DNA of 64,000 bases. It comes from Chelatococcus sp. YT9. Lineage in GTDB: Bacteria; Pseudomonadota; Alphaproteobacteria; Rhizobiales; Beijerinckiaceae. The stretch is taken from assembly GCF_018398315.1 (NCBI RefSeq), contig NZ_JAHBRW010000002.1, positions 1,224,637 to 1,288,636 on the forward strand, read 5' to 3'. Within the stretch, counting starts at the first letter, position 1. The number at the start of each line of letters is the position of its first letter. Positions 1-64,000 of the stretch are shown here, piece after piece. Made by a program: the position numbers and the translations under genes. The notes under the pieces were generated by a model. It had not been told where the DNA came from and ran no database searches. It was given only the letters and a program-made list of their open reading frames with translations.

Positions 1-1003
1 CCGCCTGCGTAACGCCGGTCGCGGCTCCGGCGGCGCCGGGACTGCCCCTTACAACCGCGAGTGTCGAGAGCCCCGACCATCCCCATCCCAAACCGAAGCC
101 CAGCGCGGTGCCGATGGTAATCGCGAGCCAGCCCTGCCCGAGTGCCAGGCAGGCATAGCCAGCCGCGCCGCCTGAGAAGAGCAGCGAGACCGCCAACATC
201 ATGGGAAAATCCCGCCGATCGGCAACAAGTCCTGCGCTAATTCTCACGATAATCGACGCGATACTGCCCATGGCGAGTACGATACCGGCGCCGGCCTCAG
301 CATGTCCTGCTGCCGTAATCGATGACACGAGGAATGCTGCCATCCCGTTCGCGGCGCCGGCCCCGCAACCCGACATGGCGGCGAGCGTCATTAATGTCCC
401 GAAGGGCATCGTCGCTCTGGCCGCGCCATGTCGTGGCTGGGGAGGTGCTGTATCTCGCGGTAGCCCGAGCCATACGATCGCCGTCGCCAACGCGGCCAAT
501 CCAAAGGCCCAGCGCCAGCCCATTGTTAATCCCACGAAGGGCACAGCCAAGCCGCCGGCCATCGTTGCCAGTGGTATCGATGATTGCTTCATGCCGAAGG
601 CAAAGCCTTGGCGCGTGCCATGGACATGACGGGATACGGCGAGGTTTGTGGATGGTTGCACCCATCCGTTGGCGAGGCCGGCGAACGCCAGGCACGTGAT
701 GATCATGCCCGCGTTCCAGCCGATGGCCGCGATGCCGAGGAGCGCGAGTGCCGTCAACACGAGGCCGGCACCCGTCGTGCGCCAAGGGCCGACACGGTCT
801 GCTGCTCGGCCGAAGGCCCCCGCTCCTATGGCTGACAAACTGTAGAATACCGCCACGGCAAGGCCGAGCCCGAAAGCATCCAGTGTGATGTCGTCGCGAA
901 TGAGCGGCGACAAGCTGCCAATGAGAAAGACGGGTATGATTGTCAAAGTCTGGGAGGCGACCGCCATTCCCAGCGCCCGCCCACCCGAATGGAGCTGGCT
1001 CAC
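1..1003 (-). CDS. MFS transporter, C-terminus outside window
   Basis: The minus strand is open from a GTG at 1003 to the window edge. It encodes about 334 residues of a polytopic membrane protein rich in Gly/Ala helices with short charged loops (for example GAFGRAADRVG after the second helix, the usual MFS loop 2-3 position). It lacks an in-window stop, so an ORF caller can miss it. The GTG overlaps the stop of the upstream 120-residue gene as GTGA, which implies translational coupling. As the last gene of an uptake and CoA-activation operon it probably moves the same or a related organic acid. The substrate cannot be read from the sequence. A later ATG near 967 is a possible alternative start. 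Confidence 0.8.
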   Translation of the reverse strand, partial: MSQLHSGGRALGMAVASQTLTIIPVFLIGSLSPLIRDDITLDAFGLGLAVAVFYSLSAIGAGAFGRAADRVGPWRTTGAGLVLTALALLGIAAIGWNAGMIITCLAFAGLANGWVQPSTNLAVSRHVHGTRQGFAFGMKQSSIPLATMAGGLAVPFVGLTMGWRWAFGLAALATAIVWLGLPRDTAPPQPRHGAARATMPFGTLMTLAAMSGCGAGAANGMAAFLVSSITAAGHAEAGAGIVLAMGSIASIIVRISAGLVADRRDFPMMLAVSLLFSGGAAGYACLALGQGWLAITIGTALGFGLGWGWSGLSTLAVVRGSPGAAGAATGVTQA

Positions 1004-1362
1004 TTCAATGGCTCCAATGCCCCAATCCATGGCAGGCTCGACAACGCCCTTAGGTTGTCCTGCGTGACCTGGCGCAATCGCACGCGGCGCGTCGAACCAT
1101 CACGCCCGCTGAACATGCCAAGCCGTGCGAGCCGCTCGTTGTGGAAGCGTTCAGGCTCGAAATTCAACACGACGAGGACGTCTACAAGACCTTCCCGAAC
1201 GATGGCCGGATCAACACGCGCGTCCCGGGTGATCATGCCAAAAGCTTGTTGTCCGAAGAGGATGCCGCCGATGATGACCACGCCCAGCGACAACCGCGCG
1301 ATCTCCTTCAGGGGCAGCCGGCGTTTTAGCGGAGTGGGAGTGGTAATCGCTGCTGTCGCCAT
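1000..1362 (-). CDS. Small membrane-anchored protein of unknown function
   Basis: This encodes 120 residues. A basic N-terminus (PLKRRLPLKEIARLSL) leads into one hydrophobic segment at about residues 24-42, followed by a soluble Arg-rich tail of about 75 residues. I do not recognise a family. The ATG lies one base after the stop of the preceding permease gene, and the stop overlaps the GTG of the following MFS gene, so it is translated as part of the ABC operon. A real gene is likely because of this tight coupling on both sides. One possibility is an accessory subunit of the importer; that is inference only. Confidence 0.65.
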   Translation of the reverse strand: MATAAITTPTPLKRRLPLKEIARLSLGVVIIGGILFGQQAFGMITRDARVDPAIVREGLVDVLVVLNFEPERFHNERLARLGMFSGRDGSTRRVRLRQVTQDNLRALSSLPWIGALEPLK

Positions 1363-1363
1363 A

Positions 1364-2182
1364 TCAGATCCCTTTGGTCGAAGTCACAAGGCCCCATCGT
1401 TCGACAGTGCGCCGCTCGATCGGCACCAGCAGATAGCGATCCATAAGCAGGCCGAGAATGCCGATCACCATGCAGCCCGCAATGATGATGTCCGCCCGGT
1501 GGAACTCCGCGGCGCGGAAAATCATCTGCCCCAGGCCGACCGTCGCGCCGACAAGTTCAGCCGCGATGAGCGCGCGCCAGCCGAATCCCAAGCCGGAGCG
1601 GATGCCGGAGAGAATATAGGGCAGGGCACCGGGCAGTGTGACGCTGAGGACCGTTTGCAGGCGGCTCCCACCAAGTGTGCGCACGCCGAGTTCTAGAACC
1701 GTCGGCACAAGTTGAACACCGAGAACAGTATTTTGAAACACCAGAAAGAAGACCGTATTCCAGATAAGGAAAACGACGAGCGCTGTGCCAATCCCGAGCC
1801 ATCCGATGACGAGCGGGAGCCACACGATGCCAGATATAGCGTTGAAAAAAATGACAAGGGGACTGACGAAGGCCGAAACGTTCCGGTTAAGGCCGACGAA
1901 GAACCCACCAATGACGCCCGTGATGACACCGACGGTGGTTCCGAGAACGAGACGCCAGAGGCTGGCTGCGACGTTCTCCCAGAGCCTGCCATTGATCGCG
2001 AGCTCCCAGAGCGTCGTAAATACGGTCCAGGCAGCGGGCAAGGTGCCGACCGGCGGCCGAGCATAGAGCCAGTAGACCGACCAGCCGAGGAGCAGGATCA
2101 GAAACGGCACGGCAGGCAGGAATTGCCAGACGATCCGCCCAGGTGAGAAGAAGAGCCGGCGCGCGTGACTGTTCTCGTTCAT
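1364..2182 (-). CDS. NitT/TauT-type ABC transporter permease
   Basis: This encodes 272 residues with about six hydrophobic helices and the binding-protein-dependent permease signature late in the protein (LGVRTLGGSRLQTVLSVTLP, the EAA-type loop that docks on the ATPase). Length and layout match the TauC/SsuC family. The ATG overlaps the stop of the other permease gene by four bases (ATGA). With that permease it probably forms a heterodimeric inner-membrane channel for the importer encoded by the genes between 1364 and 5430. The ligand is unknown; the family carries sulfonates, nitrate, taurine, aromatic acids and pyrimidine precursors. Confidence 0.9.
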   Translation of the reverse strand: MNENSHARRLFFSPGRIVWQFLPAVPFLILLLGWSVYWLYARPPVGTLPAAWTVFTTLWELAINGRLWENVAASLWRLVLGTTVGVITGVIGGFFVGLNRNVSAFVSPLVIFFNAISGIVWLPLVIGWLGIGTALVVFLIWNTVFFLVFQNTVLGVQLVPTVLELGVRTLGGSRLQTVLSVTLPGALPYILSGIRSGLGFGWRALIAAELVGATVGLGQMIFRAAEFHRADIIIAGCMVIGILGLLMDRYLLVPIERRTVERWGLVTSTKGI

Positions 2183-3012
2183 CGCCTGAGCACTCCCCAG
2201 CGGGCAAAGGTGAGGTTTTCGATTGGCTGGATAATTAGGCGGTCCACCACGACATACAGGACACCGATGATGATCATGCCGCTGATGATGCGATCTATCT
2301 GGCCGAATGTGCGTGCGCCGAAGATCAGGTCGCCCAGCCCGCCCTGCCGAATAAGCATTTCAGCTGCAATCAGGGCGCGCCAGCCATAGCCCATGCCAAG
2401 CCGCAAGCCCACGACGATGCTCGGGAGGGCGCCGGGAAGATAGACGTCTCGAACGATGCGTAGCCGGCTCGCGCCAAGGGATTGCAAGGCGAGCGCGTAG
2501 CTGGGCGGTATAGCTCGGACACCGAGCATCGTATTGAAGATAACCGGGACAACGAGCGTGTACACGACGATCACGAGAACGGTCGTATCTGTAAATCCGA
2601 ACCAAATGATCGCAAGGGGAAGCCACGATATGCCGGAAACCCCCTGGAAAAAACGGAGAAACAGGCTGAGCGATCGGGCTACATACTTGTTTGCTCCTAC
2701 GGCGAAGCCCAACGGGATACCTAAGACAGCCGAGACGAGAACCGCGATGCCGATCATGGAGAGGCTCGAGGCCGCGTAATCAGCCAGGATGCCGCGCGAG
2801 AACAGCGTCCATAGCGAGCTGGCGACCTGCGCCGGTGAAACAAGAACGCGGTCGGACAGATCAAGAGCCGCCTTGATAGCCCACCAGAATATTATCAGCG
2901 TGGCGAATGGCAGCAGGAAGCGTGAGCTTCGCAATGCTTCGCGAAGAGTGGACGCAAAAAGATTGCTTTGAACAAGAGACGGTGCAGTCGATGAGGCGAT
3001 AACCGTTGTCAT
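2179..3012 (-). CDS. NitT/TauT-type ABC transporter permease
   Basis: This encodes 277 residues, with a hydrophilic N-terminal 30 residues, then about six membrane helices and the EAA-type loop (LALQSLGASRLRIVRDVYLP). It is a paralogue of the adjacent permease. The start overlaps the stop of the ATPase gene (ATGA at 3009-3012), so the ATPase and both permeases are translationally coupled. It acts in the inner membrane as one half of the transport pore. Confidence 0.9.
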   Translation of the reverse strand: MTTVIASSTAPSLVQSNLFASTLREALRSSRFLLPFATLIIFWWAIKAALDLSDRVLVSPAQVASSLWTLFSRGILADYAASSLSMIGIAVLVSAVLGIPLGFAVGANKYVARSLSLFLRFFQGVSGISWLPLAIIWFGFTDTTVLVIVVYTLVVPVIFNTMLGVRAIPPSYALALQSLGASRLRIVRDVYLPGALPSIVVGLRLGMGYGWRALIAAEMLIRQGGLGDLIFGARTFGQIDRIISGMIIIGVLYVVVDRLIIQPIENLTFARWGVLRR

Positions 3013-3842
3013 GACGCCTCCTGCAGCAGTTGTTTATCCGACGATTGTAGTGCAGAATCGATACGCTCGTCGCGTACAAGCCGCAGAACCTGCTCGCAAA
3101 TGGCTTGCATCTCGAGGTCGCTCGTAAACGATTCCCAGTCTCGCCCGCCGTTCTGGCGGCGGGGGACCTCGATGCTGGCCTTGATACGCCCAGGCCGGCG
3201 GCTCATCACCAGAACGCGGTCGGCCAGGAATACGGCTTCATCGACGCTGTGTGTAATGAAGAAAACGGTCTTGCGGGTACTAAAGGTAAGGCTCGCCAGT
3301 TCCTCCTGCAGCGTCAGCCGGGTCATCGCGTCGACAGCGGCGAAAGGCTCGTCCATCAGAATGATATCCGGATCCGCTGCCCAGGTTCGGGCTACGGCGA
3401 CACGCTGGCGCATGCCGCCTGACAATTCATGCGGATAACGATCTTCGAAGCCCCTCAGGCCGGTCAATGCGATGAGGCGGTCGACGATGCGATCCTTCTC
3501 CGCTTTCGGTGTTCCGACGATCTCCAAGCCATGCGCGATGTTTTTCCGCACGGTCCGCCAGGGAAGAATAGCAAGTTCCTGGAACACGACACCACGGTCT
3601 CGTCCGGGGCCCGTAACAACCTTGCCGTCGCAGATGATCCGGCCTCGTGTCGGTGTAATGAAGCCTGCGATCGCCTTGAGCAAGGTCGTCTTCCCGCATC
3701 CACTCGGCCCGACGAGCGTGACGAACTGTGCGGTGGGTATCTTCAGGTCGATCAGGCCGGTTGCTTGCACGGGGCCATCGGCCGTCTCGAAGAAATGCTG
3801 GAAGCCATCAACGATGATCTTATCCGCCGTGGTTTCGGCCAT
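3009..3842 (-). CDS. NitT/TauT-type ABC transporter ATP-binding protein
   Basis: This encodes 277 residues. The Walker A motif is GPSGCGKTT near residue 45, the ABC signature is LSGGMRQRVAVAR, and Walker B is IILMDEPFAAVD followed by the switch histidine in FFITHSVDEAV. Length and the MRQRV signature variant are typical of TauB/SsuB proteins. It powers uptake by the two permeases encoded directly downstream. A purine-rich stretch (gaggggcaagcga) precedes the ATG. Confidence 0.93.
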   Translation of the reverse strand: MAETTADKIIVDGFQHFFETADGPVQATGLIDLKIPTAQFVTLVGPSGCGKTTLLKAIAGFITPTRGRIICDGKVVTGPGRDRGVVFQELAILPWRTVRKNIAHGLEIVGTPKAEKDRIVDRLIALTGLRGFEDRYPHELSGGMRQRVAVARTWAADPDIILMDEPFAAVDAMTRLTLQEELASLTFSTRKTVFFITHSVDEAVFLADRVLVMSRRPGRIKASIEVPRRQNGGRDWESFTSDLEMQAICEQVLRLVRDERIDSALQSSDKQLLQEAS

Positions 3843-3854
3843 TTCGCTTGCCCC

Positions 3855-4316
3855 TCATGCTGGTACGGGTTCTGGCTGAAGTCGCGTCCTGCCGTCTTCG
3901 CTGAGCCATACTGTTTCTGCAGCGTCAGTATTTGGAACTCCGATATAGCAAAAGACGAGTGATGCTTCTTCCGTTTCTGAGGCATTGGCAATCACATGAA
4001 TTGCGCCCGCCGGCACGTAGACGAAGTCACCCCCTTCAAGAATAACTTCCTGGCGATCACTTGCATCGCTGCGCGCGTACCAGAGCTTGATCTTGCCGTA
4101 GAGAATATACCAGACCACATCATTCGCGGCGTGATAGTGCGTGGGATTAGGGCCCGCTCCCGGAACAAGAATGCTCCGGCCCATAGTCGCGTTCGGCGTG
4201 TCGACCGTTTTATCGTTGATACCGAAGCCAATACGCAGCGGCGGCTCATAGCTCACGTCGGTACCTATATTGCGCTCGCGAACAACAGTGACAACCTGCT
4301 TTTCAAAAGGAACCAT
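3855..4316 (-). CDS. Cupin-domain protein inside an ABC importer operon
   Basis: This encodes about 153 residues and a single cupin beta-barrel. Cupin motif 1 is visible as PTHYHAANDVVWYILYGKI and motif 2 as YVPAGAIHVIAN, giving likely metal ligands His-His-(Glu/Asp)-His. I use the second of two adjacent ATGs because it is six bases from GGAG; the first is only three away. The gene sits between the binding-protein and ATPase genes with short gaps, an unusual place for a cupin. It could be a ring-opening or isomerising enzyme for the imported compound, or a ligand sensor. The function is not assignable from sequence. Confidence 0.8.
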   Translation of the reverse strand: MVPFEKQVVTVVRERNIGTDVSYEPPLRIGFGINDKTVDTPNATMGRSILVPGAGPNPTHYHAANDVVWYILYGKIKLWYARSDASDRQEVILEGGDFVYVPAGAIHVIANASETEEASLVFCYIGVPNTDAAETVWLSEDGRTRLQPEPVPA

Positions 4317-4347
4317 CATTATCTCCTTGAGGGGGACTTCAAGCGCA

Positions 4348-5430
4348 CTAGTTCAAGGCGCCTTTGCAGTCGGAAAGATTGGCGGGCAACGGAGGCAGGT
4401 CGGCGAACAGCTCCGGATTGCGCTCCATGACTTTGTCGAGCACACTCCGCTCCGCAAATTCGTTGGCAGACTTGAAGGCGGCCCCTTTGATCAGGCCTTG
4501 TGAGATCATATCATTGCCGGTCTTCAGCAGGCCTTCATCTGTGCAGATCGAGATGCGAGGATCCCAAGCCATGTGCTTGATGCCTTCGGTCGCGTCGGCG
4601 ACGTTCAGACCGTCGAGATGGTAGGTGGCAATCTTCGCCGCCTCGGCTGCATTCTGGCGCACAAACTGAGTGCCTTCGGCAAGACCCAGCGCGAATGTCT
4701 CAAGAAGGTCTTTGTTGTCGGCGATGTATTTCTCGTTCGCGAGAACGCCGATGACATCCGCGACGAGGCCGGGTGCACCGCGGCTCACCACAAGTCCATT
4801 ATCGCCAAGCTCTCGCAGGCTCTGTTGCAGGTAAGGCTCCCATGGAACCGTGGCATCAACCACACCCTGCATGAGCGAGATGGGCATATCGGGAACAGGT
4901 ACGTTCACGATCTGCACTTGCTTCGGGTCGACACCGTTTCTCGCGAGATATTCAAGCAGATATACCTCTTGCGTGCTTCCGGCGAGGCTTCCGATTTTCT
5001 TGCCCACGAGTGATTTAGCGTCCGCTGTAACTCCTCGATCCTTGCGCCCGACAATGCCGCGACCACCGGCGACAGCGATGTAGGCTGCGTCGTTGTAGTA
5101 GGGAATGACACCCTTGATCATGTTGCCACTGGCTCGGGCGCTGGCCGTTGTCGTGCCCATGTTGGCACCGCCTAGTTGGGCTTCGCCGGCATTCAGGGCC
5201 TGCGTGATTTCCCGACCGCTCGCGACCAACTTGAGCCGGACATTCAGCCCGCGTTTCGCCCAGTAGCCGTTTTCGACAGCCGCAAAGGCAGGCGTCGAGA
5301 ACAGATTGTTCCCGAGAACGAAGACCACCTCCTTCGCGGTGGGCTGCTCTGCGAGTGCCGTACCAGGCGAGGCCAGCATAAGGGCAGCGGCGGCAAAATA
5401 TGCGTGCCTTAACAGATGAGTGCGTTTCAT
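4348..5430 (-). CDS. NitT/TauT-type ABC transporter substrate-binding protein
   Basis: This encodes 360 residues with a clear signal peptide (MKRTHLLRHAYFAAAALML, cleavage after about ALA at residue 27). The mature part has the SsuA/TauA-like pattern: an early FSTPAFAAVENGYWAKRGL segment, AGEAQLGGANMGT and a central SLVGKKIGSLAGST. The start at 5430 is chosen over an upstream in-frame start because it directly begins the signal peptide and follows GGAGG. The protein delivers a ligand in the periplasm to the permeases encoded downstream. The neighbouring CoA-transferase and crotonase suggest a carboxylic acid, possibly aromatic. Confidence 0.9.
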   Translation of the reverse strand: MKRTHLLRHAYFAAAALMLASPGTALAEQPTAKEVVFVLGNNLFSTPAFAAVENGYWAKRGLNVRLKLVASGREITQALNAGEAQLGGANMGTTTASARASGNMIKGVIPYYNDAAYIAVAGGRGIVGRKDRGVTADAKSLVGKKIGSLAGSTQEVYLLEYLARNGVDPKQVQIVNVPVPDMPISLMQGVVDATVPWEPYLQQSLRELGDNGLVVSRGAPGLVADVIGVLANEKYIADNKDLLETFALGLAEGTQFVRQNAAEAAKIATYHLDGLNVADATEGIKHMAWDPRISICTDEGLLKTGNDMISQGLIKGAAFKSANEFAERSVLDKVMERNPELFADLPPLPANLSDCKGALN

Positions 5431-5534
5431 TGTTTCCTCCGGTTGTGCGCTTGTGGCCGACCGCCTTGCTTGTCGTTTGACCTCATGGGCTATGTGGCGG
5501 ATTATCAAGCGGGTGGATGCAGGTCCGTCCTGTG

Positions 5535-6311
5535 CTAGCGTCCTTCCCATGATGGTTGCCGCTTGGCGACGAATGCTGAGACGCCCTCTTGGAAGTCGTG
5601 ACTCCCATATGTCTCAGCGACAAGATCGTCTCCGTTCGGCATTGTCGCGTGCAGAATGCGCCGCATCGCCTCCTTGGCAGTCCGCATTGTCACCGGCGCG
5701 TTGGCGGACAGGCGTTCGCAGATCGCCGCGACACGCGCGTCGAGCATGTCGATGTTCACAATCTCTGCCAGAAAGCCGCTCTCGAGCGCTTCTTCGGCGC
5801 CAATTGGCTCGGCGAGCATCAACATCTTCTTCAGCCGCGAGGCGCCAAAGCCCGCCGATAGACGTGCGTAGTTGGCAATCGAGAGACAATTGCCGAGCGT
5901 CCGCGCGATTGGAACTCCGAAGCGCGCATCAGGAGTGGCGATCCTGAGATCACAGACCCCGGCGATCGCCAGTCCGCCGCCGATCGCCCAGCCATCGATG
6001 ACAGCGAGGGTTGGAACGGGGAGTCCCTCAACGGCCGATAAGAATTTTTCCATCCGGGCCTCATAAGCCAACCCGTCTGCCGCGCTTGTGAAATGACGAA
6101 ATTGGGCAATGTCGGTTCCCGCCACGAAAGCCCGGCCGCCAGCACCGCGAAACACGGCGCAGCGTAACTCCCGGTCGCCTACGACAGCCGCGCAGGCGTC
6201 AGCCAATTGTTCGTACATCCTCCAGGTCATCGCGTTATGCGCATGCGGTCTGTCAAAAGTGATATGCGCGACCGCGCCCTCCCTGCGGTACCTGACGGCT
6301 CCCTCGCTCAT
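5535..6311 (-). CDS. Crotonase-fold protein (enoyl-CoA hydratase/isomerase family)
   Basis: This encodes 258 residues, the usual crotonase length. Both oxyanion-hole segments are present: RAFVAGTDIAQF and IDGWAIGGGLAIAGVCDLRI. The two catalytic glutamates of classical enoyl-CoA hydratase are not conserved: the positions read IATPDARFG (Asp for the first) and FGVPIARTLG (no Glu where FGxPE is expected). It may therefore be another crotonase, such as an isomerase, hydrolase or lyase, rather than a true hydratase. It overlaps the upstream CoA-transferase gene by four bases, so it probably acts on the CoA thioester made there. Confidence 0.9.
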   Translation of the reverse strand: MSEGAVRYRREGAVAHITFDRPHAHNAMTWRMYEQLADACAAVVGDRELRCAVFRGAGGRAFVAGTDIAQFRHFTSAADGLAYEARMEKFLSAVEGLPVPTLAVIDGWAIGGGLAIAGVCDLRIATPDARFGVPIARTLGNCLSIANYARLSAGFGASRLKKMLMLAEPIGAEEALESGFLAEIVNIDMLDARVAAICERLSANAPVTMRTAKEAMRRILHATMPNGDDLVAETYGSHDFQEGVSAFVAKRQPSWEGR

Positions 6312-7504
6312 GACGCGGACGCTCCGTTCTTCGTATTATCCTTTAGATGATCCGGGGATAGGCCGAGCTCGCGCAGGATTTCTTCTGTATGCTGCCCCAG
6401 CATCGGCGGGGCATGACGTACCTGCTGCGGCGTTCTGCTCATCTTCACGGGAAACCCGAGTGACTTTATAGGTCCTTCAGCTGGATGCTCGATCTCGAGC
6501 ACCATGTTGCGCTCTCGTGTATGATCTGCCGCAAGAGCTTGCTCGAAATCGAAAACGGGAGCCGCCGGAACTCCAACCGCGAGCAGCCGGTCCACCCACT
6601 CGGCCGCGGGTCTCGTCCTGAAGATTGGCTCGATTTCGTCGATCAGCTCCTGACGATGCTTCAAGCGTACAACATTATTGTGGAATCGTGGATCATCGAC
6701 GAGATCAGGCCGGCCGATGACGCCACAAAGACTTGTCCAAAGCTTTTGGTTTGCGGCGCCCACAACGAAATATCCATCCGATGCACGGATTGCCTGATAG
6801 GGCGCGCTCATCCTGTTTGCGGTGCCCAACGGCTGCGGCGTGCGGCCGGTTCCCCAGTATTCCGTCACCTCCCAGATCGAAAGCCCGAGGGCCGTTTCGA
6901 ACAAGGAGGCATCCACATGCTGGCCAAGTCCGGAAGCCTGTCGGCCGATATACGCACTGAGAATTCCGTAGAGTGCGAGCATCCCGGAGCCGAGATCTGC
7001 AATTGGGACGCCACATTTGACGGGCTCGGCGCCTGGCAGGCCGGTGGCGCTGAGCACGCCGGACATAGCCTGTGCGATGAGATCGAAACCGGGGCGCTGA
7101 GACCACGGCCCAGTTTGCCCAAACCCTGAAATGCTTGCGTAGATCAGGCGCGAATTAATCCGCGCAAGTGTATCATAGTCAATCTTCAGACGCTCTGTCA
7201 CACCCGGCCTATTGTTTTCGACAAGTATATCCGCCGTTTCGACGAGCTTGTAAAATACATCCCTACCCCGGTCTGTCTTCAAGTCGATCTCAATGCTGCG
7301 CTTGTTGCGGTTGAGCGCAAAGAAACCGGGGCTGTCATCGCTCAGGAGGCGGAACCCCATCGCCTTCCGGGTTTGGTCGCCCATGCCGGGAGGCTCGACT
7401 TTTATGACATCCGCGCCCATGTCGCCGAGCAACATGCAACAGAATGGACCAGCCATCACCTGGCTGACATCGAGAACGCGAATACCCGCGAGCGGAAGCG
7501 TCAT
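6308..7504 (-). CDS. CaiB/BaiF (class III) CoA-transferase
   Basis: This encodes about 398 residues, the normal family III length. It begins with the typical LAGIRVLDVSQVMAGPFCCM and MGADVIKVEPPG segments and has the ISGFGQTGP and VDASLFETALGL motifs, the latter holding the catalytic Asp that forms the anhydride intermediate. It moves CoA from a donor thioester to a carboxylic acid. I prefer the ATG at 7504 over a TTG three codons earlier. It is the first gene of the operon running to position 1 and overlaps the crotonase gene. A perfect inverted repeat lies just upstream (7518-7536). Confidence 0.92.
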   Translation of the reverse strand: MTLPLAGIRVLDVSQVMAGPFCCMLLGDMGADVIKVEPPGMGDQTRKAMGFRLLSDDSPGFFALNRNKRSIEIDLKTDRGRDVFYKLVETADILVENNRPGVTERLKIDYDTLARINSRLIYASISGFGQTGPWSQRPGFDLIAQAMSGVLSATGLPGAEPVKCGVPIADLGSGMLALYGILSAYIGRQASGLGQHVDASLFETALGLSIWEVTEYWGTGRTPQPLGTANRMSAPYQAIRASDGYFVVGAANQKLWTSLCGVIGRPDLVDDPRFHNNVVRLKHRQELIDEIEPIFRTRPAAEWVDRLLAVGVPAAPVFDFEQALAADHTRERNMVLEIEHPAEGPIKSLGFPVKMSRTPQQVRHAPPMLGQHTEEILRELGLSPDHLKDNTKNGASAS

Positions 7505-7517
7505 GACGAGCAACCAA

Positions 7518-7536
7518 TCACGTCACAACGACGTGA
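7518..7536. promoter_or_regulatory. Perfect inverted repeat before the CoA-transferase gene
   Basis: TCACGTC, five bases, then GACGTGA. It ends 14 bases before the ATG at 7504. It could be an operator, possibly for the adjacent FCD-GntR regulator, or an mRNA hairpin hiding the weak ribosome-binding region. I see no strong Shine-Dalgarno sequence here. Confidence 0.5.
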
Positions 7537-7752
7537 GATGTAGGAATGCTTAGCGGAATGCTGGCAAGCATCAACGATGATGCGGACAGGCATCTCGAAC
7601 TCCCTCATGTTTTACGGATCCGCAAGGATCTCAATTCTTGATATTGGGCAGCTATCGTTCCGCGATGCTACCTAGGCTCGCATAACCACAAATACGCGCA
7701 GATTAGCCCTTTCGGGGAACCAGGAACTCTGGCGTAGTCGTGCATCTTTTGA

Positions 7753-7796
7753 TGCCGGCCAGTATGGCGATCAGAGAGATATACTGGTCTCCGGCA
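7753..7796. repeat. Interrupted inverted repeat after the GntR gene
   Basis: TGCCGG-CCAGTAT on the left pairs with ATACTGG-(3 bases)-CCGGCA on the right, giving a 13-pair stem with a three-base bulge. It begins four bases past the stop of the regulator gene on the minus strand. No U-tract follows on either strand, so it is either a factor-dependent 3' end or an operator for the CoA-transferase operon. Confidence 0.45.
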
Positions 7797-7799
7797 GTA

Positions 7800-8528
7800 T
7801 CAAAGGCGCGTCAAACCGTATTGTTCAATGATCGAAACCATGCCGGCCGCTGCTTTTTCGCGGTGATCTTTATAAAGTTGTCTCGCGTCGTCGCTGTCTC
7901 CGCGCAGAATCGCATTGACCACTTCGCGATGCTCTCTCGTCGAGTCGACCGGTTTCGGCCGCAGGCGCAACGTGAACATCCGCGCGCGATGTGACTGTTC
8001 CCAGACGCCCATCACCATGGTTGCCAGTCGCTTATTGCCACAGAGTTCCACGAGGGAAAGATGGAAGCGTTCGTCCGCCTTCGCCCATTCGTTCAGATCA
8101 TCCCGGGCCATGGCGACTTCCATGTCGTCGCAAGCGCGCACCAGAGGTTCAATCTCCCCCTGGGATGGCCGCCGGCGAGCAAGCAGTTCGGTCGCGGTCA
8201 TCTCCAGGCTGATCATGATCTCATAGATTTCGCGCATATCCTGCGGTGAAAGAGGAAGCACGCGCATCCCGTGGCGTGGAACAACCTCAACAAGACCCTC
8301 CTGCGCAAGCCGAACAAGCGCCTCGCGTATCGGCGTTCTCGAAAGGCCCAGGTCGTTCGCAAGAACCTGTTCAAGAACAGCAATACCAGGCGCATAGTCG
8401 TTGTCGAGGATGCGCTGCTTGATCTTTGTGTATGCAACCTGAGCCGAGCGCTCGTTGGAACGCGTCGACAACGGCTCGGATACTGCCTCGGCTACGCCTG
8501 TCATCTTGAAACTCGTTAGCGCATCCAT
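7800..8528 (-). CDS. GntR-family transcriptional regulator, FCD (FadR-like) subfamily
   Basis: This encodes 242 residues. The N-terminal winged helix-turn-helix is at about residues 30-95 (LGLSRTPIREALVRLAQEGL and GMRVLPL). The C-terminal all-helical FCD ligand domain has likely metal ligands in the conserved pattern (DDMEVAMARDDLNEWAKADERFH, then HR and HRE near the end). Such proteins usually repress acid-catabolic genes and release DNA on binding a carboxylate. It faces the CoA-transferase operon downstream on the same strand, and the sugar-importer operon starts divergently on its other side. A perfect palindrome sits 13 bases before its ATG. Confidence 0.92.
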   Translation of the reverse strand: MDALTSFKMTGVAEAVSEPLSTRSNERSAQVAYTKIKQRILDNDYAPGIAVLEQVLANDLGLSRTPIREALVRLAQEGLVEVVPRHGMRVLPLSPQDMREIYEIMISLEMTATELLARRRPSQGEIEPLVRACDDMEVAMARDDLNEWAKADERFHLSLVELCGNKRLATMVMGVWEQSHRARMFTLRLRPKPVDSTREHREVVNAILRGDSDDARQLYKDHREKAAAGMVSIIEQYGLTRL

Positions 8529-8540
8529 ATGCTTGAGCGC

Positions 8541-8554
8541 TAACGTATACGTTA
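8541..8554. promoter_or_regulatory. Perfect 14-bp palindrome, likely GntR operator
   Basis: TAACGTATACGTTA is perfectly self-complementary and lies 13-26 bases upstream of the GntR start codon. FCD-type regulators commonly bind short palindromes with a GTATAC- or GTnnAC-like core, so autoregulation is the simplest reading. It may also affect the divergent gene at 8823. Confidence 0.6.
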
Positions 8555-8822
8555 ATGCGTCCGTGACAAGCTTTTTTTTTGAAGGCTGAACAAGGGGCAG
8601 ATAAGCACACCTGTCTAGGCGCCTGGCCGGGAGGGTTCCGGGGCCCGTGCCGGAGGCGCTCTCGTCCCGTTCTTCGATGGGCGTCGTGGCGGCTATTCGC
8701 CATCAGGCCACGTGAGCCGCTTGTATTACCCAAATTTTCCCAAGTCGCTTTGGCCGGCGGTTGCGAAGCGTAACCGTCGGCTGCCATGTTCGGCGCACAA
8801 CGATAAGATCGGGAGGATCACA

Positions 8823-10064
8823 ATGAGCTCAAAACGATTGTCCATGCGGCTGCTGGCTGTTGCCGCCGCCGTTTCGCTTGCCTCAACCGCGGCCATGGCA
8901 GCGCCTAAGACGGTCACTTTATGGCATGTGTTCAATCTCGACACCGACATGATCCATGGCGGCATCGAAGCCTTCAACAAGGCTCAGGACGAATATCGCA
9001 TTGAGGCGCGCGTGGTGCCTGCGACTTCGATGGTCACGGAACTGATCAAGGCGACGGCCACCGGCTCGGTGCCGGATCTCGCGACCCTCGACAATCCGGT
9101 CGTCGCGAGCTTCTCCGGCCAGGGAACCCTGACCGACCTGTCGCCGCTGGTCGCGAAGTCCGAGGTGGTGAAGCCTGAGATCTACTTCCAAGGGCCGTGG
9201 GCGTCGGCCCAGTGGCAAGGAAAGACCTATGGTGTGCCGCGCGACGCCAACACGCTGGCGCTCTACTACAATGCCGACATGTTCCGGGCGAAGGGCCTTG
9301 ATCCGGACAAACCGCCCCGCACCTGGTCGGAACTGCGCGCTGCAGCCGAGAAGCTGAGGGACCCGGCCAAGAATGTCTATGGCTTCGGCTTCAGCGCCAT
9401 TCAGGCCGAGGAGGGTGTCTTCCAGTTCTTACCGTTCCTAACCCAGGCGGGGGGATCGATCGACAAGCTCGACCAGCCCGAGGCAGCTGCTGCGCTCGAT
9501 TTCCTTGTCGAGATGATGAAAGCCGGCATCATCTCCAAGGATGTCATCAACCAGCGCCAGTATGAGGTTGCCAACACATTCATGGCCGGCAATACCGCGA
9601 TCGCCTTCGGCGGCCCGTGGGAATTGCCGCGCATGGAGCGGGAAGCGAAGTTCGACTGGCGGCTGACTCTGTTGCCGGTGAAGGATGACAAGAACATCGC
9701 CGCCTCGGCTCTCGGCGGCTATGTCTTCGTCGTGCCGAAGGGCGCCAAGCAACCTGAGGGCGCGTTCAAGTTCATCGAATTCATGTCGAACCCGAAGATC
9801 CTGAACGAGGGCTGGAAGACGGGGCGTCTGGCCCCACGTACCGATGTGAAGGTCGAGAACCCGCAGTGGCCGCAAGCCTACGGCATCTATCTCGAGCAGA
9901 TGCAGTCGGCCAAAGCGCGTGGACCCCATCCGCAATGGCCTGACATCTCCAAGGCGCTCCAGACGGCGATCCAGGAGGCTTTAACCGGTGCCAAGCCCTC
10001 GGCGCAGGCCTTGCAGGAAGCCGCGAAGAAGATCCAACCGATTCTCGCGAAGACGCCTCTCTGA
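8823..10064 (+). CDS. Sugar-type ABC transporter substrate-binding protein (family 1)
   Basis: This encodes 413 residues with a signal peptide (MSSKRLSMRLLAVAAAVSLA, cleavage after about AMA at residue 25). The mature chain starts APKTVTLWHVFN, typical of the UgpB/MalE-like family, with the hinge-region GKTYGVPRDANTLALYYN and the late MAGNTAIAFGGPW motif. The start at 8823 is chosen for the signal peptide and the GGGAGG just upstream. It is the first gene of a plus-strand operon with two permeases but no ATPase. The ligand is probably a sugar or polyol derivative. Confidence 0.92.
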   Translation: MSSKRLSMRLLAVAAAVSLASTAAMAAPKTVTLWHVFNLDTDMIHGGIEAFNKAQDEYRIEARVVPATSMVTELIKATATGSVPDLATLDNPVVASFSGQGTLTDLSPLVAKSEVVKPEIYFQGPWASAQWQGKTYGVPRDANTLALYYNADMFRAKGLDPDKPPRTWSELRAAAEKLRDPAKNVYGFGFSAIQAEEGVFQFLPFLTQAGGSIDKLDQPEAAAALDFLVEMMKAGIISKDVINQRQYEVANTFMAGNTAIAFGGPWELPRMEREAKFDWRLTLLPVKDDKNIAASALGGYVFVVPKGAKQPEGAFKFIEFMSNPKILNEGWKTGRLAPRTDVKVENPQWPQAYGIYLEQMQSAKARGPHPQWPDISKALQTAIQEALTGAKPSAQALQEAAKKIQPILAKTPL

Positions 10065-10115
10065 CCTTCCACCCCGGGCTGTGCCTGCAGGCGCAGATCG
10101 CATCCCGCAAGAATG

Positions 10116-10144
10116 TGCCAGTCGGATGATCATTCCGGCTGGCA
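10116..10144 (+). other. Intercistronic hairpin after the binding-protein gene
   Basis: TGCCAGTCGG, a nine-base loop (ATGATCATT), then CCGGCTGGCA form a ten-pair stem with one G-U pair. It lies between the binding-protein stop and the first permease start. Such hairpins often protect the upstream message or partly attenuate, so that binding protein exceeds permease. No U-run follows. Confidence 0.6.
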
Positions 10145-10161
10145 GCTTCTGGAGCTGATTG

Positions 10162-11046
10162 ATGGCTAAGGCTCAACAGCCTCTTCTTTATGTATTCCTG
10201 GCCATACCCGTCCTCTATCTCGTCGCGCTCGTCGGTTTTCCAGTGTTCTACAACCTGGTGATGAGCGTTCAGGAGGTGAATCTGGGCAATATCTCGTCGC
10301 TTGTCCGCCCCTTCATCGGTCTTGAGAACTACCGCGCGGTTATTGCAGACCCGTCTTTCCAGAAAGTTTTCGTCAATTCCATTCTTTTCGTCGGCGTCAA
10401 CGTCATCGCGCAACTCGTGATCGGGTTAGCGGTCGCCTTGTTTTTCTCAAGGGAGTTTCCGGGCGCGGGTCTTCTCCGCGGCCTACTGCTCGCGGCATGG
10501 ATGCTGCCCGCCCTGGTGGTCGGCGCCTTGTGGAAATGGATTTTCGCCACAGAATATGGCCTTGCTAACGCGGCCTTGACGTCGCTCGGCATCATCGATG
10601 CTGGCATCCACTGGCTGTCGGATCCGCGTGTTGCCCTGACGTCGGTTACGATCGCCAACATCTGGTTCGGCATGCCTTTCAGCATGATCCTGATTGCCGC
10701 GGCGCTGATCGCTATTCCGCGGGAACTCTATGAAGCGGCAGCGCTCGATGGCGCCGGTGCCGTCGCACGGTTTCGCTACATCACCTTGCCGAGCCTCACC
10801 GCCACTCTCCTGGCTGTCGCGTGTCTCGTCACCATCTATACCATGCGAGCGTTCGATCTTATCTTTGCGATGACGCAGGGCGGGCCACTTGACGCGAGCA
10901 ATGTGCTTCCGCTTCTCTCCTATCAATTCTCCTTCCAGCAGTTCAAATTCGGCATTGGCTCAGCCATCGGCACGTTCTCCTTCGTCATCGTCTTTGCCGT
11001 CGCGCTCCTATACGTGCGCACTCTGAAGAAGGAGGCTCTGTCGTGA
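10162..11046 (+). CDS. Sugar ABC transporter permease (MalF/UgpA type)
   Basis: This encodes 294 residues with about six membrane helices and the EAA loop (ELYEAAALDGAGAVARFRYI). I use the ATG at 10162, not the TTG one codon earlier. It forms the channel together with the permease whose GTG start overlaps its stop (GTGA at 11043-11046). The family length is normal. No ATP-binding subunit is encoded in this operon. Confidence 0.92.
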   Translation: MAKAQQPLLYVFLAIPVLYLVALVGFPVFYNLVMSVQEVNLGNISSLVRPFIGLENYRAVIADPSFQKVFVNSILFVGVNVIAQLVIGLAVALFFSREFPGAGLLRGLLLAAWMLPALVVGALWKWIFATEYGLANAALTSLGIIDAGIHWLSDPRVALTSVTIANIWFGMPFSMILIAAALIAIPRELYEAAALDGAGAVARFRYITLPSLTATLLAVACLVTIYTMRAFDLIFAMTQGGPLDASNVLPLLSYQFSFQQFKFGIGSAIGTFSFVIVFAVALLYVRTLKKEALS

Positions 11047-11882
11047 GCGCTCGCGTCGCCACTGCGCCCCGTATCGGCTGGCCCTATACGTTGATCGCGA
11101 TCTGCGGCGTTGCCGTCTATCTTTTCCCGATTTACTGGATGTTCACCTCGGGCCTTAAGACATCAGCGGAGATTTTTGCGAATCCTCCGACCCTTGTTCC
11201 GCAAAGACCAACACTCGACGCCTTTGCCCACGTCTTCGCGCGGGAAAATGTTGTCCGGTACCTTCGCAACAGCATCGCCATCGCGGTCCCCGTCACCGTT
11301 CTGACACTTGTGATGGGCGCGATGGGCGCCTATGCGATGAGCCGTCTCCGCAACCGGATCGTCGACGCCGCGCTGATCACTGTTCTCGTTCTGCAAGTAT
11401 TTCCCGAGGCACTTCTTGCGACGCCGATGTTCATCATCTTCCGGACGCTGGACATACTCAATACATTTTCGGCCGTGATCCTGGCGACGACCTCGAAGAC
11501 GCTCGCCTTCGCGCTCGTTGTGTTGCGTCCCATGTTCAGGCAGGTGCCGATCGAACTGGAGGAAGCCTCTCGCGTCGATGGTTGCAGTAATTGGCAGACG
11601 TTCTGGCGCATCGTGCTGCCTCTCATGCGCACGCCGCTTATTGTCGTTGGCACGCTGGCGTTCGTGCAGGCCTATGGCCAGTTCGTTTATGCGCTGACCC
11701 TGATGAGCGATCAGGAGCTGCAGCCCGCGACAGTCGGCATTTACAGCTTCGTCGGAGCCGAATACGCGGATTGGCATCGTGTGATGGCTTTTTCCTCCGT
11801 TTTCGTCGCCCCAATCATCATCCTTTTCCTCCTCATGCAGCGGAAAATCGTTGCCGGCCTCACCGCCGGCGCGCTGAAATGA
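11043..11882 (+). CDS. Sugar ABC transporter permease (MalG/UgpE type)
   Basis: This encodes 279 residues, six predicted helices and the EAA loop ([20 protein letters not shown]). It has a GTG start inside the stop of the first permease. The stop in turn overlaps the ATG of the ThuA-like gene (ATGA at 11879-11882), so transport and metabolism genes are translationally linked. It is the partner of the 10162 permease in the inner membrane. Confidence 0.92.
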
Positions 11883-12616
11883 AGGACGCCCCCATGCGTG
11901 TGACGATCTGGAACGAATTCCGCCACGAGAAAGCCAATCCGGCCGTGGCGGCCATCTATCCGCAGGGCATTCATAGCGCCCTTGAAGCCGGGCTGGCGCG
12001 GCACGACCTTGGTGCGATCCGTACCACCACTCTCGATGAGCCATCGCAAGGGCTGCCCGACGAACTGCTCGAGCAGACGGACGTGCTCGTCTGGTGGGGG
12101 CATCGCCATCATGATGAGGTGAGTGATGACACGGCGACGCGGGTCTGCGCTCGCGTTCATGCCGGCATGGGCCTCGTCGTCCTGCATTCCGGACATTTTT
12201 CTAAGGTTTTCAAGCGGCTGATGGGTACGCCTTGCACCCTCAAATGGCGGGCTGACGGGGAGCGCGAGCACATCTGGACCGTCGATCCGTCCCATCCGAT
12301 CGCGACGGGAATTCCTGCCCATTTCACGCTGGAGCGGGAGGAAATGTATGGCGAGCCGTTTGCCGTGCCGACGCCGGACGAGATCGTCTTTCTCGGCTGG
12401 TTCAAAGGCGGGGAGGCGTTCCGCAGCGGCTGCTGCTATAAGCGGGGCCTCGGCCGCATCTTCTATTTCCAGCCGGGACACGAGACCTTTCCAACTTATC
12501 ACGATCCGACAATTATCCATGTGATCGCCAACGGCATCCGTTGGGCCGCGCCAGTGGCCATGATGGAAAACCTCTTCGTGAACGAGCGCGTTCAACCGAC
12601 GGAGGCGATCCCGTGA
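11879..12616 (+). CDS. ThuA-like protein (trehalose-utilisation family)
   Basis: This encodes 245 residues with a class I glutamine-amidotransferase-like ThuA fold. Visible are [13 protein letters not shown] at the N-terminus, [34 protein letters not shown] and the C-terminal [19 protein letters not shown]. ThuA proteins take part in oxidation of disaccharides to keto-sugars in rhizobia, and relatives occur beside sugar importers and Gfo/Idh/MocA dehydrogenases. Both are present in this neighbourhood (oxidoreductase at 17247-18317). The start overlaps the permease stop; a second ATG at 11894 is possible. The substrate is unknown. Confidence 0.85.
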
Positions 12617-13833
12617 GCTCGCGTGTCTATGTGGCCGGCACCGCCGACACCAAGGGCGAGGAACTCGTCTATATCCGCGACCTCATCCGTGCGGAGGGCG
12701 TGGTGGCCGTCATTGCCGATCTCGCCACCCTGCCGCATGACGGTGTCGCCGATATCTCCGCCCGCGAGATCGCCAGCCATCACCCGGGCGGAGTTGACGC
12801 GGTCTTCACCGGCGATCGCGGTTCCGCGGTCGCCGCCATGACGGAGGCGTTCAGGCTTTTTCTTGCTGGACGCGATGATGTCGCCGGCACCATCGGGATC
12901 GGCGGTTCCGGGGGCACGGCTCTCGTCGCACCGGCGTTCCGGACGCTGCCGATCGGCACTCCGAAGCTGATCGTTTCGTCGGTGGCCTCCGGTCAGGTCG
13001 CCGGCTATGTCGGGCCGAGCGACATCGCGATGATGTATTCAGTGACGGACATTGCCGGCCTCAATCGCATCTCGCGGGTCGTCCTTGCCAATGCCGCCCA
13101 CGCGGTTGCGGGCATGGTGCGCCATCGCCTGGATCGCGGCGACGAGGGGGACGTGAAGCCGGCCGTCGGCGTCACGATGTTCGGGGTCACCACACCCTGT
13201 GTGACTGCCGTGACGGAGCGTCTTGCCGCGCGGTACGATTGTCTTGTGTTTCACGCTACAGGCACGGGCGGGCAGTCGATGGAGAAGCTCGCCGACTCAG
13301 GGCTTCTCTCGGCCGTGGCCGATCTCACCACAACCGAGGTCTGCGATAAGCTGATGGGTGGGATTTTTCCCTGCACGAACGATCGTTTCGGTGCGATCGC
13401 GCGGTCGCGAGTGCCCTATGTCGGGTCCTGCGGCGCGCTTGACATGGTGAATTTCGGCGCACCCGAGACGGTGCCGGATCGCTATATGGGTCGGCTGTTC
13501 TATCACCATAATCCGCAAGTCACGCTGATGCGTACCACGGCAGAGGAAAACGCCCTCATGGGGCAGTGGATCGGCGAACGGCTCAACCTCTGTGAAGGCG
13601 AAGTCAGGTTCCTGCTGCCGGAGGGAGGGGTTTCCCTGCTCGATGCGCCGGGCCAGGCCTTCCATGATCCTGAAGCGGATGCTGCGCTGTTCGATGCGCT
13701 TGAGCGCACGGTGAAGCAGAGCAGGCGGCGGAGGCTGCTGCGCGTTCCCTATGCCATCAATGATGGGAAATTTGCCGACGCCGTTGTTGAACAGCTCGAC
13801 GATTCAGTCCGGAGTGCCAGCTATGGCCGTTGA
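12613..13833 (+). CDS. Tm-1-like ATP-binding domain protein (UPF0261)
   Basis: This encodes 406 residues, the family's usual length. It opens with [20 protein letters not shown], then has the phosphate-binding-like [19 protein letters not shown] and [18 protein letters not shown], and ends with the C-terminal lobe. The family is the bacterial counterpart of the N-terminal half of the tomato Tm-1 protein; its biochemical activity is not settled. The GTG start overlaps the ThuA-like stop (GTGA). Downstream, the TIM-barrel protein corresponding to the other half of Tm-1 overlaps it by 11 bases, so the two probably form one complex or act in sequence. Confidence 0.9.
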
Positions 13834-14686
13834 CAGACAAGACCTCCTCGCCCGCTTTCAGGCCATGATCGCGCGGGGCGAACCCATCATCGGCGGTGGC
13901 GCGGGCACGGGTCTGTCGGCCAAATGCGAGGAAGCCGGCGGCATCGACCTCATCGTCATCTACAATTCAGGCCGCTACCGGATGGCGGGCCGTGGGTCTC
14001 TCGCCGGCGTGCTTGCCTATGGCAACGCCAACGAGATCGTCGTTGACATGGCTCGCGAGGTCCTGCCGGTCGTGCGGCACACGCCCGTTCTCGCGGGTGT
14101 GAACGGGACCGACCCGTTCTGCCATTTCGACAGTTTTCTCGACCATCTGAAAGCGATCGGCTTCGCCGGGGTGCAGAACTTCCCGACCGTCGGCCTGATC
14201 GATGGGGTGTTTCGCGCCAATCTGGAAGAGACCGGCATGAGCTACGATCTGGAGGTCGATCTCATCCGGCTCGCCCATGCCAAGAACATGCTGACGACGC
14301 CCTATGTCTTCAACGAGGATGACGCCCGTGCCATGACCGAAGCGGGCGCCGACATCATCGTCGCGCATATGGGCCTTACGACAGGAGGCGCGATCGGCGC
14401 CGAGACAGCGCTGACCCTCGACGATTGCATCCTGCGGATCGCCACAATCGCGTCCGCCGGGCGCGCCATCCGCAGCGATGTCATCGTACTCTGCCACGGC
14501 GGTCCGATTTCGACGCCCGAGGACGCGCGCTATGTGCTCGACCGGTGCCCGAGCTGCCATGGCTTTTATGGCGCCAGCAGCATGGAGCGCCTGCCATCGG
14601 AAATCGCTCTCACCGAGCAGACACGAAGCTTCAAGACGATCCGCCGCCGCGCGGCGACAGGTCCTAGAGATCCTCGGACGAACTGA
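13823..14686 (+). CDS. TIM-barrel 'phosphoenolpyruvate hydrolase-like' protein
   Basis: This encodes 287 residues. Diagnostic segments are [35 protein letters not shown] in outline at about 14-48, [16 protein letters not shown] at about 113-128 and the C-terminal [13 protein letters not shown]. It corresponds to the C-terminal half of eukaryotic Tm-1 proteins and to a family annotated as PEP hydrolase-like or TIM-barrel signal-transduction protein. True activity is uncertain. The start at 13823 overlaps the UPF0261 gene. It is homologous to the N-terminal domain of the regulator at 15382-17250 and to the truncated gene at 19160-19708. Confidence 0.88.
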
Positions 14687-14721
14687 ACCAATTCGAACAA
14701 TAGGACTGCGGGAGCAACGCC

Positions 14722-15162
14722 ATGGCCAAAGTTTATGTGAGCGGAATCATCGACGCGCCCGTCGATCAGGTCTGGGACTATGCGCGGGACTACAACGGCC
14801 ATGGCGAGTGGCACCCCTTGATCGCGAAAAGCGAGGTCGAGGACGGCAAGCCCAGCGATCAGGTCGGCTGCGTCCGCAATTTCACCACGACGACCGGCGG
14901 CCACCTGCGCGAGCGCCTTTTGTCCTTTTCCGATCTCGATCGCAGCTTCACCTACAGCATTCTCGTCTCGCCCATGCCGATCGAGAACTATGTCGCGACC
15001 TTCGCGGTGAAGCCGATCACCGAGGGCAACAAGACCTTCGTGGAATGGTACGCGACCTTCGATGTCGGCCCGGACGACGAGGCGCGCATCCGCCAGCAGG
15101 TCGGGCGGGATACCTTTGGCGCGGGCATCGTAGCCTTGGAGAAAGCCGTGAAGGCGCGGTAG
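14722..15162 (+). CDS. SRPBCC-fold protein (polyketide cyclase/START-like)
   Basis: This encodes 146 residues and opens with the typical VYVSGIIDAPVDQVWDYARDYNGH, in which substrate enters a hydrophobic cavity. It continues with the beta-strand series of the fold and the C-terminal helix (GAGIVALEKAVKA). GGGAG lies upstream of the ATG. It is the last gene of the plus-strand operon and probably binds or converts a small product of the pathway. No catalytic residue can be assigned. Confidence 0.85.
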   Translation: MAKVYVSGIIDAPVDQVWDYARDYNGHGEWHPLIAKSEVEDGKPSDQVGCVRNFTTTTGGHLRERLLSFSDLDRSFTYSILVSPMPIENYVATFAVKPITEGNKTFVEWYATFDVGPDDEARIRQQVGRDTFGAGIVALEKAVKAR

Positions 15163-15381
15163 GCGGAAGCGCAATTTAGAAGATACGTGCGCGCCGGTCT
15201 TTCCGGGACTTCGCGTCAGCGAAGGCCTGGAAGCCATGAACATGGCACTGGACAAGAAGATACGCCGAACCGCACGCCATGGCGGTCGGTGTCGTCTTCA
15301 TGGATCCCCGGCGGGGCCTTGCGGTCCGTCCCGGGAGGACGCTGTCATCCCGCGTGAAATCCGTAAGCCTCAACCGCGCCT

Positions 15382-17250
15382 TCAGCGCTCACCGCCGGCA
15401 GCAAGAAGGCCGTAAGCCCTCATCTTGTTGTAGAGCGTCTTGCGCGAAATGCCGAGATAAGCGGCGGCGCGGCCTTTCCGGAACCGGTTTTCCCTAAGGC
15501 CGTGCAGGATCCAATCCATTTCCGATTTGAAACTGCCGATGGAAACGCGGTGGGCACTGAGCTGCGGAAGGTGATCTTCGGTGATCACGTCACCGGACGC
15601 AGCGAGCACCGCGTGCTCCAGAACCGCAGTGAGCTCGCGCAGATTCCCAGGCCAGGGGTGGTCCGCGAGAATCCGGAACGCGGAGGCGTCTAGGCTCTTC
15701 CGTAGGCTGGAATGTCGGCGTTCGATCGCGCGTAAAGCCTCCTCGATCAGTGTGGGAAGATCCTCAAGCCGTTCGCGCAAGGGTGGCAAGGTTATGGTGA
15801 AACAACCCAACCATTCGGCAAAGCGTCGATCAACCTCATGATCTGTCGAACTTCGGAGATCGCGCCCGGAGATACCGAGGCAGCGTACATTAAGAAGGAT
15901 CGAGCTGTCCCCGCCCATGCGCCAGAAGCGCCCGCTTTCCACCGCCTCGATGATCAAGGACTGGATCTCGCGCGGGAGCGTATCGACATCGTCGAGCATG
16001 AGCGACGAGCCATGGGCTATCTCCAGCCAGCCAAGCCGGGTCTTGCTGATTGTGGGATGTGCCCCCGCCATGCAGCCGAACAAGTCGAGCTGCAAGCGCT
16101 CGGCTGGTTGATTGGCGCATTGGATGGCGACAAGATCGCGCGCCTTGCGAGGCCCGGCGTTATGCAGCGCCCGCGCCACGTCTCTACGGCCGGATCCCGG
16201 CTCCCCGACAAGAACGATGGGATGATCAGTGCCCGTGAGGTGAGCGAACATGGCACGTGCGTCCTCCGCCGCCCGGGAATGCCCCCATAGCGCGAGCGGG
16301 AAGCGCCGCTTGCTGCGGTCGTGTTCCATGCCTTTTACCGTCTGACGCAGGACGCCGATTGCCTTGAACGCCGCGGTGACGACTTCGATGGCCGCTTCGG
16401 AGGGCACACGATCAATGGTCGATCCCCCTATATAGCCATCCACCTCGGCGATTTGGCAGAACTCCTCAAGCTGTCGCGGGCTGACGATAGGTCCGCCCTC
16501 AACAACGCAGCGCGTGCCCGGTGATATCGTCCGTACGCGTTGCGCGATTCGGTTGGCGATGAGAGCGGCTTCCTCGATTTTGAGATCGGAACTCGCGCCA
16601 AGAACTCCGCCAACATTCCACCCGAGATCAATATTGACCATTTCGATCCCTGCGGAGGCCGCCTCAGCCGCTTCCGCTTCGTTCTGGATATAAGCAAGAG
16701 TCGCAAGCCCCCGCGTCTTCGCCCGGCGCAGCAGGTCCAGTTCCCGCTTGAAACCGACGCCGCTCTGTTCGAGGAGCGAACGATAGGCGCCATCGATCAG
16801 CACCGCAGTTGGAAAGTTGGCAACACCGCCGAAGCCGCTCGCCGCTATCCGCTCGATGAGGGCATCGAGGTCAAGGCGCGGGTCAAAAGATGCGGCGCCA
16901 AAGAAGACAGGGACAGTCGCCCGCGGCAGGATCTCCGTTGGTGCGAAGCTCATCACAAATTCATTGCTGTCGCGCAGAGGGAGCATGGCGGCAATGGAGG
17001 GCTCGCCGATGCAACGCATCCGCCCCGCGGACAGGGCAAGGAGAAAATCCGCTCCACCGCGCGTGGCCGATTGCGCCGCCATGCCGGTGCCTATCGCCGC
17101 GCCGACGAGAAAGCGGCGTCGCGCCCCCCGGGTCACCGCTAGTTCATTCCTCAACCGATGCAGGGCTTCCTGCAGCGCGCCCTCCTGAGGTGCCACGTCC
17201 CGGCCGGTATCGTTGGCCTTGGCCATCCCCGAATCCCGGTGGTTCTTCAC
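15382..17250 (-). CDS. Regulator: TIM barrel fused to degenerate sigma-54-type AAA+ and Fis HTH
   Basis: This encodes 622 residues. Residues about 45-300 are a PEP hydrolase-like TIM barrel (GFGGVANFPTAVLIDG at 139-154, GGSTIDRVPSE at 275-285) homologous to the protein encoded at 13823-14686. Residues about 318-565 are a sigma-54-activator AAA+ domain, recognisable by PLRERLEDLP (490-499) and HPWPGNLREL (531-540). Residues 575-616 are a Fis-type HTH. Key motifs are altered: Walker A is GEPGSGRRD (Arg for Lys, 349-357), the GAFTGA loop is GAHPTI (396-401), and Walker B is LMLDDVD (Asp for the catalytic Glu). Sigma-54 contact and ATP hydrolysis are therefore doubtful. It probably senses a ligand through the TIM barrel and controls the convergent operon and/or its own. 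The GTG start overlaps the Gfo/Idh/MocA stop; an ATG at 17226 is an alternative. Confidence 0.88.
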   Translation of the reverse strand: MKNHRDSGMAKANDTGRDVAPQEGALQEALHRLRNELAVTRGARRRFLVGAAIGTGMAAQSATRGGADFLLALSAGRMRCIGEPSIAAMLPLRDSNEFVMSFAPTEILPRATVPVFFGAASFDPRLDLDALIERIAASGFGGVANFPTAVLIDGAYRSLLEQSGVGFKRELDLLRRAKTRGLATLAYIQNEAEAAEAASAGIEMVNIDLGWNVGGVLGASSDLKIEEAALIANRIAQRVRTISPGTRCVVEGGPIVSPRQLEEFCQIAEVDGYIGGSTIDRVPSEAAIEVVTAAFKAIGVLRQTVKGMEHDRSKRRFPLALWGHSRAAEDARAMFAHLTGTDHPIVLVGEPGSGRRDVARALHNAGPRKARDLVAIQCANQPAERLQLDLFGCMAGAHPTISKTRLGWLEIAHGSSLMLDDVDTLPREIQSLIIEAVESGRFWRMGGDSSILLNVRCLGISGRDLRSSTDHEVDRRFAEWLGCFTITLPPLRERLEDLPTLIEEALRAIERRHSSLRKSLDASAFRILADHPWPGNLRELTAVLEHAVLAASGDVITEDHLPQLSAHRVSIGSFKSEMDWILHGLRENRFRKGRAAAYLGISRKTLYNKMRAYGLLAAGGER

Positions 17251-18317
17251 CCGAATGAACGGATATACTCTTGAACGTTGATCGTCTGCCCGCGCCGCGC
17301 ACTTTCGATGCCGGCAAAGATCAGCGCCGCGGCATGGAGATTGTCCGCAACATTCGTCTCCATCTCCGGGCCGCCGTCAAGCCACGTGCAGAACTTTTCG
17401 ATGAGCCAGGTGTTGAGCCATTTGTTCTGAGTCATGAGCTGAATCTTCTGGCCTTGCCCTTCGCGGCAACGCTGGCGCTTGAGATCGCTGCGTGTGAAGA
17501 CTTCGATCTCGCGGCTGTTCAGGATCGCGGTGCCAAGCTCCCCGTCGACGCGGATGTATTCCTTGGTCCAGTCATTGAGGCCGACGGCGGCGGACGACGA
17601 TCCTTCATAGACACCGCGCACGCCGTTGGTGAAGGTCATCATCACGATACCGTCGGTGTCACCCGCATATTCCGCCCAGTCCGGTTTCCAGGTGCTGGCC
17701 GTCAACGTCTCGCACTGGGCGCCGGCGAGGTCGGCGACGAGATCGAGATGGTGCACCGCACCCTCGATCATCAGCGGATCAATCATGGTGTGCCGGAACA
17801 GGGCGCCCCAGCCCATGTGCTCGCGCATATCCGCGAAATAGCGGCAACTGATATTGTTGACTCGGCCGATCTGGCCAGACCGTACGATCTGCCGTAGCGT
17901 GGTCTTGTCCTGGTCGAAGCGATGACTCATGGTCACGGCCATCCTGCGGCCGGCCGCCTTGACCTTGCGCGCAATGCGGGCCGAGGCTTCCATGCTATCC
18001 GCAATCGGCTTTTCCGAAAGAATATCGATGCCGAATTCAATCGCGAGATCGACGACAGCCTCGTGGTGGTTCGGGGGCACGACGACGGTGCAGAAGTCCG
18101 CCTCCTTCGCATGATTAGCAAAGGCTGCATGCGGATCGGTGTAAGCCCGCTCCGGCGGCAAGTTCAGTACTCTGCGTCCGTATTCGACCGCCTTGGGGTC
18201 GATATCGACGACCGCGATTACCTCCACTGTGTCATCGGCGATGTTCGGGGCCAGCCATGTGGTGCACCAGCGGCTCCCGAAAAGGCCGACGCCAACGTGA
18301 ATGACCTTCTTCGTCAT
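17247..18317 (-). CDS. Gfo/Idh/MocA-family NAD(P)-dependent oxidoreductase
   Basis: This encodes 356 residues. The N-terminal Rossmann fold has VGVGLFGSRW and VVDIDPKAVEYG; the EKP motif is present (LSEKPIADSMEAS); the C-terminal alpha/beta domain follows. Members oxidise or reduce sugars, inositols and related polyols. GGAG precedes the ATG within the end of the cupin gene. It is co-transcribed with the cupin upstream and the regulator downstream. Together with the ThuA-like protein across the convergent junction it suggests a keto-sugar pathway. Confidence 0.92.
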   Translation of the reverse strand: MTKKVIHVGVGLFGSRWCTTWLAPNIADDTVEVIAVVDIDPKAVEYGRRVLNLPPERAYTDPHAAFANHAKEADFCTVVVPPNHHEAVVDLAIEFGIDILSEKPIADSMEASARIARKVKAAGRRMAVTMSHRFDQDKTTLRQIVRSGQIGRVNNISCRYFADMREHMGWGALFRHTMIDPLMIEGAVHHLDLVADLAGAQCETLTASTWKPDWAEYAGDTDGIVMMTFTNGVRGVYEGSSSAAVGLNDWTKEYIRVDGELGTAILNSREIEVFTRSDLKRQRCREGQGQKIQLMTQNKWLNTWLIEKFCTWLDGGPEMETNVADNLHAAALIFAGIESARRGQTINVQEYIRSFG

Positions 18318-18318
18318 T

Positions 18319-18957
18319 TCAAATTCTCTCCGGATGCGGCTGGGCGATGCCGTGCGTGTGGTTCCACAGATGGCCGATGCGCTTGTCGCGCTGAAGCGTC
18401 GTTTCGAAGAACACCGCCTTTATCGGTTCGGGCGCCAGCGGCATGTCGTGGTGATGGCCCATGCCGATGCTGACGCAATCGCCGGCGCTCATGTCCATGG
18501 CCTGCCCGCTGACAACCACTGTCGCGCGGCCCTCCAGAAGGATCCAGTATTCGTCGCAGTCGTGATAATGCGAATCGATCCGCGTCCTCTTGGGATAATC
18601 AACAGGGTCACCTGCATTGGTCGCAGCCGGGTCCTCCGTCACCCGGAAGATGCCGCATCCGCCGAGGTCCTCGCCCCAACTGCCGGCGAGCGTGACAATC
18701 TGGGCTGCGGGCGATCCGGGCTTGGCCTGCCAGGCCTTTTCACCGCCGATGAGATTGAGGTCGACGAATTGTCCCTCCTTCAGAATGAGGGAGCCTCCGC
18801 CTGCGAAGATCTGTGTCGTGCCGGTAGTGCAAAGCACACGTGTCTTGGCATGGCTTTGGCTGCGCGACACCGCGTCCCCGGCTCGCAGGTCAATGATCTC
18901 GAAGGCCCTGAGTTCGCACCAGTTTGGCGGGGCTTCATCATGGCGGTAGACGGGCAT
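18319..18957 (-). CDS. Cupin-domain protein
   Basis: This encodes about 212 residues from the ATG at 18957, which follows GCGGAGG. An upstream in-frame ATG at 19032 would add 25 residues but has no ribosome-binding sequence. The C-terminal cupin contains RIDSHYHDCDEYWILLEGRA (motif 1) and SAGDCVSIGMGHHHDMPL (motif 2), giving a full set of metal-ligand histidines and glutamate. The N-terminal half looks like a second, degenerate cupin (RVLCTTGTTQIFAGGG, FVDLNLIGG). It is first in the operon with the oxidoreductase and regulator. It may be an isomerase or lyase on the sugar intermediate; this is not certain. Confidence 0.82.
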   Translation of the reverse strand: MPVYRHDEAPPNWCELRAFEIIDLRAGDAVSRSQSHAKTRVLCTTGTTQIFAGGGSLILKEGQFVDLNLIGGEKAWQAKPGSPAAQIVTLAGSWGEDLGGCGIFRVTEDPAATNAGDPVDYPKRTRIDSHYHDCDEYWILLEGRATVVVSGQAMDMSAGDCVSIGMGHHHDMPLAPEPIKAVFFETTLQRDKRIGHLWNHTHGIAQPHPERI

Positions 18958-19159
18958 CTCAACCTCCGCAATCACTTCGGCTGGGCGCCTTCCGCGCCGG
19001 TCCAGCGCGATCGTGTTCCCCCGAAATGTCATTTATCGCTGATCGTCATAGCCAGCGTGGCACGCTTATCTCAGGTCCGCCGCTTGTGGTGAAGCAGGCG
19101 CCATGTGTAAGCTGGGTAAAATTGGGAAGGCGAGGAACGCCAGATCTTGGGAGGATCAG

Positions 19160-19708
19160 ATGGGCCTGGACGGAGCGGAAGCTCTGCTGGGGCGCGGCAC
19201 CGCCACGCAGTCTTGCCGCTTCCTCGACCGCTTGCCACAGAACGCAGACTTTCAGAACGAGGACATCCTCCTCATCTGCCCCTGGCTTGAAGGGCTTGAC
19301 CCCGACAAGGGACCATGGCTCGCCGCCCTGCCGATCCACGATTGCAATGCGTATCTCGACGGGGAGTGGACGTTCAACGCGTCGCCGGAGGAGCGCGAAC
19401 GTTGCTATTTCGGCGTCTTCGGCCTTGATCGCCTACGTTCGCAGGACGGGCTTTTCACACTGTTGCGCCGACGTGGAATTGACGCGATCACCAACCTACC
19501 CAGCATCACCGTCTTTGACGGCGCGACCGCGCAAACCTTGAGTTCTCTCGGCTTCGATGCAAACTCCGAAAGGCGGTTTCTCGATCAGGCAGAGCGACGC
19601 GGCTTTCGAACCGCGCATTGTTGTCGAGCGGAGCGGGGTTGTCCGGATCGTCCCGGAGCGCGCATTCTCCACACAGGTCCAGGACAGGCCTTCACGTTCA
19701 CCCGATAA
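19160..19708 (+). pseudogene. Truncated TIM-barrel (PEP hydrolase-like) gene
   Basis: This encodes 182 residues from an ATG at 19160 preceded by TTGGGAGGATCAG. The segment GIDAITNLPSITVFDG aligns with [16 protein letters not shown] of the 13823 gene and with the regulator's TIM barrel, and the following RRFLDQAERRGFRTA matches the next helix. Homology fades at PGARILHTGPG and the frame ends at TAA, about 100 residues short of the family length, so the last strands of the barrel are missing. It is either a decaying third copy or a short partial-barrel protein. It is divergent from the cupin gene. Confidence 0.6.
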
Positions 19709-19821
19709 TCACGCCGCGAAGCGCCCAACGTCGCCAGCGTTCGCGTGGGCTGCGGGAATAGCTCGCTCAGCTTGTCGCGAACGCTCACAGTGATCGCTTG
19801 TCGTGAAACGGGCTGCGATGG

Positions 19822-20175
19822 CTATTCGCTGCCGGCTTGTCCCAGCACCTCGGCTCGTTTTGCAGGGCTACGTGATGCGATTGAGAGATCGAGCAGAAGG
19901 GAGCCTAGGCATTTGCCGTGCGGATCGAGCGCGAGGGAACGCGTCACCCCGCTCGACAACGCTTCGTGAAGCACGAAGTTCAGGATGCCGAGATGCGGCA
20001 GCTCAAAGCGCTCGATCTTGCCGCGGGCGATAGGGCCGAAATGGGCGCGGACGGCATCGACCGTGATCTCGGCCCGGATCACGTCGAAGGCAGCCTCGTC
20101 GAAGGCGATGACAGAGATCTGGGAGATATCGCCCTTGTCGCCGGAGCGGGCATGCGCGAGCTGGCGGAGCCGCAT
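19822..20175 (-). CDS. AtuA-like C-terminal (ferredoxin-fold) protein
   Basis: This encodes 117 residues starting MRLRQLAHARSGDKGDIS, the signature of the small domain found at the C-terminus of acyclic-terpene-utilisation AtuA proteins or encoded separately next to them. It ends with a conserved ALDPHGKCLGSLLLDL segment. The ATG is one base after the stop of the AtuA gene, so the two are probably subunits of one protein. It is the last gene of the minus-strand operon that starts at 32704. Confidence 0.85.
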   Translation of the reverse strand: MRLRQLAHARSGDKGDISQISVIAFDEAAFDVIRAEITVDAVRAHFGPIARGKIERFELPHLGILNFVLHEALSSGVTRSLALDPHGKCLGSLLLDLSIASRSPAKRAEVLGQAGSE

Positions 20176-20176
20176 G

Positions 20177-21514
20177 TCAGGCTACCTCGATATGGACGCG
20201 GGGCGTGACTGCGGCGCGGGGAATCAAGGTCGAGACGACGGCGACGACCTCTCGCGCGCTCTTCGTCACACCACCGCCGCCGGCGGGACCGTTGGTGTAG
20301 AGAGTCTCGACCTCATTGCCGATCCGCACAGCGTCACGCAGTGTCTCGGTCCGGGCGACCACACGTGCCCTGACCTCCCGCGGTTCGAATCCCTCCAGGC
20401 CTCCCAGGACGTCGACGGCATTCACGCCGATCAGTTCGAAGCGGCTCTCGGTCATGGCGACGCCCGTCAGCTTCAGCCTTTCCGCCACGATGTCGAGGGC
20501 AAGCCGTGCCCGCGCCTGCGCGCCGGAACCTGCGTAGGAAATCTGGCCCTCTCCCGTGAAGCTGTCGCGATAACCCACCGAGACCTTGAGCCGGTCCGGC
20601 CGGGGGCGGCCGCGCCCGCCTGAGACTGCGATGCGGTCGGTGTCGATCTCCCGCAACTGCACCTGCGTGAAATCGGCGACCACGTCCGGCTGCAGATAGG
20701 CGGCCGGGTCGAGGACCTCATAGACGAGCTGTTCCTTGCAGGTCGCGACGGTGAGACGTCCGCCTGATCCTGGAACCTTGGTGAGGATGGCGGAGCCGTC
20801 TGGCTGCACCTCGGCGATCGGAAAGCCGAGGCGCGCGAGGTCCGGCACATCCTTGAATCCCGGATCCGCGAAATAGCCGCCGGTCACCTGCCCGGCGCAT
20901 TCGAGGAGATGGCCGATCACCGTGGCCTGGCCAAGAATCGTCCAGTCGATGGTGGACCAGCCGAAGCTGTGCACGAGCGGCGCGACGAACAGGGCCGGAT
21001 CGCTGATCCGCCCCGTGACGATCACCTGCGCGCCCGCCGCGAGTGCATCGAGAACCCCCTCGATGCCCAGATAGGCATTGGCGGAGATGACCCTGTCGCC
21101 AAGCGAGCCCACCGTGCCCGGCCTTTCGAGGAGCTCGCTCCTTTCGCGATCCAGCGCTTCCATCACGTCATCACCGGTGACGGCCGCGATCCTGAGACCG
21201 GTCAGGCCCAGCCGGCGGGCCGCGCGGGCGACTTCGCGGGCGGCCGCGATCGGATTGGCAGCCCCCATATTGGTGATGATCCGCACGCCGCGGGCGACAG
21301 AGCCCGGCAAGACCGCCTCCATCCGCTCGGTCAGGAGCGGATCGAAGCCGGCGTTGTTGTCGCGAAGCTTCGCCTCCTGCGCGAGCGCAATCGTCCTCTC
21401 CGCAAGGCATTCGAAGACGAGATAGTCGAGCGCACCACGCTCGACGAGCTCAACGGCGGGTTCGATCCGGTCACCCGAATAACCTGCTCCGGCTCCGATC
21501 CTGATCGGTCTCAT
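20177..21514 (-). CDS. AtuA-family protein (DUF1446)
   Basis: This encodes 445 residues. Opening IRIGAGAGYSGDRIEPAVEL and DYLVFECLAERTIALAQ are typical of the family, as are IITNMGAANPIAAAREVAR and GYFADPGFKDVPDLARLGFP. In Pseudomonas the atu genes break down acyclic terpenes, but many relatives sit beside hydantoinase-like or CoA-related genes with unknown roles. Here the C-terminal small domain is encoded as a separate downstream gene. Its neighbours HyuA and HyuB suggest action on a cyclic amide or keto compound rather than a terpene. Confidence 0.87.
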   Translation of the reverse strand: MRPIRIGAGAGYSGDRIEPAVELVERGALDYLVFECLAERTIALAQEAKLRDNNAGFDPLLTERMEAVLPGSVARGVRIITNMGAANPIAAAREVARAARRLGLTGLRIAAVTGDDVMEALDRERSELLERPGTVGSLGDRVISANAYLGIEGVLDALAAGAQVIVTGRISDPALFVAPLVHSFGWSTIDWTILGQATVIGHLLECAGQVTGGYFADPGFKDVPDLARLGFPIAEVQPDGSAILTKVPGSGGRLTVATCKEQLVYEVLDPAAYLQPDVVADFTQVQLREIDTDRIAVSGGRGRPRPDRLKVSVGYRDSFTGEGQISYAGSGAQARARLALDIVAERLKLTGVAMTESRFELIGVNAVDVLGGLEGFEPREVRARVVARTETLRDAVRIGNEVETLYTNGPAGGGGVTKSAREVVAVVSTLIPRAAVTPRVHIEVA

Positions 21515-21564
21515 GTTCTACCCAGATGCACGTCGAGGGCGTATGCGCAGCCGTGACGTTGGAC

Positions 21565-22284
21565 TTATCGTTGCTCGGATTTGGAGGCGGCGCGGCGCGC
21601 CTCCTCCTCACGTTCACGCAGGCGCTGCGTGACATCCACGCCCTGGCTGTTGCCGTCCCCGGAGATGGTCGACAGCATGAGGTCGGCGATCTCGCGGGCC
21701 GCGTCGTTGCCGCGGCTTTTCAGGCCCGCGGCGGCTGAACGCTTGTCCGCGTCGGCATAGGTCTGGCTCAGCTTGAACTTCGGCTCGAAGCTCGTCACCT
21801 CGAGCTCGAAGCCGATGATATGGGGCAACAGCGCCGCCCGGCGTTCCGGGCTGTAGCTCTCGAGCGGCCACTGCTGCGGCAGCTCGGCCTCGTTCACCCG
21901 CACGAGTTCGTCGATGATCGCGCTCGTGACCGCCTCACTGGGCGCCAGCCGCACCGGGCCGCTCACATGCACGACCGCGTAGTTCCAGGTCGGCGCGGCC
22001 GGATGGCCGGGCGTGTACCACTGCGCCGAGATATAGGCGTTCGGGCCATTGAACACGATCGTCGCCCGGGGATCTGCCTCGAGGGCGCGCCAATGCGGGT
22101 TTGCCCGCGAGAAATGGCCGCGGATCCGCACCAGGCGGTCATCGACCACTTCCGGCACGACCGGGATATGCGAGAATTGCAGCTCGTTCTCGAAGATCGA
22201 CACGACCGTTCCGAACTTGAGCCGCTTGACCAGTTCGACGCCTGCGGCATCGGGATAGGCATGTCGGCTGGCTCTGTAGAGCAT
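21565..22284 (-). CDS. PaiB-like FMN-binding protein
   Basis: This encodes 239 residues. N-terminal MLYRASRHAYPDAAGVELV and LQFSHIPVVPE, then IVFNGPNAYISAQWYTP, mark the FMN-binding split-barrel family named after Bacillus PaiB, often annotated as a negative transcriptional regulator. No DNA-binding domain is visible, so a flavin- or ligand-related role is at least as likely. It lies between hyuB and atuA in the operon. Confidence 0.87.
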   Translation of the reverse strand: MLYRASRHAYPDAAGVELVKRLKFGTVVSIFENELQFSHIPVVPEVVDDRLVRIRGHFSRANPHWRALEADPRATIVFNGPNAYISAQWYTPGHPAAPTWNYAVVHVSGPVRLAPSEAVTSAIIDELVRVNEAELPQQWPLESYSPERRAALLPHIIGFELEVTSFEPKFKLSQTYADADKRSAAAGLKSRGNDAAREIADLMLSTISGDGNSQGVDVTQRLREREEEARRAASKSEQR

Positions 22285-22325
22285 CCTGAATCCTTCTCGG
22301 GTCGGCAGTCGCGATCGAACGGCTC

Positions 22326-23993
22326 TTATCCGGGGCGGCCGGGATAATGCTCTGCGGCGAAGGCTCTCGTGATGATGCCGTCGGCGAGGTCTGCCGCGAT
22401 CCGCTCCGGCGCGCGGCGTGCCGGATCGCCCCAGCCGGCGCCGCCGCCGACGGACAATTCGACGATGTCGCCTTTCTTCAGGGGCACCACATCGGTGGTC
22501 GGGAGGTTGATCACCTCCTCGCCGCGCCAGATGCGCAGCGAACCGGTGGCCGCGTCGCCGCCGCCGCTCTTGCCGCGCGGGGGATAGAGGAAGTGATCGG
22601 AGTAGTAGCTCAGGACAACCCCGTCCTCGAGGATCTCGATCGCCCGGGAGAAGCCGACGCCGCCCCGGAATTCGCCTGCCCCGCAGCTGTCGGGTACGAG
22701 CCTGTAATGCCGCATGCGCAGGTGGGGATGGATCTGCTCGATGGATTCGATCGGCGTGTTCCGGCTGGAGCTGAGGACGCCGGCGAGCGCGTGGGCGCCG
22801 TCATAGCCGGGCGCGCCGCCGTAGCCGCCGCCCAGCACGTCGCCATAGATCCGCATGGGCGCGTTGTCGCGGGCCTGAGTGAGATAGAGCCCCGTCGTCG
22901 AATTGTATCCTTGCGCGGGCACACGCTGCGGGATGGCCTGGGACAGCGCATCGTGGATGGCATCGAGCACGCGATAGGATGCTTCGATGCGCGCGCGGAC
23001 CGGGCGGCCTGGCGACGGATTGATCAGCGAGCCCTCCGGCATCCGGATCGTGAGGGCGCGGTTGCAGCCGTCGTTGGCGGGGATCGTCTTGTCGGCCAGC
23101 ACGCTGCGCACGGCCGAGATCGCGGATGCGAGCGAGGAGGAGCGCGAGGAGTTGAACATGCTGGAGACCTGCGGAGCCGTGCCCGCGAAGTCGAGCGTCA
23201 TGGCGCCATCCGCCACGGTCACGGCGACGCGCACCGTGAGCGGCTCCGTGCCGCGCACGTCCGCGTCGATCGAGGCTTCACCGGTCCAGCGCCCGTCCGG
23301 GATGGTCGCGATCGCCGCCCGCATGCGTCGCTCCGCATAGAGCAGCGTCTCGGCCATCGCCTGCCGGACCGTCTGCGTCCCGACCCGGGCCGCCAGTTCC
23401 GTCACGCGCTCGACCCCGGTGCGGTTGGCGGCGAGCTGCGCATAGAAGTCGCCGCGGCCGAGTTCGGCTGTGCGGACATTGGCGAAGATCAGCCGGTCGA
23501 CCGGCCCGCCGTGCAGGTCCCGCGACATCTCGATGAGAAGCGGCGGGATGATGATGCCTTCCTGGATGAGCTCGTTCGCATCGATATTGATGCCCGCGCC
23601 GCCGCCGCCGACATCGAGATGATGCGCCGTGTTGCCGGCCCAGCCGAGAAGCGCGCCGTCGATGATGATCGGCTGGAACAGGATGAAGTCGTTGAGATGC
23701 TGGCCGCCGGCATAGGGATCGTTGAGCAGGATGGCGTGATCTGGCCCGACCCCGGACAGGTCGAGCTGGGCGGCGGAAGCCCGGAAAGCCTCGCTCAGCC
23801 CGCCGTTGTGTATCGGGATCATCTCGGCCTGGGCAATGACGTTGCCCTCGGCATCCAGCAGGGCGGTCGCGCAGTCGCGGGCCTCGCGGACGATCGTGGA
23901 GAACGCCGAGCGCGTCAGGATCGCCCCCATTTCATCAGCTATCGCGTGAAACGCGTTGGCCAGGATCGCGAGCTGGGTCGCCTCGTAACTCAT
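22326..23993 (-). CDS. hyuB: Hydantoinase B/oxoprolinase B family protein
   Basis: This encodes 555 residues. Visible are AILANAFHAIADEMGAIL at the N-terminus, HNGGLSEAFRASAAQL, ILLNDPYAGGQHLNDF and GAGWGDPARR near the end, all typical of HyuB. With HyuA it makes an ATP-dependent enzyme that opens hydantoins or 5-oxoproline, or carboxylates ketones such as acetone or acetophenone in related families. GAGGAG precedes the ATG. Its partner HyuA is encoded about 7 kb upstream in the same orientation. The region upstream (24001-24113) is AT-rich with three copies of AATTCGAA, so it may have its own promoter. Confidence 0.92.
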   Translation of the reverse strand: MSYEATQLAILANAFHAIADEMGAILTRSAFSTIVREARDCATALLDAEGNVIAQAEMIPIHNGGLSEAFRASAAQLDLSGVGPDHAILLNDPYAGGQHLNDFILFQPIIIDGALLGWAGNTAHHLDVGGGGAGINIDANELIQEGIIIPPLLIEMSRDLHGGPVDRLIFANVRTAELGRGDFYAQLAANRTGVERVTELAARVGTQTVRQAMAETLLYAERRMRAAIATIPDGRWTGEASIDADVRGTEPLTVRVAVTVADGAMTLDFAGTAPQVSSMFNSSRSSSLASAISAVRSVLADKTIPANDGCNRALTIRMPEGSLINPSPGRPVRARIEASYRVLDAIHDALSQAIPQRVPAQGYNSTTGLYLTQARDNAPMRIYGDVLGGGYGGAPGYDGAHALAGVLSSSRNTPIESIEQIHPHLRMRHYRLVPDSCGAGEFRGGVGFSRAIEILEDGVVLSYYSDHFLYPPRGKSGGGDAATGSLRIWRGEEVINLPTTDVVPLKKGDIVELSVGGGAGWGDPARRAPERIAADLADGIITRAFAAEHYPGRPG

Positions 23994-24038
23994 CTTTGAC
24001 GGTCTCCTCGGGGACGCAATCGCCTCGTCCCCTCATTG

Positions 24039-24110
24039 AATTCGAAGACTACTTGAGCCCGACAATGCGGAGAATTCGAAAATTCCGCCCGATTGAGAGG
24101 CTAATTCGAA
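24039..24110. promoter_or_regulatory. Three AATTCGAA repeats upstream of hyuB
   Basis: AATTCGAA occurs at 24039-24046, 24073-24080 and 24103-24110. The middle copy runs on as AATTCGAAAATTC and is followed by CCGCCCGATTGAG. A related stretch (CGAAAATTCGACCCCATTAAG) is found at the hyuA-lysR promoter. It is probably a shared LysR operator set and an internal promoter for hyuB. Confidence 0.5.
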
Positions 24111-24113
24111 GGA

Positions 24114-25673
24114 TCATGCGAGCGACGCCTCGATGAGAAAGGGTCCGCTCTGACGCAGCGCGGCCTTGAGCACGTCCGAGAAGCGGGCAGCGGACGAGAC
24201 CCGCTCCGCCGGCACGCCCATGCCCTCGGCGAGCTTTGCCCAGTCGAGCGCCGGGGCATCGAGATCCAGCATGCGCCCCGCGTTTCGACCAACGTGCTGT
24301 ACGCCGAGCTTGCGCATCTCGCTGTGCAGAATGGCATAGCTGCGGTTGGCGAAGATGATCGTCACCACATCGAGCCCTTCCCGCGCCTGCGTCCAGAGCC
24401 CCTGCAGCGTATACATCCCACTGCCATCCGCCTGGAGCGCTATGACCTTCCGCCCTGGACAGGCGATCGCCGCGCCGGTCGCCAGCGGGATGCCGATGCC
24501 GATCGCCCCGCCGGTGAGCTGGAGATAGTCGTGCGGCGCGGAAGAAAAGGACTGTTCGTAGAAGCCGACGGAGGAGATCACCTCGTCGCAGACGATCGCG
24601 CTTTCCGGCAGGAGGCTCGCGACCGCGCGGTTGACCGCCGCGAGCGTCAGCCGGTCGTCGGGCGGGAGCGGCGTTGGCGCGGCGGGTGGGGCGAGCGCCT
24701 GTGGCGCGCGGCCGCCGGCGCCCGTGAGGTCGGCGATGCGGCGGAGAACGCCGAAGAGATCGTGCCTTGTCTGGGCAAGATCGATGATGTCGGCGCCGGG
24801 CGGCGCCAGTCGTCCCGAGCCGGAGGGATAACCGAAGAAGGTGACGGGCTCCTGGGCGCCGATCAGGACGACCATGTCGAGGCCAGCCAGTTGCGCCCGG
24901 CCAGGCTCCCATTGGAACGACAGCCTTGCGATCGGTATCCGGCCGTGGCCGCGTTCCATGCGCCCGTTCGCCCCTTGGGCGAAGAACCGCGCGCCCGTTG
25001 CGGCGGCGATCCGGCCGGCCTCGGCGAGCCCAGCTTCCCGCAGGGCATGGCCCGACAGCACGAAGCCCACCTTGCGGCCGCTCTTCAGGGCGGAGGCCAC
25101 CCGGTCGAGCGCATCCTCGTCAACCGCGAGCGGCGCTGGCTTTTCCGCAGCCGGCAAAGGATCGGCGGCGGCGGCTTCGCCCCAGGACAGGTCGGCCGGG
25201 AGGATGAGCGTGGCGACCCCGTCCGCGAGCGCCGCCTTCCATGCATCCGCCACGTCCTCCGCGATGCGGTCGGGCCGCGCCATGCGGCGGACGAAAGGCG
25301 ACATTGGACGGGCCAGTGATTCGATGTCGCTTGTCAGCGGCGCATCGAGCGGCAAGTGGTCTGTCGCATGCTCGCCGACGATGTTGATGACCGGCGTTCC
25401 GGCGCGCCTCGCGTTGTGCAGGTTGGCGAGGCCGTTCGCGAGGCCGGGGCCGAGGTGCAGCAAGGTCGCCGCCGGCCGGTCGGCCATGCGTCCGTAGCCG
25501 TCCGCCGCCCCTGTCACCACGCCCTCGAAGAGCCCCAGCACGCAACGCATCTGCGGGCTCCGGTCGAGTGCTGCCACGAAGTGCATCTCGGACGTGCCGG
25601 GATTGGCGAAGCAGGTGTCCACCCCGCGCGCGAGCAAGGCTTCGCAGAGCCGGTCGGCTCCGGTCCGGGTCAT
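24114..25673 (-). CDS. Thiamine-diphosphate-dependent enzyme (acetolactate synthase/benzoylformate decarboxylase-like)
   Basis: This encodes 519 residues. The cofactor-activating Glu is at about residue 50 (GLFEGVVTGAADGYGRM), following the ANPGTSEMHFVAAL segment. The ThDP/Mg motif spans about 415-443, as ADGSGMYTLQG to FANRSY, with Ala in place of the usual first Gly of GDG. At about 520 residues it is closer to benzoylformate decarboxylase-like enzymes than to full-length acetolactate synthase. GGAGG precedes the ATG. It probably decarboxylates or ligates a 2-keto acid produced in the pathway. Confidence 0.9.
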   Translation of the reverse strand: MTRTGADRLCEALLARGVDTCFANPGTSEMHFVAALDRSPQMRCVLGLFEGVVTGAADGYGRMADRPAATLLHLGPGLANGLANLHNARRAGTPVINIVGEHATDHLPLDAPLTSDIESLARPMSPFVRRMARPDRIAEDVADAWKAALADGVATLILPADLSWGEAAAADPLPAAEKPAPLAVDEDALDRVASALKSGRKVGFVLSGHALREAGLAEAGRIAAATGARFFAQGANGRMERGHGRIPIARLSFQWEPGRAQLAGLDMVVLIGAQEPVTFFGYPSGSGRLAPPGADIIDLAQTRHDLFGVLRRIADLTGAGGRAPQALAPPAAPTPLPPDDRLTLAAVNRAVASLLPESAIVCDEVISSVGFYEQSFSSAPHDYLQLTGGAIGIGIPLATGAAIACPGRKVIALQADGSGMYTLQGLWTQAREGLDVVTIIFANRSYAILHSEMRKLGVQHVGRNAGRMLDLDAPALDWAKLAEGMGVPAERVSSAARFSDVLKAALRQSGPFLIEASLA

Positions 25674-25697
25674 ATCGGCGCTCCCTCCGTGTCGCGG

Positions 25698-27243
25698 TTA
25701 CTGCAGGCTCACGCCCCACAGGCGCGGCAGGCGGCCGGGCCAGGATGCATAGCCCTTGAGCTTGTCCTTGTAGGCTGACGTCACCTCGCCGGTCGCCCAG
25801 ACGATCATCGGGGCGTCCTGAAGGTAGAGGGCGTGAAGCGCGTCATAGATCGGCTGCTGCTCGGCGATCGGCGTCTGCAGCAACTTGTCGGTGAGGGCGC
25901 GCGCTTCCGGGTTGGTCCAGAGCTTGGAAGCCTGGGTTTCCTTCGCCCCCGTGAAGCGGTCGATGACCAGGCTCGGATCCGCGGAGGGATTGTAGTTCCA
26001 GGTCATCATCTCGTATTTGCCGGTATTGTAGCGCGAGAATTGCGTGGCGAAATCGTTGACCTCAAGATCCGCGTTGATCCCGGCCGCCTGCAGATAGCCC
26101 TGCACCATCACCCCGGTCTCGAACATCATGGGATAGTTCTTGTTGCTCGTGATATGGACCGGCTCACCCTTATAGCCCGCCTCCTTGAGAAGCTCAGCGG
26201 CCTTCGCGGGATCATAGCCGAAGCCCTCCTTCACCGGGCCGCGGTAGAATTGCGAGGAAGCCGGCACGATGGTCGAGCTGGCGGTGGCCTTGCCCTCGGT
26301 CAGCGCATCGACCATGGCTTGCCGGTCGATCGCGTAGTTGATCGCGCGGCGCAGGGCGGCGTTCGTGAGCGATCCCTGTGCGGTCTGGAAGGCAAGCGTA
26401 TAGATCGACGGCGTGGCCGAGCTGTCGACCTTGATGCCGGGCGTTCGCGAGAGACTTGACGTAGTTGAGATCGATCCGCGCCCAGAGGTCTATGTTTCCG
26501 GCGAGGAGGGCGGCGCTTGCGGCGGCGGGGTCGGGGATGATCACCATCGTGATCTTGTCGACGAGCGCCTCTTTCTTGCCGGCGAAGCCATCCGTCGGCT
26601 CGGTGCGCGATTTATACTTGTCGAACTTGACGAGCGTGATGTCCTGCCCCGGCCGGATGCTCTCGACCTTGAAGGGGCCGGTGCCGATCGGCACGGTCGG
26701 CCGCTGCGGGCTGTCCACCATGGATTCGGCCATGATAGCACCCTCCTGGCAGTCGGTGCGGGCCATCTGCGTCAGCAGCTGGGGCGCGGGCTGCGCGAGC
26801 TTGAACGCGATCTGGAGATCGGACACGGGCTCGACGGCGGTGATCTTCACCTTGCCGCTGCCGTCGAAATAGCTGCGGCAGACCCAGCTGTTCTTCGGAT
26901 CGAGATACCAGTTCCAGGTCTTGGCCACCGACTTCGCGGTGACCGGCGTGCCGTCGTGGAAGGTGAGGCCGTCCCGCAAGGTGAAGGTGTAGGTCAGTCC
27001 GTCGTCGGACACCTCAGGCATATCGGCGGCCAGCATCGGCGCCACCGAGCCGTCCTCGCGCCACGTCAGCAGGCCCTCGTAGATCTGGACCTGCGGAACC
27101 TGCGTTCCCGGATCGGTCGCACCGGCTGGAATAGCCGACCGCATGTCGCCGACATTGGCGATCTTGATCTCGCTCGCAAATGCGCCCTGGGCTGCAAGAA
27201 GCGCCCCGGCAGCCAAACACCCCAACAATAATCGTGTGTTCAT
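25698..27243 (-). pseudogene. Dipeptide-type ABC substrate-binding protein, frameshifted
   Basis: The gene starts at 27243 with a signal peptide (MNTRLLLGCLAAGALLAAQG, cleavage after about ASA/FAS) and proceeds as a normal DppA/OppA family 5 protein to DLNYVKSLANA near 26445. There the frame is lost. The rest of the protein continues in another frame from PGIKVDSSATPS to a natural end LWGVSLQ at 25698. The joined product would be about 515 residues, the family's usual length. Restoring two bases or removing one near 26438-26450 would repair it. The ATG overlaps the ATPase stop (ATGA). It is either an inactivated gene or a sequence error, because every other gene of the operon is intact. Confidence 0.85.
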
Positions 27244-28892
27244 GCCCGTATCTCCCGCTCTGGCTGTTGTTCCCTTATGGCCGTTTCGGCTGCCTCGATC
27301 GCCGGAGAGGCGGCGATCAGGCGCTTCGTGTAGTCGTGCCGGGGGTTGTCGAAGATCTCCCGGCATGTCCCTTCCTCGACGATCCGGCCCTGGTCCATGA
27401 CGACGATCCGGTGCGCGATCTGCCTGACCGCCGCGAGGTCATGCGAAATGAACAGGCAGGCAAAGCCATGCTCGGCCTGCAGCTTCTCGAACAGTTCCAG
27501 CACCTGCTTCTGCACGGTCATGTCGAGGGCCGAGATGGGTTCGTCGGCGACGACGAGCTCAGGTCCGCCGACGATGGCGCGCGCGATCGCCACCCGCTGG
27601 CGCTGGCCGCCCGACAATTCGTGCGGGAGGCGCTCCTCGCGTCCGGGAAGCCCGACATCTGCGAGCGTCGCTCTCACGCGTTCGGCCTTCTGGTCTGCGG
27701 TCAGGCTGGTGTCATGCCGCAAGGCTTCCCCCACCAGAGCGCCGATCCGCATGCGCGGATCCAGCGACGAGAAGGGATCCTGAAAGACGATCTGGCAGGA
27801 GCGCCGGAAATCCCGCAGCCGCCGGTCCGGCAACCGGGCAATGTCCGTGCCGTGGTAGAGCAACTGGCCCGTATCCGTGTCGGCCAGGCGGAGCATGGCG
27901 CGGCCGAGCGTCGTCTTGCCTGAGCCGCTTGCCCCGACGACGGCTACCGTCTCGCCCTTCCGCACCGCCAGCGACACGCCTCGCAGCGCCGGCTTGCGCG
28001 AGCGGCGCAGGCCAAAGCGGCCGCCGCTCGCGAAGGAAAGCGTGAGATCGCGCGCCTCTAGGATGGGGTTGCCGGTCGGAGGGATGCGCTCGATCCGCGG
28101 CGGCTGCGGCAGGGCCTCGACCAGTTGGCGCGTGTAGAGCTCAGCCGGATGTGCCAGGATGGCGGCCGGCTTCCCCCGTTCCACGACCTCGCCCTGGCGC
28201 AGCACGACCGTTTCGTCGGCGTAGTGGGCGACAAGCCCCAGATTGTGGGTGACGAGCAGGATGGCTGTGCCGACCTCGCGCGTCAGCTCGATCATGGTTT
28301 CGAGCACTTCCTTCTGGCTCAGCGTGTCAAGCGCGGTGGTCGGCTCGTCCGCGATCAGAAGATCAGGGCGCAGCAGCATCACGGAGGCCAGCATGATCCT
28401 CTGGCGCATCCCGCCGGAAAACTCGTGCGGATAGGACGACAGGCAAGCTTCCGGATCCGCGATATGGATGCGCCGGAGCATGGCTATCGAGCGCTGGCGG
28501 ATTTCCGCGGCGGAAAGCTTGAAGTGCAGCCGTAGCCCCTCGGCCATCTGCTCCCCGATGCGGAGCGCCGGATTGAGCGAGACAAGCGGCTCCTGGAAGA
28601 CCATGCCGATCCGCGCGCCCCGCAGCTGGCGCATCTCGCTCGCGCGGACTGCCGACAGGTTGCGGTCGTGATAGAGGATCTGCCCACCGGACTGGTGGAT
28701 ACCTTCGGGCAGGAGGCGCAGCACCGAGCGGCCGATCAGCGTCTTGCCGCTGCCCGACTCGCCCACCAGTGCCATGACCTGCCCCGGCGCGACATCGAAG
28801 CTGACGTCGGTGACGAGCGGCAGCCCGCTCGACAGGCTCAGGCTGAGGTTCCTGATGGAGAGGGTCGGCTGCTTCGGGAGAGGCCGTGTCAT
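27240..28892 (-). CDS. Fused two-domain dipeptide-type ABC ATPase (DppD-DppF)
   Basis: This encodes 550 residues and two complete ABC domains in one chain. Domain 1 has GESGSGKTLIG, FSGGMRQRIM and IADEPTTALD; domain 2 has [24 protein letters not shown] and VADEPISALD. Each is followed by the Dpp/Opp C-terminal extension (for example LYTRQLVEALPQPPR and HDYTKRLIAASPAIE). Both catalytic sites look intact. It energises the two permeases encoded upstream and overlaps the genes on either side by four bases. Confidence 0.93.
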   Translation of the reverse strand: MTRPLPKQPTLSIRNLSLSLSSGLPLVTDVSFDVAPGQVMALVGESGSGKTLIGRSVLRLLPEGIHQSGGQILYHDRNLSAVRASEMRQLRGARIGMVFQEPLVSLNPALRIGEQMAEGLRLHFKLSAAEIRQRSIAMLRRIHIADPEACLSSYPHEFSGGMRQRIMLASVMLLRPDLLIADEPTTALDTLSQKEVLETMIELTREVGTAILLVTHNLGLVAHYADETVVLRQGEVVERGKPAAILAHPAELYTRQLVEALPQPPRIERIPPTGNPILEARDLTLSFASGGRFGLRRSRKPALRGVSLAVRKGETVAVVGASGSGKTTLGRAMLRLADTDTGQLLYHGTDIARLPDRRLRDFRRSCQIVFQDPFSSLDPRMRIGALVGEALRHDTSLTADQKAERVRATLADVGLPGREERLPHELSGGQRQRVAIARAIVGGPELVVADEPISALDMTVQKQVLELFEKLQAEHGFACLFISHDLAAVRQIAHRIVVMDQGRIVEEGTCREIFDNPRHDYTKRLIAASPAIEAAETAIREQQPEREIRA

Positions 28893-29719
28893 GCGCGCCG
28901 CATCCGTGGGTCGAGCCGGTCACGGAGCGTGTCCCCGAGCAGGTTGACGGAGAGAAGGGTCATCGCGATGCAGGCGCCCGGAATGATCGAAAGCCAGGGC
29001 GCCGTCGCCAGATAAGGCCGGGCCGCCGACAGCATGTTGCCCCAGGTGGCGGCCGGCGGTGGGACGCCGAGGCCAAGGAAGCTGAGCGCGCTCTCCAGCA
29101 GGATCGCCCAGCCGAACATGGAGGTCGCGAGGACGGCAATAGGCGCCAGCGCATTCGGCAGGACATGGCGGGCGAGCGTATAGAAGGGGCCGTTACCGAG
29201 CGCCCGGGAGGCCTCCACATATTCCCGCTGCCTGAGCGACAGGACAGTGCTCCTGACGACGCGAACCACCGTAGGGATGAAGGCGATGCCAAGGGCGAGG
29301 ACGATGCCGTAGCGCTGCGGGCCGATGATGGTGACGAGGCCGAGCGCCAGAAGGATGCCGGGAAAGGCGAGCAGCGCGTCGTTCAGCATCATCACCACCC
29401 GGTCGATCCAGCCCCGGAAGAAGCCGGATACGAGGCCGATGACGCCGCCCACGACGATCGCCGCGAGGACCGTCAGGAAAGCGAGCGACAGGCTGGTCCA
29501 GGCGCCGGTCATGATCCGGCTGAGGACATCGCGGCCGAACTCGTCGGTTCCGAGCGGGTAGGCGCCGGCCGGCGCGGCAAGCCTTCGGATCACGTTCAGC
29601 CGGTTCGGGTCGGCGGGCGTCCATACCGTCGAGATGAAGGCCGCGGCGAGGATCACGAGCCCCAGCAGACCGCCGACCAAGCCCCGGAGCGAGGGGGTGA
29701 GGTTAAGCTCGCGCTTCAT
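28889..29719 (-). CDS. Dipeptide-type ABC transporter permease (DppC family)
   Basis: This encodes 276 residues. The N-terminal TM helix is followed by PLGTDEFGRDVLSRIM, diagnostic of DppC/OppC, then five more helices and the EAA loop (EASRALGNGPFYTLARHVLP). It is an inner-membrane channel partner of the DppB-type protein. It overlaps the preceding permease and following ATPase genes by four bases each. Confidence 0.92.
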   Translation of the reverse strand: MKRELNLTPSLRGLVGGLLGLVILAAAFISTVWTPADPNRLNVIRRLAAPAGAYPLGTDEFGRDVLSRIMTGAWTSLSLAFLTVLAAIVVGGVIGLVSGFFRGWIDRVVMMLNDALLAFPGILLALGLVTIIGPQRYGIVLALGIAFIPTVVRVVRSTVLSLRQREYVEASRALGNGPFYTLARHVLPNALAPIAVLATSMFGWAILLESALSFLGLGVPPPAATWGNMLSAARPYLATAPWLSIIPGACIAMTLLSVNLLGDTLRDRLDPRMRRA

Positions 29720-30660
29720 TCGAGGCTGATCCGCGGATCGAAGAGAGGGTAGAGCAGGTCGACCACGAGGTTCACCAGCACATAGGCCAGGGCGATCACG
29801 AGCAGGCAGCCCTGGATGACGGGGTAGTCCCGGCCATAGATCGCCTCGACCAGAAGGCGCCCGAGCCCCGGCAGGGTGAAGACGGTCTCCACCACCGCGA
29901 TACCGCCGAGCAGCGCCCCGATGACGATGCCGATCATCGTGAGCGTCGGCGCAAAGGCGTTCGGCAGCGCGTGTTTGAACAGCACGGCGCGCTCGGGCAG
30001 ACCCTTCGCGCGCGCATGGGTGATGTATTCGAGGCGCAGCACCTCGACGGCGCTCGCGCGGGCCATCCGGGTCAATACGCCGACCTCCACGATGACGAGG
30101 GTCAGCACCGGCAGAACGAGATAGCGCCAGGCCTGGCTTGGGTCCTCCGCGAAGGACACATAGCCGACGACCGGCAGCCAGCCGAGCTTGATGCCGAACA
30201 CGAACAGCAGCAGCAGGCCGATCCAGAAGCTCGGAAGCGACACGCCGGTCGTCGCAAGCGCCACGATGCCGACATCGGCCAGCGAGTTCTGGCGCCAGGC
30301 CGCGAAAAGGCCGGCCGCCACGGCGAGCACGGAGGCGATACCGACGGCCAGAAGGATGATCAGGGCGGAAAGCTTCAGACGGTCGAACACCAGGGTGGAG
30401 ACGGGCTGGCCGAGCAGGATGGACTGGCCGAGGTCTCCTTGCAGGACACGCTCCGCCCAGACGAAGAACTGCACCGGCAGCGGCCGATCGAGGCCGAGCT
30501 CGCTGCGAAAAGAGGCGAGGGAGGCTTCATTCGCGCCTTCCCCGAGCATCACGATCGCCGGGTCGCCGGGGATGAGCCGGACGAGCAGGAACACGGACAC
30601 CGAGACGAGCAGAACAGTCGGGATGGCCACCAGGAGGCGACGGAGCAGGAAGCCGATCAT
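29716..30660 (-). CDS. Dipeptide-type ABC transporter permease (DppB family)
   Basis: This encodes 314 residues. MIGFLLRRLLVAIPTVLLVS with RLIPGDPAIVMLGEGA and LGLDRPLPVQFFVW are characteristic of DppB/OppB, followed by five more helices and the loop LRLEYITHARAKGLPERAVL. GAGGAGG lies upstream of the ATG. It is the first transporter gene after hyuA. Confidence 0.93.
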   Translation of the reverse strand: MIGFLLRRLLVAIPTVLLVSVSVFLLVRLIPGDPAIVMLGEGANEASLASFRSELGLDRPLPVQFFVWAERVLQGDLGQSILLGQPVSTLVFDRLKLSALIILLAVGIASVLAVAAGLFAAWRQNSLADVGIVALATTGVSLPSFWIGLLLLFVFGIKLGWLPVVGYVSFAEDPSQAWRYLVLPVLTLVIVEVGVLTRMARASAVEVLRLEYITHARAKGLPERAVLFKHALPNAFAPTLTMIGIVIGALLGGIAVVETVFTLPGLGRLLVEAIYGRDYPVIQGCLLVIALAYVLVNLVVDLLYPLFDPRISLE

Positions 30661-30709
30661 GCAGGCCCTCCTCGCGGATCGTCATTGAGGGATGCCGATC
30701 GCCGCGCGG

Positions 30710-32704
30710 TCATTCGGCTTTTTCCAGCAAGAGGTCCCCGCTGGCGAGGCATGTGCAGGTCCATCCGGGCGGCACGAAGCTCGTGGAGGTCGCTTCCTCG
30801 AGAATGGCCGGGCCGGCGATCGTTTCGCCGCGGCCGAGCGCGCTGCGGGGAAGGAAGGCAGCTTCCCAGCGCTTGCCGCCGAGGAGGATTTCCTTGTGTT
30901 CGCGGGCGCCGGAGGCTTCTGGGATCGGGGTTTCGAGCCGGGCGCCGTTGCGCTGGATGATGCGGGCGCGCAGGTTGACCATCTGGGTCTTCAGGGCCGG
31001 ACGCGCATAGCCGTAGCGGCGCTTGTGCTCGTCCTGAAAGGCCGCGTCGATCTCGCTGGCTGACGCCGGCTGCATATCCCGCCAGAGCGTCAGCTCGAAG
31101 CCCTGGCCGGCGTAGCGCAGGTCGAGCCCGGCCTGGATCTCGTAGGTGCCCGGCGCGAGGTCGAGCCGCTTGGCCTCCGCGCCGCACATATCCTTGAGCT
31201 CAGCGATGCTCGCCGCATCGAGGGAGGCGTCGGACAGCAACTCCATCTTGGAGGCCACCACATCAACGATCAGATCGGCGACGAGCAGTCCGAAGGCGCT
31301 GGCGATGCCCGGCGACCAGGGCACGAGGATGCGCCGCATCCCGACCTCATCAGCCACCATCGCCCCATGCAACGGCCCGCCGCCGCCGAAGGCCACAAGC
31401 GTATAGTCGCGCGGGTCGATGCCGCGGGCGGTGGAGACGAGGCGCACGGCCGCTGCCATGTTGCTGTTCACCATCTGCAGGACGGCGTCGGCGGTGGCCT
31501 CGGCCGTGCCGCCGAGCTTCAGGCCGGACAGGGCCGCCCCGGCGAGATCCGTGCGCAGCGCCATCTTACCGCCGAAGAAGCGCTCCGGCCTGAGAAGGCC
31601 GGCGATGACCTGCGCGTCGGTGACGGTCGGCAGTGTGCCGCCGCGATCGTAGCAGGCAGGGCCCGGCACCGCGCCGGCGCTTGCCGGCCCGACGTTGAGA
31701 TAGCCGCCCGCATCGATCGAGGCGATGCTGCCGCCGCCCGCGCCGACCGTCGCCATGTCCATGGCGGTGGTGCGGATCGGCAGGCCGTCCACCACGAGCT
31801 CGGGCACGATGCGCGCGTCGAGGCCGGGCGCGATCGCGACGTCCGTGCTGGTGCCGCCCATGTCGAGCGTGAGGATGTCGGACATGCCGTTCCGGCGCGC
31901 GAACCAGATCGCCGCGCGCACACCGGCGGCGGGGCCGGACAGCAGCATCTTCACCGCGTTGGAGCCAGCGGCCGCCGCCGGCATGATGCCGCCGTTCGAC
32001 TGCATTAGGCGCAGCGCGCCGCCGTAACGGCCATCCTGGAGGGACGCCTCGAGGCGGTCGACATAGCCCTTGACCACCGGGCCGACGAAGGCATTCACGA
32101 CCGTGGTGACGGTGCGCTCGTATTCCCGGAACTCTGGGGAGACCTCGTGGCTCGTGAACACCTCGATCTGCGGGGCACGGCGCCGGATCAGGTCGCGCAG
32201 CGCCCGTTCGTGCTCCGGCGCGCGGTATCCGTGCAGCAGGCAAATCGCGATCGAGGTGACGCCGTCGGCGAGCAGGCCTTCGACTTCCCGCCAGGCGTGT
32301 TCTTCGTCCAGCGGCGTGAGCACACGGCCCGATGCATCGACCCGCTCGCGTACTTCACGGACGAGCCGGCGCGCGATGGGAGCCCGCGGCTTCTCGTAGA
32401 AGGCAGTGTAGATGTTGCCGGTCCGGTCATGCGTCCCGATCTCGATGATGTCGCGGAAGCCCTCGGTGGTCAGGAGCCCCGTCTTCGCGCCGGAACGCGT
32501 GAGGAGCGCATTGGTGGCGACCGTCGAGCCATGCGTGAAACGCTTCACCTCAGCCAGCGGGATATCGACCGACCTAACCGCGTCCAGCACCGCCTGCTCT
32601 ACCTGCTTCGGCGTGGAGGGAACCTTGCCGGTCACGACCGTGCCATCGTTCCGCAGCCAAACCAGATCAGTGAAAGTACCGCCGATCTCGACGCCAACTT
32701 GCAT
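30710..32704 (-). CDS. hyuA: Hydantoinase A/oxoprolinase A family protein
   Basis: This encodes 664 residues from the ATG at 32704, seven codons inside the longest frame; this start puts MQVGVEIGGTFTDLV, the ATPase-fold phosphate loop, at the N-terminus as usual. Other marks are HGSTVATNALLTRSGAKTGL, LTLDMGGTSTDVAI and FGGGGPLHGAMVADE. It belongs to the actin-like ATPase superfamily and normally works with HyuB in ATP-driven opening of hydantoins or oxoproline, or in carboxylation. It is the first gene of the operon that ends at 19822, and is divergent from a LysR gene. Confidence 0.92.
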   Translation of the reverse strand: MQVGVEIGGTFTDLVWLRNDGTVVTGKVPSTPKQVEQAVLDAVRSVDIPLAEVKRFTHGSTVATNALLTRSGAKTGLLTTEGFRDIIEIGTHDRTGNIYTAFYEKPRAPIARRLVREVRERVDASGRVLTPLDEEHAWREVEGLLADGVTSIAICLLHGYRAPEHERALRDLIRRRAPQIEVFTSHEVSPEFREYERTVTTVVNAFVGPVVKGYVDRLEASLQDGRYGGALRLMQSNGGIMPAAAAGSNAVKMLLSGPAAGVRAAIWFARRNGMSDILTLDMGGTSTDVAIAPGLDARIVPELVVDGLPIRTTAMDMATVGAGGGSIASIDAGGYLNVGPASAGAVPGPACYDRGGTLPTVTDAQVIAGLLRPERFFGGKMALRTDLAGAALSGLKLGGTAEATADAVLQMVNSNMAAAVRLVSTARGIDPRDYTLVAFGGGGPLHGAMVADEVGMRRILVPWSPGIASAFGLLVADLIVDVVASKMELLSDASLDAASIAELKDMCGAEAKRLDLAPGTYEIQAGLDLRYAGQGFELTLWRDMQPASASEIDAAFQDEHKRRYGYARPALKTQMVNLRARIIQRNGARLETPIPEASGAREHKEILLGGKRWEAAFLPRSALGRGETIAGPAILEEATSTSFVPPGWTCTCLASGDLLLEKAE

Positions 32705-32777
32705 GCTGCCTTGATCCCCAACCACTGGCTTATCAAACCTTCGAGGAAGATTTACACCGCTGCTAAAGATCTGTTAA

Positions 32778-32813
32778 ATCGAAAATTCGACCCCATTAAG
32801 CGATAATTTCGAT
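32778..32813. promoter_or_regulatory. Imperfect inverted repeat at the hyuA-lysR divergent promoter
   Basis: ATCGAAAATTCGA (32778-32790) and CGATAATTTCGAT (32801-32813) are near-perfect inverted copies ten bases apart. The right arm runs into the LysR start codon at 32812. LysR proteins usually bind such dyads beside their own gene, so autoregulation plus control of hyuA is likely. Confidence 0.6.
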
Positions 32814-33789
32814 GAACATCTCGCGCCGCGACCTCGCCTTATTCCTTGCCGTTGCGGAAGAGCGCAGCTTCACGCGGGCTGCCGCGAGATGCAATTTGTC
32901 CCAGTCCGCCCTGAGTTCACGGATCAGGCAGATCGAGGAGGAGCTGAAGGCAACGCTATTCGACCGCACGACCCGGTCGGTCGAACTCACGAGTGAGGGG
33001 CGGCTCTTCGAGGAGACGGCGAGGCGCCTGTACAACGAATTCACGGAAGTATTGGAGAATTTCCGGGATTGTGCGGCACGTCGAAAGGGCTGGGTTCGTA
33101 TCGCTGCGTTGCCCTCTGTCTGCGCGGTCTGGCTTCCGAGCATCATCGCGACCTTCCGTGCACGCTACCCGGGGATCCAGCTACTTCTCAATGACGCCCT
33201 GTCTGAAACCTGTCTCGATCTCGTCAGAACCGGTCAGGCTGACTTGGCGATCACGTCGGCGTTGGGTCGTGAGGATGATCTCCAGGCTCTGGTTCTCGGG
33301 ACTGATTACTTTCACGTTGTCTGCCCTGTTGGACATCCTCTCCTTCTGCAGGAGGAGATTACGGCTCAAGATTTGGCGCGCTATCCCTTTATTCACGTGG
33401 CGCGCAACAGCAGTGTCCGCCAGCATGTCGATATCGCCTTGAATCCGATAACCATGGATGCTCGGCTCGAGGTTCAGTACATGGGAACGATGGCGGGGCT
33501 CGTTGAAGCCGGTGTCGGAATCACGATTGTACCCGCGCTGGCGCTCTGGCAATTTCGGCGGCCTGTTCTGGGCTCTCGCCGGCTGTCGATCCCGAAACTC
33601 GCCCGGCCGCTGCACCTCCTTAAGCGTCGCGGCCATTCTTTATCGGCCGCCGCGAAAGCGTTTTACGATCTCGTGCTGCAAGAGCGCGCGAGCTTCGAAT
33701 ATGTCGCTCGCGAAGGTGGCACGGACGGGAGCGAAGCGATGGGGGTGGCGCTCGGTGCCAATGGTGGAACCCATTCCCAAGACAGCTGA
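32812..33789 (+). CDS. LysR-family transcriptional regulator
   Basis: This encodes 325 residues. The N-terminal winged HTH covers about residues 3-62 (DLALFLAVAEERSFTRAAAR, then LSQSALSSRIRQIEEEL), and the periplasmic-binding-protein-like effector domain follows (residues about 90-300). The last 25 residues after DLVLQE extend beyond the usual length and look disordered. Divergent from hyuA with an 107-base spacer, it is the obvious regulator of the 19822-32704 operon. No strong ribosome-binding site precedes the ATG. Confidence 0.93.
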   Translation: MNISRRDLALFLAVAEERSFTRAAARCNLSQSALSSRIRQIEEELKATLFDRTTRSVELTSEGRLFEETARRLYNEFTEVLENFRDCAARRKGWVRIAALPSVCAVWLPSIIATFRARYPGIQLLLNDALSETCLDLVRTGQADLAITSALGREDDLQALVLGTDYFHVVCPVGHPLLLQEEITAQDLARYPFIHVARNSSVRQHVDIALNPITMDARLEVQYMGTMAGLVEAGVGITIVPALALWQFRRPVLGSRRLSIPKLARPLHLLKRRGHSLSAAAKAFYDLVLQERASFEYVAREGGTDGSEAMGVALGANGGTHSQDS

Positions 33790-33871
33790 TCGCGAATGGC
33801 GGCGCACTAGCTGAAGGCGCGGGCCTGACGTCTTGCCCCGGCCTGTGATTGGTCGCACCAGTCGGACTTGC

Positions 33872-35185
33872 TCAGCGTTCGGCGCCTGCCTGGTGTTTTC
33901 GGCGGCGCATCACGAATTCCACTCCCCAGCGAAGAACAGGATCGGGGGGAAGCCAGGACGGTGAATTCATCTGCCGGACGTCTCGGATATCCTCTGAATT
34001 CTGCCCCAGGATCATTTCCGCAAGGAGCTTGCCGTAAGCCGTTCCTTTCATGATGCCGACGCCGTTGCAGCCTGCCGAGGTATAGATATTGTCTGCAATC
34101 TTGCCGAAACAGGTCTCGGTATTTCCTGTCAGACCAAGCGCGCCGCCCCATACATATTCGAAGCGATGCGTTCGAAGATGGGGATAGCGATGCTTGTACA
34201 AGTCTTGCAAGGAGGCCTCGACTTCGCTGCGCGACTTTTCTGACTCATAAGAATGAAGACTGCGAACGAGAAAGCGGCGGCCAATTGTGCGGCGCAAGGT
34301 CGTTCCGGCGCGCGCGGCCGGGAGGATACGGCGTCCGTTCCATGGGCGGCAAGTGCCTCGTCGTCGAGTTCGGGGGTCATCCCGGCGTAAGTGTAAATGT
34401 TGAAGATCCTGTTCTTGATAAAGCCCAGCCTCTTGGCGAAGCCGTTGTTCGCGATCACAACGGTTCGAGCCCGGACTGTCCCCCCCACGCAGCTCAAGGA
34501 GAAAGGGCCGGCGACCGGAAACGGACAATACAGGGGCTCGCTCCACGAGCGTCACGTTGGGCGGCAGGCTGTCGGCAAGTCCGCGAACTAGCGACGCGGG
34601 CTGTACATAGATGTTGTTTCCGGTACGCAGGGCATATTTGTAGTAAGATAATCCTATCCTCGCAGAAAAGTCGGATGGCTGGATCTCTTCGCAGAGGAGG
34701 CCGCAATCTCTATATTGATCGGCCAGAGACCGGAGGCCCGCGATCCCGCTTTCGGTCACGGCCGCATGGTACTTTCCGGTTTCATTCCAGTCGCAGGACA
34801 TGGAATTTTCCGTCACGAGACGTTTCAGCCAGGTAAGCCCGGCGTCGAAGATTCGGCCCTGCTTGATCGTCTTCGCGACATCGGCGGCATGCCCCGACCG
34901 ATGGGGCATCAGTGGCGCGGTGAGAATGAAGCCCGAGTTGCGCGCAGAGGTTCCTTCCCCGATCTCGCTGGCCTCGATCAATAGAATAGACGCGGCCGGG
35001 GCAAGTTCCGCAAGTCTGCGGGCAGCGGCGAGCCCAGTATATCCGCCACCGATGACAGCATATTCGTAAGACGTGCCGATCTTGACCACCGTTTTGGGCG
35101 GCCGTGGCGGCAGCAGTGCGTTCCATCCGCACCGGCTCTCGGCTATCGGGTAGGTCGTTGCACGAGACACGGCGGATGACTCCAT
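33872..35185 (-). pseudogene. DadA-like FAD-dependent oxidoreductase with two compensating frameshifts
   Basis: The N-terminal part has the FAD-binding motif YAVIGGGYTGLAAARRLAEL, plus IEASEIGEGTSARNSGF. Residues run in frame to LELRGG near 34487. The proper sequence continues in another frame (VRARTVVIANNGFAKRLGF through EALAAHGTDA) to about 34330, then returns to the first frame (LPAARAGTTLRR onward) to the normal end. The first shift falls in a run of seven C on the plus strand (34480-34486); six would keep the frame. The family oxidises D-amino acids, sarcosine or gamma-glutamyl-amines. I start at 35185, although no clear ribosome-binding site is seen. It is inactive as written unless both indels are sequence errors. 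Confidence 0.75.
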
Positions 35186-35249
35186 AATTTCGGCCCAAAG
35201 CAGGGGACCAGAATGGCGGCAGTGAAAATGGCTGGCTTCATTCCGGCGC

Positions 35250-35489
35250 CTATGCTCTTGCAGCCGCCGAGAGGGCACCATTTCCATGCCTGAGCCCGAG
35301 GTCCTGCAGGCCGGCCTCGATCGAGGCCAGAACGCCGAGGGTCATATGCATGTTCACATGGCCCATATGCCCGATGCGAAGAAAACCGTCCGCCGCGGGG
35401 TCACCTGGTGGCGCCATGCCGATGCCGATCCCCAATGTCACGCCGGCATGATCAGCCAACCATTTGGATGCCACCGGCGATCGCAACAC
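35250..35489 (-). pseudogene. 3' remnant of a class V aminotransferase (alanine-glyoxylate type)
   Basis: About 75 residues resemble only the last part of a PucG/serine-glyoxylate aminotransferase-like protein: HAGVTLGIGIGMAPPGDP, then GFLRIGHMGHVNMHMTLGVL and a helix ending GNGALSAAARA. The PLP-lysine region and everything upstream are missing. The remnant begins abruptly near 35489, where an unrelated open start (35452-35565) overlaps it in another frame, suggesting a deletion junction. The real aminotransferase may once have worked with the FAD oxidoreductase next to it. Confidence 0.6.
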
Positions 35490-35565
35490 GTAGTTCGGAG
35501 CTGCCCGCCAGCGCGGCCATTAACCCCAAGATCGTCCAGCCTCCGAGAATGCTTCGCAATAGCAT
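35452..35565 (-). pseudogene. N-terminal membrane-protein start fused to the remnant zone
   Basis: An ATG at 35565 follows a strong ribosome-binding sequence (GGGAGGGAAGCGACAG) and encodes 37 residues. They begin with a hydrophobic signal or membrane helix (MLLRSILGGWTILGLMAALA), then stop at TGA inside the aminotransferase remnant. This looks like the 5' end of a lost membrane or exported protein, possibly a TRAP-type small permease, whose body was deleted together with most of the aminotransferase. Confidence 0.4.
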
Positions 35566-35778
35566 CTGTCGCTTCCCTCCCGAGATTTAGTCTTTTCGTT
35601 GTGCGTTGGTCCGCGTCGGACTATGCGCTCGTGGATCCGGCACCTGTCTGTAAAGGCCGGACATGCTCGGATGGTGACATTCATGTCATGCGAGCAGAAT
35701 GCTGGAAATTCAGCTCGATTGAGAGATTTTGCGGATAAGTATCGCGCAGGGCCCCTCGGGCAGCGTCCTGATCGCGCT
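35566..35778. other. Stretch without a recognisable gene
   Basis: This lies between the remnant zone and the amidohydrolase stop. I find no conserved reading frame. It probably holds the promoter that once served the remnant gene beginning at 35565. Confidence 0.4.
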
Positions 35779-37032
35779 CTACGGGATCATCGTCGCGAGC
35801 GAACGCCACTTGTGAGCGCCGCCGCTGACGAGGCTGCTGACATCAGACGTATCCCAGGCGATGAGTGACTCGACTGTGGAATGATCGACATGCGGCAGCC
35901 GATGCCCAAGCGCTGATGCGGCGTTCGTCGTGATCAAGGGCAGCCATGTGCCGACAGGCGGCTCGAGTTGCGCAGCGAGAATTCCTGAACTCAGCGCCGC
36001 TGCAGGATTGTGGATGCCAATCGGACAGAAGGCATCCTGAACGTTATCCGTGCCGAATGCCACATTGGCCCCGGCACCGATCAATTCTTTCACGGTCGTC
36101 AAGCCGCGCAGGCGTGGTGTCCCGCCCTCGCGGTCCTGCAGGTAGAGATTACTGGACGGCAGTGACACCACCGACAATCCGGCGCGCGCGGCGCAGTCGA
36201 TGCGGCGCTGGCGCAAACCGGCTTCGAGAGAGCCGAGATTGCAGACATGGCCGCAGAGAACAGGGCCCGCAAATGCGCTCGCGATGACTTCCTGCGCGAT
36301 GAGTTCAAAGCCATCGAGGTGAGGGGCGAGGCTCTCATCGACATGGAAATCGAGCGCTAGCTCGTGTTTCATCGCGACACGAACCATGTTGAGGATGCCG
36401 TCGCGCCGGTTCGGCTGGTCGAGGACGAAGGCGCCAAGCACGCCGCCGGCCGATGCGATCGTCCGCGCCAGGCCATTCGCATAACAAACGTCTGCCATGG
36501 CGCCGACAGGCACGAGCGCCGCTCGCTGCACCGTCATCCGATCACGCCATTCTTCACAGAGCTCGCCGATGGCCTGCCAGGCAAGCGGGATCCGGGTTGG
36601 GTCGCGCGGGTCTATGTCCCAGTCGACGTGCGTGCGGGCGAGCCGCACGCCTGCGCGCCACATCTCCTCCAGCGCGCGTGTCGCTCGCGCGCGCACATCG
36701 CGGTGCGTCCAATTCCGCTTGTCCTTCGCCTGGGCAGCGATCGCCTCGATGAGCGAGCCCCCGGAGAAGTCGAGCCTTTCGATCGTGAAACACTTATCGA
36801 GGTGGCAATGTGGCTCGACGAATGGCGGCATCACGAGCCTGTTGCCGAGATCGACATCCGCATCGCCGTCCGTAAGCCCCATGACGCGCCCGCCGCGAAT
36901 GACAAGATGGCCGACCAGGCAATCGCGCTCTCGCTTGCCGCCGAAAGACTGGGGGTTTGCCACCAGCGACACGGGTACCCGGACGTTACCGAGTATGACA
37001 TCGAGCTGTTTCCGTTGCGCGGGGCCCCGCAT
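35779..37032 (-). CDS. Amidohydrolase, cytosine deaminase-like
   Basis: This encodes about 417 residues. Metal-binding motifs of the amidohydrolase TIM barrel are visible: PHCHLDKCF (HxH), DFHVDES, LCGHVCNLGS and the late FGTDNVQD with the catalytic Asp. This pattern matches CodA-type deaminases acting on cytosine, isoguanine or related amidines. The ATG at 37032 overlaps the stop of the upstream flavoprotein by one base. The longer upstream frame (to 37077) is Arg-rich and unlike the family. The substrate may be an N-heterocycle. Confidence 0.88.
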   Translation of the reverse strand: MRGPAQRKQLDVILGNVRVPVSLVANPQSFGGKRERDCLVGHLVIRGGRVMGLTDGDADVDLGNRLVMPPFVEPHCHLDKCFTIERLDFSGGSLIEAIAAQAKDKRNWTHRDVRARATRALEEMWRAGVRLARTHVDWDIDPRDPTRIPLAWQAIGELCEEWRDRMTVQRAALVPVGAMADVCYANGLARTIASAGGVLGAFVLDQPNRRDGILNMVRVAMKHELALDFHVDESLAPHLDGFELIAQEVIASAFAGPVLCGHVCNLGSLEAGLRQRRIDCAARAGLSVVSLPSSNLYLQDREGGTPRLRGLTTVKELIGAGANVAFGTDNVQDAFCPIGIHNPAAALSSGILAAQLEPPVGTWLPLITTNAASALGHRLPHVDHSTVESLIAWDTSDVSSLVSGGAHKWRSLATMIP

Positions 37033-38297
37033 CAGGCGGACCGAATGGCGGCAGCGCCTGCAGAGGCGGCGGCCCACTGGCGGAAGGCCTCGTTCAGCCT
37101 ACCGGCCAGGATGTCATGGTCCGTGGGCCGGTAGCCAGCCGCGAGCATCTTGCGACCCAGCATGTGGTCCGAAGGGCGGTTGACTGTATCGATCGCGACG
37201 AGATCGTCGCCGCGGAAGTGATAGACGGAAAAGGCATTGTCGTCCGGTTGGCCGGCAACGAGCTGGCGATCAGCACCGACAGGCAGGCCGACCATCTGCA
37301 GCTTCATATCGGCGATATCGGACCAGAACCATGGCACTGCCTTATAAGGTTTTGTCTCGCCGAGGATGACTTGCGCCACATGGCGCGCCTGATCCGTGGC
37401 ATTCTGGACGGATTCAAGCCGGATGAGGCTGCCGCTCTGCCAATGGGGAAAGCGGGCGCAATCCCCGATCGCGAAGACGCGGTCTGCGGATGTCCTCAGA
37501 CATTCATCAACGACAATGCCTCCGTCGACATGGATGCCGGCTCGCGCCGCCAGGGCGACATCGGGTTCGGCGCCGATGCCGATGACCACCATGTCGGCGG
37601 GAAAGCGGTCGCCCGACCGCGTCGTCACCGCCTGAACCCTGACGTCCCCCTCGAATGTGTCAACCTGCACGCCGAACCGGACATCCACGCCCCCGGCAGC
37701 AAGGCGCGTCAGGACATGGTCGGAGACGACCGGAGAGATGGCACGCGCAAGGAGCCTCTGCCCGAGCTCCAGCACCGTGACGTGTTTGCCGAGCGCTGCC
37801 AAAGTGGCGGCGATCTCAAGGCCAATGAAGCCGCCGCCGAGGATGACGGCGTGTTGCGAGGCAGCGATACGCCTCTTGATGTGCCGCGCATCGGTAGCCG
37901 TCCTCAGCGTGAATATTCCCGCGCGGTCCCATCCCTCGATGGCGAGCGAGCGCGGCCGCGCACCCGTCGCCAGTATCAGTTCGCGGAACGGCAGGTCTCC
38001 ACCATCCAGGAGACAGCGTCCCCCGGTCAAATCAATGGCTCGAACTGTGACTCCGGGTCGATAGTCTATGGCATTGGCGGCGTAGATCGCCTCGCCGCGC
38101 AGAGGTTGCAGCTTGTCATCGCTGGCCTTCATGAACGCCTTGGACAAAGGTGGGCGATGATAAGGATATTCCGGCTCGTCGCCGATGAGCGTGATTGAGC
38201 CCGCGTATCCATCCTGCCGGAGCGAGACTGCGGCCTGCGATCCCCCATGTCCGGCGCCAATAATCACGGCGCCCGTGCTCGCAGCGCCTGTACTCAT
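37032..38297 (-). CDS. NAD(P)H-ferredoxin reductase-type FAD protein
   Basis: This encodes 421 residues. The FAD site is [18 protein letters not shown], the NAD(P)H site is [20 protein letters not shown], and [12 protein letters not shown] is the second FAD contact. The C-terminal reductase domain ([17 protein letters not shown]) is typical of reductases serving Rieske oxygenases or P450s. No oxygenase or ferredoxin is encoded in the window, so its electron acceptor lies elsewhere or it has another job. It overlaps the genes on both sides. Confidence 0.9.
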
Positions 38298-39715
38298 GAT
38301 GCCTTCCTGACGGGCTGGTGCGGTGGCAGCGCTTCGATCTCGTCGGCCGTCAGGTGTTTTACGTCATTCCAAAAACGCGATTTCGCGGAGTTGAGAAGGC
38401 CATGCGGATCGAGACGCTTCTTCCATGCGAGATGGCAGAAATCGGGCTTCATTGAGCCACCTTCGACAAATGGCACATGCGGGTTGGAGGCCGGGCAGCC
38501 ATGGGCATCATAGATGCGCATCAGTTCAAACAGTCGCTCGTCCGTGGTGTAGCGCACGACAGGAAGGTCGAAGGCAACGAGTTCGCCGTTGAGAAGCGCG
38601 AATTCATGATGCATGAGTACCTCATCACCGAAGACCGCCTGCAACGGCTCAATCTTTGCGCTGTCGAGCGGCGCGCGGAAGGTCACCTGCAGATAGGTCA
38701 CGCCACGATCCTGCTTGAGGATCTGCAGCGTGGTATGATTGTAGGAGAAATCGGACATCTGCGGCAGCCCGGCCGCGCGCATCGCAGCATCGTCATCCAC
38801 CATCTCCAGACGCCCGCCCGCGCTGCCCAGGATATCTCCAAGGCGCGCCGCGTCGTCGGCCGCCACGACTGCGAACAGCAGCGCACGACCGGTCTGACCC
38901 ATTGGCCCGAGGCTGCGGATGGAGGTGGCAATCCGCGCGTCTATGGTCGTCAGCAGTTTCAACGCGAGCGCCCGCTCCGAACCGGCAGCGATGCCACCCT
39001 CGAAAGCTTCCCGATAGCTGGCAAACGACGCGATCACATTGATCCAGCGCGGCGATGGGATCGTCTTAAGCACGAGGTCGGTGATGATGCCGTTTAGCCC
39101 CCAGGCATGGTGGATCGCGCGGATGGCGTCGCCCTGGAAAACATGGCGCTGCGGCTCCTTTTCCATGGAGAGCGCGCCGATGGTTTTGATATTGCCGCCA
39201 TCGCGCAACATGCCGTGGCGTATGGAGCCGATGCCGCCGGAGCCGCCGGCGATGAAGCCTCCGATTGTCGCGAGTGCTTCCGTTGAGGGGAACAGGGGCA
39301 ACTCCCGGCCTTGGGCGGCCAGCGCCGCGTTGATCGCGCCGATCTTGCAGCCGGCCTCGACATGGACGGTATCGCCCTCGATCGAGAGGATGCGATTGAG
39401 ACCCGTCATGTCGATGATCAATCCGCCATCAAGCGGCACGGCCTGGCCGTAGTTGCCGGTGCCGCCGCCACGCATCACGGTTGGCGCTTCAAAGGTGACT
39501 GCCTGCGTCAGGCAACGCTTGAGTTCGTCGATCGTCTTCGGCGCTGCGACGAGGTCGCCAAAGCTTGCAGCGAGCTCTCGATTGAGAATGGGGCTATACC
39601 AGAAGAAATCACGGGAACGCTTCTTGACGATCGACGGCGTATCGAACGTTTCGATGTCGCCGAGTGCATGACGAAAGACCTGCCAGTCGATCGATGTTTT
39701 TCCGGAAATGGACAT
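38294..39715 (-). CDS. FAD-linked oxidase (PCMH-type FAD domain)
   Basis: This encodes 473 residues. FAD-binding segments: [50 protein letters not shown]. The C-terminal oxidase domain follows (FMRIY-like [36 protein letters not shown]). Family members oxidise 2-hydroxy acids, lactones or alcohols. It overlaps the reductase gene by four bases, so the two flavoproteins may pass electrons in one system. GGAGG lies upstream of the ATG. Confidence 0.88.
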
Positions 39716-39733
39716 TCTTCCTCCAGAGATTTC

Positions 39734-40549
39734 TTATCGGCTGTCCGGCAAGGGATCCGTCCGCCCATCGCAGAACCGGTCGAACTCGGCGAGGAAATCC
39801 GCAAAATTGCGCGCGGCATGAGAGAGCAACTGTTCGCCCATCGTCGCCGTCGCCGAGGCGGCGTCCCCGCAGGCACCGGCGTCATTCAGTTCATCCATCA
39901 CCCAGGCCGGCCTGGCGCGCCCAGCCGATAGGCCAAGATGGCGGAACGTCGTTTGCCAGTCCTGTGCCCGATTCGGAAAGTTGGCGGCGCGTTCCATCAC
40001 GACGCGCTCGGGCTTTAAAGACAGCATAGCGCTGGTCTCAACCAGTCCGGCGTGAATGCCATAGGCTTGCTCCGAGGGATCGGTGAGAGTGGCGGCCTCA
40101 TTAAAATTGTACCAATGGCAGGTCGCCACCGTGAGGCCGAATTCGATCTTGATATCACGCGCCACGATATCAAGTATAGATGAGTTCCCACCGTGGGCAT
40201 TCAAAATAACAAGGCGCCGAAACCCAGTTTTCGACAGGCCTTGGCCGATGTCTGTCAATATGCTCATCAAAGTCTTCGCTGAGAGCGAGAGCGTGCCCGC
40301 GATCGCGCCGTGCTCGTTGCTCTTGCCAAAGGCAAGGGTCGGCAGGGCGAGAACGGCCAGATTGTCCGGGACCAACGGCAGGGCCCGCTCGACCACGGCT
40401 TCCGCAAGGTCGCTGTCGACGGAGACCGGCAGATGGGGACCGTGCTGCTCCGTGGCTCCGATCGGGAGCACCACGATGGCTCGGGCCCGGTCGAGCTCCT
40501 CGAAATCGACGCGTGTGAGATCGGCCCAGCGGCCGCTGCGGATTGTCAT
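39734..40549 (-). CDS. Creatininase-family amidohydrolase
   Basis: This encodes 271 residues from the ATG at 40549, which follows CGGAGTTCCACC. The metal site motif VVLPIGATEQHGPHLPVSVD (Glu, His, Asp) and LVILNAHGGNSS (His) are clear, as is the later Glu in GLVETSAML. The family hydrolyses cyclic or linear amides (creatinine, formylaminopyrimidine, mycofactocin precursor). It is first in the minus-strand operon and divergent from a RidA gene, which points to a nitrogen-heterocycle pathway with reactive enamine intermediates. Confidence 0.9.
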   Translation of the reverse strand: MTIRSGRWADLTRVDFEELDRARAIVVLPIGATEQHGPHLPVSVDSDLAEAVVERALPLVPDNLAVLALPTLAFGKSNEHGAIAGTLSLSAKTLMSILTDIGQGLSKTGFRRLVILNAHGGNSSILDIVARDIKIEFGLTVATCHWYNFNEAATLTDPSEQAYGIHAGLVETSAMLSLKPERVVMERAANFPNRAQDWQTTFRHLGLSAGRARPAWVMDELNDAGACGDAASATATMGEQLLSHAARNFADFLAEFDRFCDGRTDPLPDSR

Positions 40550-40879
40550 GGTGGAACTCCGCGGGACAACGAACCGCGGCCGCGGCACAGGCGGCCTCCG
40601 ACGTGGACTGGAGTGCCAGCCTCGGCTTTGCGGTGACGGGGAGGATATCCGGACTTCATTTCACGAGCACCACGCTTCTCCATTGATCGCAGTGCGACCA
40701 TACTGAGTTGCGGCTCGTTCCTGGGCAGCCCTGTGCCATGGGGTTTGTTGAATGTCCGCGAAAGGCCCGGCAATGTCAAGCTGTCTTCGAGGTGCAAGGC
40801 GCGGTGGATAATCGGCGGTTGCCGAATTGGCAAAAGACAAGCGAGCGCATAGCCTGTCCAGAAAGAGGAAACAATTCGC
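40550..40879. promoter_or_regulatory. 330-bp divergent promoter region (creatininase-like / RidA)
   Basis: No gene is seen. An inverted repeat TTGCC-GAATT-GGCAA lies at 40819-40833, about 47 bases before the RidA start, a plausible operator. No regulator gene is adjacent. Confidence 0.45.
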
Positions 40880-41269
40880 ATGAACACCGCTATCAATGCT
40901 TCCGATATCGCGCCGCCATTTTCCAATTACAGCCATGGCGTGCTCGTTCCAGGTCATTCTCGCCTGCTGTTCTGTTCCGGCCAGCTCGGCGTTGCCCCGG
41001 ACAGGCAGGTACCCGAGGGTTGCAAAGCCCAGGCGGAGCTGTGCTTCGCCAATATCGAAGCCGTCTTGCGGCAAGCGAGTATGACGCTCGCGAATGTGGT
41101 TCGCATCAATGCCTATGTGACGGCGCGCGAACATATGGCGCCCTATATGGACGTGCGTAATGCGCTCTTTCCCGAGCCCTATCCCGCTTCGACCCTGATG
41201 ATCGTCTCCGGCTTCTCCCGGCCGGAGTTTGTCGTGGAAATCGAGGCGATCGCGGCGGGGCCAGCCTGA
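40880..41269 (+). CDS. RidA-family protein (enamine/imine deaminase)
   Basis: This encodes 129 residues, the family's usual length. The trimeric RidA/YjgF fold is marked by FSNYSHGVLVPG, LFCSGQLGVAPD, ANIEAVLRQASMTLANVVRI and PASTLMIVSGFSRPEFVVEI. The substrate-binding Arg of true RidA (usually in a P-x-R-S/A-x-x-x-V pattern) is replaced here (YPASTLMIV), so the specificity may differ. AGAGGAAAC precedes the ATG. It probably hydrolyses reactive intermediates of the divergent amide-catabolic operon. Confidence 0.9.
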   Translation: MNTAINASDIAPPFSNYSHGVLVPGHSRLLFCSGQLGVAPDRQVPEGCKAQAELCFANIEAVLRQASMTLANVVRINAYVTAREHMAPYMDVRNALFPEPYPASTLMIVSGFSRPEFVVEIEAIAAGPA

Positions 41270-41323
41270 CGCGACCGCAGGCAATGTTCCAGAGGGACGA
41301 TGCGCCCGGACTTGGCGGGCCGC

Positions 41324-42454
41324 CTACTGGTATGAGGCCCCGGGGATGAACGGATAGCGCGCAATCAAGCTCTCATCGACCTCAACGCCCAGCCCTGGCC
41401 CCTCCGGCGCCAGGATGGTCCCGTTCTCGATGGCGAAGGGTGGTCCGAGATCGTCACGGAAGGCATTGATAGCCGAGACATCCGCCTCATAGATGAAAGC
41501 GTTCGGCGCGACCGACAGCACATGCACCGAGGCGGCGGTGCTGAGCACCGAGGCGCTGGTATGCGGCGCGAACTGCAGGTGCCACGTATCCGCCAGCGCG
41601 GCGATCTTCAGGATCTCGGTAATGCCGCCGGTCTTGCAGGCGTCCGCCTGGACGAACTCTATCAGTTGCTCCGAGATCAGGGTGCGTAGTTCGTGGCGTG
41701 TGAAGTGGTTCTCGCCTGCGGCGAGCGGTGTCGATGTGACATCGCGGAGGCGCCGGTATCCCGGCAAGTTGTCGGGCGTGAAAGGCTCCTCAAGCCAGGC
41801 TAGGCGGCCCGCCTCGCAGATCTCGGCGATGCGCGCGATATCGGCGCTGCGATAGCGGGTGCCAGCATCAGCTGCGAGCGTGATTTCGGGACCGAACGCC
41901 TCGCGGATCGCGCTGACGCGTGCCAGATCCTTCGCGATGCTGTCGCCGACCCTGAGCTTCATGAAATCGTAGCCGCGGCCGATATACCCCTCGATCTCGC
42001 GCTTCAGGTCATCGACAGGTTGGAAGCCGAGGCTGATACCTCCCGCATAGGCGCGGATGGGCCGTCGCCGGCCGCCGAGCAGGCGATAGACCGGCTGGCC
42101 TAGATCCTTGCCCTTGATGTCCCACAGGGCAAGGTCGACGCCGCTGAGCCCGATCACAGCGGCTGCTCCCGGCCCATGGGTCGCGATGTAATGTCGATAG
42201 GACCTGTCCCAAATTGCTTCAGTCTCGTGGGCATCCATGCCGATCAGCGATGGCCCGAGCGCGTCGTTGATGAAGGCGGCAATCGTGCTCGGCGTCTGGG
42301 CGTGATGCGCCTCGCCGTAGCCCACGATGCCGTCGGTCGTCTCGATGCGCACGAGCACCATGTCGCGTTTGGCGGAACGGCCGACGGCGAACACGGCGCC
42401 ACCGGGCGTGGGGCAGGAGAGGGCAAAGGCCTCAATCCGCTTGATTGTCGTCAC
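41324..42454 (-). CDS. Mandelate racemase/muconate lactonising enzyme family dehydratase
   Basis: This encodes 376 residues. Enolase-superfamily residues can be placed: K166-x-R168 (FMKLRVG), metal ligands D196 (AADAGT), E222 (WLEEPF) and E248 (AAGENH), then D271 and H298 (FAPHTS), the Asp-His dyad. The K-x-R in place of K-x-K and the lone His base suggest an acid-sugar dehydratase or epimerase rather than a classic racemase. It is the last gene of the sugar operon that begins at 50207. Confidence 0.9.
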   Translation of the reverse strand: MTTIKRIEAFALSCPTPGGAVFAVGRSAKRDMVLVRIETTDGIVGYGEAHHAQTPSTIAAFINDALGPSLIGMDAHETEAIWDRSYRHYIATHGPGAAAVIGLSGVDLALWDIKGKDLGQPVYRLLGGRRRPIRAYAGGISLGFQPVDDLKREIEGYIGRGYDFMKLRVGDSIAKDLARVSAIREAFGPEITLAADAGTRYRSADIARIAEICEAGRLAWLEEPFTPDNLPGYRRLRDVTSTPLAAGENHFTRHELRTLISEQLIEFVQADACKTGGITEILKIAALADTWHLQFAPHTSASVLSTAASVHVLSVAPNAFIYEADVSAINAFRDDLGPPFAIENGTILAPEGPGLGVEVDESLIARYPFIPGASYQ

Positions 42455-42503
42455 TCATTGTCCTCCGCTTGACGCGTATTCATGTCCGGTCGCAACGCGA
42501 CGA

Positions 42504-43403
42504 TCATCCCTTGACGGCGCCGCCGCCAACGCCGGCTACCAGGTGTTTTTGCAGGAAGAAGAAAGCCAAAAGGATCGGCGCCGCGGTGATGACGCCGCCT
42601 GCCATCAGAACACCCCAGTCCGTGGTGTACTGGCCGATGAGCCCGCTGAGCCCGAGTGGCAGGGTGCGCTTCTTCTCGCTGAGGATGAAGGTGCTGGCAT
42701 AGAGAAACTCATTCCAGGTGTGGATCATCACCCAGGTCGCGACCGCGACGATGCCCGGCTGCGCCATGGGCAGGATGACCTTCCAGAACGCCTGCCAACG
42801 TGTGCAGCCATCCATACGCGCCGCATCCTCGAGCGAATGGGGCACCTGCGAAAAGAAGCCGCGCATCAGCCAGACGCAAAGCGGCAGCATGTAGCTGAGA
42901 TAGACGGGTATCAGACCATAGAGGCTGTCGAGCCAGCCAAGATAGCGCAACTGCACGTAAAAGGGGATGAGCAACAGCACCGGTGGGAACATCTGCCCGT
43001 AGAGCATGAAGAGCGGCAGCGCCACCGAGCCCTTGAAACGATGCCGCGCCATCGCATAGCCCGCTGTGACAGAGAGCGCCACGCTGATAAGTGTGACACT
43101 CAGCGTCAGGATCAGGCTGTTCAGGGCGAACTGCCAGAACTGAGCTCCGACGAGAAGGTCGATATAGTTCTGAATGGTGACGCTGTGCGGTACCAGCGCG
43201 GGAGGGCGCTGGAAAATTTCGTCTTTCGCGCGAAGCGACGTGGCGATCATCCAGTAGAAGGGGAACACCGACCAAACAAAGGCGATCCACAGTGTCGCGT
43301 AGGTCAGGACCTTGCGCAACGACTTCGGCGTCCGTGTGCGACGCAGCGCCTCGGAGCGCGGGGCGGTCGTGGCGCGGGAGACGGAGACGGTGGCGAGGCT
43401 CAT
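42504..43403 (-). CDS. Sugar ABC transporter permease (MalG type)
   Basis: This encodes 299 residues. There is a 30-residue hydrophilic N-terminus, six predicted helices and the EAA loop (LEDAARMDGCTRWQAFWKVI). It pairs with the permease encoded immediately upstream, two bases away. The ATPase is probably the one encoded divergently at 50285. Confidence 0.92.
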   Translation of the reverse strand: MSLATVSVSRATTAPRSEALRRTRTPKSLRKVLTYATLWIAFVWSVFPFYWMIATSLRAKDEIFQRPPALVPHSVTIQNYIDLLVGAQFWQFALNSLILTLSVTLISVALSVTAGYAMARHRFKGSVALPLFMLYGQMFPPVLLLIPFYVQLRYLGWLDSLYGLIPVYLSYMLPLCVWLMRGFFSQVPHSLEDAARMDGCTRWQAFWKVILPMAQPGIVAVATWVMIHTWNEFLYASTFILSEKKRTLPLGLSGLIGQYTTDWGVLMAGGVITAAPILLAFFFLQKHLVAGVGGGAVKG

Positions 43404-43405
43404 GA

Positions 43406-44350
43406 CTAATCTCCCTCGCGTGCCTGGATGAGTTTGAGATAGAGGGTCGTGGCGATCACCAGACCGACGAAGAGCATCGTCGCGACGGCGGACGCCATGC
43501 CTAGGTCAAAGCGCTGAAAGCCATATTTGTAAGCCAGCGTGAACAGGATTTCCGATGAATTCAGCGGGCCGCCTTCCGTCATCAGCCAGATGGCGTTGAA
43601 GTTGTTGACGGTCAGGATGAAGGTGAGCACCGCAGCGATGGCAAAGGACACGCGAATCTGCGGCAGGATCACGTACCAGAGCTTGCGCCACCCGGATGCG
43701 CCATCCATGGATGCCGCCTCCAGAATGGAGCGCGGCACGAGCTGCAGCGCGGCCAGAAGCAGCAGCATGACGAAGGGTGTGCCTTTCCAGATGCTCTCGA
43801 CCGTGACGGCGTACAGAGACGTGGCCGTGTCGCCGAGCCAGGGATGATAGTCGCTGATAATGCCGAGCTTCAGCAGCGCCTCGTTCACGATGCCGACACT
43901 CGGATCATACATCCACCGCCATGTGAGGACGGCGACGACGCTCGGCACCACCCATGGCACCAGGATACCGGAGCGAAAAAAGCCGATCCCCGGCATGGCC
44001 CGGTGGAGGAGCAGCGCCAAGGCGAGGCCGAGGCCGAGCTGCGCGACGACGTTCAGCACCACCCATATGAGCGTGTTGACGGAGGCCTTGACGAAGACCG
44101 GGTCGGCGAAGACGCGCTGGAAATTGCGCATTCCAACGAAAGTGACGTTCCCGTTGTTCAGCGTGCGCAAGGTGACGTCATAAAACGACGAGACGACGCC
44201 CGAGATTACGGGATAGACGACAACGCCGAGAACAATGACGACGGCGGGCAAAACCATCAGATAGGGATAGATGCGCGCACCCAGCCCGGTTTCGAAAATC
44301 GATGACCAGGTTCTTTTCAGGCCCGGTGCGTTCAGGGTGCGCGCGGTCAT
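43406..44350 (-). CDS. Sugar ABC transporter permease (MalF type)
   Basis: This encodes 314 residues with six predicted helices, a periplasmic loop after the first, and the EAA loop (ILEAASMDGASGWRKLWYVI). It starts one base after the stop of the binding-protein gene. Length and order (binding protein, MalF type, MalG type) are standard. Confidence 0.92.
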   Translation of the reverse strand: MTARTLNAPGLKRTWSSIFETGLGARIYPYLMVLPAVVIVLGVVVYPVISGVVSSFYDVTLRTLNNGNVTFVGMRNFQRVFADPVFVKASVNTLIWVVLNVVAQLGLGLALALLLHRAMPGIGFFRSGILVPWVVPSVVAVLTWRWMYDPSVGIVNEALLKLGIISDYHPWLGDTATSLYAVTVESIWKGTPFVMLLLLAALQLVPRSILEAASMDGASGWRKLWYVILPQIRVSFAIAAVLTFILTVNNFNAIWLMTEGGPLNSSEILFTLAYKYGFQRFDLGMASAVATMLFVGLVIATTLYLKLIQAREGD

Positions 44351-44351
44351 C

Positions 44352-45590
44352 CTACTTCTTCTCCAGCAGGCCCTGAATAGCCGTGTTGGCCTCGGTCATC
44401 ACGGCTTGTGCCGGCTTGCCCCTGATCACGGAATCCCACGCGTTGGCGAAGATGCTCGCGTGAATCTCGCTCCACGGCGCGACCACCGGTCGGGCACGGC
44501 CCGCATCGGCTTGCGCCATGAAGGGCTGGAGCTGCTTTGGCAGGGCGGCGATCGCCTCTGGTGTCGTTGCGCTGGCGGCGGCCGAGAGGCGCTCATATTT
44601 GCGCATCAGTTCCACGCTACGGGGCCCGGTGAGCCATTCGATCAGGGCGAAGCTCGCGTCAGGGGATTTGCTGCCGGCTTTGGCAGCGAGGTTGTAGCCG
44701 CCGATGACGGTAGCCGCCTTGACGCCCACGGGCAGCGGATGAACGGAAAACTTGAGATTAGGGTTGCCCTTGGCGAGTGCCGCCAGCGCCCAGTCGCCCG
44801 TTACGACCATTCCGGCGCGCTCCTGAATGAAGGGCGCGTGCACTTCATCCCAGTTGCCAGCGGTGAGAACCGATTTCGGCATGGCGTGTGACTGGGTGTA
44901 GAGCTTGGCTAGGAAGTCCACCGCCTCGACCGTCGCCGGTTCCGCGACATGCGGCACGCCCTTCTCGTCAATGATCTCGCCGCCATTCTGCCAGATGAAA
45001 CTGTAGAGCTGGAAGGCACCCATGCGACTGCCGCCAAAGCTCGCCCCGTAGGTGTCCTTCTCCTTGTTTGTCAATGCGATGGCGGCGTCGCGGAACTCCT
45101 TCCAGTTGGAGGGCGCCTTGGCGATCCCGGCATCCGCCAACATGCGATCGTTGACGAAGAGGGCGACATTGTTGGTGTAGAGCGGAAGGGCGTATTGCTT
45201 TTCCTGGAACCGACCGCTCGCCAGGGGGCCCGGCTGGTACTGCGCGGCAATTGGTTTTGTCTTCTCGGTGATGTCAGCGAGGAGCCCGGCATCGGCAAGG
45301 CCGGCAACCCAGGCGATGTCGAGCGCCATCACGTCCGGGCCAGCGCCGCCGGACAGCGCAACGAACAGGTTGCGCTCCATTTCCATATGGGGCACCGCCT
45401 GCAGCTCGACCTTGTGGCCGGTCTTGGCCTCGAAGGCTTTGATCTCTTCATAGATCGGAGCGTTGGGCCCGGGCACGAGAGGGGCATTGACCCACATTAC
45501 GATGTTGTCGGCGAGTGCCGGTGCCAATCCAAGTCCAAGAACGACAGCTGAGATCGCCGCGCCGAATTTGAGACTGCTTCGCATGTTCAT
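44352..45590 (-). CDS. Sugar ABC transporter substrate-binding protein (family 1)
   Basis: This encodes 412 residues with a signal peptide (MNMRSSLKFGAAISAVVLGL, cleavage after about ALA at residue 27). The mature chain has ADNIVMWVNAPLVPGPN, GAGPDVMALDIAWVAGLADAGLL and AGMVVTGDWALAALAKGNP, matching the maltose/oligosaccharide-binding type. GGAGGAA precedes the ATG. It feeds the 43406/42504 permeases. The GH31 enzyme encoded just upstream suggests an alpha-linked glycoside as ligand. Confidence 0.92.
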   Translation of the reverse strand: MNMRSSLKFGAAISAVVLGLGLAPALADNIVMWVNAPLVPGPNAPIYEEIKAFEAKTGHKVELQAVPHMEMERNLFVALSGGAGPDVMALDIAWVAGLADAGLLADITEKTKPIAAQYQPGPLASGRFQEKQYALPLYTNNVALFVNDRMLADAGIAKAPSNWKEFRDAAIALTNKEKDTYGASFGGSRMGAFQLYSFIWQNGGEIIDEKGVPHVAEPATVEAVDFLAKLYTQSHAMPKSVLTAGNWDEVHAPFIQERAGMVVTGDWALAALAKGNPNLKFSVHPLPVGVKAATVIGGYNLAAKAGSKSPDASFALIEWLTGPRSVELMRKYERLSAAASATTPEAIAALPKQLQPFMAQADAGRARPVVAPWSEIHASIFANAWDSVIRGKPAQAVMTEANTAIQGLLEKK

Positions 45591-45645
45591 TCGTTCCTCC
45601 GCTTTATTATTGAATTTATGCTGTATTGAGGGGCTTTAGAAATGA

Positions 45646-47667
45646 TCAGCCAGGACCGATCTGGACCTCCGCGCTCGACGAAATCCACCGAATATCCTTG
45701 CCGAACCATCTGGCTATGTCAGAGGCCATTGCCGGCTGGTGGGTCACGCTGGCATCGGGCGCCGCACGTCCCTGGGCTCCGACGATGCCGACGTGATCGA
45801 CGCGCCAATCGGGGGCAAATCCGGGCGTTGCGTCAACTGATGAATGCCTGTCCGGATTGATGATGATGAGGCCGAGCGCTGCCCTGCCTCCTTGGCCAGC
45901 GACTTCCTGGGCAAGCGTGAGCCGCGCCCCGTCGCGCAGGAAGAGAGGCATCTTGTCGAGCGGCACATCATGAACACGCCACGCTGGTCCGCTGACCCAT
46001 TCTTCCGCAAGCACGTCGTACCAATCGCCATCCGGCAGATAGACCGCGCGGGTGTTGCCGTAGAACGCGACGGGCGCGACCAGAATATCCGGTCCCAGCA
46101 TGAATTGCTGATCCCAGTCGTTGATCCCGCCCCAGTCGATATTCGGAAAGGCGAGCGGCATCATGCGCAGGAGAGGCAGACCGCCGTTGGCGGCTTCCCT
46201 GCCGTAGTGTCCGAAAATAGGCCGAAGGGCGAGGTGAAGCCGCGCGTAATCGGCGTAGATGACCGCAGACCCCGCATCCATGTCCCACGGCTCCCGGCAG
46301 CCGAGCCCGTGCAGCATCATCAATGGCGTGAAACAGGCAAACTGTGTCCAGCGCGCGAAAACCTGCGGCGTCGGCGTACCGAAATAGCCGCCGAGATCGC
46401 TGCCGATGAAGGACCACCCTGAGAGATTGGCGCTCTGCACAGCGCGGACCGCAGACGGCAGGCCGGTCTTGGGGCAGAAGTCCGAGGTCTGGTCACCGCT
46501 CCAGATCGGCGCGCGGACACGCGGTGAGCTGGAGCGGCTGATGATCGCCGGCGTCTTGCCGTCGAAGGCGGCGATCGTCGCCTCGAGATAATAACGCACG
46601 AAGGCGTTGTGGGCGCGTCCCCCCGTCTCGCCGGAGTGGAGCACGGCATGCTCGGGGAGCTGTTCGCCGAAATCGGCCTTGAAGCCCACGATGCCCCGCT
46701 CGATGAGGCCGCGGAGATTACCCGACCACCAGGCACTCGCCTCGGGATTGGAAAAATCGATGAGCGCAGCCACCACATTGGGATTGGCGCCGGGGCGGCG
46801 TGTGATCAGCTCACCATTGCGATCGACGATCACATATCCCTTGGAGCGGGCATAGTCGAAGGACTTGGTGCCGACGACGACCCAGGGGCAGAGCCAGAGA
46901 TAGATGCCTGTTCCGTCCTTGGCCATGTCCGATACCATGCCCCAGGCGTCGGGGTACTTGACAGTATCGAAGGCGAAAGAGTGGACCTCACTCGCCCAAT
47001 AGGCGTCGATGAGCTTGATTGCCATCGGGAGCTCGAGGGCGGCGTGGCCAGCGACGTCGGCCGCGACGGTCGTTGCATTTTCGTAGCGCCAGTCACCCGC
47101 CTTCCAGAGGCCGAAGAAATGGGTGTCCGGCATCAGTGGCGGACCGATCCGCGCGATCAGCGCCGCGTAGAGCTCCGCGAGGCCGCCACGATCGATGTCC
47201 AGCGTCAGGCTTTCGCCTTCGACCTGGACCCGCAGGACATGGGGGTCGAAAGGCGCGGCGATGTGGAAGACGGCCGGCGCCTCGTCTGGCAGGAAGAGCG
47301 AGTAGCCGAGCGTCGTGGCGATCCAGGGGCTCGGCAGATAGGTGCCGTTGCCGAGGCCGAAGTTCTCCAGGTAGAAACGGACCGACTGGCCGCGCAGATC
47401 GAGCGTCTCGAAACGCTCGCCGCCGCCGAAGGCCTGAAACTTGGCCGGCACGGCGAAGGCGATCTCGACGGCGGCGGCTCCCGGGCGGGTGACGACGATC
47501 CGCGTCCCGCCGCCGGGCGTCTCCGTGACGCTAACGGCGCTGCCCGCCTCGGCGAAGGGCACGGTCGTCCACGAGCCGCCGGTGGCGCGCCACCCGATGC
47601 TCACGGGCTGATGGGCGGCGCTGGCATGGGAAGCGCCAGCCTCGCTGTCTGGCCGGATGTCAGGCAT
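45646..47667 (-). CDS. Glycoside hydrolase family 31 enzyme
   Basis: This encodes 673 residues with an N-terminal beta-sandwich (GGGERFETLDLRGQSV at 81-96) and a GH31 TIM barrel. The nucleophile is D332 (GFKADFGEQLP) and the general acid D392 (IWSGDQTSD). IDFSNPEASAWW (303-314) and SDLGGYFG are further family marks. No signal peptide is present, so it acts in the cytoplasm on an imported alpha-glycoside. Sulfoquinovosidase-like features exist around the nucleophile, but the sulfonate-binding motif is not evident. It overlaps the isomerase gene by eight bases. Confidence 0.9.
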   Translation of the reverse strand: MPDIRPDSEAGASHASAAHQPVSIGWRATGGSWTTVPFAEAGSAVSVTETPGGGTRIVVTRPGAAAVEIAFAVPAKFQAFGGGERFETLDLRGQSVRFYLENFGLGNGTYLPSPWIATTLGYSLFLPDEAPAVFHIAAPFDPHVLRVQVEGESLTLDIDRGGLAELYAALIARIGPPLMPDTHFFGLWKAGDWRYENATTVAADVAGHAALELPMAIKLIDAYWASEVHSFAFDTVKYPDAWGMVSDMAKDGTGIYLWLCPWVVVGTKSFDYARSKGYVIVDRNGELITRRPGANPNVVAALIDFSNPEASAWWSGNLRGLIERGIVGFKADFGEQLPEHAVLHSGETGGRAHNAFVRYYLEATIAAFDGKTPAIISRSSSPRVRAPIWSGDQTSDFCPKTGLPSAVRAVQSANLSGWSFIGSDLGGYFGTPTPQVFARWTQFACFTPLMMLHGLGCREPWDMDAGSAVIYADYARLHLALRPIFGHYGREAANGGLPLLRMMPLAFPNIDWGGINDWDQQFMLGPDILVAPVAFYGNTRAVYLPDGDWYDVLAEEWVSGPAWRVHDVPLDKMPLFLRDGARLTLAQEVAGQGGRAALGLIIINPDRHSSVDATPGFAPDWRVDHVGIVGAQGRAAPDASVTHQPAMASDIARWFGKDIRWISSSAEVQIGPG

Positions 47668-49012
47668 GGTCCACCTTCACACCGAGCTGGCGACCGAGAT
47701 GCGAGACGGCGTCGCCCCAATGGCCGTACACCGCCGTGACATGGTGCTCGTAACCCTCGTCGATGAACTGTCGGACCAACGCCTCCGCCGTGCTGTTCGA
47801 CGGGCGGAAATACCCGGCGGCGCGGTTCGCGCTGGACCGCTGATCCTCGATCACGCCCTCGGTCACGAAGATCCGCAAGGCTCCGTCGGCGCGCATGGAC
47901 AGGCGGAACAGGGTCATCGGGCCGGCGCGCAGCGGAAAGGTCTCCTGTTTCAGGACGGGATCTAGCGAACGCGGTCCATCAGCCAGCCGTGGGCTGACGC
48001 CGTAATGCCACAGCACGAGGCGATTGTTGGCGCGGTCGATGCCGGAGATGTCGGTGAGGAAGGGCAGGGAACCCGGATCGAAGGCGCGCGCCACGAGGGC
48101 CGATACCGCGCCCATGACGTCGCCCTCAGGCGCGATCGGTGTTGCCCGATCGGAGAGTTCGCCGAGCGCGGCCCAGGTGCCGCGGAAGTCCTCCGCGTAG
48201 AGAATTTCGGGCCAGTCCCGCAGCGCGATGGCATCCGCCTTGACGGCATCGAGCCCGGACGCGAGGCGCGCATAGGTCCGTCCCAGCGTGGCACGGCCAG
48301 CCTCGGCCTCGCCGCCGTCGAAGCTCGCTTCGGCCCAGCGCGTGGCGCCGGCCTTCTCAGCCTCGGCCGTCGCCTTGCAGCCTTCGAGGAACCGCACGAG
48401 CGTCATCTGCTCGATGGTGACGCCGAGCGCGCGCTTGAGCGCCCAGGGGTCCACAGCGAGATTCGTGAACCAGTCGGCATGGCTGCCGATCAACGCAACC
48501 CGGGCGCCCCTGACACGCGTGTGGGCACGCGCGGCGGCGGCAAAAGCCCCAAGATCCCCCGCGAGTTCATTGTCGTCCGGGTTGCCCATCAGCAAGGTGA
48601 ACCGATGGCCGAAGCGCGCGAGCGTCGATGCCCAGAGCTGCGCTCCGCAGAGCGAATTGGTGATGATGGCGTCGCTTTCCTCCAGCGCCCAAAGGGCGAG
48701 CGGCAGCGCGCGACCGCCAATGGCACTCAGGACCTCATGAAGAAGGTCGGCGGTGCAAAAGGTCGAGAGCTGGATTACCAACCCGTCGAGGTTCGCGAGA
48801 TCAAGGCTTTTAAGCGCCGCCGCGCAGGACGCGCGGTCCCGCGCCAGGGTGTCGGCCACCGTGAACTGCCCAGCGAGCCGTTCCTCACTGGCAAGGGTCT
48901 GTGTCCGCGCGATCAACTCTCGGGCCGCCGCTTCCGAAAAAAGCGAGGAAGCGACGAAGAGGATACCGACCCGGCACTCGCCCGTTGCCGCGGCCTGGTT
49001 TCTTGTCAGCAT
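47660..49012 (-). CDS. L-fucose/L-arabinose isomerase-family protein
   Basis: This encodes 450 residues from the ATG at 49012, one base after the ROK stop. N-terminal VGILFVASSLFSEAAARELI and VIQLSTFCTADLLHEVLSA fit the first domain of FucI/AraA-like isomerases, and the C-terminal domain has AVYGHWGDAVSHLGRQLGV with a candidate metal His. Overall it is divergent and shorter than true FucI (about 590). It should convert the aldose released by GH31 to a ketose for the PfkB kinase. Confidence 0.8.
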   Translation of the reverse strand: MLTRNQAAATGECRVGILFVASSLFSEAAARELIARTQTLASEERLAGQFTVADTLARDRASCAAALKSLDLANLDGLVIQLSTFCTADLLHEVLSAIGGRALPLALWALEESDAIITNSLCGAQLWASTLARFGHRFTLLMGNPDDNELAGDLGAFAAAARAHTRVRGARVALIGSHADWFTNLAVDPWALKRALGVTIEQMTLVRFLEGCKATAEAEKAGATRWAEASFDGGEAEAGRATLGRTYARLASGLDAVKADAIALRDWPEILYAEDFRGTWAALGELSDRATPIAPEGDVMGAVSALVARAFDPGSLPFLTDISGIDRANNRLVLWHYGVSPRLADGPRSLDPVLKQETFPLRAGPMTLFRLSMRADGALRIFVTEGVIEDQRSSANRAAGYFRPSNSTAEALVRQFIDEGYEHHVTAVYGHWGDAVSHLGRQLGVKVDHA

Positions 49013-49013
49013 T

Positions 49014-50207
49014 TTAGGCGATCTCCTCCAGCGCGGTCTGGGAGTCGGCTCTTGCGTCCAGTCCTCCACCGCTCACGAAACAATAGGCTGCGTAATGAAG
49101 CGCCGCCTGCGGATCATTGCCGATCGACGGCGCGATGAAAGACAGGCTCAAGCGCCGCTCGTCAAAGCCGCCGAGCAGGCTCTCGTCCAGCCCGGCGATG
49201 ATGGCCGCGCGATCTTCCTCCGGCATCAGGGACGGCCAGCCGCTGATCACCACCGAAGAGAGGGGGTGCAGGTTCAGCGCATTGCCGAGCCCGAGCCCCA
49301 GCATGACGAGCCGCTCCCGCAGCACGGCGCGTGCGTCGCCGTCGAGATCAAGCATGTCGATGAAGCTGTCGCCGCGATGCAGGATCTCGCCGGCGTCGAG
49401 GTTGAGGATCGACGAGATCGCCCTCAGCGACGTGTAGGCCTCGATACAGCCCCGATGCCCACAGCGACATGCGAGACCGTTGCGCTCGATCACCATGTGG
49501 CCGATCTCGAAGGGCGAGAAGGCGTCGATCGAGGCCGCTTCGTTGACGATGACACCGGCCACGCCGTGGCCCACGAAGAGGAAGAGGTGGTTGCCGGCCA
49601 CCGGATAGCGCGTGCTTTGGGAATAGCGCTGGAAAGCGGCCTGCGCGACGACGGAGTTGGTGAGTTCAAGCGGCAAGCCCGGAAGGGCCTCGCCGAGAAC
49701 GCCACGCAGGCGCGCGACATCCCAGGGGTAGATTGGATTGCCGGCCTCACGGCCATAGCCGGGAATGGAGAGGGCAGCCTGGCGAAGGGTGATGCCGCGC
49801 GCGTGTGCCCACGCCAGCATGGCGGCGGCGCTGCGCCGGACCAGCTGCTCGAACGCGTCCTGATCGAGCTGTGGCGAGGCCGGCATCCTGTCCACATAGT
49901 CGAGCGTGCCGGCGAGGTCGCCAATGCCGAAGGAGAGCCGGCTGTTGGACAATTCGATGCCCGCAATAGCTACGCTTTTGCTTAGTGTAACAAGAGAGGT
50001 CGGCCCGCCGCTGTAGGGTGCTGGATGGCGGGTTTCTTGAACGAGATTTTCGCTGCGTAACTCGGCGAGAATGCGTGAGACACTAGCCTCAGTCAGCTTC
50101 GTTTCACGCGCGATAGCCGAGCGAAAGGCGCCGCCAGTGCGCAATAAGTTCTCGAGCACGGTCGCCCGTGTCTCTCTCCTGCTCCTGGGGGCGGCCCGTC
50201 CCAACAT
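49014..50207 (-). CDS. ROK-family transcriptional regulator
   Basis: This encodes 397 residues. There is an N-terminal winged HTH at about 15-75 (AFRSAIARETKLTEASVSRI) and then the ROK domain. The zinc motif is CRCGHRGCIEAY, and the sugar-binding HxxE-type segment is PFEIGHMVIE. The phosphate-loop Asp region of ROK kinases (DxGGT) reads ELSNSRLS, so it is a regulator without kinase activity, like NagC or XylR. It is first in the operon and divergent from the ATPase gene, across a 77-base region with a 13-bp dyad. Confidence 0.92.
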   Translation of the reverse strand: MLGRAAPRSRRETRATVLENLLRTGGAFRSAIARETKLTEASVSRILAELRSENLVQETRHPAPYSGGPTSLVTLSKSVAIAGIELSNSRLSFGIGDLAGTLDYVDRMPASPQLDQDAFEQLVRRSAAAMLAWAHARGITLRQAALSIPGYGREAGNPIYPWDVARLRGVLGEALPGLPLELTNSVVAQAAFQRYSQSTRYPVAGNHLFLFVGHGVAGVIVNEAASIDAFSPFEIGHMVIERNGLACRCGHRGCIEAYTSLRAISSILNLDAGEILHRGDSFIDMLDLDGDARAVLRERLVMLGLGLGNALNLHPLSSVVISGWPSLMPEEDRAAIIAGLDESLLGGFDERRLSLSFIAPSIGNDPQAALHYAAYCFVSGGGLDARADSQTALEEIA

Positions 50208-50223
50208 TGTTTATCCGTTATAT

Positions 50224-50236
50224 TTACACTGTGTAA
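50224..50236. promoter_or_regulatory. 13-bp dyad between ROK and ATPase genes, likely operator
   Basis: TTACAC-T-GTGTAA has perfect six-base arms and one central base. It is in the AT-rich divergent promoter (50208-50284), about 50 bases before the ATPase start and 17 bases from the ROK start. It is a good candidate ROK operator controlling both directions. Confidence 0.6.
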
Positions 50237-50284
50237 TTACTGTGCTTTAAAAAGAAAAATTGTCAACACGGGAGCGAGGCGAAA

Positions 50285-51382
50285 GTGGCAGAGTTGACAC
50301 TGCGGACCGTTGAAAAGCGGTTTGGCAACGTCCAGGCCGTCAAGGCCGTCGATCTCGATGTGGAACACGGCGAGTTCATCGTTCTGGTGGGGCCATCCGG
50401 CTGTGGAAAAAGCACGCTGCTGCGTATGATCGCCGGGCTGGAGGAGATCTCTTCCGGCGAGATCCTGCTTGATGGCAGGAGCCTGAATGCCGTTGCGCCG
50501 CGCGACCGCGACATGGCCATGGTGTTTCAGGACTATGCGCTCTACCCCCATATGACCGTAGCAGAAAACCTCGGATTCGCGCTCAAGATGCGGGACATGG
50601 CGGCCTCCGAGATCGACGGCAAGGTGCATGAAGTGGCGCGCATGCTCGAGCTTGACGCCTTGCTCGATCGCAAGCCGAAGGCGCTCTCCGGCGGCCAGCG
50701 CCAGCGTGTCGCCCTTGGGCGTGCGCTGATCCGCGATCCGAAGGTCTTCCTCTTCGACGAGCCGCTATCAAACCTTGATGCCAAACTGCGGGTTGGCATG
50801 CGCATGGAAATCCGCAAGCTCCAGGTCGCTCTCGGCACCACCAGCATTTACGTCACGCATGATCAGATCGAGGCCATGACTATGGCCGACCGCATCGTCG
50901 TGCTTAAACTTGGCGAGGTACAGCAGATCGGTACGCCGATCGAGATCTATCAGAGGCCGGTCAATAGTTTCGTCGGGACCTTCATTGGCTCGCCACCGAT
51001 GAGCCTGGTGCCGGCCAGGCACAAGGTGGAGGGAGGACAGGCAATCCTGACGTTCGGCAAAGGCCACGATATCCGGCTACCCGCCGCGCGCGCCGAGGCT
51101 CTGGCCCGCGCGAATATCGACCGTGTGGAGGTTGGCCTCAGGGCCGAGCATATTTCGCTCGTCACAGACGACGATGGGAATGAGACGGATTTCGTCTCCG
51201 ATATCATCCTGGTTGAGGAGCATGGCGCCGATTCCATCGCCGTCGTGACGCTGGGCGAACGTGAGGTGATGGCGCGGGTGAAGCCCGGCGGCGCCCATGT
51301 GGGGGACAAGGCACGCCGTTTCCGTCTCGATGTTCACGCGCTCCATCTTTTCCATCCTGAAACGGGCAAACGACTTGGTTGA
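50285..51382 (+). CDS. Sugar ABC transporter ATP-binding protein (MsmK/UgpC type)
   Basis: This encodes 365 residues. Motifs are [19 protein letters not shown] (Walker A), [30 protein letters not shown] and [17 protein letters not shown]-terminal TOBE/OB regulatory domain occupies about residues 240-365. It uses a GTG start after GGGAGCGAGGCGAAA. It should power the 42504-45590 importer, and possibly also the ATPase-less importer at 8823-11882, since this ATPase type is often shared. Confidence 0.93.
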
Positions 51383-52340
51383 GGCCGAGGAGCCGGAGGT
51401 CTTCTGCCTCGGCCTTGCAATCCAGGATACGATTCTGACGGTTGCCTCAATTCCGAGCGCGCCGGTCAAGGTCTATGCGTCGGCGCGGCGAGAGGTAGGC
51501 GGCGGCCCGGCAGCGACCGCCAGTGTGACCATCGCGCGACTGGGTGGGAGGGCAAGCTTCGCCGGCCGCCTCGGCGATGATCCGACTGGAGCTTCACTGC
51601 GCCATGAGCTCGCGGCAGAGAATGTCGACGTGACGTGGCTGCGCAGCTTCGAGGGATTGCAATCGCCAGGCTCTGTCATCCTAGTCGACGGCGAAGGTGA
51701 GCGCCTTATCGTCGCCTATGCAGATCCGAATTTGCCGCGCGATGCCGGGTGGCTGACCCCACGCAGGCTCGGCCATGCCGTGCTGTGCGATCTATCTTGG
51801 CCGGAAGGGGCCATGAAATGCCTGCATATGGCCCGCGACAACGGCATTCCCTCCGTGCTCGACGCCGATATTTCGCGTCATGGCCATGACGAAGTCGCGG
51901 CACTGATCGCAGCCGCCGATCACGTGGTCTTCTCGCGACCTGGACTGGCGCAGTTCACAGGCGCGGAGGCGATCGAAGCCGGTCTGCGCGAAGCGGCCCG
52001 GCCCGGTCATGCGCTCATTGGGGTCACGGATGGCGCAGATGGCCTGTTCTGGCTGGACGATGGGCGCATCCGCAACGCGCGGCCGCCACAGGTCGATGTG
52101 GTCGATACCGTCGGTGCCGGTGATGCTTTCCATGGAGCCCTGGCGCTCGCGCTGGCAAGGCGCTGCCCCCTCGAGGAGGCTATCGCCTTTGCCAACGCGG
52201 TGGCAGCGCTGAAATGCACCAAGCCAGGCGGGCGGGCAGGTCTCCCCACGTGGGACGCGCTGCGCCGCTTCAGCCCTCCCCTCGATCTCACCTGCATCAG
52301 AGCGCCGCGGCGAGGGTCGAGGGATCCATCAGAGGAGTGA
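51375..52340 (+). CDS. PfkB-family carbohydrate kinase
   Basis: This encodes about 321 residues. [17 protein letters not shown] (substrate and Gly-rich segment) and [17 protein letters not shown] (anion hole and catalytic Asp) are clear, as is the N-terminal [13 protein letters not shown]. The start is uncertain; a TTG at 51375 overlapping the ATPase stop gives the usual N-terminus, while ATG 51330 would add 15 residues. Likely role: phosphorylating the ketose made by the FucI/AraA-like isomerase. No aldolase to follow it is encoded here. Confidence 0.88.
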
Positions 52341-52373
52341 TGCGGCGTAGAACTGCGAGAAAGCTCAGGCCGC

Positions 52374-53108
52374 TTAATGAGGACTAGCGGTTGGTCGAAC
52401 CACAATCTCACTGACGTCGACGCCTTCCGGCTGGCTGATGGCGAAAAGAATGGCATTGGCTACGGCTTCGGGGGCAATGGTGATCGCGCGCCAGGCCTTC
52501 ATCAGTTCGCGTGCTTCCGCATCGCTGATCGTGTCGGCAAGTTCTGACGCCGTGGTTCCTGGGGAGATGACGGTAACGCGAATACGATCGGTTTCTTGCC
52601 GCAACCCGTCCGAGATGGCACGGACAGCAAACTTTGTCGCGCAATAGACCGCGGCGGTAGGCGATACATAATGGCCGCCAATCGAAGATAGGTTGATGAT
52701 CTGGCCTGAGCCCTGCTCCTTCATGATCGGAAGAGCGGCGGCAATTCCGTAGAGAACGCCCTTGATGTTGACGTCGATCATCTGGTCCCACTCTTCGACC
52801 TTCAACGCTTCGAGGGGTGAAAGCGGCATGACGCCCGCATTGTTGACGATGACATCCAGCCGGCCAAACTCCGATTGTGCAAAGCGCGCGAAGGACTGCG
52901 CGTCTTCGCGGTGAGTGACATCAAGCCGTCGCACCCGAACCACGCCGCCCTCGGCGTTAATGTCGGCCGCCAGCTGAGCGAGGCGATCCGTCCGTCGCGC
53001 GCCAATCACGACAGAGGCGCCGGCGGCCGCGAGCACCTTCGCCGTCGCTTCGCCAATACCGCTGCTGGCCCCGGTTATGGCGACTACCTTTCCCTTGATG
53101 TTCAGCAT
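52374..53108 (-). CDS. Short-chain dehydrogenase/reductase
   Basis: This encodes 244 residues. NADP-type cofactor motif TGASSGIG with ARR after the second strand, NNAG, the catalytic Ser in LSSIGG and Y-x-x-x-K (YCATK) are all present. The start at 53108 follows CTGGAGCATGGA. It lies just downstream of the Atu4866-like gene and under likely control of the divergent LysR protein. The substrate is unknown. Confidence 0.92.
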   Translation of the reverse strand: MLNIKGKVVAITGASSGIGEATAKVLAAAGASVVIGARRTDRLAQLAADINAEGGVVRVRRLDVTHREDAQSFARFAQSEFGRLDVIVNNAGVMPLSPLEALKVEEWDQMIDVNIKGVLYGIAAALPIMKEQGSGQIINLSSIGGHYVSPTAAVYCATKFAVRAISDGLRQETDRIRVTVISPGTTASELADTISDAEARELMKAWRAITIAPEAVANAILFAISQPEGVDVSEIVVRPTASPH

Positions 53109-53158
53109 TCCATGCTCCAGTCCAGATTTTAAGGGGTCATTCGCTGAAAACAGGCGTG

Positions 53159-53527
53159 TCACTTGCGGCGGAGAACCATGCCGCCGTGGTGCAAGGTGTT
53201 CTCATCGATAAAAACGCCATCGGCCGTGAAGCCGGTATCATCCCAATAGTCGATGTGACTGCCGGTGACCTCATAGCGGCCCCGATAAGCACTCTCACGG
53301 CTGCCTCGAGCTTCGTCGTATCGGCCGTTCGGAAGAAGCGCGTGACGGACGTGACCGTCATCAGTGACCCATAGGCCAACATAGGGATGTTGTTGCACCG
53401 TTGACTCGGTTGCCCCCCGTTGCTCGGGCGAGATACGTCCCGGGCTTCCCATCGCGTTGGCTGATGCACTGAATACAAGCGCTGCAGTAATGAAGGGTAA
53501 CATCGGCTTGTTCGAAGACCTCATCAT
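53159..53527 (-). CDS. Atu4866-like small exported protein
   Basis: This encodes 122 residues with a signal peptide (PMLPFITAALVFSASANAM). The mature domain, HPYVGLWVTDDGHVRHALLP through GRYEVTGSHIDYWDDTGFTA, is the small ligand-binding fold named after Agrobacterium Atu4866. The family often sits next to SDR genes and LysR regulators. I start at ATG 53527, five bases after CGGAG. Its role is unproven. Confidence 0.88.
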   Translation of the reverse strand: MMRSSNKPMLPFITAALVFSASANAMGSPGRISPEQRGATESTVQQHPYVGLWVTDDGHVRHALLPNGRYDEARGSRESAYRGRYEVTGSHIDYWDDTGFTADGVFIDENTLHHGGMVLRRK

Positions 53528-53583
53528 CGTCACTCCGAATCTCAGCGGAACTCACCGTAGCCGTCGCTTTCCGGCGCCGGCTC

Positions 53584-53632
53584 TTGACGGTCTATCCAAT
53601 AGCCCCCTCATTGGCCGGTATCGATCCGTCAA
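53584..53632. promoter_or_regulatory. Nested inverted repeats at a LysR divergent promoter
   Basis: TTGACGG (53584-53590) and CCGTCAA (53626-53632) frame an inner CCAAT-N9-ATTGG (53596-53614). The two dyads are almost concentric and lie between the LysR gene (start 53664) and the Atu4866-like gene (start 53527). They are a likely binding site for the adjacent LysR protein. Confidence 0.5.
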
Positions 53633-53663
53633 CTGGCGACGGTCTGTTCAATGTGGCTAACCA

Positions 53664-54566
53664 ATGACCGATGATTTTGAAGGTATTGCGGTCTTTCTCG
53701 CACTGACGGAAGCGGGGAATTTTCGTGTCGCCGGCGAGCGGCTCGGCGTCACCCGCTCGGCAGTCAGCCAAGCCCTACAACGGCTTGAGGACCGCCTGGG
53801 AGTGGCCCTGGTTCAGCGCACAACCCGAAGCATGCGCCTCACAGAGGCCGGCGAGCAGTTTTACAATGCGGTCCGTCCTGCTGTGGAACAGGTGCGGGAG
53901 GCTGCACAGAGCATACGAGAGCAGCGGTCGCAACCGAGCGGCCTTCTCAGGATCGCCGTTTCCTCGATCGCCGAGACCTTCATCTCCGGCGAGCTCCTCG
54001 CGGGTTTTCTCGAGGCCTATCCGGATGTGAAGCTCGACATCACAATCACGGATGATGAGTTCGATATCGTGGAGGCCGGTTTCGATGCGGGGGTGCGGCT
54101 AGGCGAAGTGATCGAACAGGACATGATCGCCATTCCCGCTTCCGCGCCGCAGCGGCACTGCGCGGTTGCTTCGCCGCGATACCTCGAGCGTTGGGGGCGC
54201 CCCATTCATCCCCGGGACTTGTCGAACCATGTCTGCATTGGATGGCGCCCCCGCCCAGATACCGCGCCCTATCGCTGGGAGTTCACCGAGGACGGCCGCG
54301 ACTTCGACGTCGCCGTTGACCCGGCTGTTACAACGAATGACATGGGGGTAATGATCCGCATGGCCTGTGTTGGGTCCGGGATTACCTTCGGCATGGTAGA
54401 GACCTTCCGGTCGCAGATCGCCGGCGGGGATCTCGTGCCGTTGCTGGAAGATTTCTGTCCGCCATTTCAAGGCTTCTATCTCTACTATCCCAAGCGACAA
54501 AGGCAGCCACTAAAGCTCCGCGCTCTGGTCTCGCACACACGCGCGTTCGTACAGGCGCTGAAGTAG
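53664..54566 (+). CDS. LysR-family transcriptional regulator
   Basis: This encodes 300 residues. The HTH is at about residues 5-62 (GNFRVAGERLGVTRSAVSQA) and the effector domain at about 90-295 (LRIAVSSIAETFISGELLAG, DAGVRLGEVIEQDMIAIPAS). This is the AaeR/PecT-like subgroup that often controls an SDR. It is divergent from the Atu4866-like and SDR genes, which are its likely targets. Confidence 0.93.
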   Translation: MTDDFEGIAVFLALTEAGNFRVAGERLGVTRSAVSQALQRLEDRLGVALVQRTTRSMRLTEAGEQFYNAVRPAVEQVREAAQSIREQRSQPSGLLRIAVSSIAETFISGELLAGFLEAYPDVKLDITITDDEFDIVEAGFDAGVRLGEVIEQDMIAIPASAPQRHCAVASPRYLERWGRPIHPRDLSNHVCIGWRPRPDTAPYRWEFTEDGRDFDVAVDPAVTTNDMGVMIRMACVGSGITFGMVETFRSQIAGGDLVPLLEDFCPPFQGFYLYYPKRQRQPLKLRALVSHTRAFVQALK

Positions 54567-54668
54567 GCCCTTACTCAAGATTGTGTTCATTCAGCGAAGG
54601 TCATTTCCTTCGTGTGACGTGGTCTTGTCCGAAGTTCATCTGTGACTGTTCGTCGCGAGTATTATCCA

Positions 54669-55145
54669 TCATGGGGTCCAGCCGGGAAGGCTGGATGCTT
54701 GCTTCACCCAATTGACCATGAGCTCTTCGTTCAGGACGTCTGCTTCATGGATATGGACATAGCGCGTATGCGGATCCTTCGAGGTAACAGGCGGCAGGGG
54801 CTTCAGCGATGCGCCGCGAAAAAATGCCACTTTGACGTATTTCGTGAAGCAATGAAGGCTGAGAAACCAGCCCTGGCCCTCCATTCCATAGAGCGGCGAA
54901 TTCCACTTGACCGCCTTCCGCACTTCGGGAACCGTCCGCGTAATCAATGTGTCAAGATGACGGCCGACATCCTGCTTCCAACTCGGCATGGCTGCGATGT
55001 AGGCTTGAACGGGTGCATCGCCATCAGCCTTCGCGATTTGGGGGTTCCCGCCTGACAGGAGGACGGGCTCAGTGGTCCGCGGCCGAGGCGGGGTCCCGGT
55101 AGCCTTCGTTGACGTGACCGCGGGCTTTCTGGCCATTGCATTCAT
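54669..55145 (-). CDS. DUF1801 (YdhG-like) protein
   Basis: This encodes up to 158 residues. The N-terminal 45 are a low-complexity, Lys/Thr/Pro-rich tail, and the DUF1801 domain follows (VQAYIAAMPSWKQDVGRHLD, then VKWNSPLYGMEGQGWFLSL and KYVKVAFFRGASL). The family is small, soluble and of unknown function. It converges with the LysR gene across a 100-base gap that has only a weak six-pair stem. Confidence 0.85.
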   Translation of the reverse strand: MNAMARKPAVTSTKATGTPPRPRTTEPVLLSGGNPQIAKADGDAPVQAYIAAMPSWKQDVGRHLDTLITRTVPEVRKAVKWNSPLYGMEGQGWFLSLHCFTKYVKVAFFRGASLKPLPPVTSKDPHTRYVHIHEADVLNEELMVNWVKQASSLPGWTP

Positions 55146-55544
55146 CCACAGATGCGGCAGATTCGACGGATCGACAGAGCTGCATTAGCTCCGCAGGGGT
55201 AGCATCCTCTCAGAAATGCATGCGATCGTCTATTTATGCCCACGCGTTTCTTCGGCAAGGCCCATGCGCATCGATGCTTTCACGCAAAGCTCGAGTGGCT
55301 GCGATGCACCAAGCCATCCTTTCGAACACTTGAGCAGGCTTCGTTCGTCATCTCCTTCCGCCGATTGATGCCCGTGCGTGCGCTCCGCGGCTCCCTATAC
55401 TGCGCCGGGGGCGCAAGTTGTCCTTTAGCATTCGCGAGAGAAAAGGTGTCCAGGCGCGCCTTGGGCGCCTGGACATACTGGCGGATTTTTTAACGCGATG
55501 CGGATTGAAGCTTCAACCTCAAGGCGCAAGCGGATATCGCGAGG
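55146..55544. other. 399-bp gap without a recognised gene
   Basis: No conserved frame is seen. It contains the upstream region of the DUF1801 gene at its left and a strong terminator hairpin at 55447-55475 serving the transport/SDR operon from the right. Confidence 0.5.
55447..55475 (-). terminator. Rho-independent terminator of the SDR-MHS transporter operon
   Basis: An 11-pair perfect stem TGTCCAGGCGC / GCGCCTGGACA with a seven-base loop. On the minus strand it is followed by CCTTTTCTCTC. It lies 70 bases past the transporter stop at 55545. Confidence 0.65.
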
Positions 55545-56864
55545 TTATGTTGCGAGGGCTGGTTCCCGCCAATGACGCGACATACGCGCGGCGATGAGCG
55601 TGAACACCGTAATGCCGCCGAGGAATATGAGATACAGCGCAATAGGCCAGGAGGCGCCGTAAATGCTCAAAAGCGCGGTTGCGATGAGCGGTGAGAGGCC
55701 GCCGCTGAACACTGAGGCAACCTCATGGCCGAGGGCGAGGCCGGAGTACCTGACCTCAGTATCAAACAGACTGCTGAATAGCTTTGGCTGAACGGCATTC
55801 ATCAGAGAGAAACAGACCGTATTCGCGCCGATGAATGCAATGAAAATGCTTGGTGTGCTGGCTGCGTCAATCAGCCAAAAAAATGGAAATGCGAACAAGC
55901 ACATGCCGAGAGCGCCCGCGAGATAGAGCGGCCAGACCCCGATGCGGTCCGAGAGCGCCCCGATGGCGACGAGCACCGGAAGCTGGATGAGAAAGGAGAA
56001 CATCAGGGCCAGCATGACCGTGTCGCCAGGTGCGCCGACATATTTGGCATAAGCAAGCGAGAAGGCGACAAAAATATAGGAGCCACCATTCTCTGCGAAA
56101 CGCAGCCCCATTGCGGTGAGTATTTCCCGGGGATGACGCTTGATGACCTCGATGAGCGGAAGTCTTTGCGTCGCCCCTTGTTTCACGGCTTTTTCGAACT
56201 CCTGGCTTTCCGGCACTCGCGAGCGGATGAAGACACCGATCGCAAAGATGAGAATGCTGACGAGGAAGGGAAGTCGCCATCCCCAACTCATAAACTGCTC
56301 CTGCGGGAGGCGCTGGGCGAGATAGAACGCGGCCGCGGCAAGAAGGAACCCCCCGCTGAGGCCGACTTGTCCAAAGGACGAATAGTAGCCCTGGCGATCT
56401 TTCGGTGCGGTTTCGGTGACGATCAGGACCGCGCCGCCCCATTCGCCTCCGGTCGCAATGCCCTGTAGCACCCGCAGCACAACGACCAAAAGAGGCGCCC
56501 AGATGCCAATTTGCGCATAGGTGGGCAGCAGCCCCATGAGAAATGTCGCTCCACCCATAAGGGTCAGCGTTGCGACCAGCGTCTTCTTCCGGCCGTACCG
56601 ATCACCGAAATGAGCGAAGATGATACCGCCCAATGGCCGGGCCAGAAAACCCATTGCAAAGCCGGCGAACGCACCGAGCGTGCCGATCAACGGATCTGTG
56701 CCCGCCGGAAAGAAGAGCTGGCCGAACACCAGAGCCGCGGCGAAGCCGTAGAGGAAAAAATCGTACCACTCCAGCGCGTTGCCGGCGATGGAGGCGAGGA
56801 TGACCCGCCTCAGTTCCTGAGGCGACGGTTCTCGATGCGTTTGTAAAGCCGCGTTGTGAGACAT
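55545..56864 (-). CDS. MFS transporter, metabolite:H+ symporter (MHS) family
   Basis: This encodes 439 residues with 12 predicted helices. Diagnostic are NALEWYDFFLYGFAAALVFG, GFLARPLGGIIFAHFGDRYG with the RK-type loop, LQGIATGGEWGGAVL and SVPESQEF-like RSRVPESQEF. The MHS family includes ShiA, KgtP and ProP, importing acids, osmolytes or dicarboxylates with protons. It is downstream of an SDR gene by 34 bases, so the imported compound is probably the SDR substrate. Confidence 0.92.
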   Translation of the reverse strand: MSHNAALQTHREPSPQELRRVILASIAGNALEWYDFFLYGFAAALVFGQLFFPAGTDPLIGTLGAFAGFAMGFLARPLGGIIFAHFGDRYGRKKTLVATLTLMGGATFLMGLLPTYAQIGIWAPLLVVVLRVLQGIATGGEWGGAVLIVTETAPKDRQGYYSSFGQVGLSGGFLLAAAAFYLAQRLPQEQFMSWGWRLPFLVSILIFAIGVFIRSRVPESQEFEKAVKQGATQRLPLIEVIKRHPREILTAMGLRFAENGGSYIFVAFSLAYAKYVGAPGDTVMLALMFSFLIQLPVLVAIGALSDRIGVWPLYLAGALGMCLFAFPFFWLIDAASTPSIFIAFIGANTVCFSLMNAVQPKLFSSLFDTEVRYSGLALGHEVASVFSGGLSPLIATALLSIYGASWPIALYLIFLGGITVFTLIAARMSRHWREPALAT

Positions 56865-56898
56865 GTTCGTTCCCTTACTGATTTTGTTTCATTTTTGC

Positions 56899-57636
56899 TC
56901 ACGCCATACGTGCACCGCCGTTGAGGTCGATGGTGGCACCGGTCAGGTATCCGGCCTCGACTGACGCAAGAAAGCGGACAGTGGCTGCGAATTCGTCTGG
57001 CCGGCCCAGCCGCCCAAGCGGTATTGCACTGATCTGACGGTGCATCTGCGCCGAATCAGTTGCGAGGTGATAAGCGTCGGTATCGAATCCGCCTGGTGCG
57101 ATGACGTTGAGCGTCATGCCGAGCGCGGCCGCCTCAACAGCCGCGACGCGAGCCAGCCCCAACACGGCGGCCTTGGATGCGCAGTACGCGGCGCCCGCCG
57201 CTAGCGCCGGGCGTTGGGCCGCGGCTGATGACGTCAAAATGATGCGGCCGTTCTCAAGCGGCAGCCGGCGCCTTCGCCGTAGCATGTCCCGGATACAAAG
57301 GAAGGTTCCCCTTGCGTTCAGGGCTTCGGTCCCAATCCAGTCCGAAAGATCCGTATCGGCGATGGATGGCTGCCTGTCCCGGGTGGCCCTAGTTCCGCCG
57401 GCGCAGCAGACAAGGACCGCGATCGGGCCCAATGCCGCTTCCGCGCTGTCAAAGGCGGCGCGTACCGAGACTTCATCGGTGACATCCATGCGAACGAAGT
57501 GCCTGTCCGCCCCAGCCCACCCAGGAAGGTCGCGAATGTCGCTTGCCGCAACGCGAAAATCGCTAGCAGCGAGCATGTCTGCACAAGCCCTCCCCAGCGC
57601 TCCTGCAGAACCGGTGACCAAGGCAACGCGCTTCAA
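56899..57636 (-). CDS. Short-chain dehydrogenase/reductase
   Basis: This encodes 245 residues. TGSAGALG (cofactor loop), SDIRD, CCAGG in place of NNAG, the catalytic Ser in LTSSAAA, Y-x-x-x-K as YCASK, and the C-terminal GATIDLNGGARMA are present. It is of FabG-like length. It is first gene of the operon with the MHS transporter. Upstream is a 344-base AT-rich divergent promoter region with repeated CATATG-type motifs. Confidence 0.92.
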   Translation of the reverse strand: MKRVALVTGSAGALGRACADMLAASDFRVAASDIRDLPGWAGADRHFVRMDVTDEVSVRAAFDSAEAALGPIAVLVCCAGGTRATRDRQPSIADTDLSDWIGTEALNARGTFLCIRDMLRRRRRLPLENGRIILTSSAAAQRPALAAGAAYCASKAAVLGLARVAAVEAAALGMTLNVIAPGGFDTDAYHLATDSAQMHRQISAIPLGRLGRPDEFAATVRFLASVEAGYLTGATIDLNGGARMA

Positions 57637-57980
57637 AGGACACCTTCATTTGAAAACTCATATGATATTTGAAATATAAAATACCCTCCTTGTCCATTGT
57701 CAATGTCCTTTCGTGACGTGGGTCAGCCACCACTTCTCCGAGGGGAGGCGACGAAGAGATCGGTGGACGATTGATCTGCGCTGGCGGTTTGCGGCCTTGA
57801 CAGTTCATCAATTGCAATTTCATATGTTATTTCAATAGAAGCATCGGACGAATGCCGCGCCTTCCGATGGGCTCGGTGTCCGGGAACTGTCGAGGTCGCG
57901 CATCGTGTCGGAACGCGTCTTCGCAGTCATGAAGTGTTTCATTTGCGAAATCACAGCGAAGGGGAAGAAGGGATGCGGCG
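57637..57980. promoter_or_regulatory. Divergent promoter with two CATATGnTATTTsAA repeats
   Basis: No gene is present. CATATGATATTTGAAAT (57659-57675) and CATATGTTATTTCAAT (57821-57836) are near-identical direct repeats. The first includes the dyad ATATTT-G-AAATAT (57665-57677). TTGACA at 57797-57802 with CATATG 18 bases later looks like a plus-strand promoter overlapped by the second repeat. It probably binds the MarR protein encoded at 59892-60374. Confidence 0.55.
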
Positions 57981-59084
57981 ATGAGCACAACACGTGAGGT
58001 CAAATTCGGCTTCCAGCTTTCGGCTGTCGATGCGCACGGTGCAAGCGACGCCCAGCTTTATGAGGCGCTGCTCAGGGACGCGCGGCTGGGTTACGAACTC
58101 GGCTATGATATCGCCTGGGTTGTTGAGCACCACTTTTCCGACTATTTCCCGCAGCCTAGCCCCCTGTCGATCCTCTCGCATGTCGCTGCGCTTTGCCCGG
58201 GCATAGGGCTCGGCACGATGGTCCTCGTCACGCCTTGGCATCAACCGGTACGGCTTGCTGGCGAGATAGCGGTGCTCAGCCATCTGTCGAAGGGCCCGCT
58301 GCATCTCGGCATGGGCCGAGGTAACGCGCCGATGGAATATGAAGCATTCGGTGTGCCGATGGCTGAAGCCAAGCAAAGGTTTGAAGAGACTTGGCGCATC
58401 CTCTCGTTGGCGATGGAAGGGAAACCCTTCACATTCACCGGCAAGACTCTGAGTGTCGAGCGTGAGATTCGTATTCGTCCCTTTCCCGATACTGGCAAGA
58501 TCAATTTTTACGGAGCGATCGGCAATCCGGCGAGTGCAACGAAGATCGCGGAACTGGGCCTTGCACCGATTTCCAATGGCAGCCTGCCGTTCGACGTCCA
58601 GCGCAATGTCATGAGGACCTGGACAGAGGTGGCCAAAGCGCGCAACGTCGATACGGATGTCGACAGGCCAGTGGGGGTCACCTTGGTGATGGCCGATACG
58701 GATGCCGAGGCGGATGCCCTGGCGCGGCGTTATCTCCCCCGGTGGTTTGAGCTGCAGGTTGAGCATTATGCCTATGATGCCAGCCGCCATAAGGACCTGC
58801 CGGACTACAGGCCTTTTGCCGAGACGCACGAACGTCGGATCCGGATGACTGATCCTGCCAATCTCGATCCTCTGCTCGAGGTTTCGCTCGTCGGATCGCC
58901 CGCGACCGTCGTCCACCGCCTGCAGACCTATGTTGACATCGGCTTCAACAGCTTCATCCTGCAGACGTCGTCACCCGATATCCCTCAGCCGTTACATGCC
59001 GAATGGCTGACCCGGTTTGCCCGGGAAGTCGCGCCCGCTTTCTCCACAAACTTCGCCAATGGCAGAAGGGAGGCCGCCGCATGA
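57981..59084 (+). CDS. LLM-class flavin-dependent oxidoreductase (luciferase-like)
   Basis: This encodes 367 residues. The bacterial-luciferase TIM barrel is marked by YDIAWVVEHHFSDYFPQPSP, GTMVLVTPWHQPVRLAGEIA, LHLGMGRGNAPMEYEAFG and LVGSPATVVHRLQTYVDIG. Such proteins are reduced-flavin monooxygenases or F420/FMN oxidoreductases. AAGGGATGCGGCG lies before the ATG. The downstream alpha/beta hydrolase overlaps by four bases, a pairing typical of Baeyer-Villiger-like oxidation followed by ester cleavage (inference). Confidence 0.92.
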   Translation: MSTTREVKFGFQLSAVDAHGASDAQLYEALLRDARLGYELGYDIAWVVEHHFSDYFPQPSPLSILSHVAALCPGIGLGTMVLVTPWHQPVRLAGEIAVLSHLSKGPLHLGMGRGNAPMEYEAFGVPMAEAKQRFEETWRILSLAMEGKPFTFTGKTLSVEREIRIRPFPDTGKINFYGAIGNPASATKIAELGLAPISNGSLPFDVQRNVMRTWTEVAKARNVDTDVDRPVGVTLVMADTDAEADALARRYLPRWFELQVEHYAYDASRHKDLPDYRPFAETHERRIRMTDPANLDPLLEVSLVGSPATVVHRLQTYVDIGFNSFILQTSSPDIPQPLHAEWLTRFAREVAPAFSTNFANGRREAAA

Positions 59085-59911
59085 GCGCCAGTGTCAGCCA
59101 ATCCAGTATTCCCGGATCTCCGGCGCTGATGGTCGACCAGGGCGGCAGCGGAGAGCTTCTGCTCTTTCTGCACGGCATCGGCGGCAACCGCTCTAACTGG
59201 GCGGAGCAGGTGGCGGCTTTCTCGCCGACCCATCGTACGGTCGCGTTGGACATTCGCGGTTACGGCGGAAGCGAGGACTACGCAGGGGCCGCTTCCTTCG
59301 ATATTTTTGCCGATGATGTCGTGCGCGTACTGGATTTCTTTGGCGCGACGAAAGCCCATATTTGCGGACTATCGCTTGGCGGTCGTATTGCGCAACGCTT
59401 CTATTCGCGTCACCCGGCGCGGGTTGCTTCTCTGATCCTGGCAGACTCGCGTCCTGATACCGTCGACACGCGCAGCAAGGAAGATCGCGATGCTTTCTTC
59501 AATAGCCGCGCAAAGCCATTGATGGAGGGAAAAAAGCCTTCGGAGATCGCGGAGAGCGTCGCGCGATCACTGGCCGCACCGCAGGTGAGCACGGCTGCGC
59601 TGGAGCGGCTTATCGCTAGCATCAGTGCCCTGCGCAGCGAATCTTACCTAAAGGCGATCCGTGCCAATCTCGATGATGATTATGTCGGCAACGTCGGCGC
59701 GATCAGCGTGCCCACGCTGATCATCGTCGGGGAACATGACAAATTGACCCCGCCCGACTTGTCGAGGCAGATAAACCGGGACATCCCCGGATCGGAGCTG
59801 GTCGTGATCCCCGGCGCCGGCCATCTGTCGAACATCGAAAATCCAAGCGCTTTCAACGCGGCCGTGGCAGCGTTCCTCGCCCGCTTGCCCCCTAGTCGCG
59901 CGCAAAGTTAG
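59081..59911 (+). CDS. Alpha/beta-fold hydrolase
   Basis: This encodes 276 residues from the ATG at 59081 that overlaps the previous stop. The oxyanion region is FLHGIGGNRSNW, the nucleophile Ser98 is in CGLSLGGRIA, the acid is Asp220 (VGEHDKLTPP) and the base is His248 (PGAGHLSNIENP), a complete triad. It resembles 3-oxoadipate enol-lactonase/haloperoxidase-like enzymes. Its 3' end overlaps that of the convergent MarR gene by 20 bases. Confidence 0.92.
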   Translation: MSASVSQSSIPGSPALMVDQGGSGELLLFLHGIGGNRSNWAEQVAAFSPTHRTVALDIRGYGGSEDYAGAASFDIFADDVVRVLDFFGATKAHICGLSLGGRIAQRFYSRHPARVASLILADSRPDTVDTRSKEDRDAFFNSRAKPLMEGKKPSEIAESVARSLAAPQVSTAALERLIASISALRSESYLKAIRANLDDDYVGNVGAISVPTLIIVGEHDKLTPPDLSRQINRDIPGSELVVIPGAGHLSNIENPSAFNAAVAAFLARLPPSRAQS

Positions 59912-60374
59912 CTGCCACTTTCTTCAGCAGGACACGTAAGTGCTCCTGCTCCTCCGGCAGGAGATTGGCCAACATCTGTTCGCTGTGAGCCATGGCAACG
60001 GGCCAAGCCGAATCCCGCAGAGCCCTGCCAGCAGGCGCAAGTGCAATTTCATTGAAGCGCCCGTCATTCGGGCGTGGCATGCGTGTTACGAGCTGCCTGT
60101 CCACGAGCTGGTCCACGATGCGGCTGAGACTTGGCTGGTCAATGGCCGTGAACTGTCCGAGGTCTGTGAGGGAAATATGGCTCCGTGCCCCCAATGCGAC
60201 CAGCACGCGCCATTGCGAGACATTGAGGTCGAACTTTCGCAGCGACTTCTTGAATTTCTGATTCATCGAATTTGTTATATTGTTCAACAGATAAGGAATG
60301 AATTCAGTAATGAAGTAGTCACTCTCCAAATCTGGTAACGAATTCGACTTTCTTATATCGTCTCCTTTTTTCAT
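59892..60374 (-). CDS. MarR-family transcriptional regulator
   Basis: This encodes about 160 residues. The winged HTH is at about 45-110 (LNVSQWRVLVALGARSHISL, IDQPSLSRIVDQLVDRQLVT, then the wing RMPRPNDGRFNEIAL). The ATG at 60374 is preferred to a TTG seven codons upstream. It is convergent and overlapping with the hydrolase gene, so transcription of one may limit the other. It probably represses the 57637-57980 promoters. Confidence 0.92.
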   Translation of the reverse strand: MKKGDDIRKSNSLPDLESDYFITEFIPYLLNNITNSMNQKFKKSLRKFDLNVSQWRVLVALGARSHISLTDLGQFTAIDQPSLSRIVDQLVDRQLVTRMPRPNDGRFNEIALAPAGRALRDSAWPVAMAHSEQMLANLLPEEQEHLRVLLKKVAANFARD

Positions 60375-60462
60375 TTTGCTTCCATTTGTCGGCAAGTCAT
60401 CGAAATCAGGCGGCTGAGCGGATTCCAGTTCGTGAAGACACGACTAGCGTAGCCTTGCCAGC

Positions 60463-60472
60463 TTGATATCAA
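60463..60472. promoter_or_regulatory. Palindrome upstream of the MarR gene
   Basis: TTGATATCAA is perfectly self-complementary and lies about 90 bases before the MarR start. It may be a promoter operator. It is short, and could be chance. Confidence 0.3.
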
Positions 60473-60675
60473 ACGCATGATTTTGGGTAAAGCGTTCTGA
60501 TGGGACACCAGCAGCGGTCTATCACAACAGAACATTGGACGAGGCCAAGCTTCGAGAGGAAAGTCTCTGGGAGCTGTCCTTGGCCATTGATCGGGCAATA
60601 GGGGCGCCTGGGACTGTCCCTCGCGGCTGTCCTGCAGTGGGTGAGGCAAGGTGCACAAACGGAAGTCGGTTCTCG

Positions 60676-61434
60676 TCACAACCGTACTTTCGGCGCACTT
60701 CCTCCGAGCCGCGAGGTGGCGAGGCGCTCGAGACCGATGAGCAGACCATCGACGAGAACGGCTAGCATCGCCACGATGAGCCCGCCTTGGAGTACGAATG
60801 CTTGGTTATTCGACTGGAGGCCGGCAATGATCACCTCACCCAGCCCTTTGGCGGCGACCGTCGAGCCAAGCGTGGCGGTGCCGAGATTGATGATCGTCGA
60901 GATCCGTATGCCTGCCAGGATTACCGGCAGTGCCAAAGGCAACTCGACGTGAACCAGGCGGTGAGTTGGGGTCATCCCCATTCCCCTGGCGGCGTCGCGG
61001 GTCAAGGGTGAGACCTGCGCCAAGCCTGTGAGTGTATTCTCGAAAATCGGCAACAGGCCATACAGGAAGAGGGCGATGAAGGTCGGCATCTCGCCGAACC
61101 CGACGAGTGGGACCGTGATCGCAAGCACGGCGACCGGCGGGAAGGTCTGGCCAATGTTCACCAAGCTGCGCGAGAGGGGCAGAAACTCCGCTCCACTCGG
61201 GCGGGTGACCAGGATCCCCAGGCTTACGGCGATAAGCGTGCTCGCGCAGGTGGCGACGAACACGATGGTCAGATGCGAGAGGGTGAGGGACAGCAACGAA
61301 CCATGATTATAGATGGCCGGGGCGTTGTTCTCCGTCAGGGGCCGAAACAAGGGAGCGAAGGATTGCGGGGACAAGATGAAACCAAGGAGGAGGATGAGGA
61401 CCAGGCCTCGTCCGAGAAGACCGAAATGCTTCAT
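60676..61434 (-). CDS. Osmoprotectant ABC transporter permease (YehW type)
   Basis: This encodes 252 residues from the ATG at 61434, which overlaps the ATPase stop (ATGA). There are about six helices, with the quaternary-amine-type permease marks FIALFLYGLLPIFENTLTGL, AARGMGMTPTHRLVHVELPL (EAA loop) and GTATLGSTVAAKGLGEVI. It is the second permease of a yehZYXW-ordered importer for glycine betaine-like solutes. A longer in-frame start upstream is Arg-rich and unlikely. Confidence 0.9.
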   Translation of the reverse strand: MKHFGLLGRGLVLILLLGFILSPQSFAPLFRPLTENNAPAIYNHGSLLSLTLSHLTIVFVATCASTLIAVSLGILVTRPSGAEFLPLSRSLVNIGQTFPPVAVLAITVPLVGFGEMPTFIALFLYGLLPIFENTLTGLAQVSPLTRDAARGMGMTPTHRLVHVELPLALPVILAGIRISTIINLGTATLGSTVAAKGLGEVIIAGLQSNNQAFVLQGGLIVAMLAVLVDGLLIGLERLATSRLGGSAPKVRL

Positions 61435-62381
61435 CGGGCGAGCCGCGTTGTAGAACGACCGTGAGCGATGATCCCCCTCACGCTGATGTGCCCGCCCGGT
61501 CGCCCCTGTTCTGGCGCGACGGGGAGGCGTTCTGCCCCGGTCCATATCAGTCGGGACAGCGCGTCCCGAAGGTTGAGGTCGGGATCTATCGGCACCCCCG
61601 GTACTTCACCCGGCTCGATCGCATCGCGAACTTTGGCGAGTGACAGAAGGCGAAAAGGTCGGTCGGGTGATCCCACGAGGCGCTCCACAAAGCCCTCCGC
61701 CGGTCGGATCAACAGCTCTGCCGGTGTGCCGTACTGCACGAGTTTTGCTTCGTGCATCACCGCTATGCGATCGCCCAGATGGTAGGCCTCTTCCATGTCA
61801 TGGGTAACGAGCATGATTGTCGTGCCGAAACGGCGTTGAATGCCGAGCAGATCGTCTTGCGCTCGCCCGCGTATGACCGGGTCGAGGGCCCCGAACGGCT
61901 CATCCATCAGGAGTAGGTTGGGTTCCGCGGCAAGGGCCCGTGCCACCCCCACCCGTTGCTGTTGTCCGCCGGAGAGCTGATGTGGAAACTTGCCCGCGAA
62001 TTCGCCTGGATCGAGCTGAAACAACAGCAGGAGATCGTTCACGCGTTGATCGATCCGCCGTGCATCCCATCCCAGCAGGCGCGGGACCGTCGCAATGTTG
62101 CGCGCGACCGTCCAATGGGGAAAGAGGCCGTTGCCTTGGATGACATAGCCGATCCGATGCCGCAGCGTGTCCTCCGGAATGGTCATGGTATCATGGCCAT
62201 CGATGAGCACGCGGCCGCGGGTTGGCGCGATCAACCTGTTAATCATGCGCAGCAACGTCGATTTGCCTGCCCCTGAGGTCCCGACCACCACCGTGATAGT
62301 GCCCGCCTCGACGGTCATCGACACGTCGTCCACGATCGCCGTATCGCCGATGCGTTTCGTGAGATGCTCGACCTCGATCAC
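61431..62381 (-). CDS. Osmoprotectant ABC transporter ATP-binding protein (YehX/OpuCA type)
   Basis: This encodes 316 residues. Motifs: [50 protein letters not shown] and MLVTHDMEEAYHLGD. The C-terminal part beyond the ABC domain is short, with no CBS pair. It overlaps both neighbouring permease genes by four bases. It drives uptake of betaine, choline or similar compounds. Confidence 0.93.
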   Translation of the reverse strand: MIEVEHLTKRIGDTAIVDDVSMTVEAGTITVVVGTSGAGKSTLLRMINRLIAPTRGRVLIDGHDTMTIPEDTLRHRIGYVIQGNGLFPHWTVARNIATVPRLLGWDARRIDQRVNDLLLLFQLDPGEFAGKFPHQLSGGQQQRVGVARALAAEPNLLLMDEPFGALDPVIRGRAQDDLLGIQRRFGTTIMLVTHDMEEAYHLGDRIAVMHEAKLVQYGTPAELLIRPAEGFVERLVGSPDRPFRLLSLAKVRDAIEPGEVPGVPIDPDLNLRDALSRLIWTGAERLPVAPEQGRPGGHISVRGIIAHGRSTTRLAR

Positions 62382-63559
62382 GCTGTTCCCCTGTCTGCAA
62401 AATCGACCATTGCATCGAGGATGACCGCGGCGGCAAAGGCCATCGCGACGATGGGAATGGCACCGAGCAGAACAAGATCCATGGCGGTTTGCCCTATGCC
62501 TTGGAAGATGAATGTTCCGAGGCCGCCGCCGCCGATCAATGCGGCAACGCTTGCAAGTCCCAAATTCTGGACGAGCACAATGCGGGCTCCCGCCAGAATG
62601 ATTGGTAGGGAAAGCGGCAACTCGACGTGCAAGAGCCGTTGCCGCCGCGACATGCCCATGCCCCGCGCCGCATCTATCACGGCCGCGGAAACCTGATCCA
62701 GCCCAACAACCGTATTGGCCACAATCGGCAGCAGGGAATAGAGAAATAAGGCGACAAAAGCCGGCGCAGCACCAATGCCTCGTATTCCAACGGCGTGCGC
62801 CAGCGGCACGGTCGCGGCGAGATATCCGAGCGGTACCATAAGGATTCCGAACAGAGCGATGCTCGGTATCGTCTGGACTATGCCGAGCGTCTGAAGCGCG
62901 GCGGCGCGAAGCCCCGCTCGCCTATGGCAAAGGATGCCCAGCGGCACGCCCACGGTGATCGCGCTGACGAGAGAGCCTATGGCAAGAAGGAGGTGCTGAT
63001 AGATCTCACGACCGAAGCTGTCGGACCGGTTAGCATATTCCTTCATCACTGAAAGATCGTTCCAGGCACCGGAGGTGATGATGAGCGCGATCACGAGAGC
63101 TGCCGAGACAAGCGCACCAACGCGCGCCGCGGGTGAGACGTGCAAGCGCGTCATGCTGTCCGCGACGAGCAGAGCCAATCCCAGCGCGAGCAGCCAAAAT
63201 CCGACGGCGGGAGAGATACGTGCAAAGCTGTTGCCTGCCGGTGTGAGCCATGTGGCGGCAAGGCCGACGGCTGGCAACAGGATGATGAGGCCCAGGGTGG
63301 CCGCTGCTAAGCGAGCCCAGGGCTGCCGGACAGACAGCGCGACTACGGCAGCCACCAGTACGGCAGATAACAGCGCTGCAATCCCGAACCACGGTAAAGC
63401 CTCGAACAGGGTGAAGGGCTGGCCGCTGGCGATCCGATTGGCGCGGACGGTGACGAAGGGAGACGGCCAGAGGGCGAACCCCAGGAAAAGCGTAATAAGG
63501 ATTCCGAGCCGGTCTATCGACAGGCGCTTTCCTCCGAGCGGTAGGCGGCAATCCGTCAT
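62378..63559 (-). CDS. Osmoprotectant ABC transporter permease (YehY type)
   Basis: This encodes 393 residues, well above the ~220 of OpuCB. The N-terminal ~170 residues carry extra membrane helices (LGILITLFLGFALWPSPFV, AALLSAVLVAAVVALSV and others), as in YehY. The C-terminal permease domain has FVALFLYSLLPIVANTVVGL and AARGMGMSRRQRLLHVELPL. It is an inner-membrane channel partner of the 60676 protein. Confidence 0.92.
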   Translation of the reverse strand: MTDCRLPLGGKRLSIDRLGILITLFLGFALWPSPFVTVRANRIASGQPFTLFEALPWFGIAALLSAVLVAAVVALSVRQPWARLAAATLGLIILLPAVGLAATWLTPAGNSFARISPAVGFWLLALGLALLVADSMTRLHVSPAARVGALVSAALVIALIITSGAWNDLSVMKEYANRSDSFGREIYQHLLLAIGSLVSAITVGVPLGILCHRRAGLRAAALQTLGIVQTIPSIALFGILMVPLGYLAATVPLAHAVGIRGIGAAPAFVALFLYSLLPIVANTVVGLDQVSAAVIDAARGMGMSRRQRLLHVELPLSLPIILAGARIVLVQNLGLASVAALIGGGGLGTFIFQGIGQTAMDLVLLGAIPIVAMAFAAAVILDAMVDFADRGTA

Positions 63560-63593
63560 CCGTTGCGGGTTTCGCCGAATGGCGTGCGGGTCC

Positions 63594-64000
63594 TCACTTC
63601 ACGAAACCTTTGGATTTCAGATAGTCTGTGGCAACAGCCTTTGCCGGCTCACCGCCTAGCTGAACCTTCGCGTTAAGCCCCTGCAGCGTCGTCAGATCGA
63701 GAGACTGGAAAATTGGCTTCAGAATGTCTGCGATTTTCGGATTGTCCTTGAGGACCGCCTCTCGGATGATCGGTGTAGGCGCATAAACAGGCTGCACATT
63801 CTTGTCGTCGGCGAGCACCACCAGGTCGGAGGCCGCGATCCCTCCGTCCGTTCCGTAGACCATCGCGGCGTTTGAGCCGTTGGTCTTGTCCGCGGCCGCC
63901 TTGATCGTCGTCGCCGTATCCCCGCCCGACAATACGATCAACTGGTCGGGTTTCATCGCGAAACCATATGCCGTCTGAAAGGCGGGCAGGGCGGCTGCCG
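63594..64000 (-). CDS. Osmoprotectant-binding protein (YehZ/OpuCC type), N-terminus outside window
   Basis: Only the C-terminal ~135 residues are present, open to the right edge. ALPAFQTAYGFAMKPDQLIV, ATTIKAAADKTNGSNAAMVY and the ending DYLKSKGFVK match the quaternary-amine-binding family (OpuAC domain). The gap to the YehY-type gene is 34 bases. It binds betaine-like solutes in the periplasm. Confidence 0.88.
   Translation of the reverse strand, partial: AAALPAFQTAYGFAMKPDQLIVLSGGDTATTIKAAADKTNGSNAAMVYGTDGGIAASDLVVLADDKNVQPVYAPTPIIREAVLKDNPKIADILKPIFQSLDLTTLQGLNAKVQLGGEPAKAVATDYLKSKGFVK

Follow-up and report, generated by a model that had tools for sequence, protein, structure and literature searches.

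REG, the 622-residue protein encoded on the minus strand at positions 15382-17250 of the window (the whole stretch of 64,000 nucleotides from Chelatococcus sp. YT9 that was analysed), probably regulates its own catabolic cluster in response to a ligand and independently of sigma-54. It is composed of a degenerate PF09370 TIM barrel, a degenerate sigma-54-type AAA+ domain with its lid, and a Fis-type helix-turn-helix (HTH). The fused architecture itself is not new and is already found in the databases, where such proteins are annotated either as members of the PEP hydrolase family or as sigma-54-dependent Fis family regulators. The protein is a relative of the enhancer-binding proteins that has an enzyme-derived sensor and seems to have moved off sigma-54, and it can be set beside a surviving intact sister lineage that has the same predicted operator.

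The REG gene starts with a GTG at position 17250 and runs for 622 codons without an internal stop; its start overlaps by 4 bases the end of the upstream gene, which encodes a Gfo/Idh/MocA oxidoreductase (GFO). Pfam places PEP_hydrolase (PF09370) at residues 43-298 (250.3 bits, curated cut-off 33.8), Sigma54_activat at residues 322-471 (96.8 bits, cut-off 20.2), AAA_lid_14 at residues 492-564 and HTH_8 at residues 577-613, the last two also above their curated cut-offs. The architecture given by the first-pass annotation (a PEP hydrolase-like barrel, an AAA+ domain and a Fis HTH) is thus borne out, and so are the motifs that it had read: Walker A is GEPGSGRR (from residue 349), with Arg in place of Lys, the GAFTGA position is occupied by GAHPTI (from residue 396), and Walker B is LDDVD (from residue 419), with Asp in place of Glu, while PLRERLEDLP (from residue 490) and WPGNLREL (from residue 533) are retained. 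The AlphaFold2 model of REG (29 rows) has a mean pLDDT of 82.8, with residues 331-460 of the AAA+ domain at 90-96, and a pTM of 0.49, which makes the arrangement of the domains unreliable. The model lies at 1.8 A from the AAA+ domain of FleQ, and its barrel at 5.5 A from 2p10 (TM 0.84 by target length). In the homology of its AAA+ domain and Fis HTH, as well as in fold, REG is a protein of the sigma-54 enhancer-binding type.

REG is the last gene of a probable operon on the minus strand, which begins with a gene for a cupin-domain protein (18319-19032) and continues with GFO (17247-18317), directly upstream of REG. Divergent from the cupin gene is HALF (19160-19708, plus strand), a stand-alone degenerate PF09370 barrel whose ATG at 19160 is estimated (the longer listed open reading frame starts at 19103). 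Convergent with REG is a plus-strand gene for an SRPBCC (polyketide cyclase-like) protein (14722-15162). The probable target operon, also on the plus strand, comprises the solute-binding protein of an ABC transporter as its first gene (8823-10064), two ABC transporter permeases (10159-11046 and 11043-11882), a ThuA-like protein (11879-12616; start estimated, listed frame from 11591), a UPF0261 or Tm-1-like protein (12619-13833; start estimated, listed frame from 12541), and ENZ, a catalytic-type PF09370 barrel with both histidines that are invariant among the enzymes (13823-14686; ATG at 13823 estimated, listed frame from 13751). A GntR gene (7800-8528) adjoins this operon. The neighbour genes point to a role of the cluster in sugar or sugar-acid catabolism, because a sugar ABC transporter, the Gfo/Idh/MocA oxidoreductase, the cupin and ThuA are found in the window, and ribokinase, glycoside hydrolase or arabinofuranosidase genes in the neighbourhoods of relatives.

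Full-length fusions were found in 18 of 397 genomes sampled from the order (the window's own counted) and in 9 of 385 sampled from the class, 7 of them new. Four genome records and 10 plasmid records, all from Alphaproteobacteria, were added to reach a total of 39 fused homologues, the rest of which belong to the class of the window. The plasmid search matched 80 records, 36 of them with at least 80% coverage; the 10 were taken from among the matches listed, and six well-covered records were left out. A phylum sample searched with an intact member as query (398 genomes, best three candidates per genome scored) gave at least three full-length fusions among the matches listed, all in the order of the window. 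The tree of the AAA domains separates the 39 fused proteins from 15 other enhancer-binding proteins (100/98; 16 had been requested, and L052, among the 15 used, is itself without GAFTGA), and the tree of the barrels separates those of the regulators from the enzymes (100/100). Both domain trees trace the fusion to a single event. The only 'enzyme' row to sit among the regulators was L023, a copy of REG broken by stops in one genome, and it was dropped from the later barrel test.

All the motifs of the sigma-54 motor are intact in five of the 39 homologues, which form one clade: a GKE-type Walker A, GAFTGA, LFLDEIG and the arginine finger segment FREDLxxRL, which is kept in all five and absent in REG, where EVDRRFAEWLGCF is found instead. 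In the other 34, GAFTGA is gone, by a three-residue alignment gap in 22 and by substitution in 12. Local error does not explain the changes in REG, since its closest retrieved homologues, from Chelatococcus (86% identity), Terrarubrum (75%) and Bosea (68%), share the Lys-to-Arg change in Walker A and read GAHP or GMHP where GAFT would stand. It had been considered that close homologues might all prove intact; intact ones were found only in a distant clade, 39-42% identical to REG. Searches for more intact members brought in none from plasmids (16 records, none above 41% identity to the intact member L009) or from two family samples of 3 and 15 genomes; a third family sample (20 genomes) added one. 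Among the 34 degenerate homologues, the Walker A Lys is retained in 10 and the Walker B Asp-Glu in one, the Terrarubrum protein L039, so nucleotide binding may persist in some.

On this distribution, the motif losses are old. In the AAA tree, L058 is the earliest branch of the degenerate group. It has no GAFTGA but still has Walker A, the arginine finger and a Walker B that reads Glu-Glu, which hints that the contact with sigma-54 was lost first and the ATPase later. An unrooted full-length tree, in which the intact clade is nested among degenerate ones, had suggested several independent losses of GAFTGA. This is disfavoured by the AAA tree rooted with enhancer-binding proteins, which sets the intact clade beside all 34 degenerate members (100/97); the nested grouping, named after the tree had been seen, is rejected by the AAA data (p 0.001), a result that fast-evolving AAA domains could distort, and a single loss is not rejected by the barrel data (p 0.42). 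One loss of GAFTGA is kept as the simplest reading, not as a proven one.

The barrel of REG appears to have changed from enzyme to sensor. All 27 stand-alone enzyme rows, which represent 26 genes since the window's own enzyme was entered twice, have both His178 and His221; none of the 39 regulators has either. The first position is occupied in the regulators by Asn (28), Asp (7) or other residues (4), and the second by Glu (33), Gly (5) or Val (1); the equivalents in REG are Asp208 and Glu251. The scaffold glycines and several charged residues of the enzyme barrel persist. The two histidines are presumably catalytic, and because both are replaced in every regulator, REG probably uses its barrel to sense a ligand. 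The intact sigma-54 members carry the same replacements, which suggests that the barrel turned sensor before or at the fusion and that sigma-54 was lost later. REG might instead be a bifunctional trigger enzyme, its barrel still catalysing a reaction with altered chemistry: Gly-Gly-Pro, Arg, Glu and Ser positions of the barrel are invariant in REG too, and the Asn/Asp and Glu that mostly stand in for the histidines could be catalytic. However, the loss of both histidines in 39 of 39 regulators, with an enzyme-type protein of the same family encoded alongside, makes this unlikely, and a sensor barrel is preferred.

A second degenerate barrel accompanies REG throughout. HALF scores 27.9 against PF09370, below the Pfam cut-off of 33.8, and has the look of a fragment, but each of the 39 clusters contains a relative. 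This relative faces the other way from REG in 36 clusters and is at no more than 130 bp from it in 24. The profile was iterated, which inflates the later scores; all 39 were already recovered with the seed profile of 18 sequences. In the order sample, all 18 genomes with a full-length REG, and none of the 379 without it, have matches with E values of 4.4e-37 or lower; in the latter the best match is 5.1e-31 or weaker. This count is favoured by the fact that the profile was built from many of the same proteins. Among the matches listed for genomes without REG, alignments to the HALF profile start at position 34 or later, as those of the enzymes do. The model of HALF (23 rows) has a pLDDT of 85.2, and its best Foldseek match is 2p10, about half of that barrel, with a modest TM of 0.48 by query length. 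That HALF could be an enzyme scrap was considered and rejected, its relative being found in all 39 loci. Our guess is that it partners the sensor barrel of REG.

The same loci share a predicted operator. An unsupervised search of the 330 bp before the conserved core of HALF in 28 representatives returned the motif TACCCAATTTTACCCA (TGGGTAAAATTGGGTA on the other strand), made of two GGGTA blocks ten bases apart, with a log-likelihood of 226 versus 48-53 in three single-base shuffles, for which fewer restarts were used. The window contains it as TGGGTAAAATTGGGAA (19113-19128, plus strand), between the divergent cupin and HALF genes, and as TGGGAAAATTTGGGTA (8727-8742, minus strand), 81-96 bp before the ATG at 8823 of the transporter operon. 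It is common to intact and degenerate loci: in a whole-locus scan, every one of the 39 had one or more sites scoring 14 bits or higher (the cut-off was chosen by the analyst), compared with 3 matches in 729,667 shuffled bases (one single-base shuffle per locus) and none in 177,686 bases of 47 other fetched loci. In 35 of the 39, no more than about 115 bp separate the best-placed site from the 5' end estimated for HALF; of the four exceptions, L097 has its operator before UPF0261, L116 about 1 kb further upstream, and L113 and L119 have weak ones elsewhere. Six loci obtained later contain the operator as well.

Eight of the eight window-clade loci in which the transporter gene was fetched have an operator 80-120 bp upstream of it, a region that was no part of the training set. 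After the matrix was re-learned without the window clade, the transporter sites of L039 and L096 reached just 14 bits and those of L035, L037 and L040 13.9-14.1; the same two sites were recovered in the window, with no other of 10 bits or more in its 64 kb. A matrix re-learned without the intact clade still recovers the operator sites of the intact loci. A 16-base pattern written to fit both window sites, which it matches by design, has no third exact match in the 6.74 Mb host genome; allowing one mismatch, there is one further match, and a reversed control pattern also gives one.

From the co-occurrence of gene and operator, and from SRKTLYNK, the recognition segment of the HTH, which hardly varies among members of either kind (one later row is without the exact string), we infer that REG binds this operator. 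Another factor could bind it while REG acts elsewhere, and the GntR gene adjoining the transporter operon in the window offers a candidate. Nevertheless, a GntR-like gene was matched in only 4 of the 39 mapped loci, versus REG, HALF and operator in all 39, and the conserved recognition helix likewise speaks for REG; binding by another factor is quite improbable, and REG is kept as the predicted operator-binding protein.

The promoters divide along the same line as the proteins. The 39 loci, mostly of 17-26 kb (two of 7.8 and 9.9 kb, and the first 30 kb of the window), were scanned on both strands with the -24/-12 pattern TGGCAC-N5-TTGC, GG and GC being required. A 10-of-10 match is present in the cluster in five of five intact loci, at 80-84 bp before the mapped UPF0261 start in four and before a same-strand run of open reading frames ending in UPF0261 in the fifth. 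None was found in the 34 degenerate loci, the first 30 kb of the window included; nor do the 350 bp preceding any mapped cluster gene of the 34 hold a site with one mismatch or fewer. Elsewhere in these loci, sites with one mismatch occur as they do in shuffles (0.6-1.5 per locus, three loci shuffled). Among the six later loci, all near relatives of earlier ones, the single intact one has a perfect site before UPF0261 and the five degenerate ones have none. The naive count of 6/6 intact versus 0/39 degenerate (Fisher 1e-7) represents one or two independent contrasts, not 45, because the intact loci are one clade and several degenerate ones are near relatives.

The host genome has a sigma-54 gene (PF04552 match), so the loss is specific to the REG protein. 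This gene, the other strong Sigma54_activat matches of the genome and the conserved AAA+ fold of REG would suit a protein that still acts in the sigma-54 pathway; it might, for example, form hetero-oligomers with a second enhancer-binding protein of the cell or affect it as a dominant negative. Against this stand the missing perfect sites of the 34 degenerate clusters and the result that no other match to the AAA part was found in the cluster loci searched, and such a role appears very unlikely; independence from sigma-54 is the preferred reading. Across 14 pairs, dN/dS does not exceed 0.16 for the barrel and ranges from 0.03 to 0.29 for the AAA+ domain, with a maximum over all domains of 0.59 (one value not computable). 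The REG gene is maintained; the open frames of the 39 rows are no evidence of function, long open frames having been chosen. That REG is a decaying protein with a functionless AAA+ domain is highly improbable: the AAA+ domain has 1.9-3.3 times the dN of the barrel in 8 of the 11 degenerate pairs and 0.3-0.9 times in 3 of 3 intact pairs, and the L023 copy is broken, but the AAA+ dN/dS is low in all 14 pairs, the recognition-helix residues vary little or not at all, and operator and neighbourhood are conserved.

The mechanism proposed is as follows. The barrel of REG would descend from a PF09370 enzyme and, having lost the two histidines, would most likely bind the substrate or product of ENZ, or a close relative, without turnover. 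The AAA+ domain keeps its fold; with the Walker A Lys, Walker B Glu, arginine finger and GAFTGA gone, its sequence predicts neither ATP hydrolysis nor sigma-54 contact, and it probably serves as a scaffold for oligomerisation and signal transfer. The Fis-type HTH, going by conservation, would bind TGGGTAAAATTGGGWA before the transporter-ThuA-UPF0261-ENZ operon and, as a second place, between cupin-GFO-REG and HALF. The ancestor would be a fusion still activating through sigma-54, with an early split into a lineage that kept sigma-54 and the -24/-12 promoter and another that lost both and kept the operator. The first interpretation of the sequence stands in two parts, an enzyme fold turned sensor, which the histidine replacements in 39 of 39 regulators support, and a former sigma-54 activator, supported by the intact sister clade with matching -24/-12 promoters; it was incomplete regarding the shared operator, the second degenerate barrel and the intact-motif members.

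As for polarity, there is about an even chance that REG activates the transporter-enzyme operon through the housekeeping polymerase. Repression relieved by the ligand comes second, as a possibility of distinctly less weight, and a protein that activates or represses according to the site is rather unlikely. Consensus scans, which are weak evidence, found no sigma-70-like promoter close to the operator at 8727 (8500-8850 scanned) or near that at 19113 (18950-19250); the only match in 8500-8850 is a weak 9-of-12 one at 8506-8533, 194-221 bp before the 8727 operator, at the start of the GntR gene, and 18950-19250 has no match at all. A broader reading, put forward tentatively, is a circuit of three barrels: the PF09370 enzyme, the sensor of the transcription factor, and truncated HALF as an obligate sensor partner, perhaps pairing with the other barrel to set the response, with the same circuit and operator run with sigma-54 in one lineage and without it in another. 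If this were true, the family would offer a natural before-and-after pair for an enhancer circuit changing polymerase. The exit of enhancer-binding proteins from sigma-54 has so far been known from scattered cases; here one family shows both states with one operator and a similar neighbourhood, and motor loss, promoter loss and operator retention become directly comparable. The sensed ligand would also be a handle on the chemistry of the UPF0261/PF09370 pair, which is joined in the plant Tm-1 resistance protein.

A literature search from which most subscription papers were absent turned up nothing published on the fused proteins, on their operator or on HALF. Earlier Pfam text for the PF09370 domain is reported to mention sigma-54 activators, and Studholme and Dixon reportedly surveyed such architectures in 2003. 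Several known proteins can be compared with REG. Among the homologues on rhizobial plasmids, NGR_RS30945 of pNGR234a has the same fusion, the same operator and HALF, UPF0261, enzyme, cupin and Gfo/Idh/MocA neighbours; it differs in that its GAFTGA loop is shortened rather than substituted and its Walker A Lys is kept. It is annotated as a sigma-54-dependent Fis family regulator, a label that its own motifs do not support. All three rhizobial plasmid members examined under the label 'sigma-54-dependent' (L042, L043 and L047) lack the sigma-54 contact loop, which puts this annotation in question. The pNGR234a homologue of REG is presumably the gene named y4pA. In Bradyrhizobium, y4pA (1,755 bp) is called a second copy of the sigma-54 factor in the available text of one source (PMC9069715); it may belong to the fused family.

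Mll9387 of Mesorhizobium loti (PDB 2p10), a putative phosphonopyruvate hydrolase, has the same TIM barrel as the sensor of REG (phmmer E 1e-38) and differs from it in being stand-alone and of the enzyme type. Plasmid pMLa carries a PF09370 enzyme gene, which we take to be that of Mll9387, and two genes lie between it and a fused regulator. In plants, Tm-1-like proteins are fusions of UPF0261 with PF09370, there named a 'TIM-barrel signal transduction' domain; the barrel is said to co-evolve with UPF0261, the bacterial proteins are grouped by tree and domain structure, and the plant fusion is described, in the part of the paper available, with these two domains only and no AAA+ or HTH (PMC5028733). 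The window has the same two partners, encoded side by side.

The closest parallels are TyrR, DhaR, HupR, NtrC and VpsR, which carry sensor domains other than that of REG. In the portions available of two sources (PMC3162934, PMC10274813), TyrR, DhaR and HupR are described as having lost GAFTGA and moved to sigma-70, and the same is reported or proposed of VpsR and the NtrC of Rhodobacter and Caulobacter. As far as these portions go, REG resembles these proteins in having a sigma-54-type AAA+ domain and an HTH, with GAFTGA substituted or deleted, in cells that possess sigma-54, and by its retained AAA+ and HTH without GAFTGA it falls with the TyrR, HupR and VpsR type. It is unlike the NtrC of R. 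capsulatus, which, according to the same portions, requires ATP binding (PMC3162934, PMC10274813), in that the Walker A Lys, the Walker B Glu and the arginine finger have also been lost. The family to which REG belongs differs from the TyrR-type cases in that an intact sister clade survives, which shares the predicted operator and has kept a sigma-54 promoter.

The cluster around the fused regulator, a protein that joins a PF09370 TIM barrel to a sigma-54-type AAA+ domain and a Fis HTH, includes a small degenerate PF09370 protein (window 19103-19708, + strand). Despite its fragment-like appearance, this half-barrel gene is a conserved companion of the regulator. The cluster is adjoined by a group of minus-strand genes (window 20177-25673) that resemble, as judged by eye, AtuA/DUF1446, hydantoinase B and a thiamine-diphosphate decarboxylase.

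Among the homologues of the fused regulator, the copy at locus L058 (genome G397) is intermediate in its motifs: GAFTGA has been lost, but Walker A still has its Lys, Walker B reads Glu-Glu and the Arg finger is retained. The copy at L023 (genome G171) contains internal stops and is broken. Two species of one genus carry, respectively, an intact and a degenerate regulator, that is, with all the sigma-54 motifs or without GAFTGA (L015 in G282 and L017 in G310), which suggests horizontal transfer of the clusters.

Distant from the cluster, the host genome encodes a second stand-alone PF09370 enzyme-type gene (L002, C2:182461-183261), which branches separately in the tree of PF09370 barrels. Another sigma-54-type protein of this genome (L052, C1:4124770-4125261) is also missing GAFTGA, the loop being shortened, yet it retains the Walker A Lys and IDEVG.
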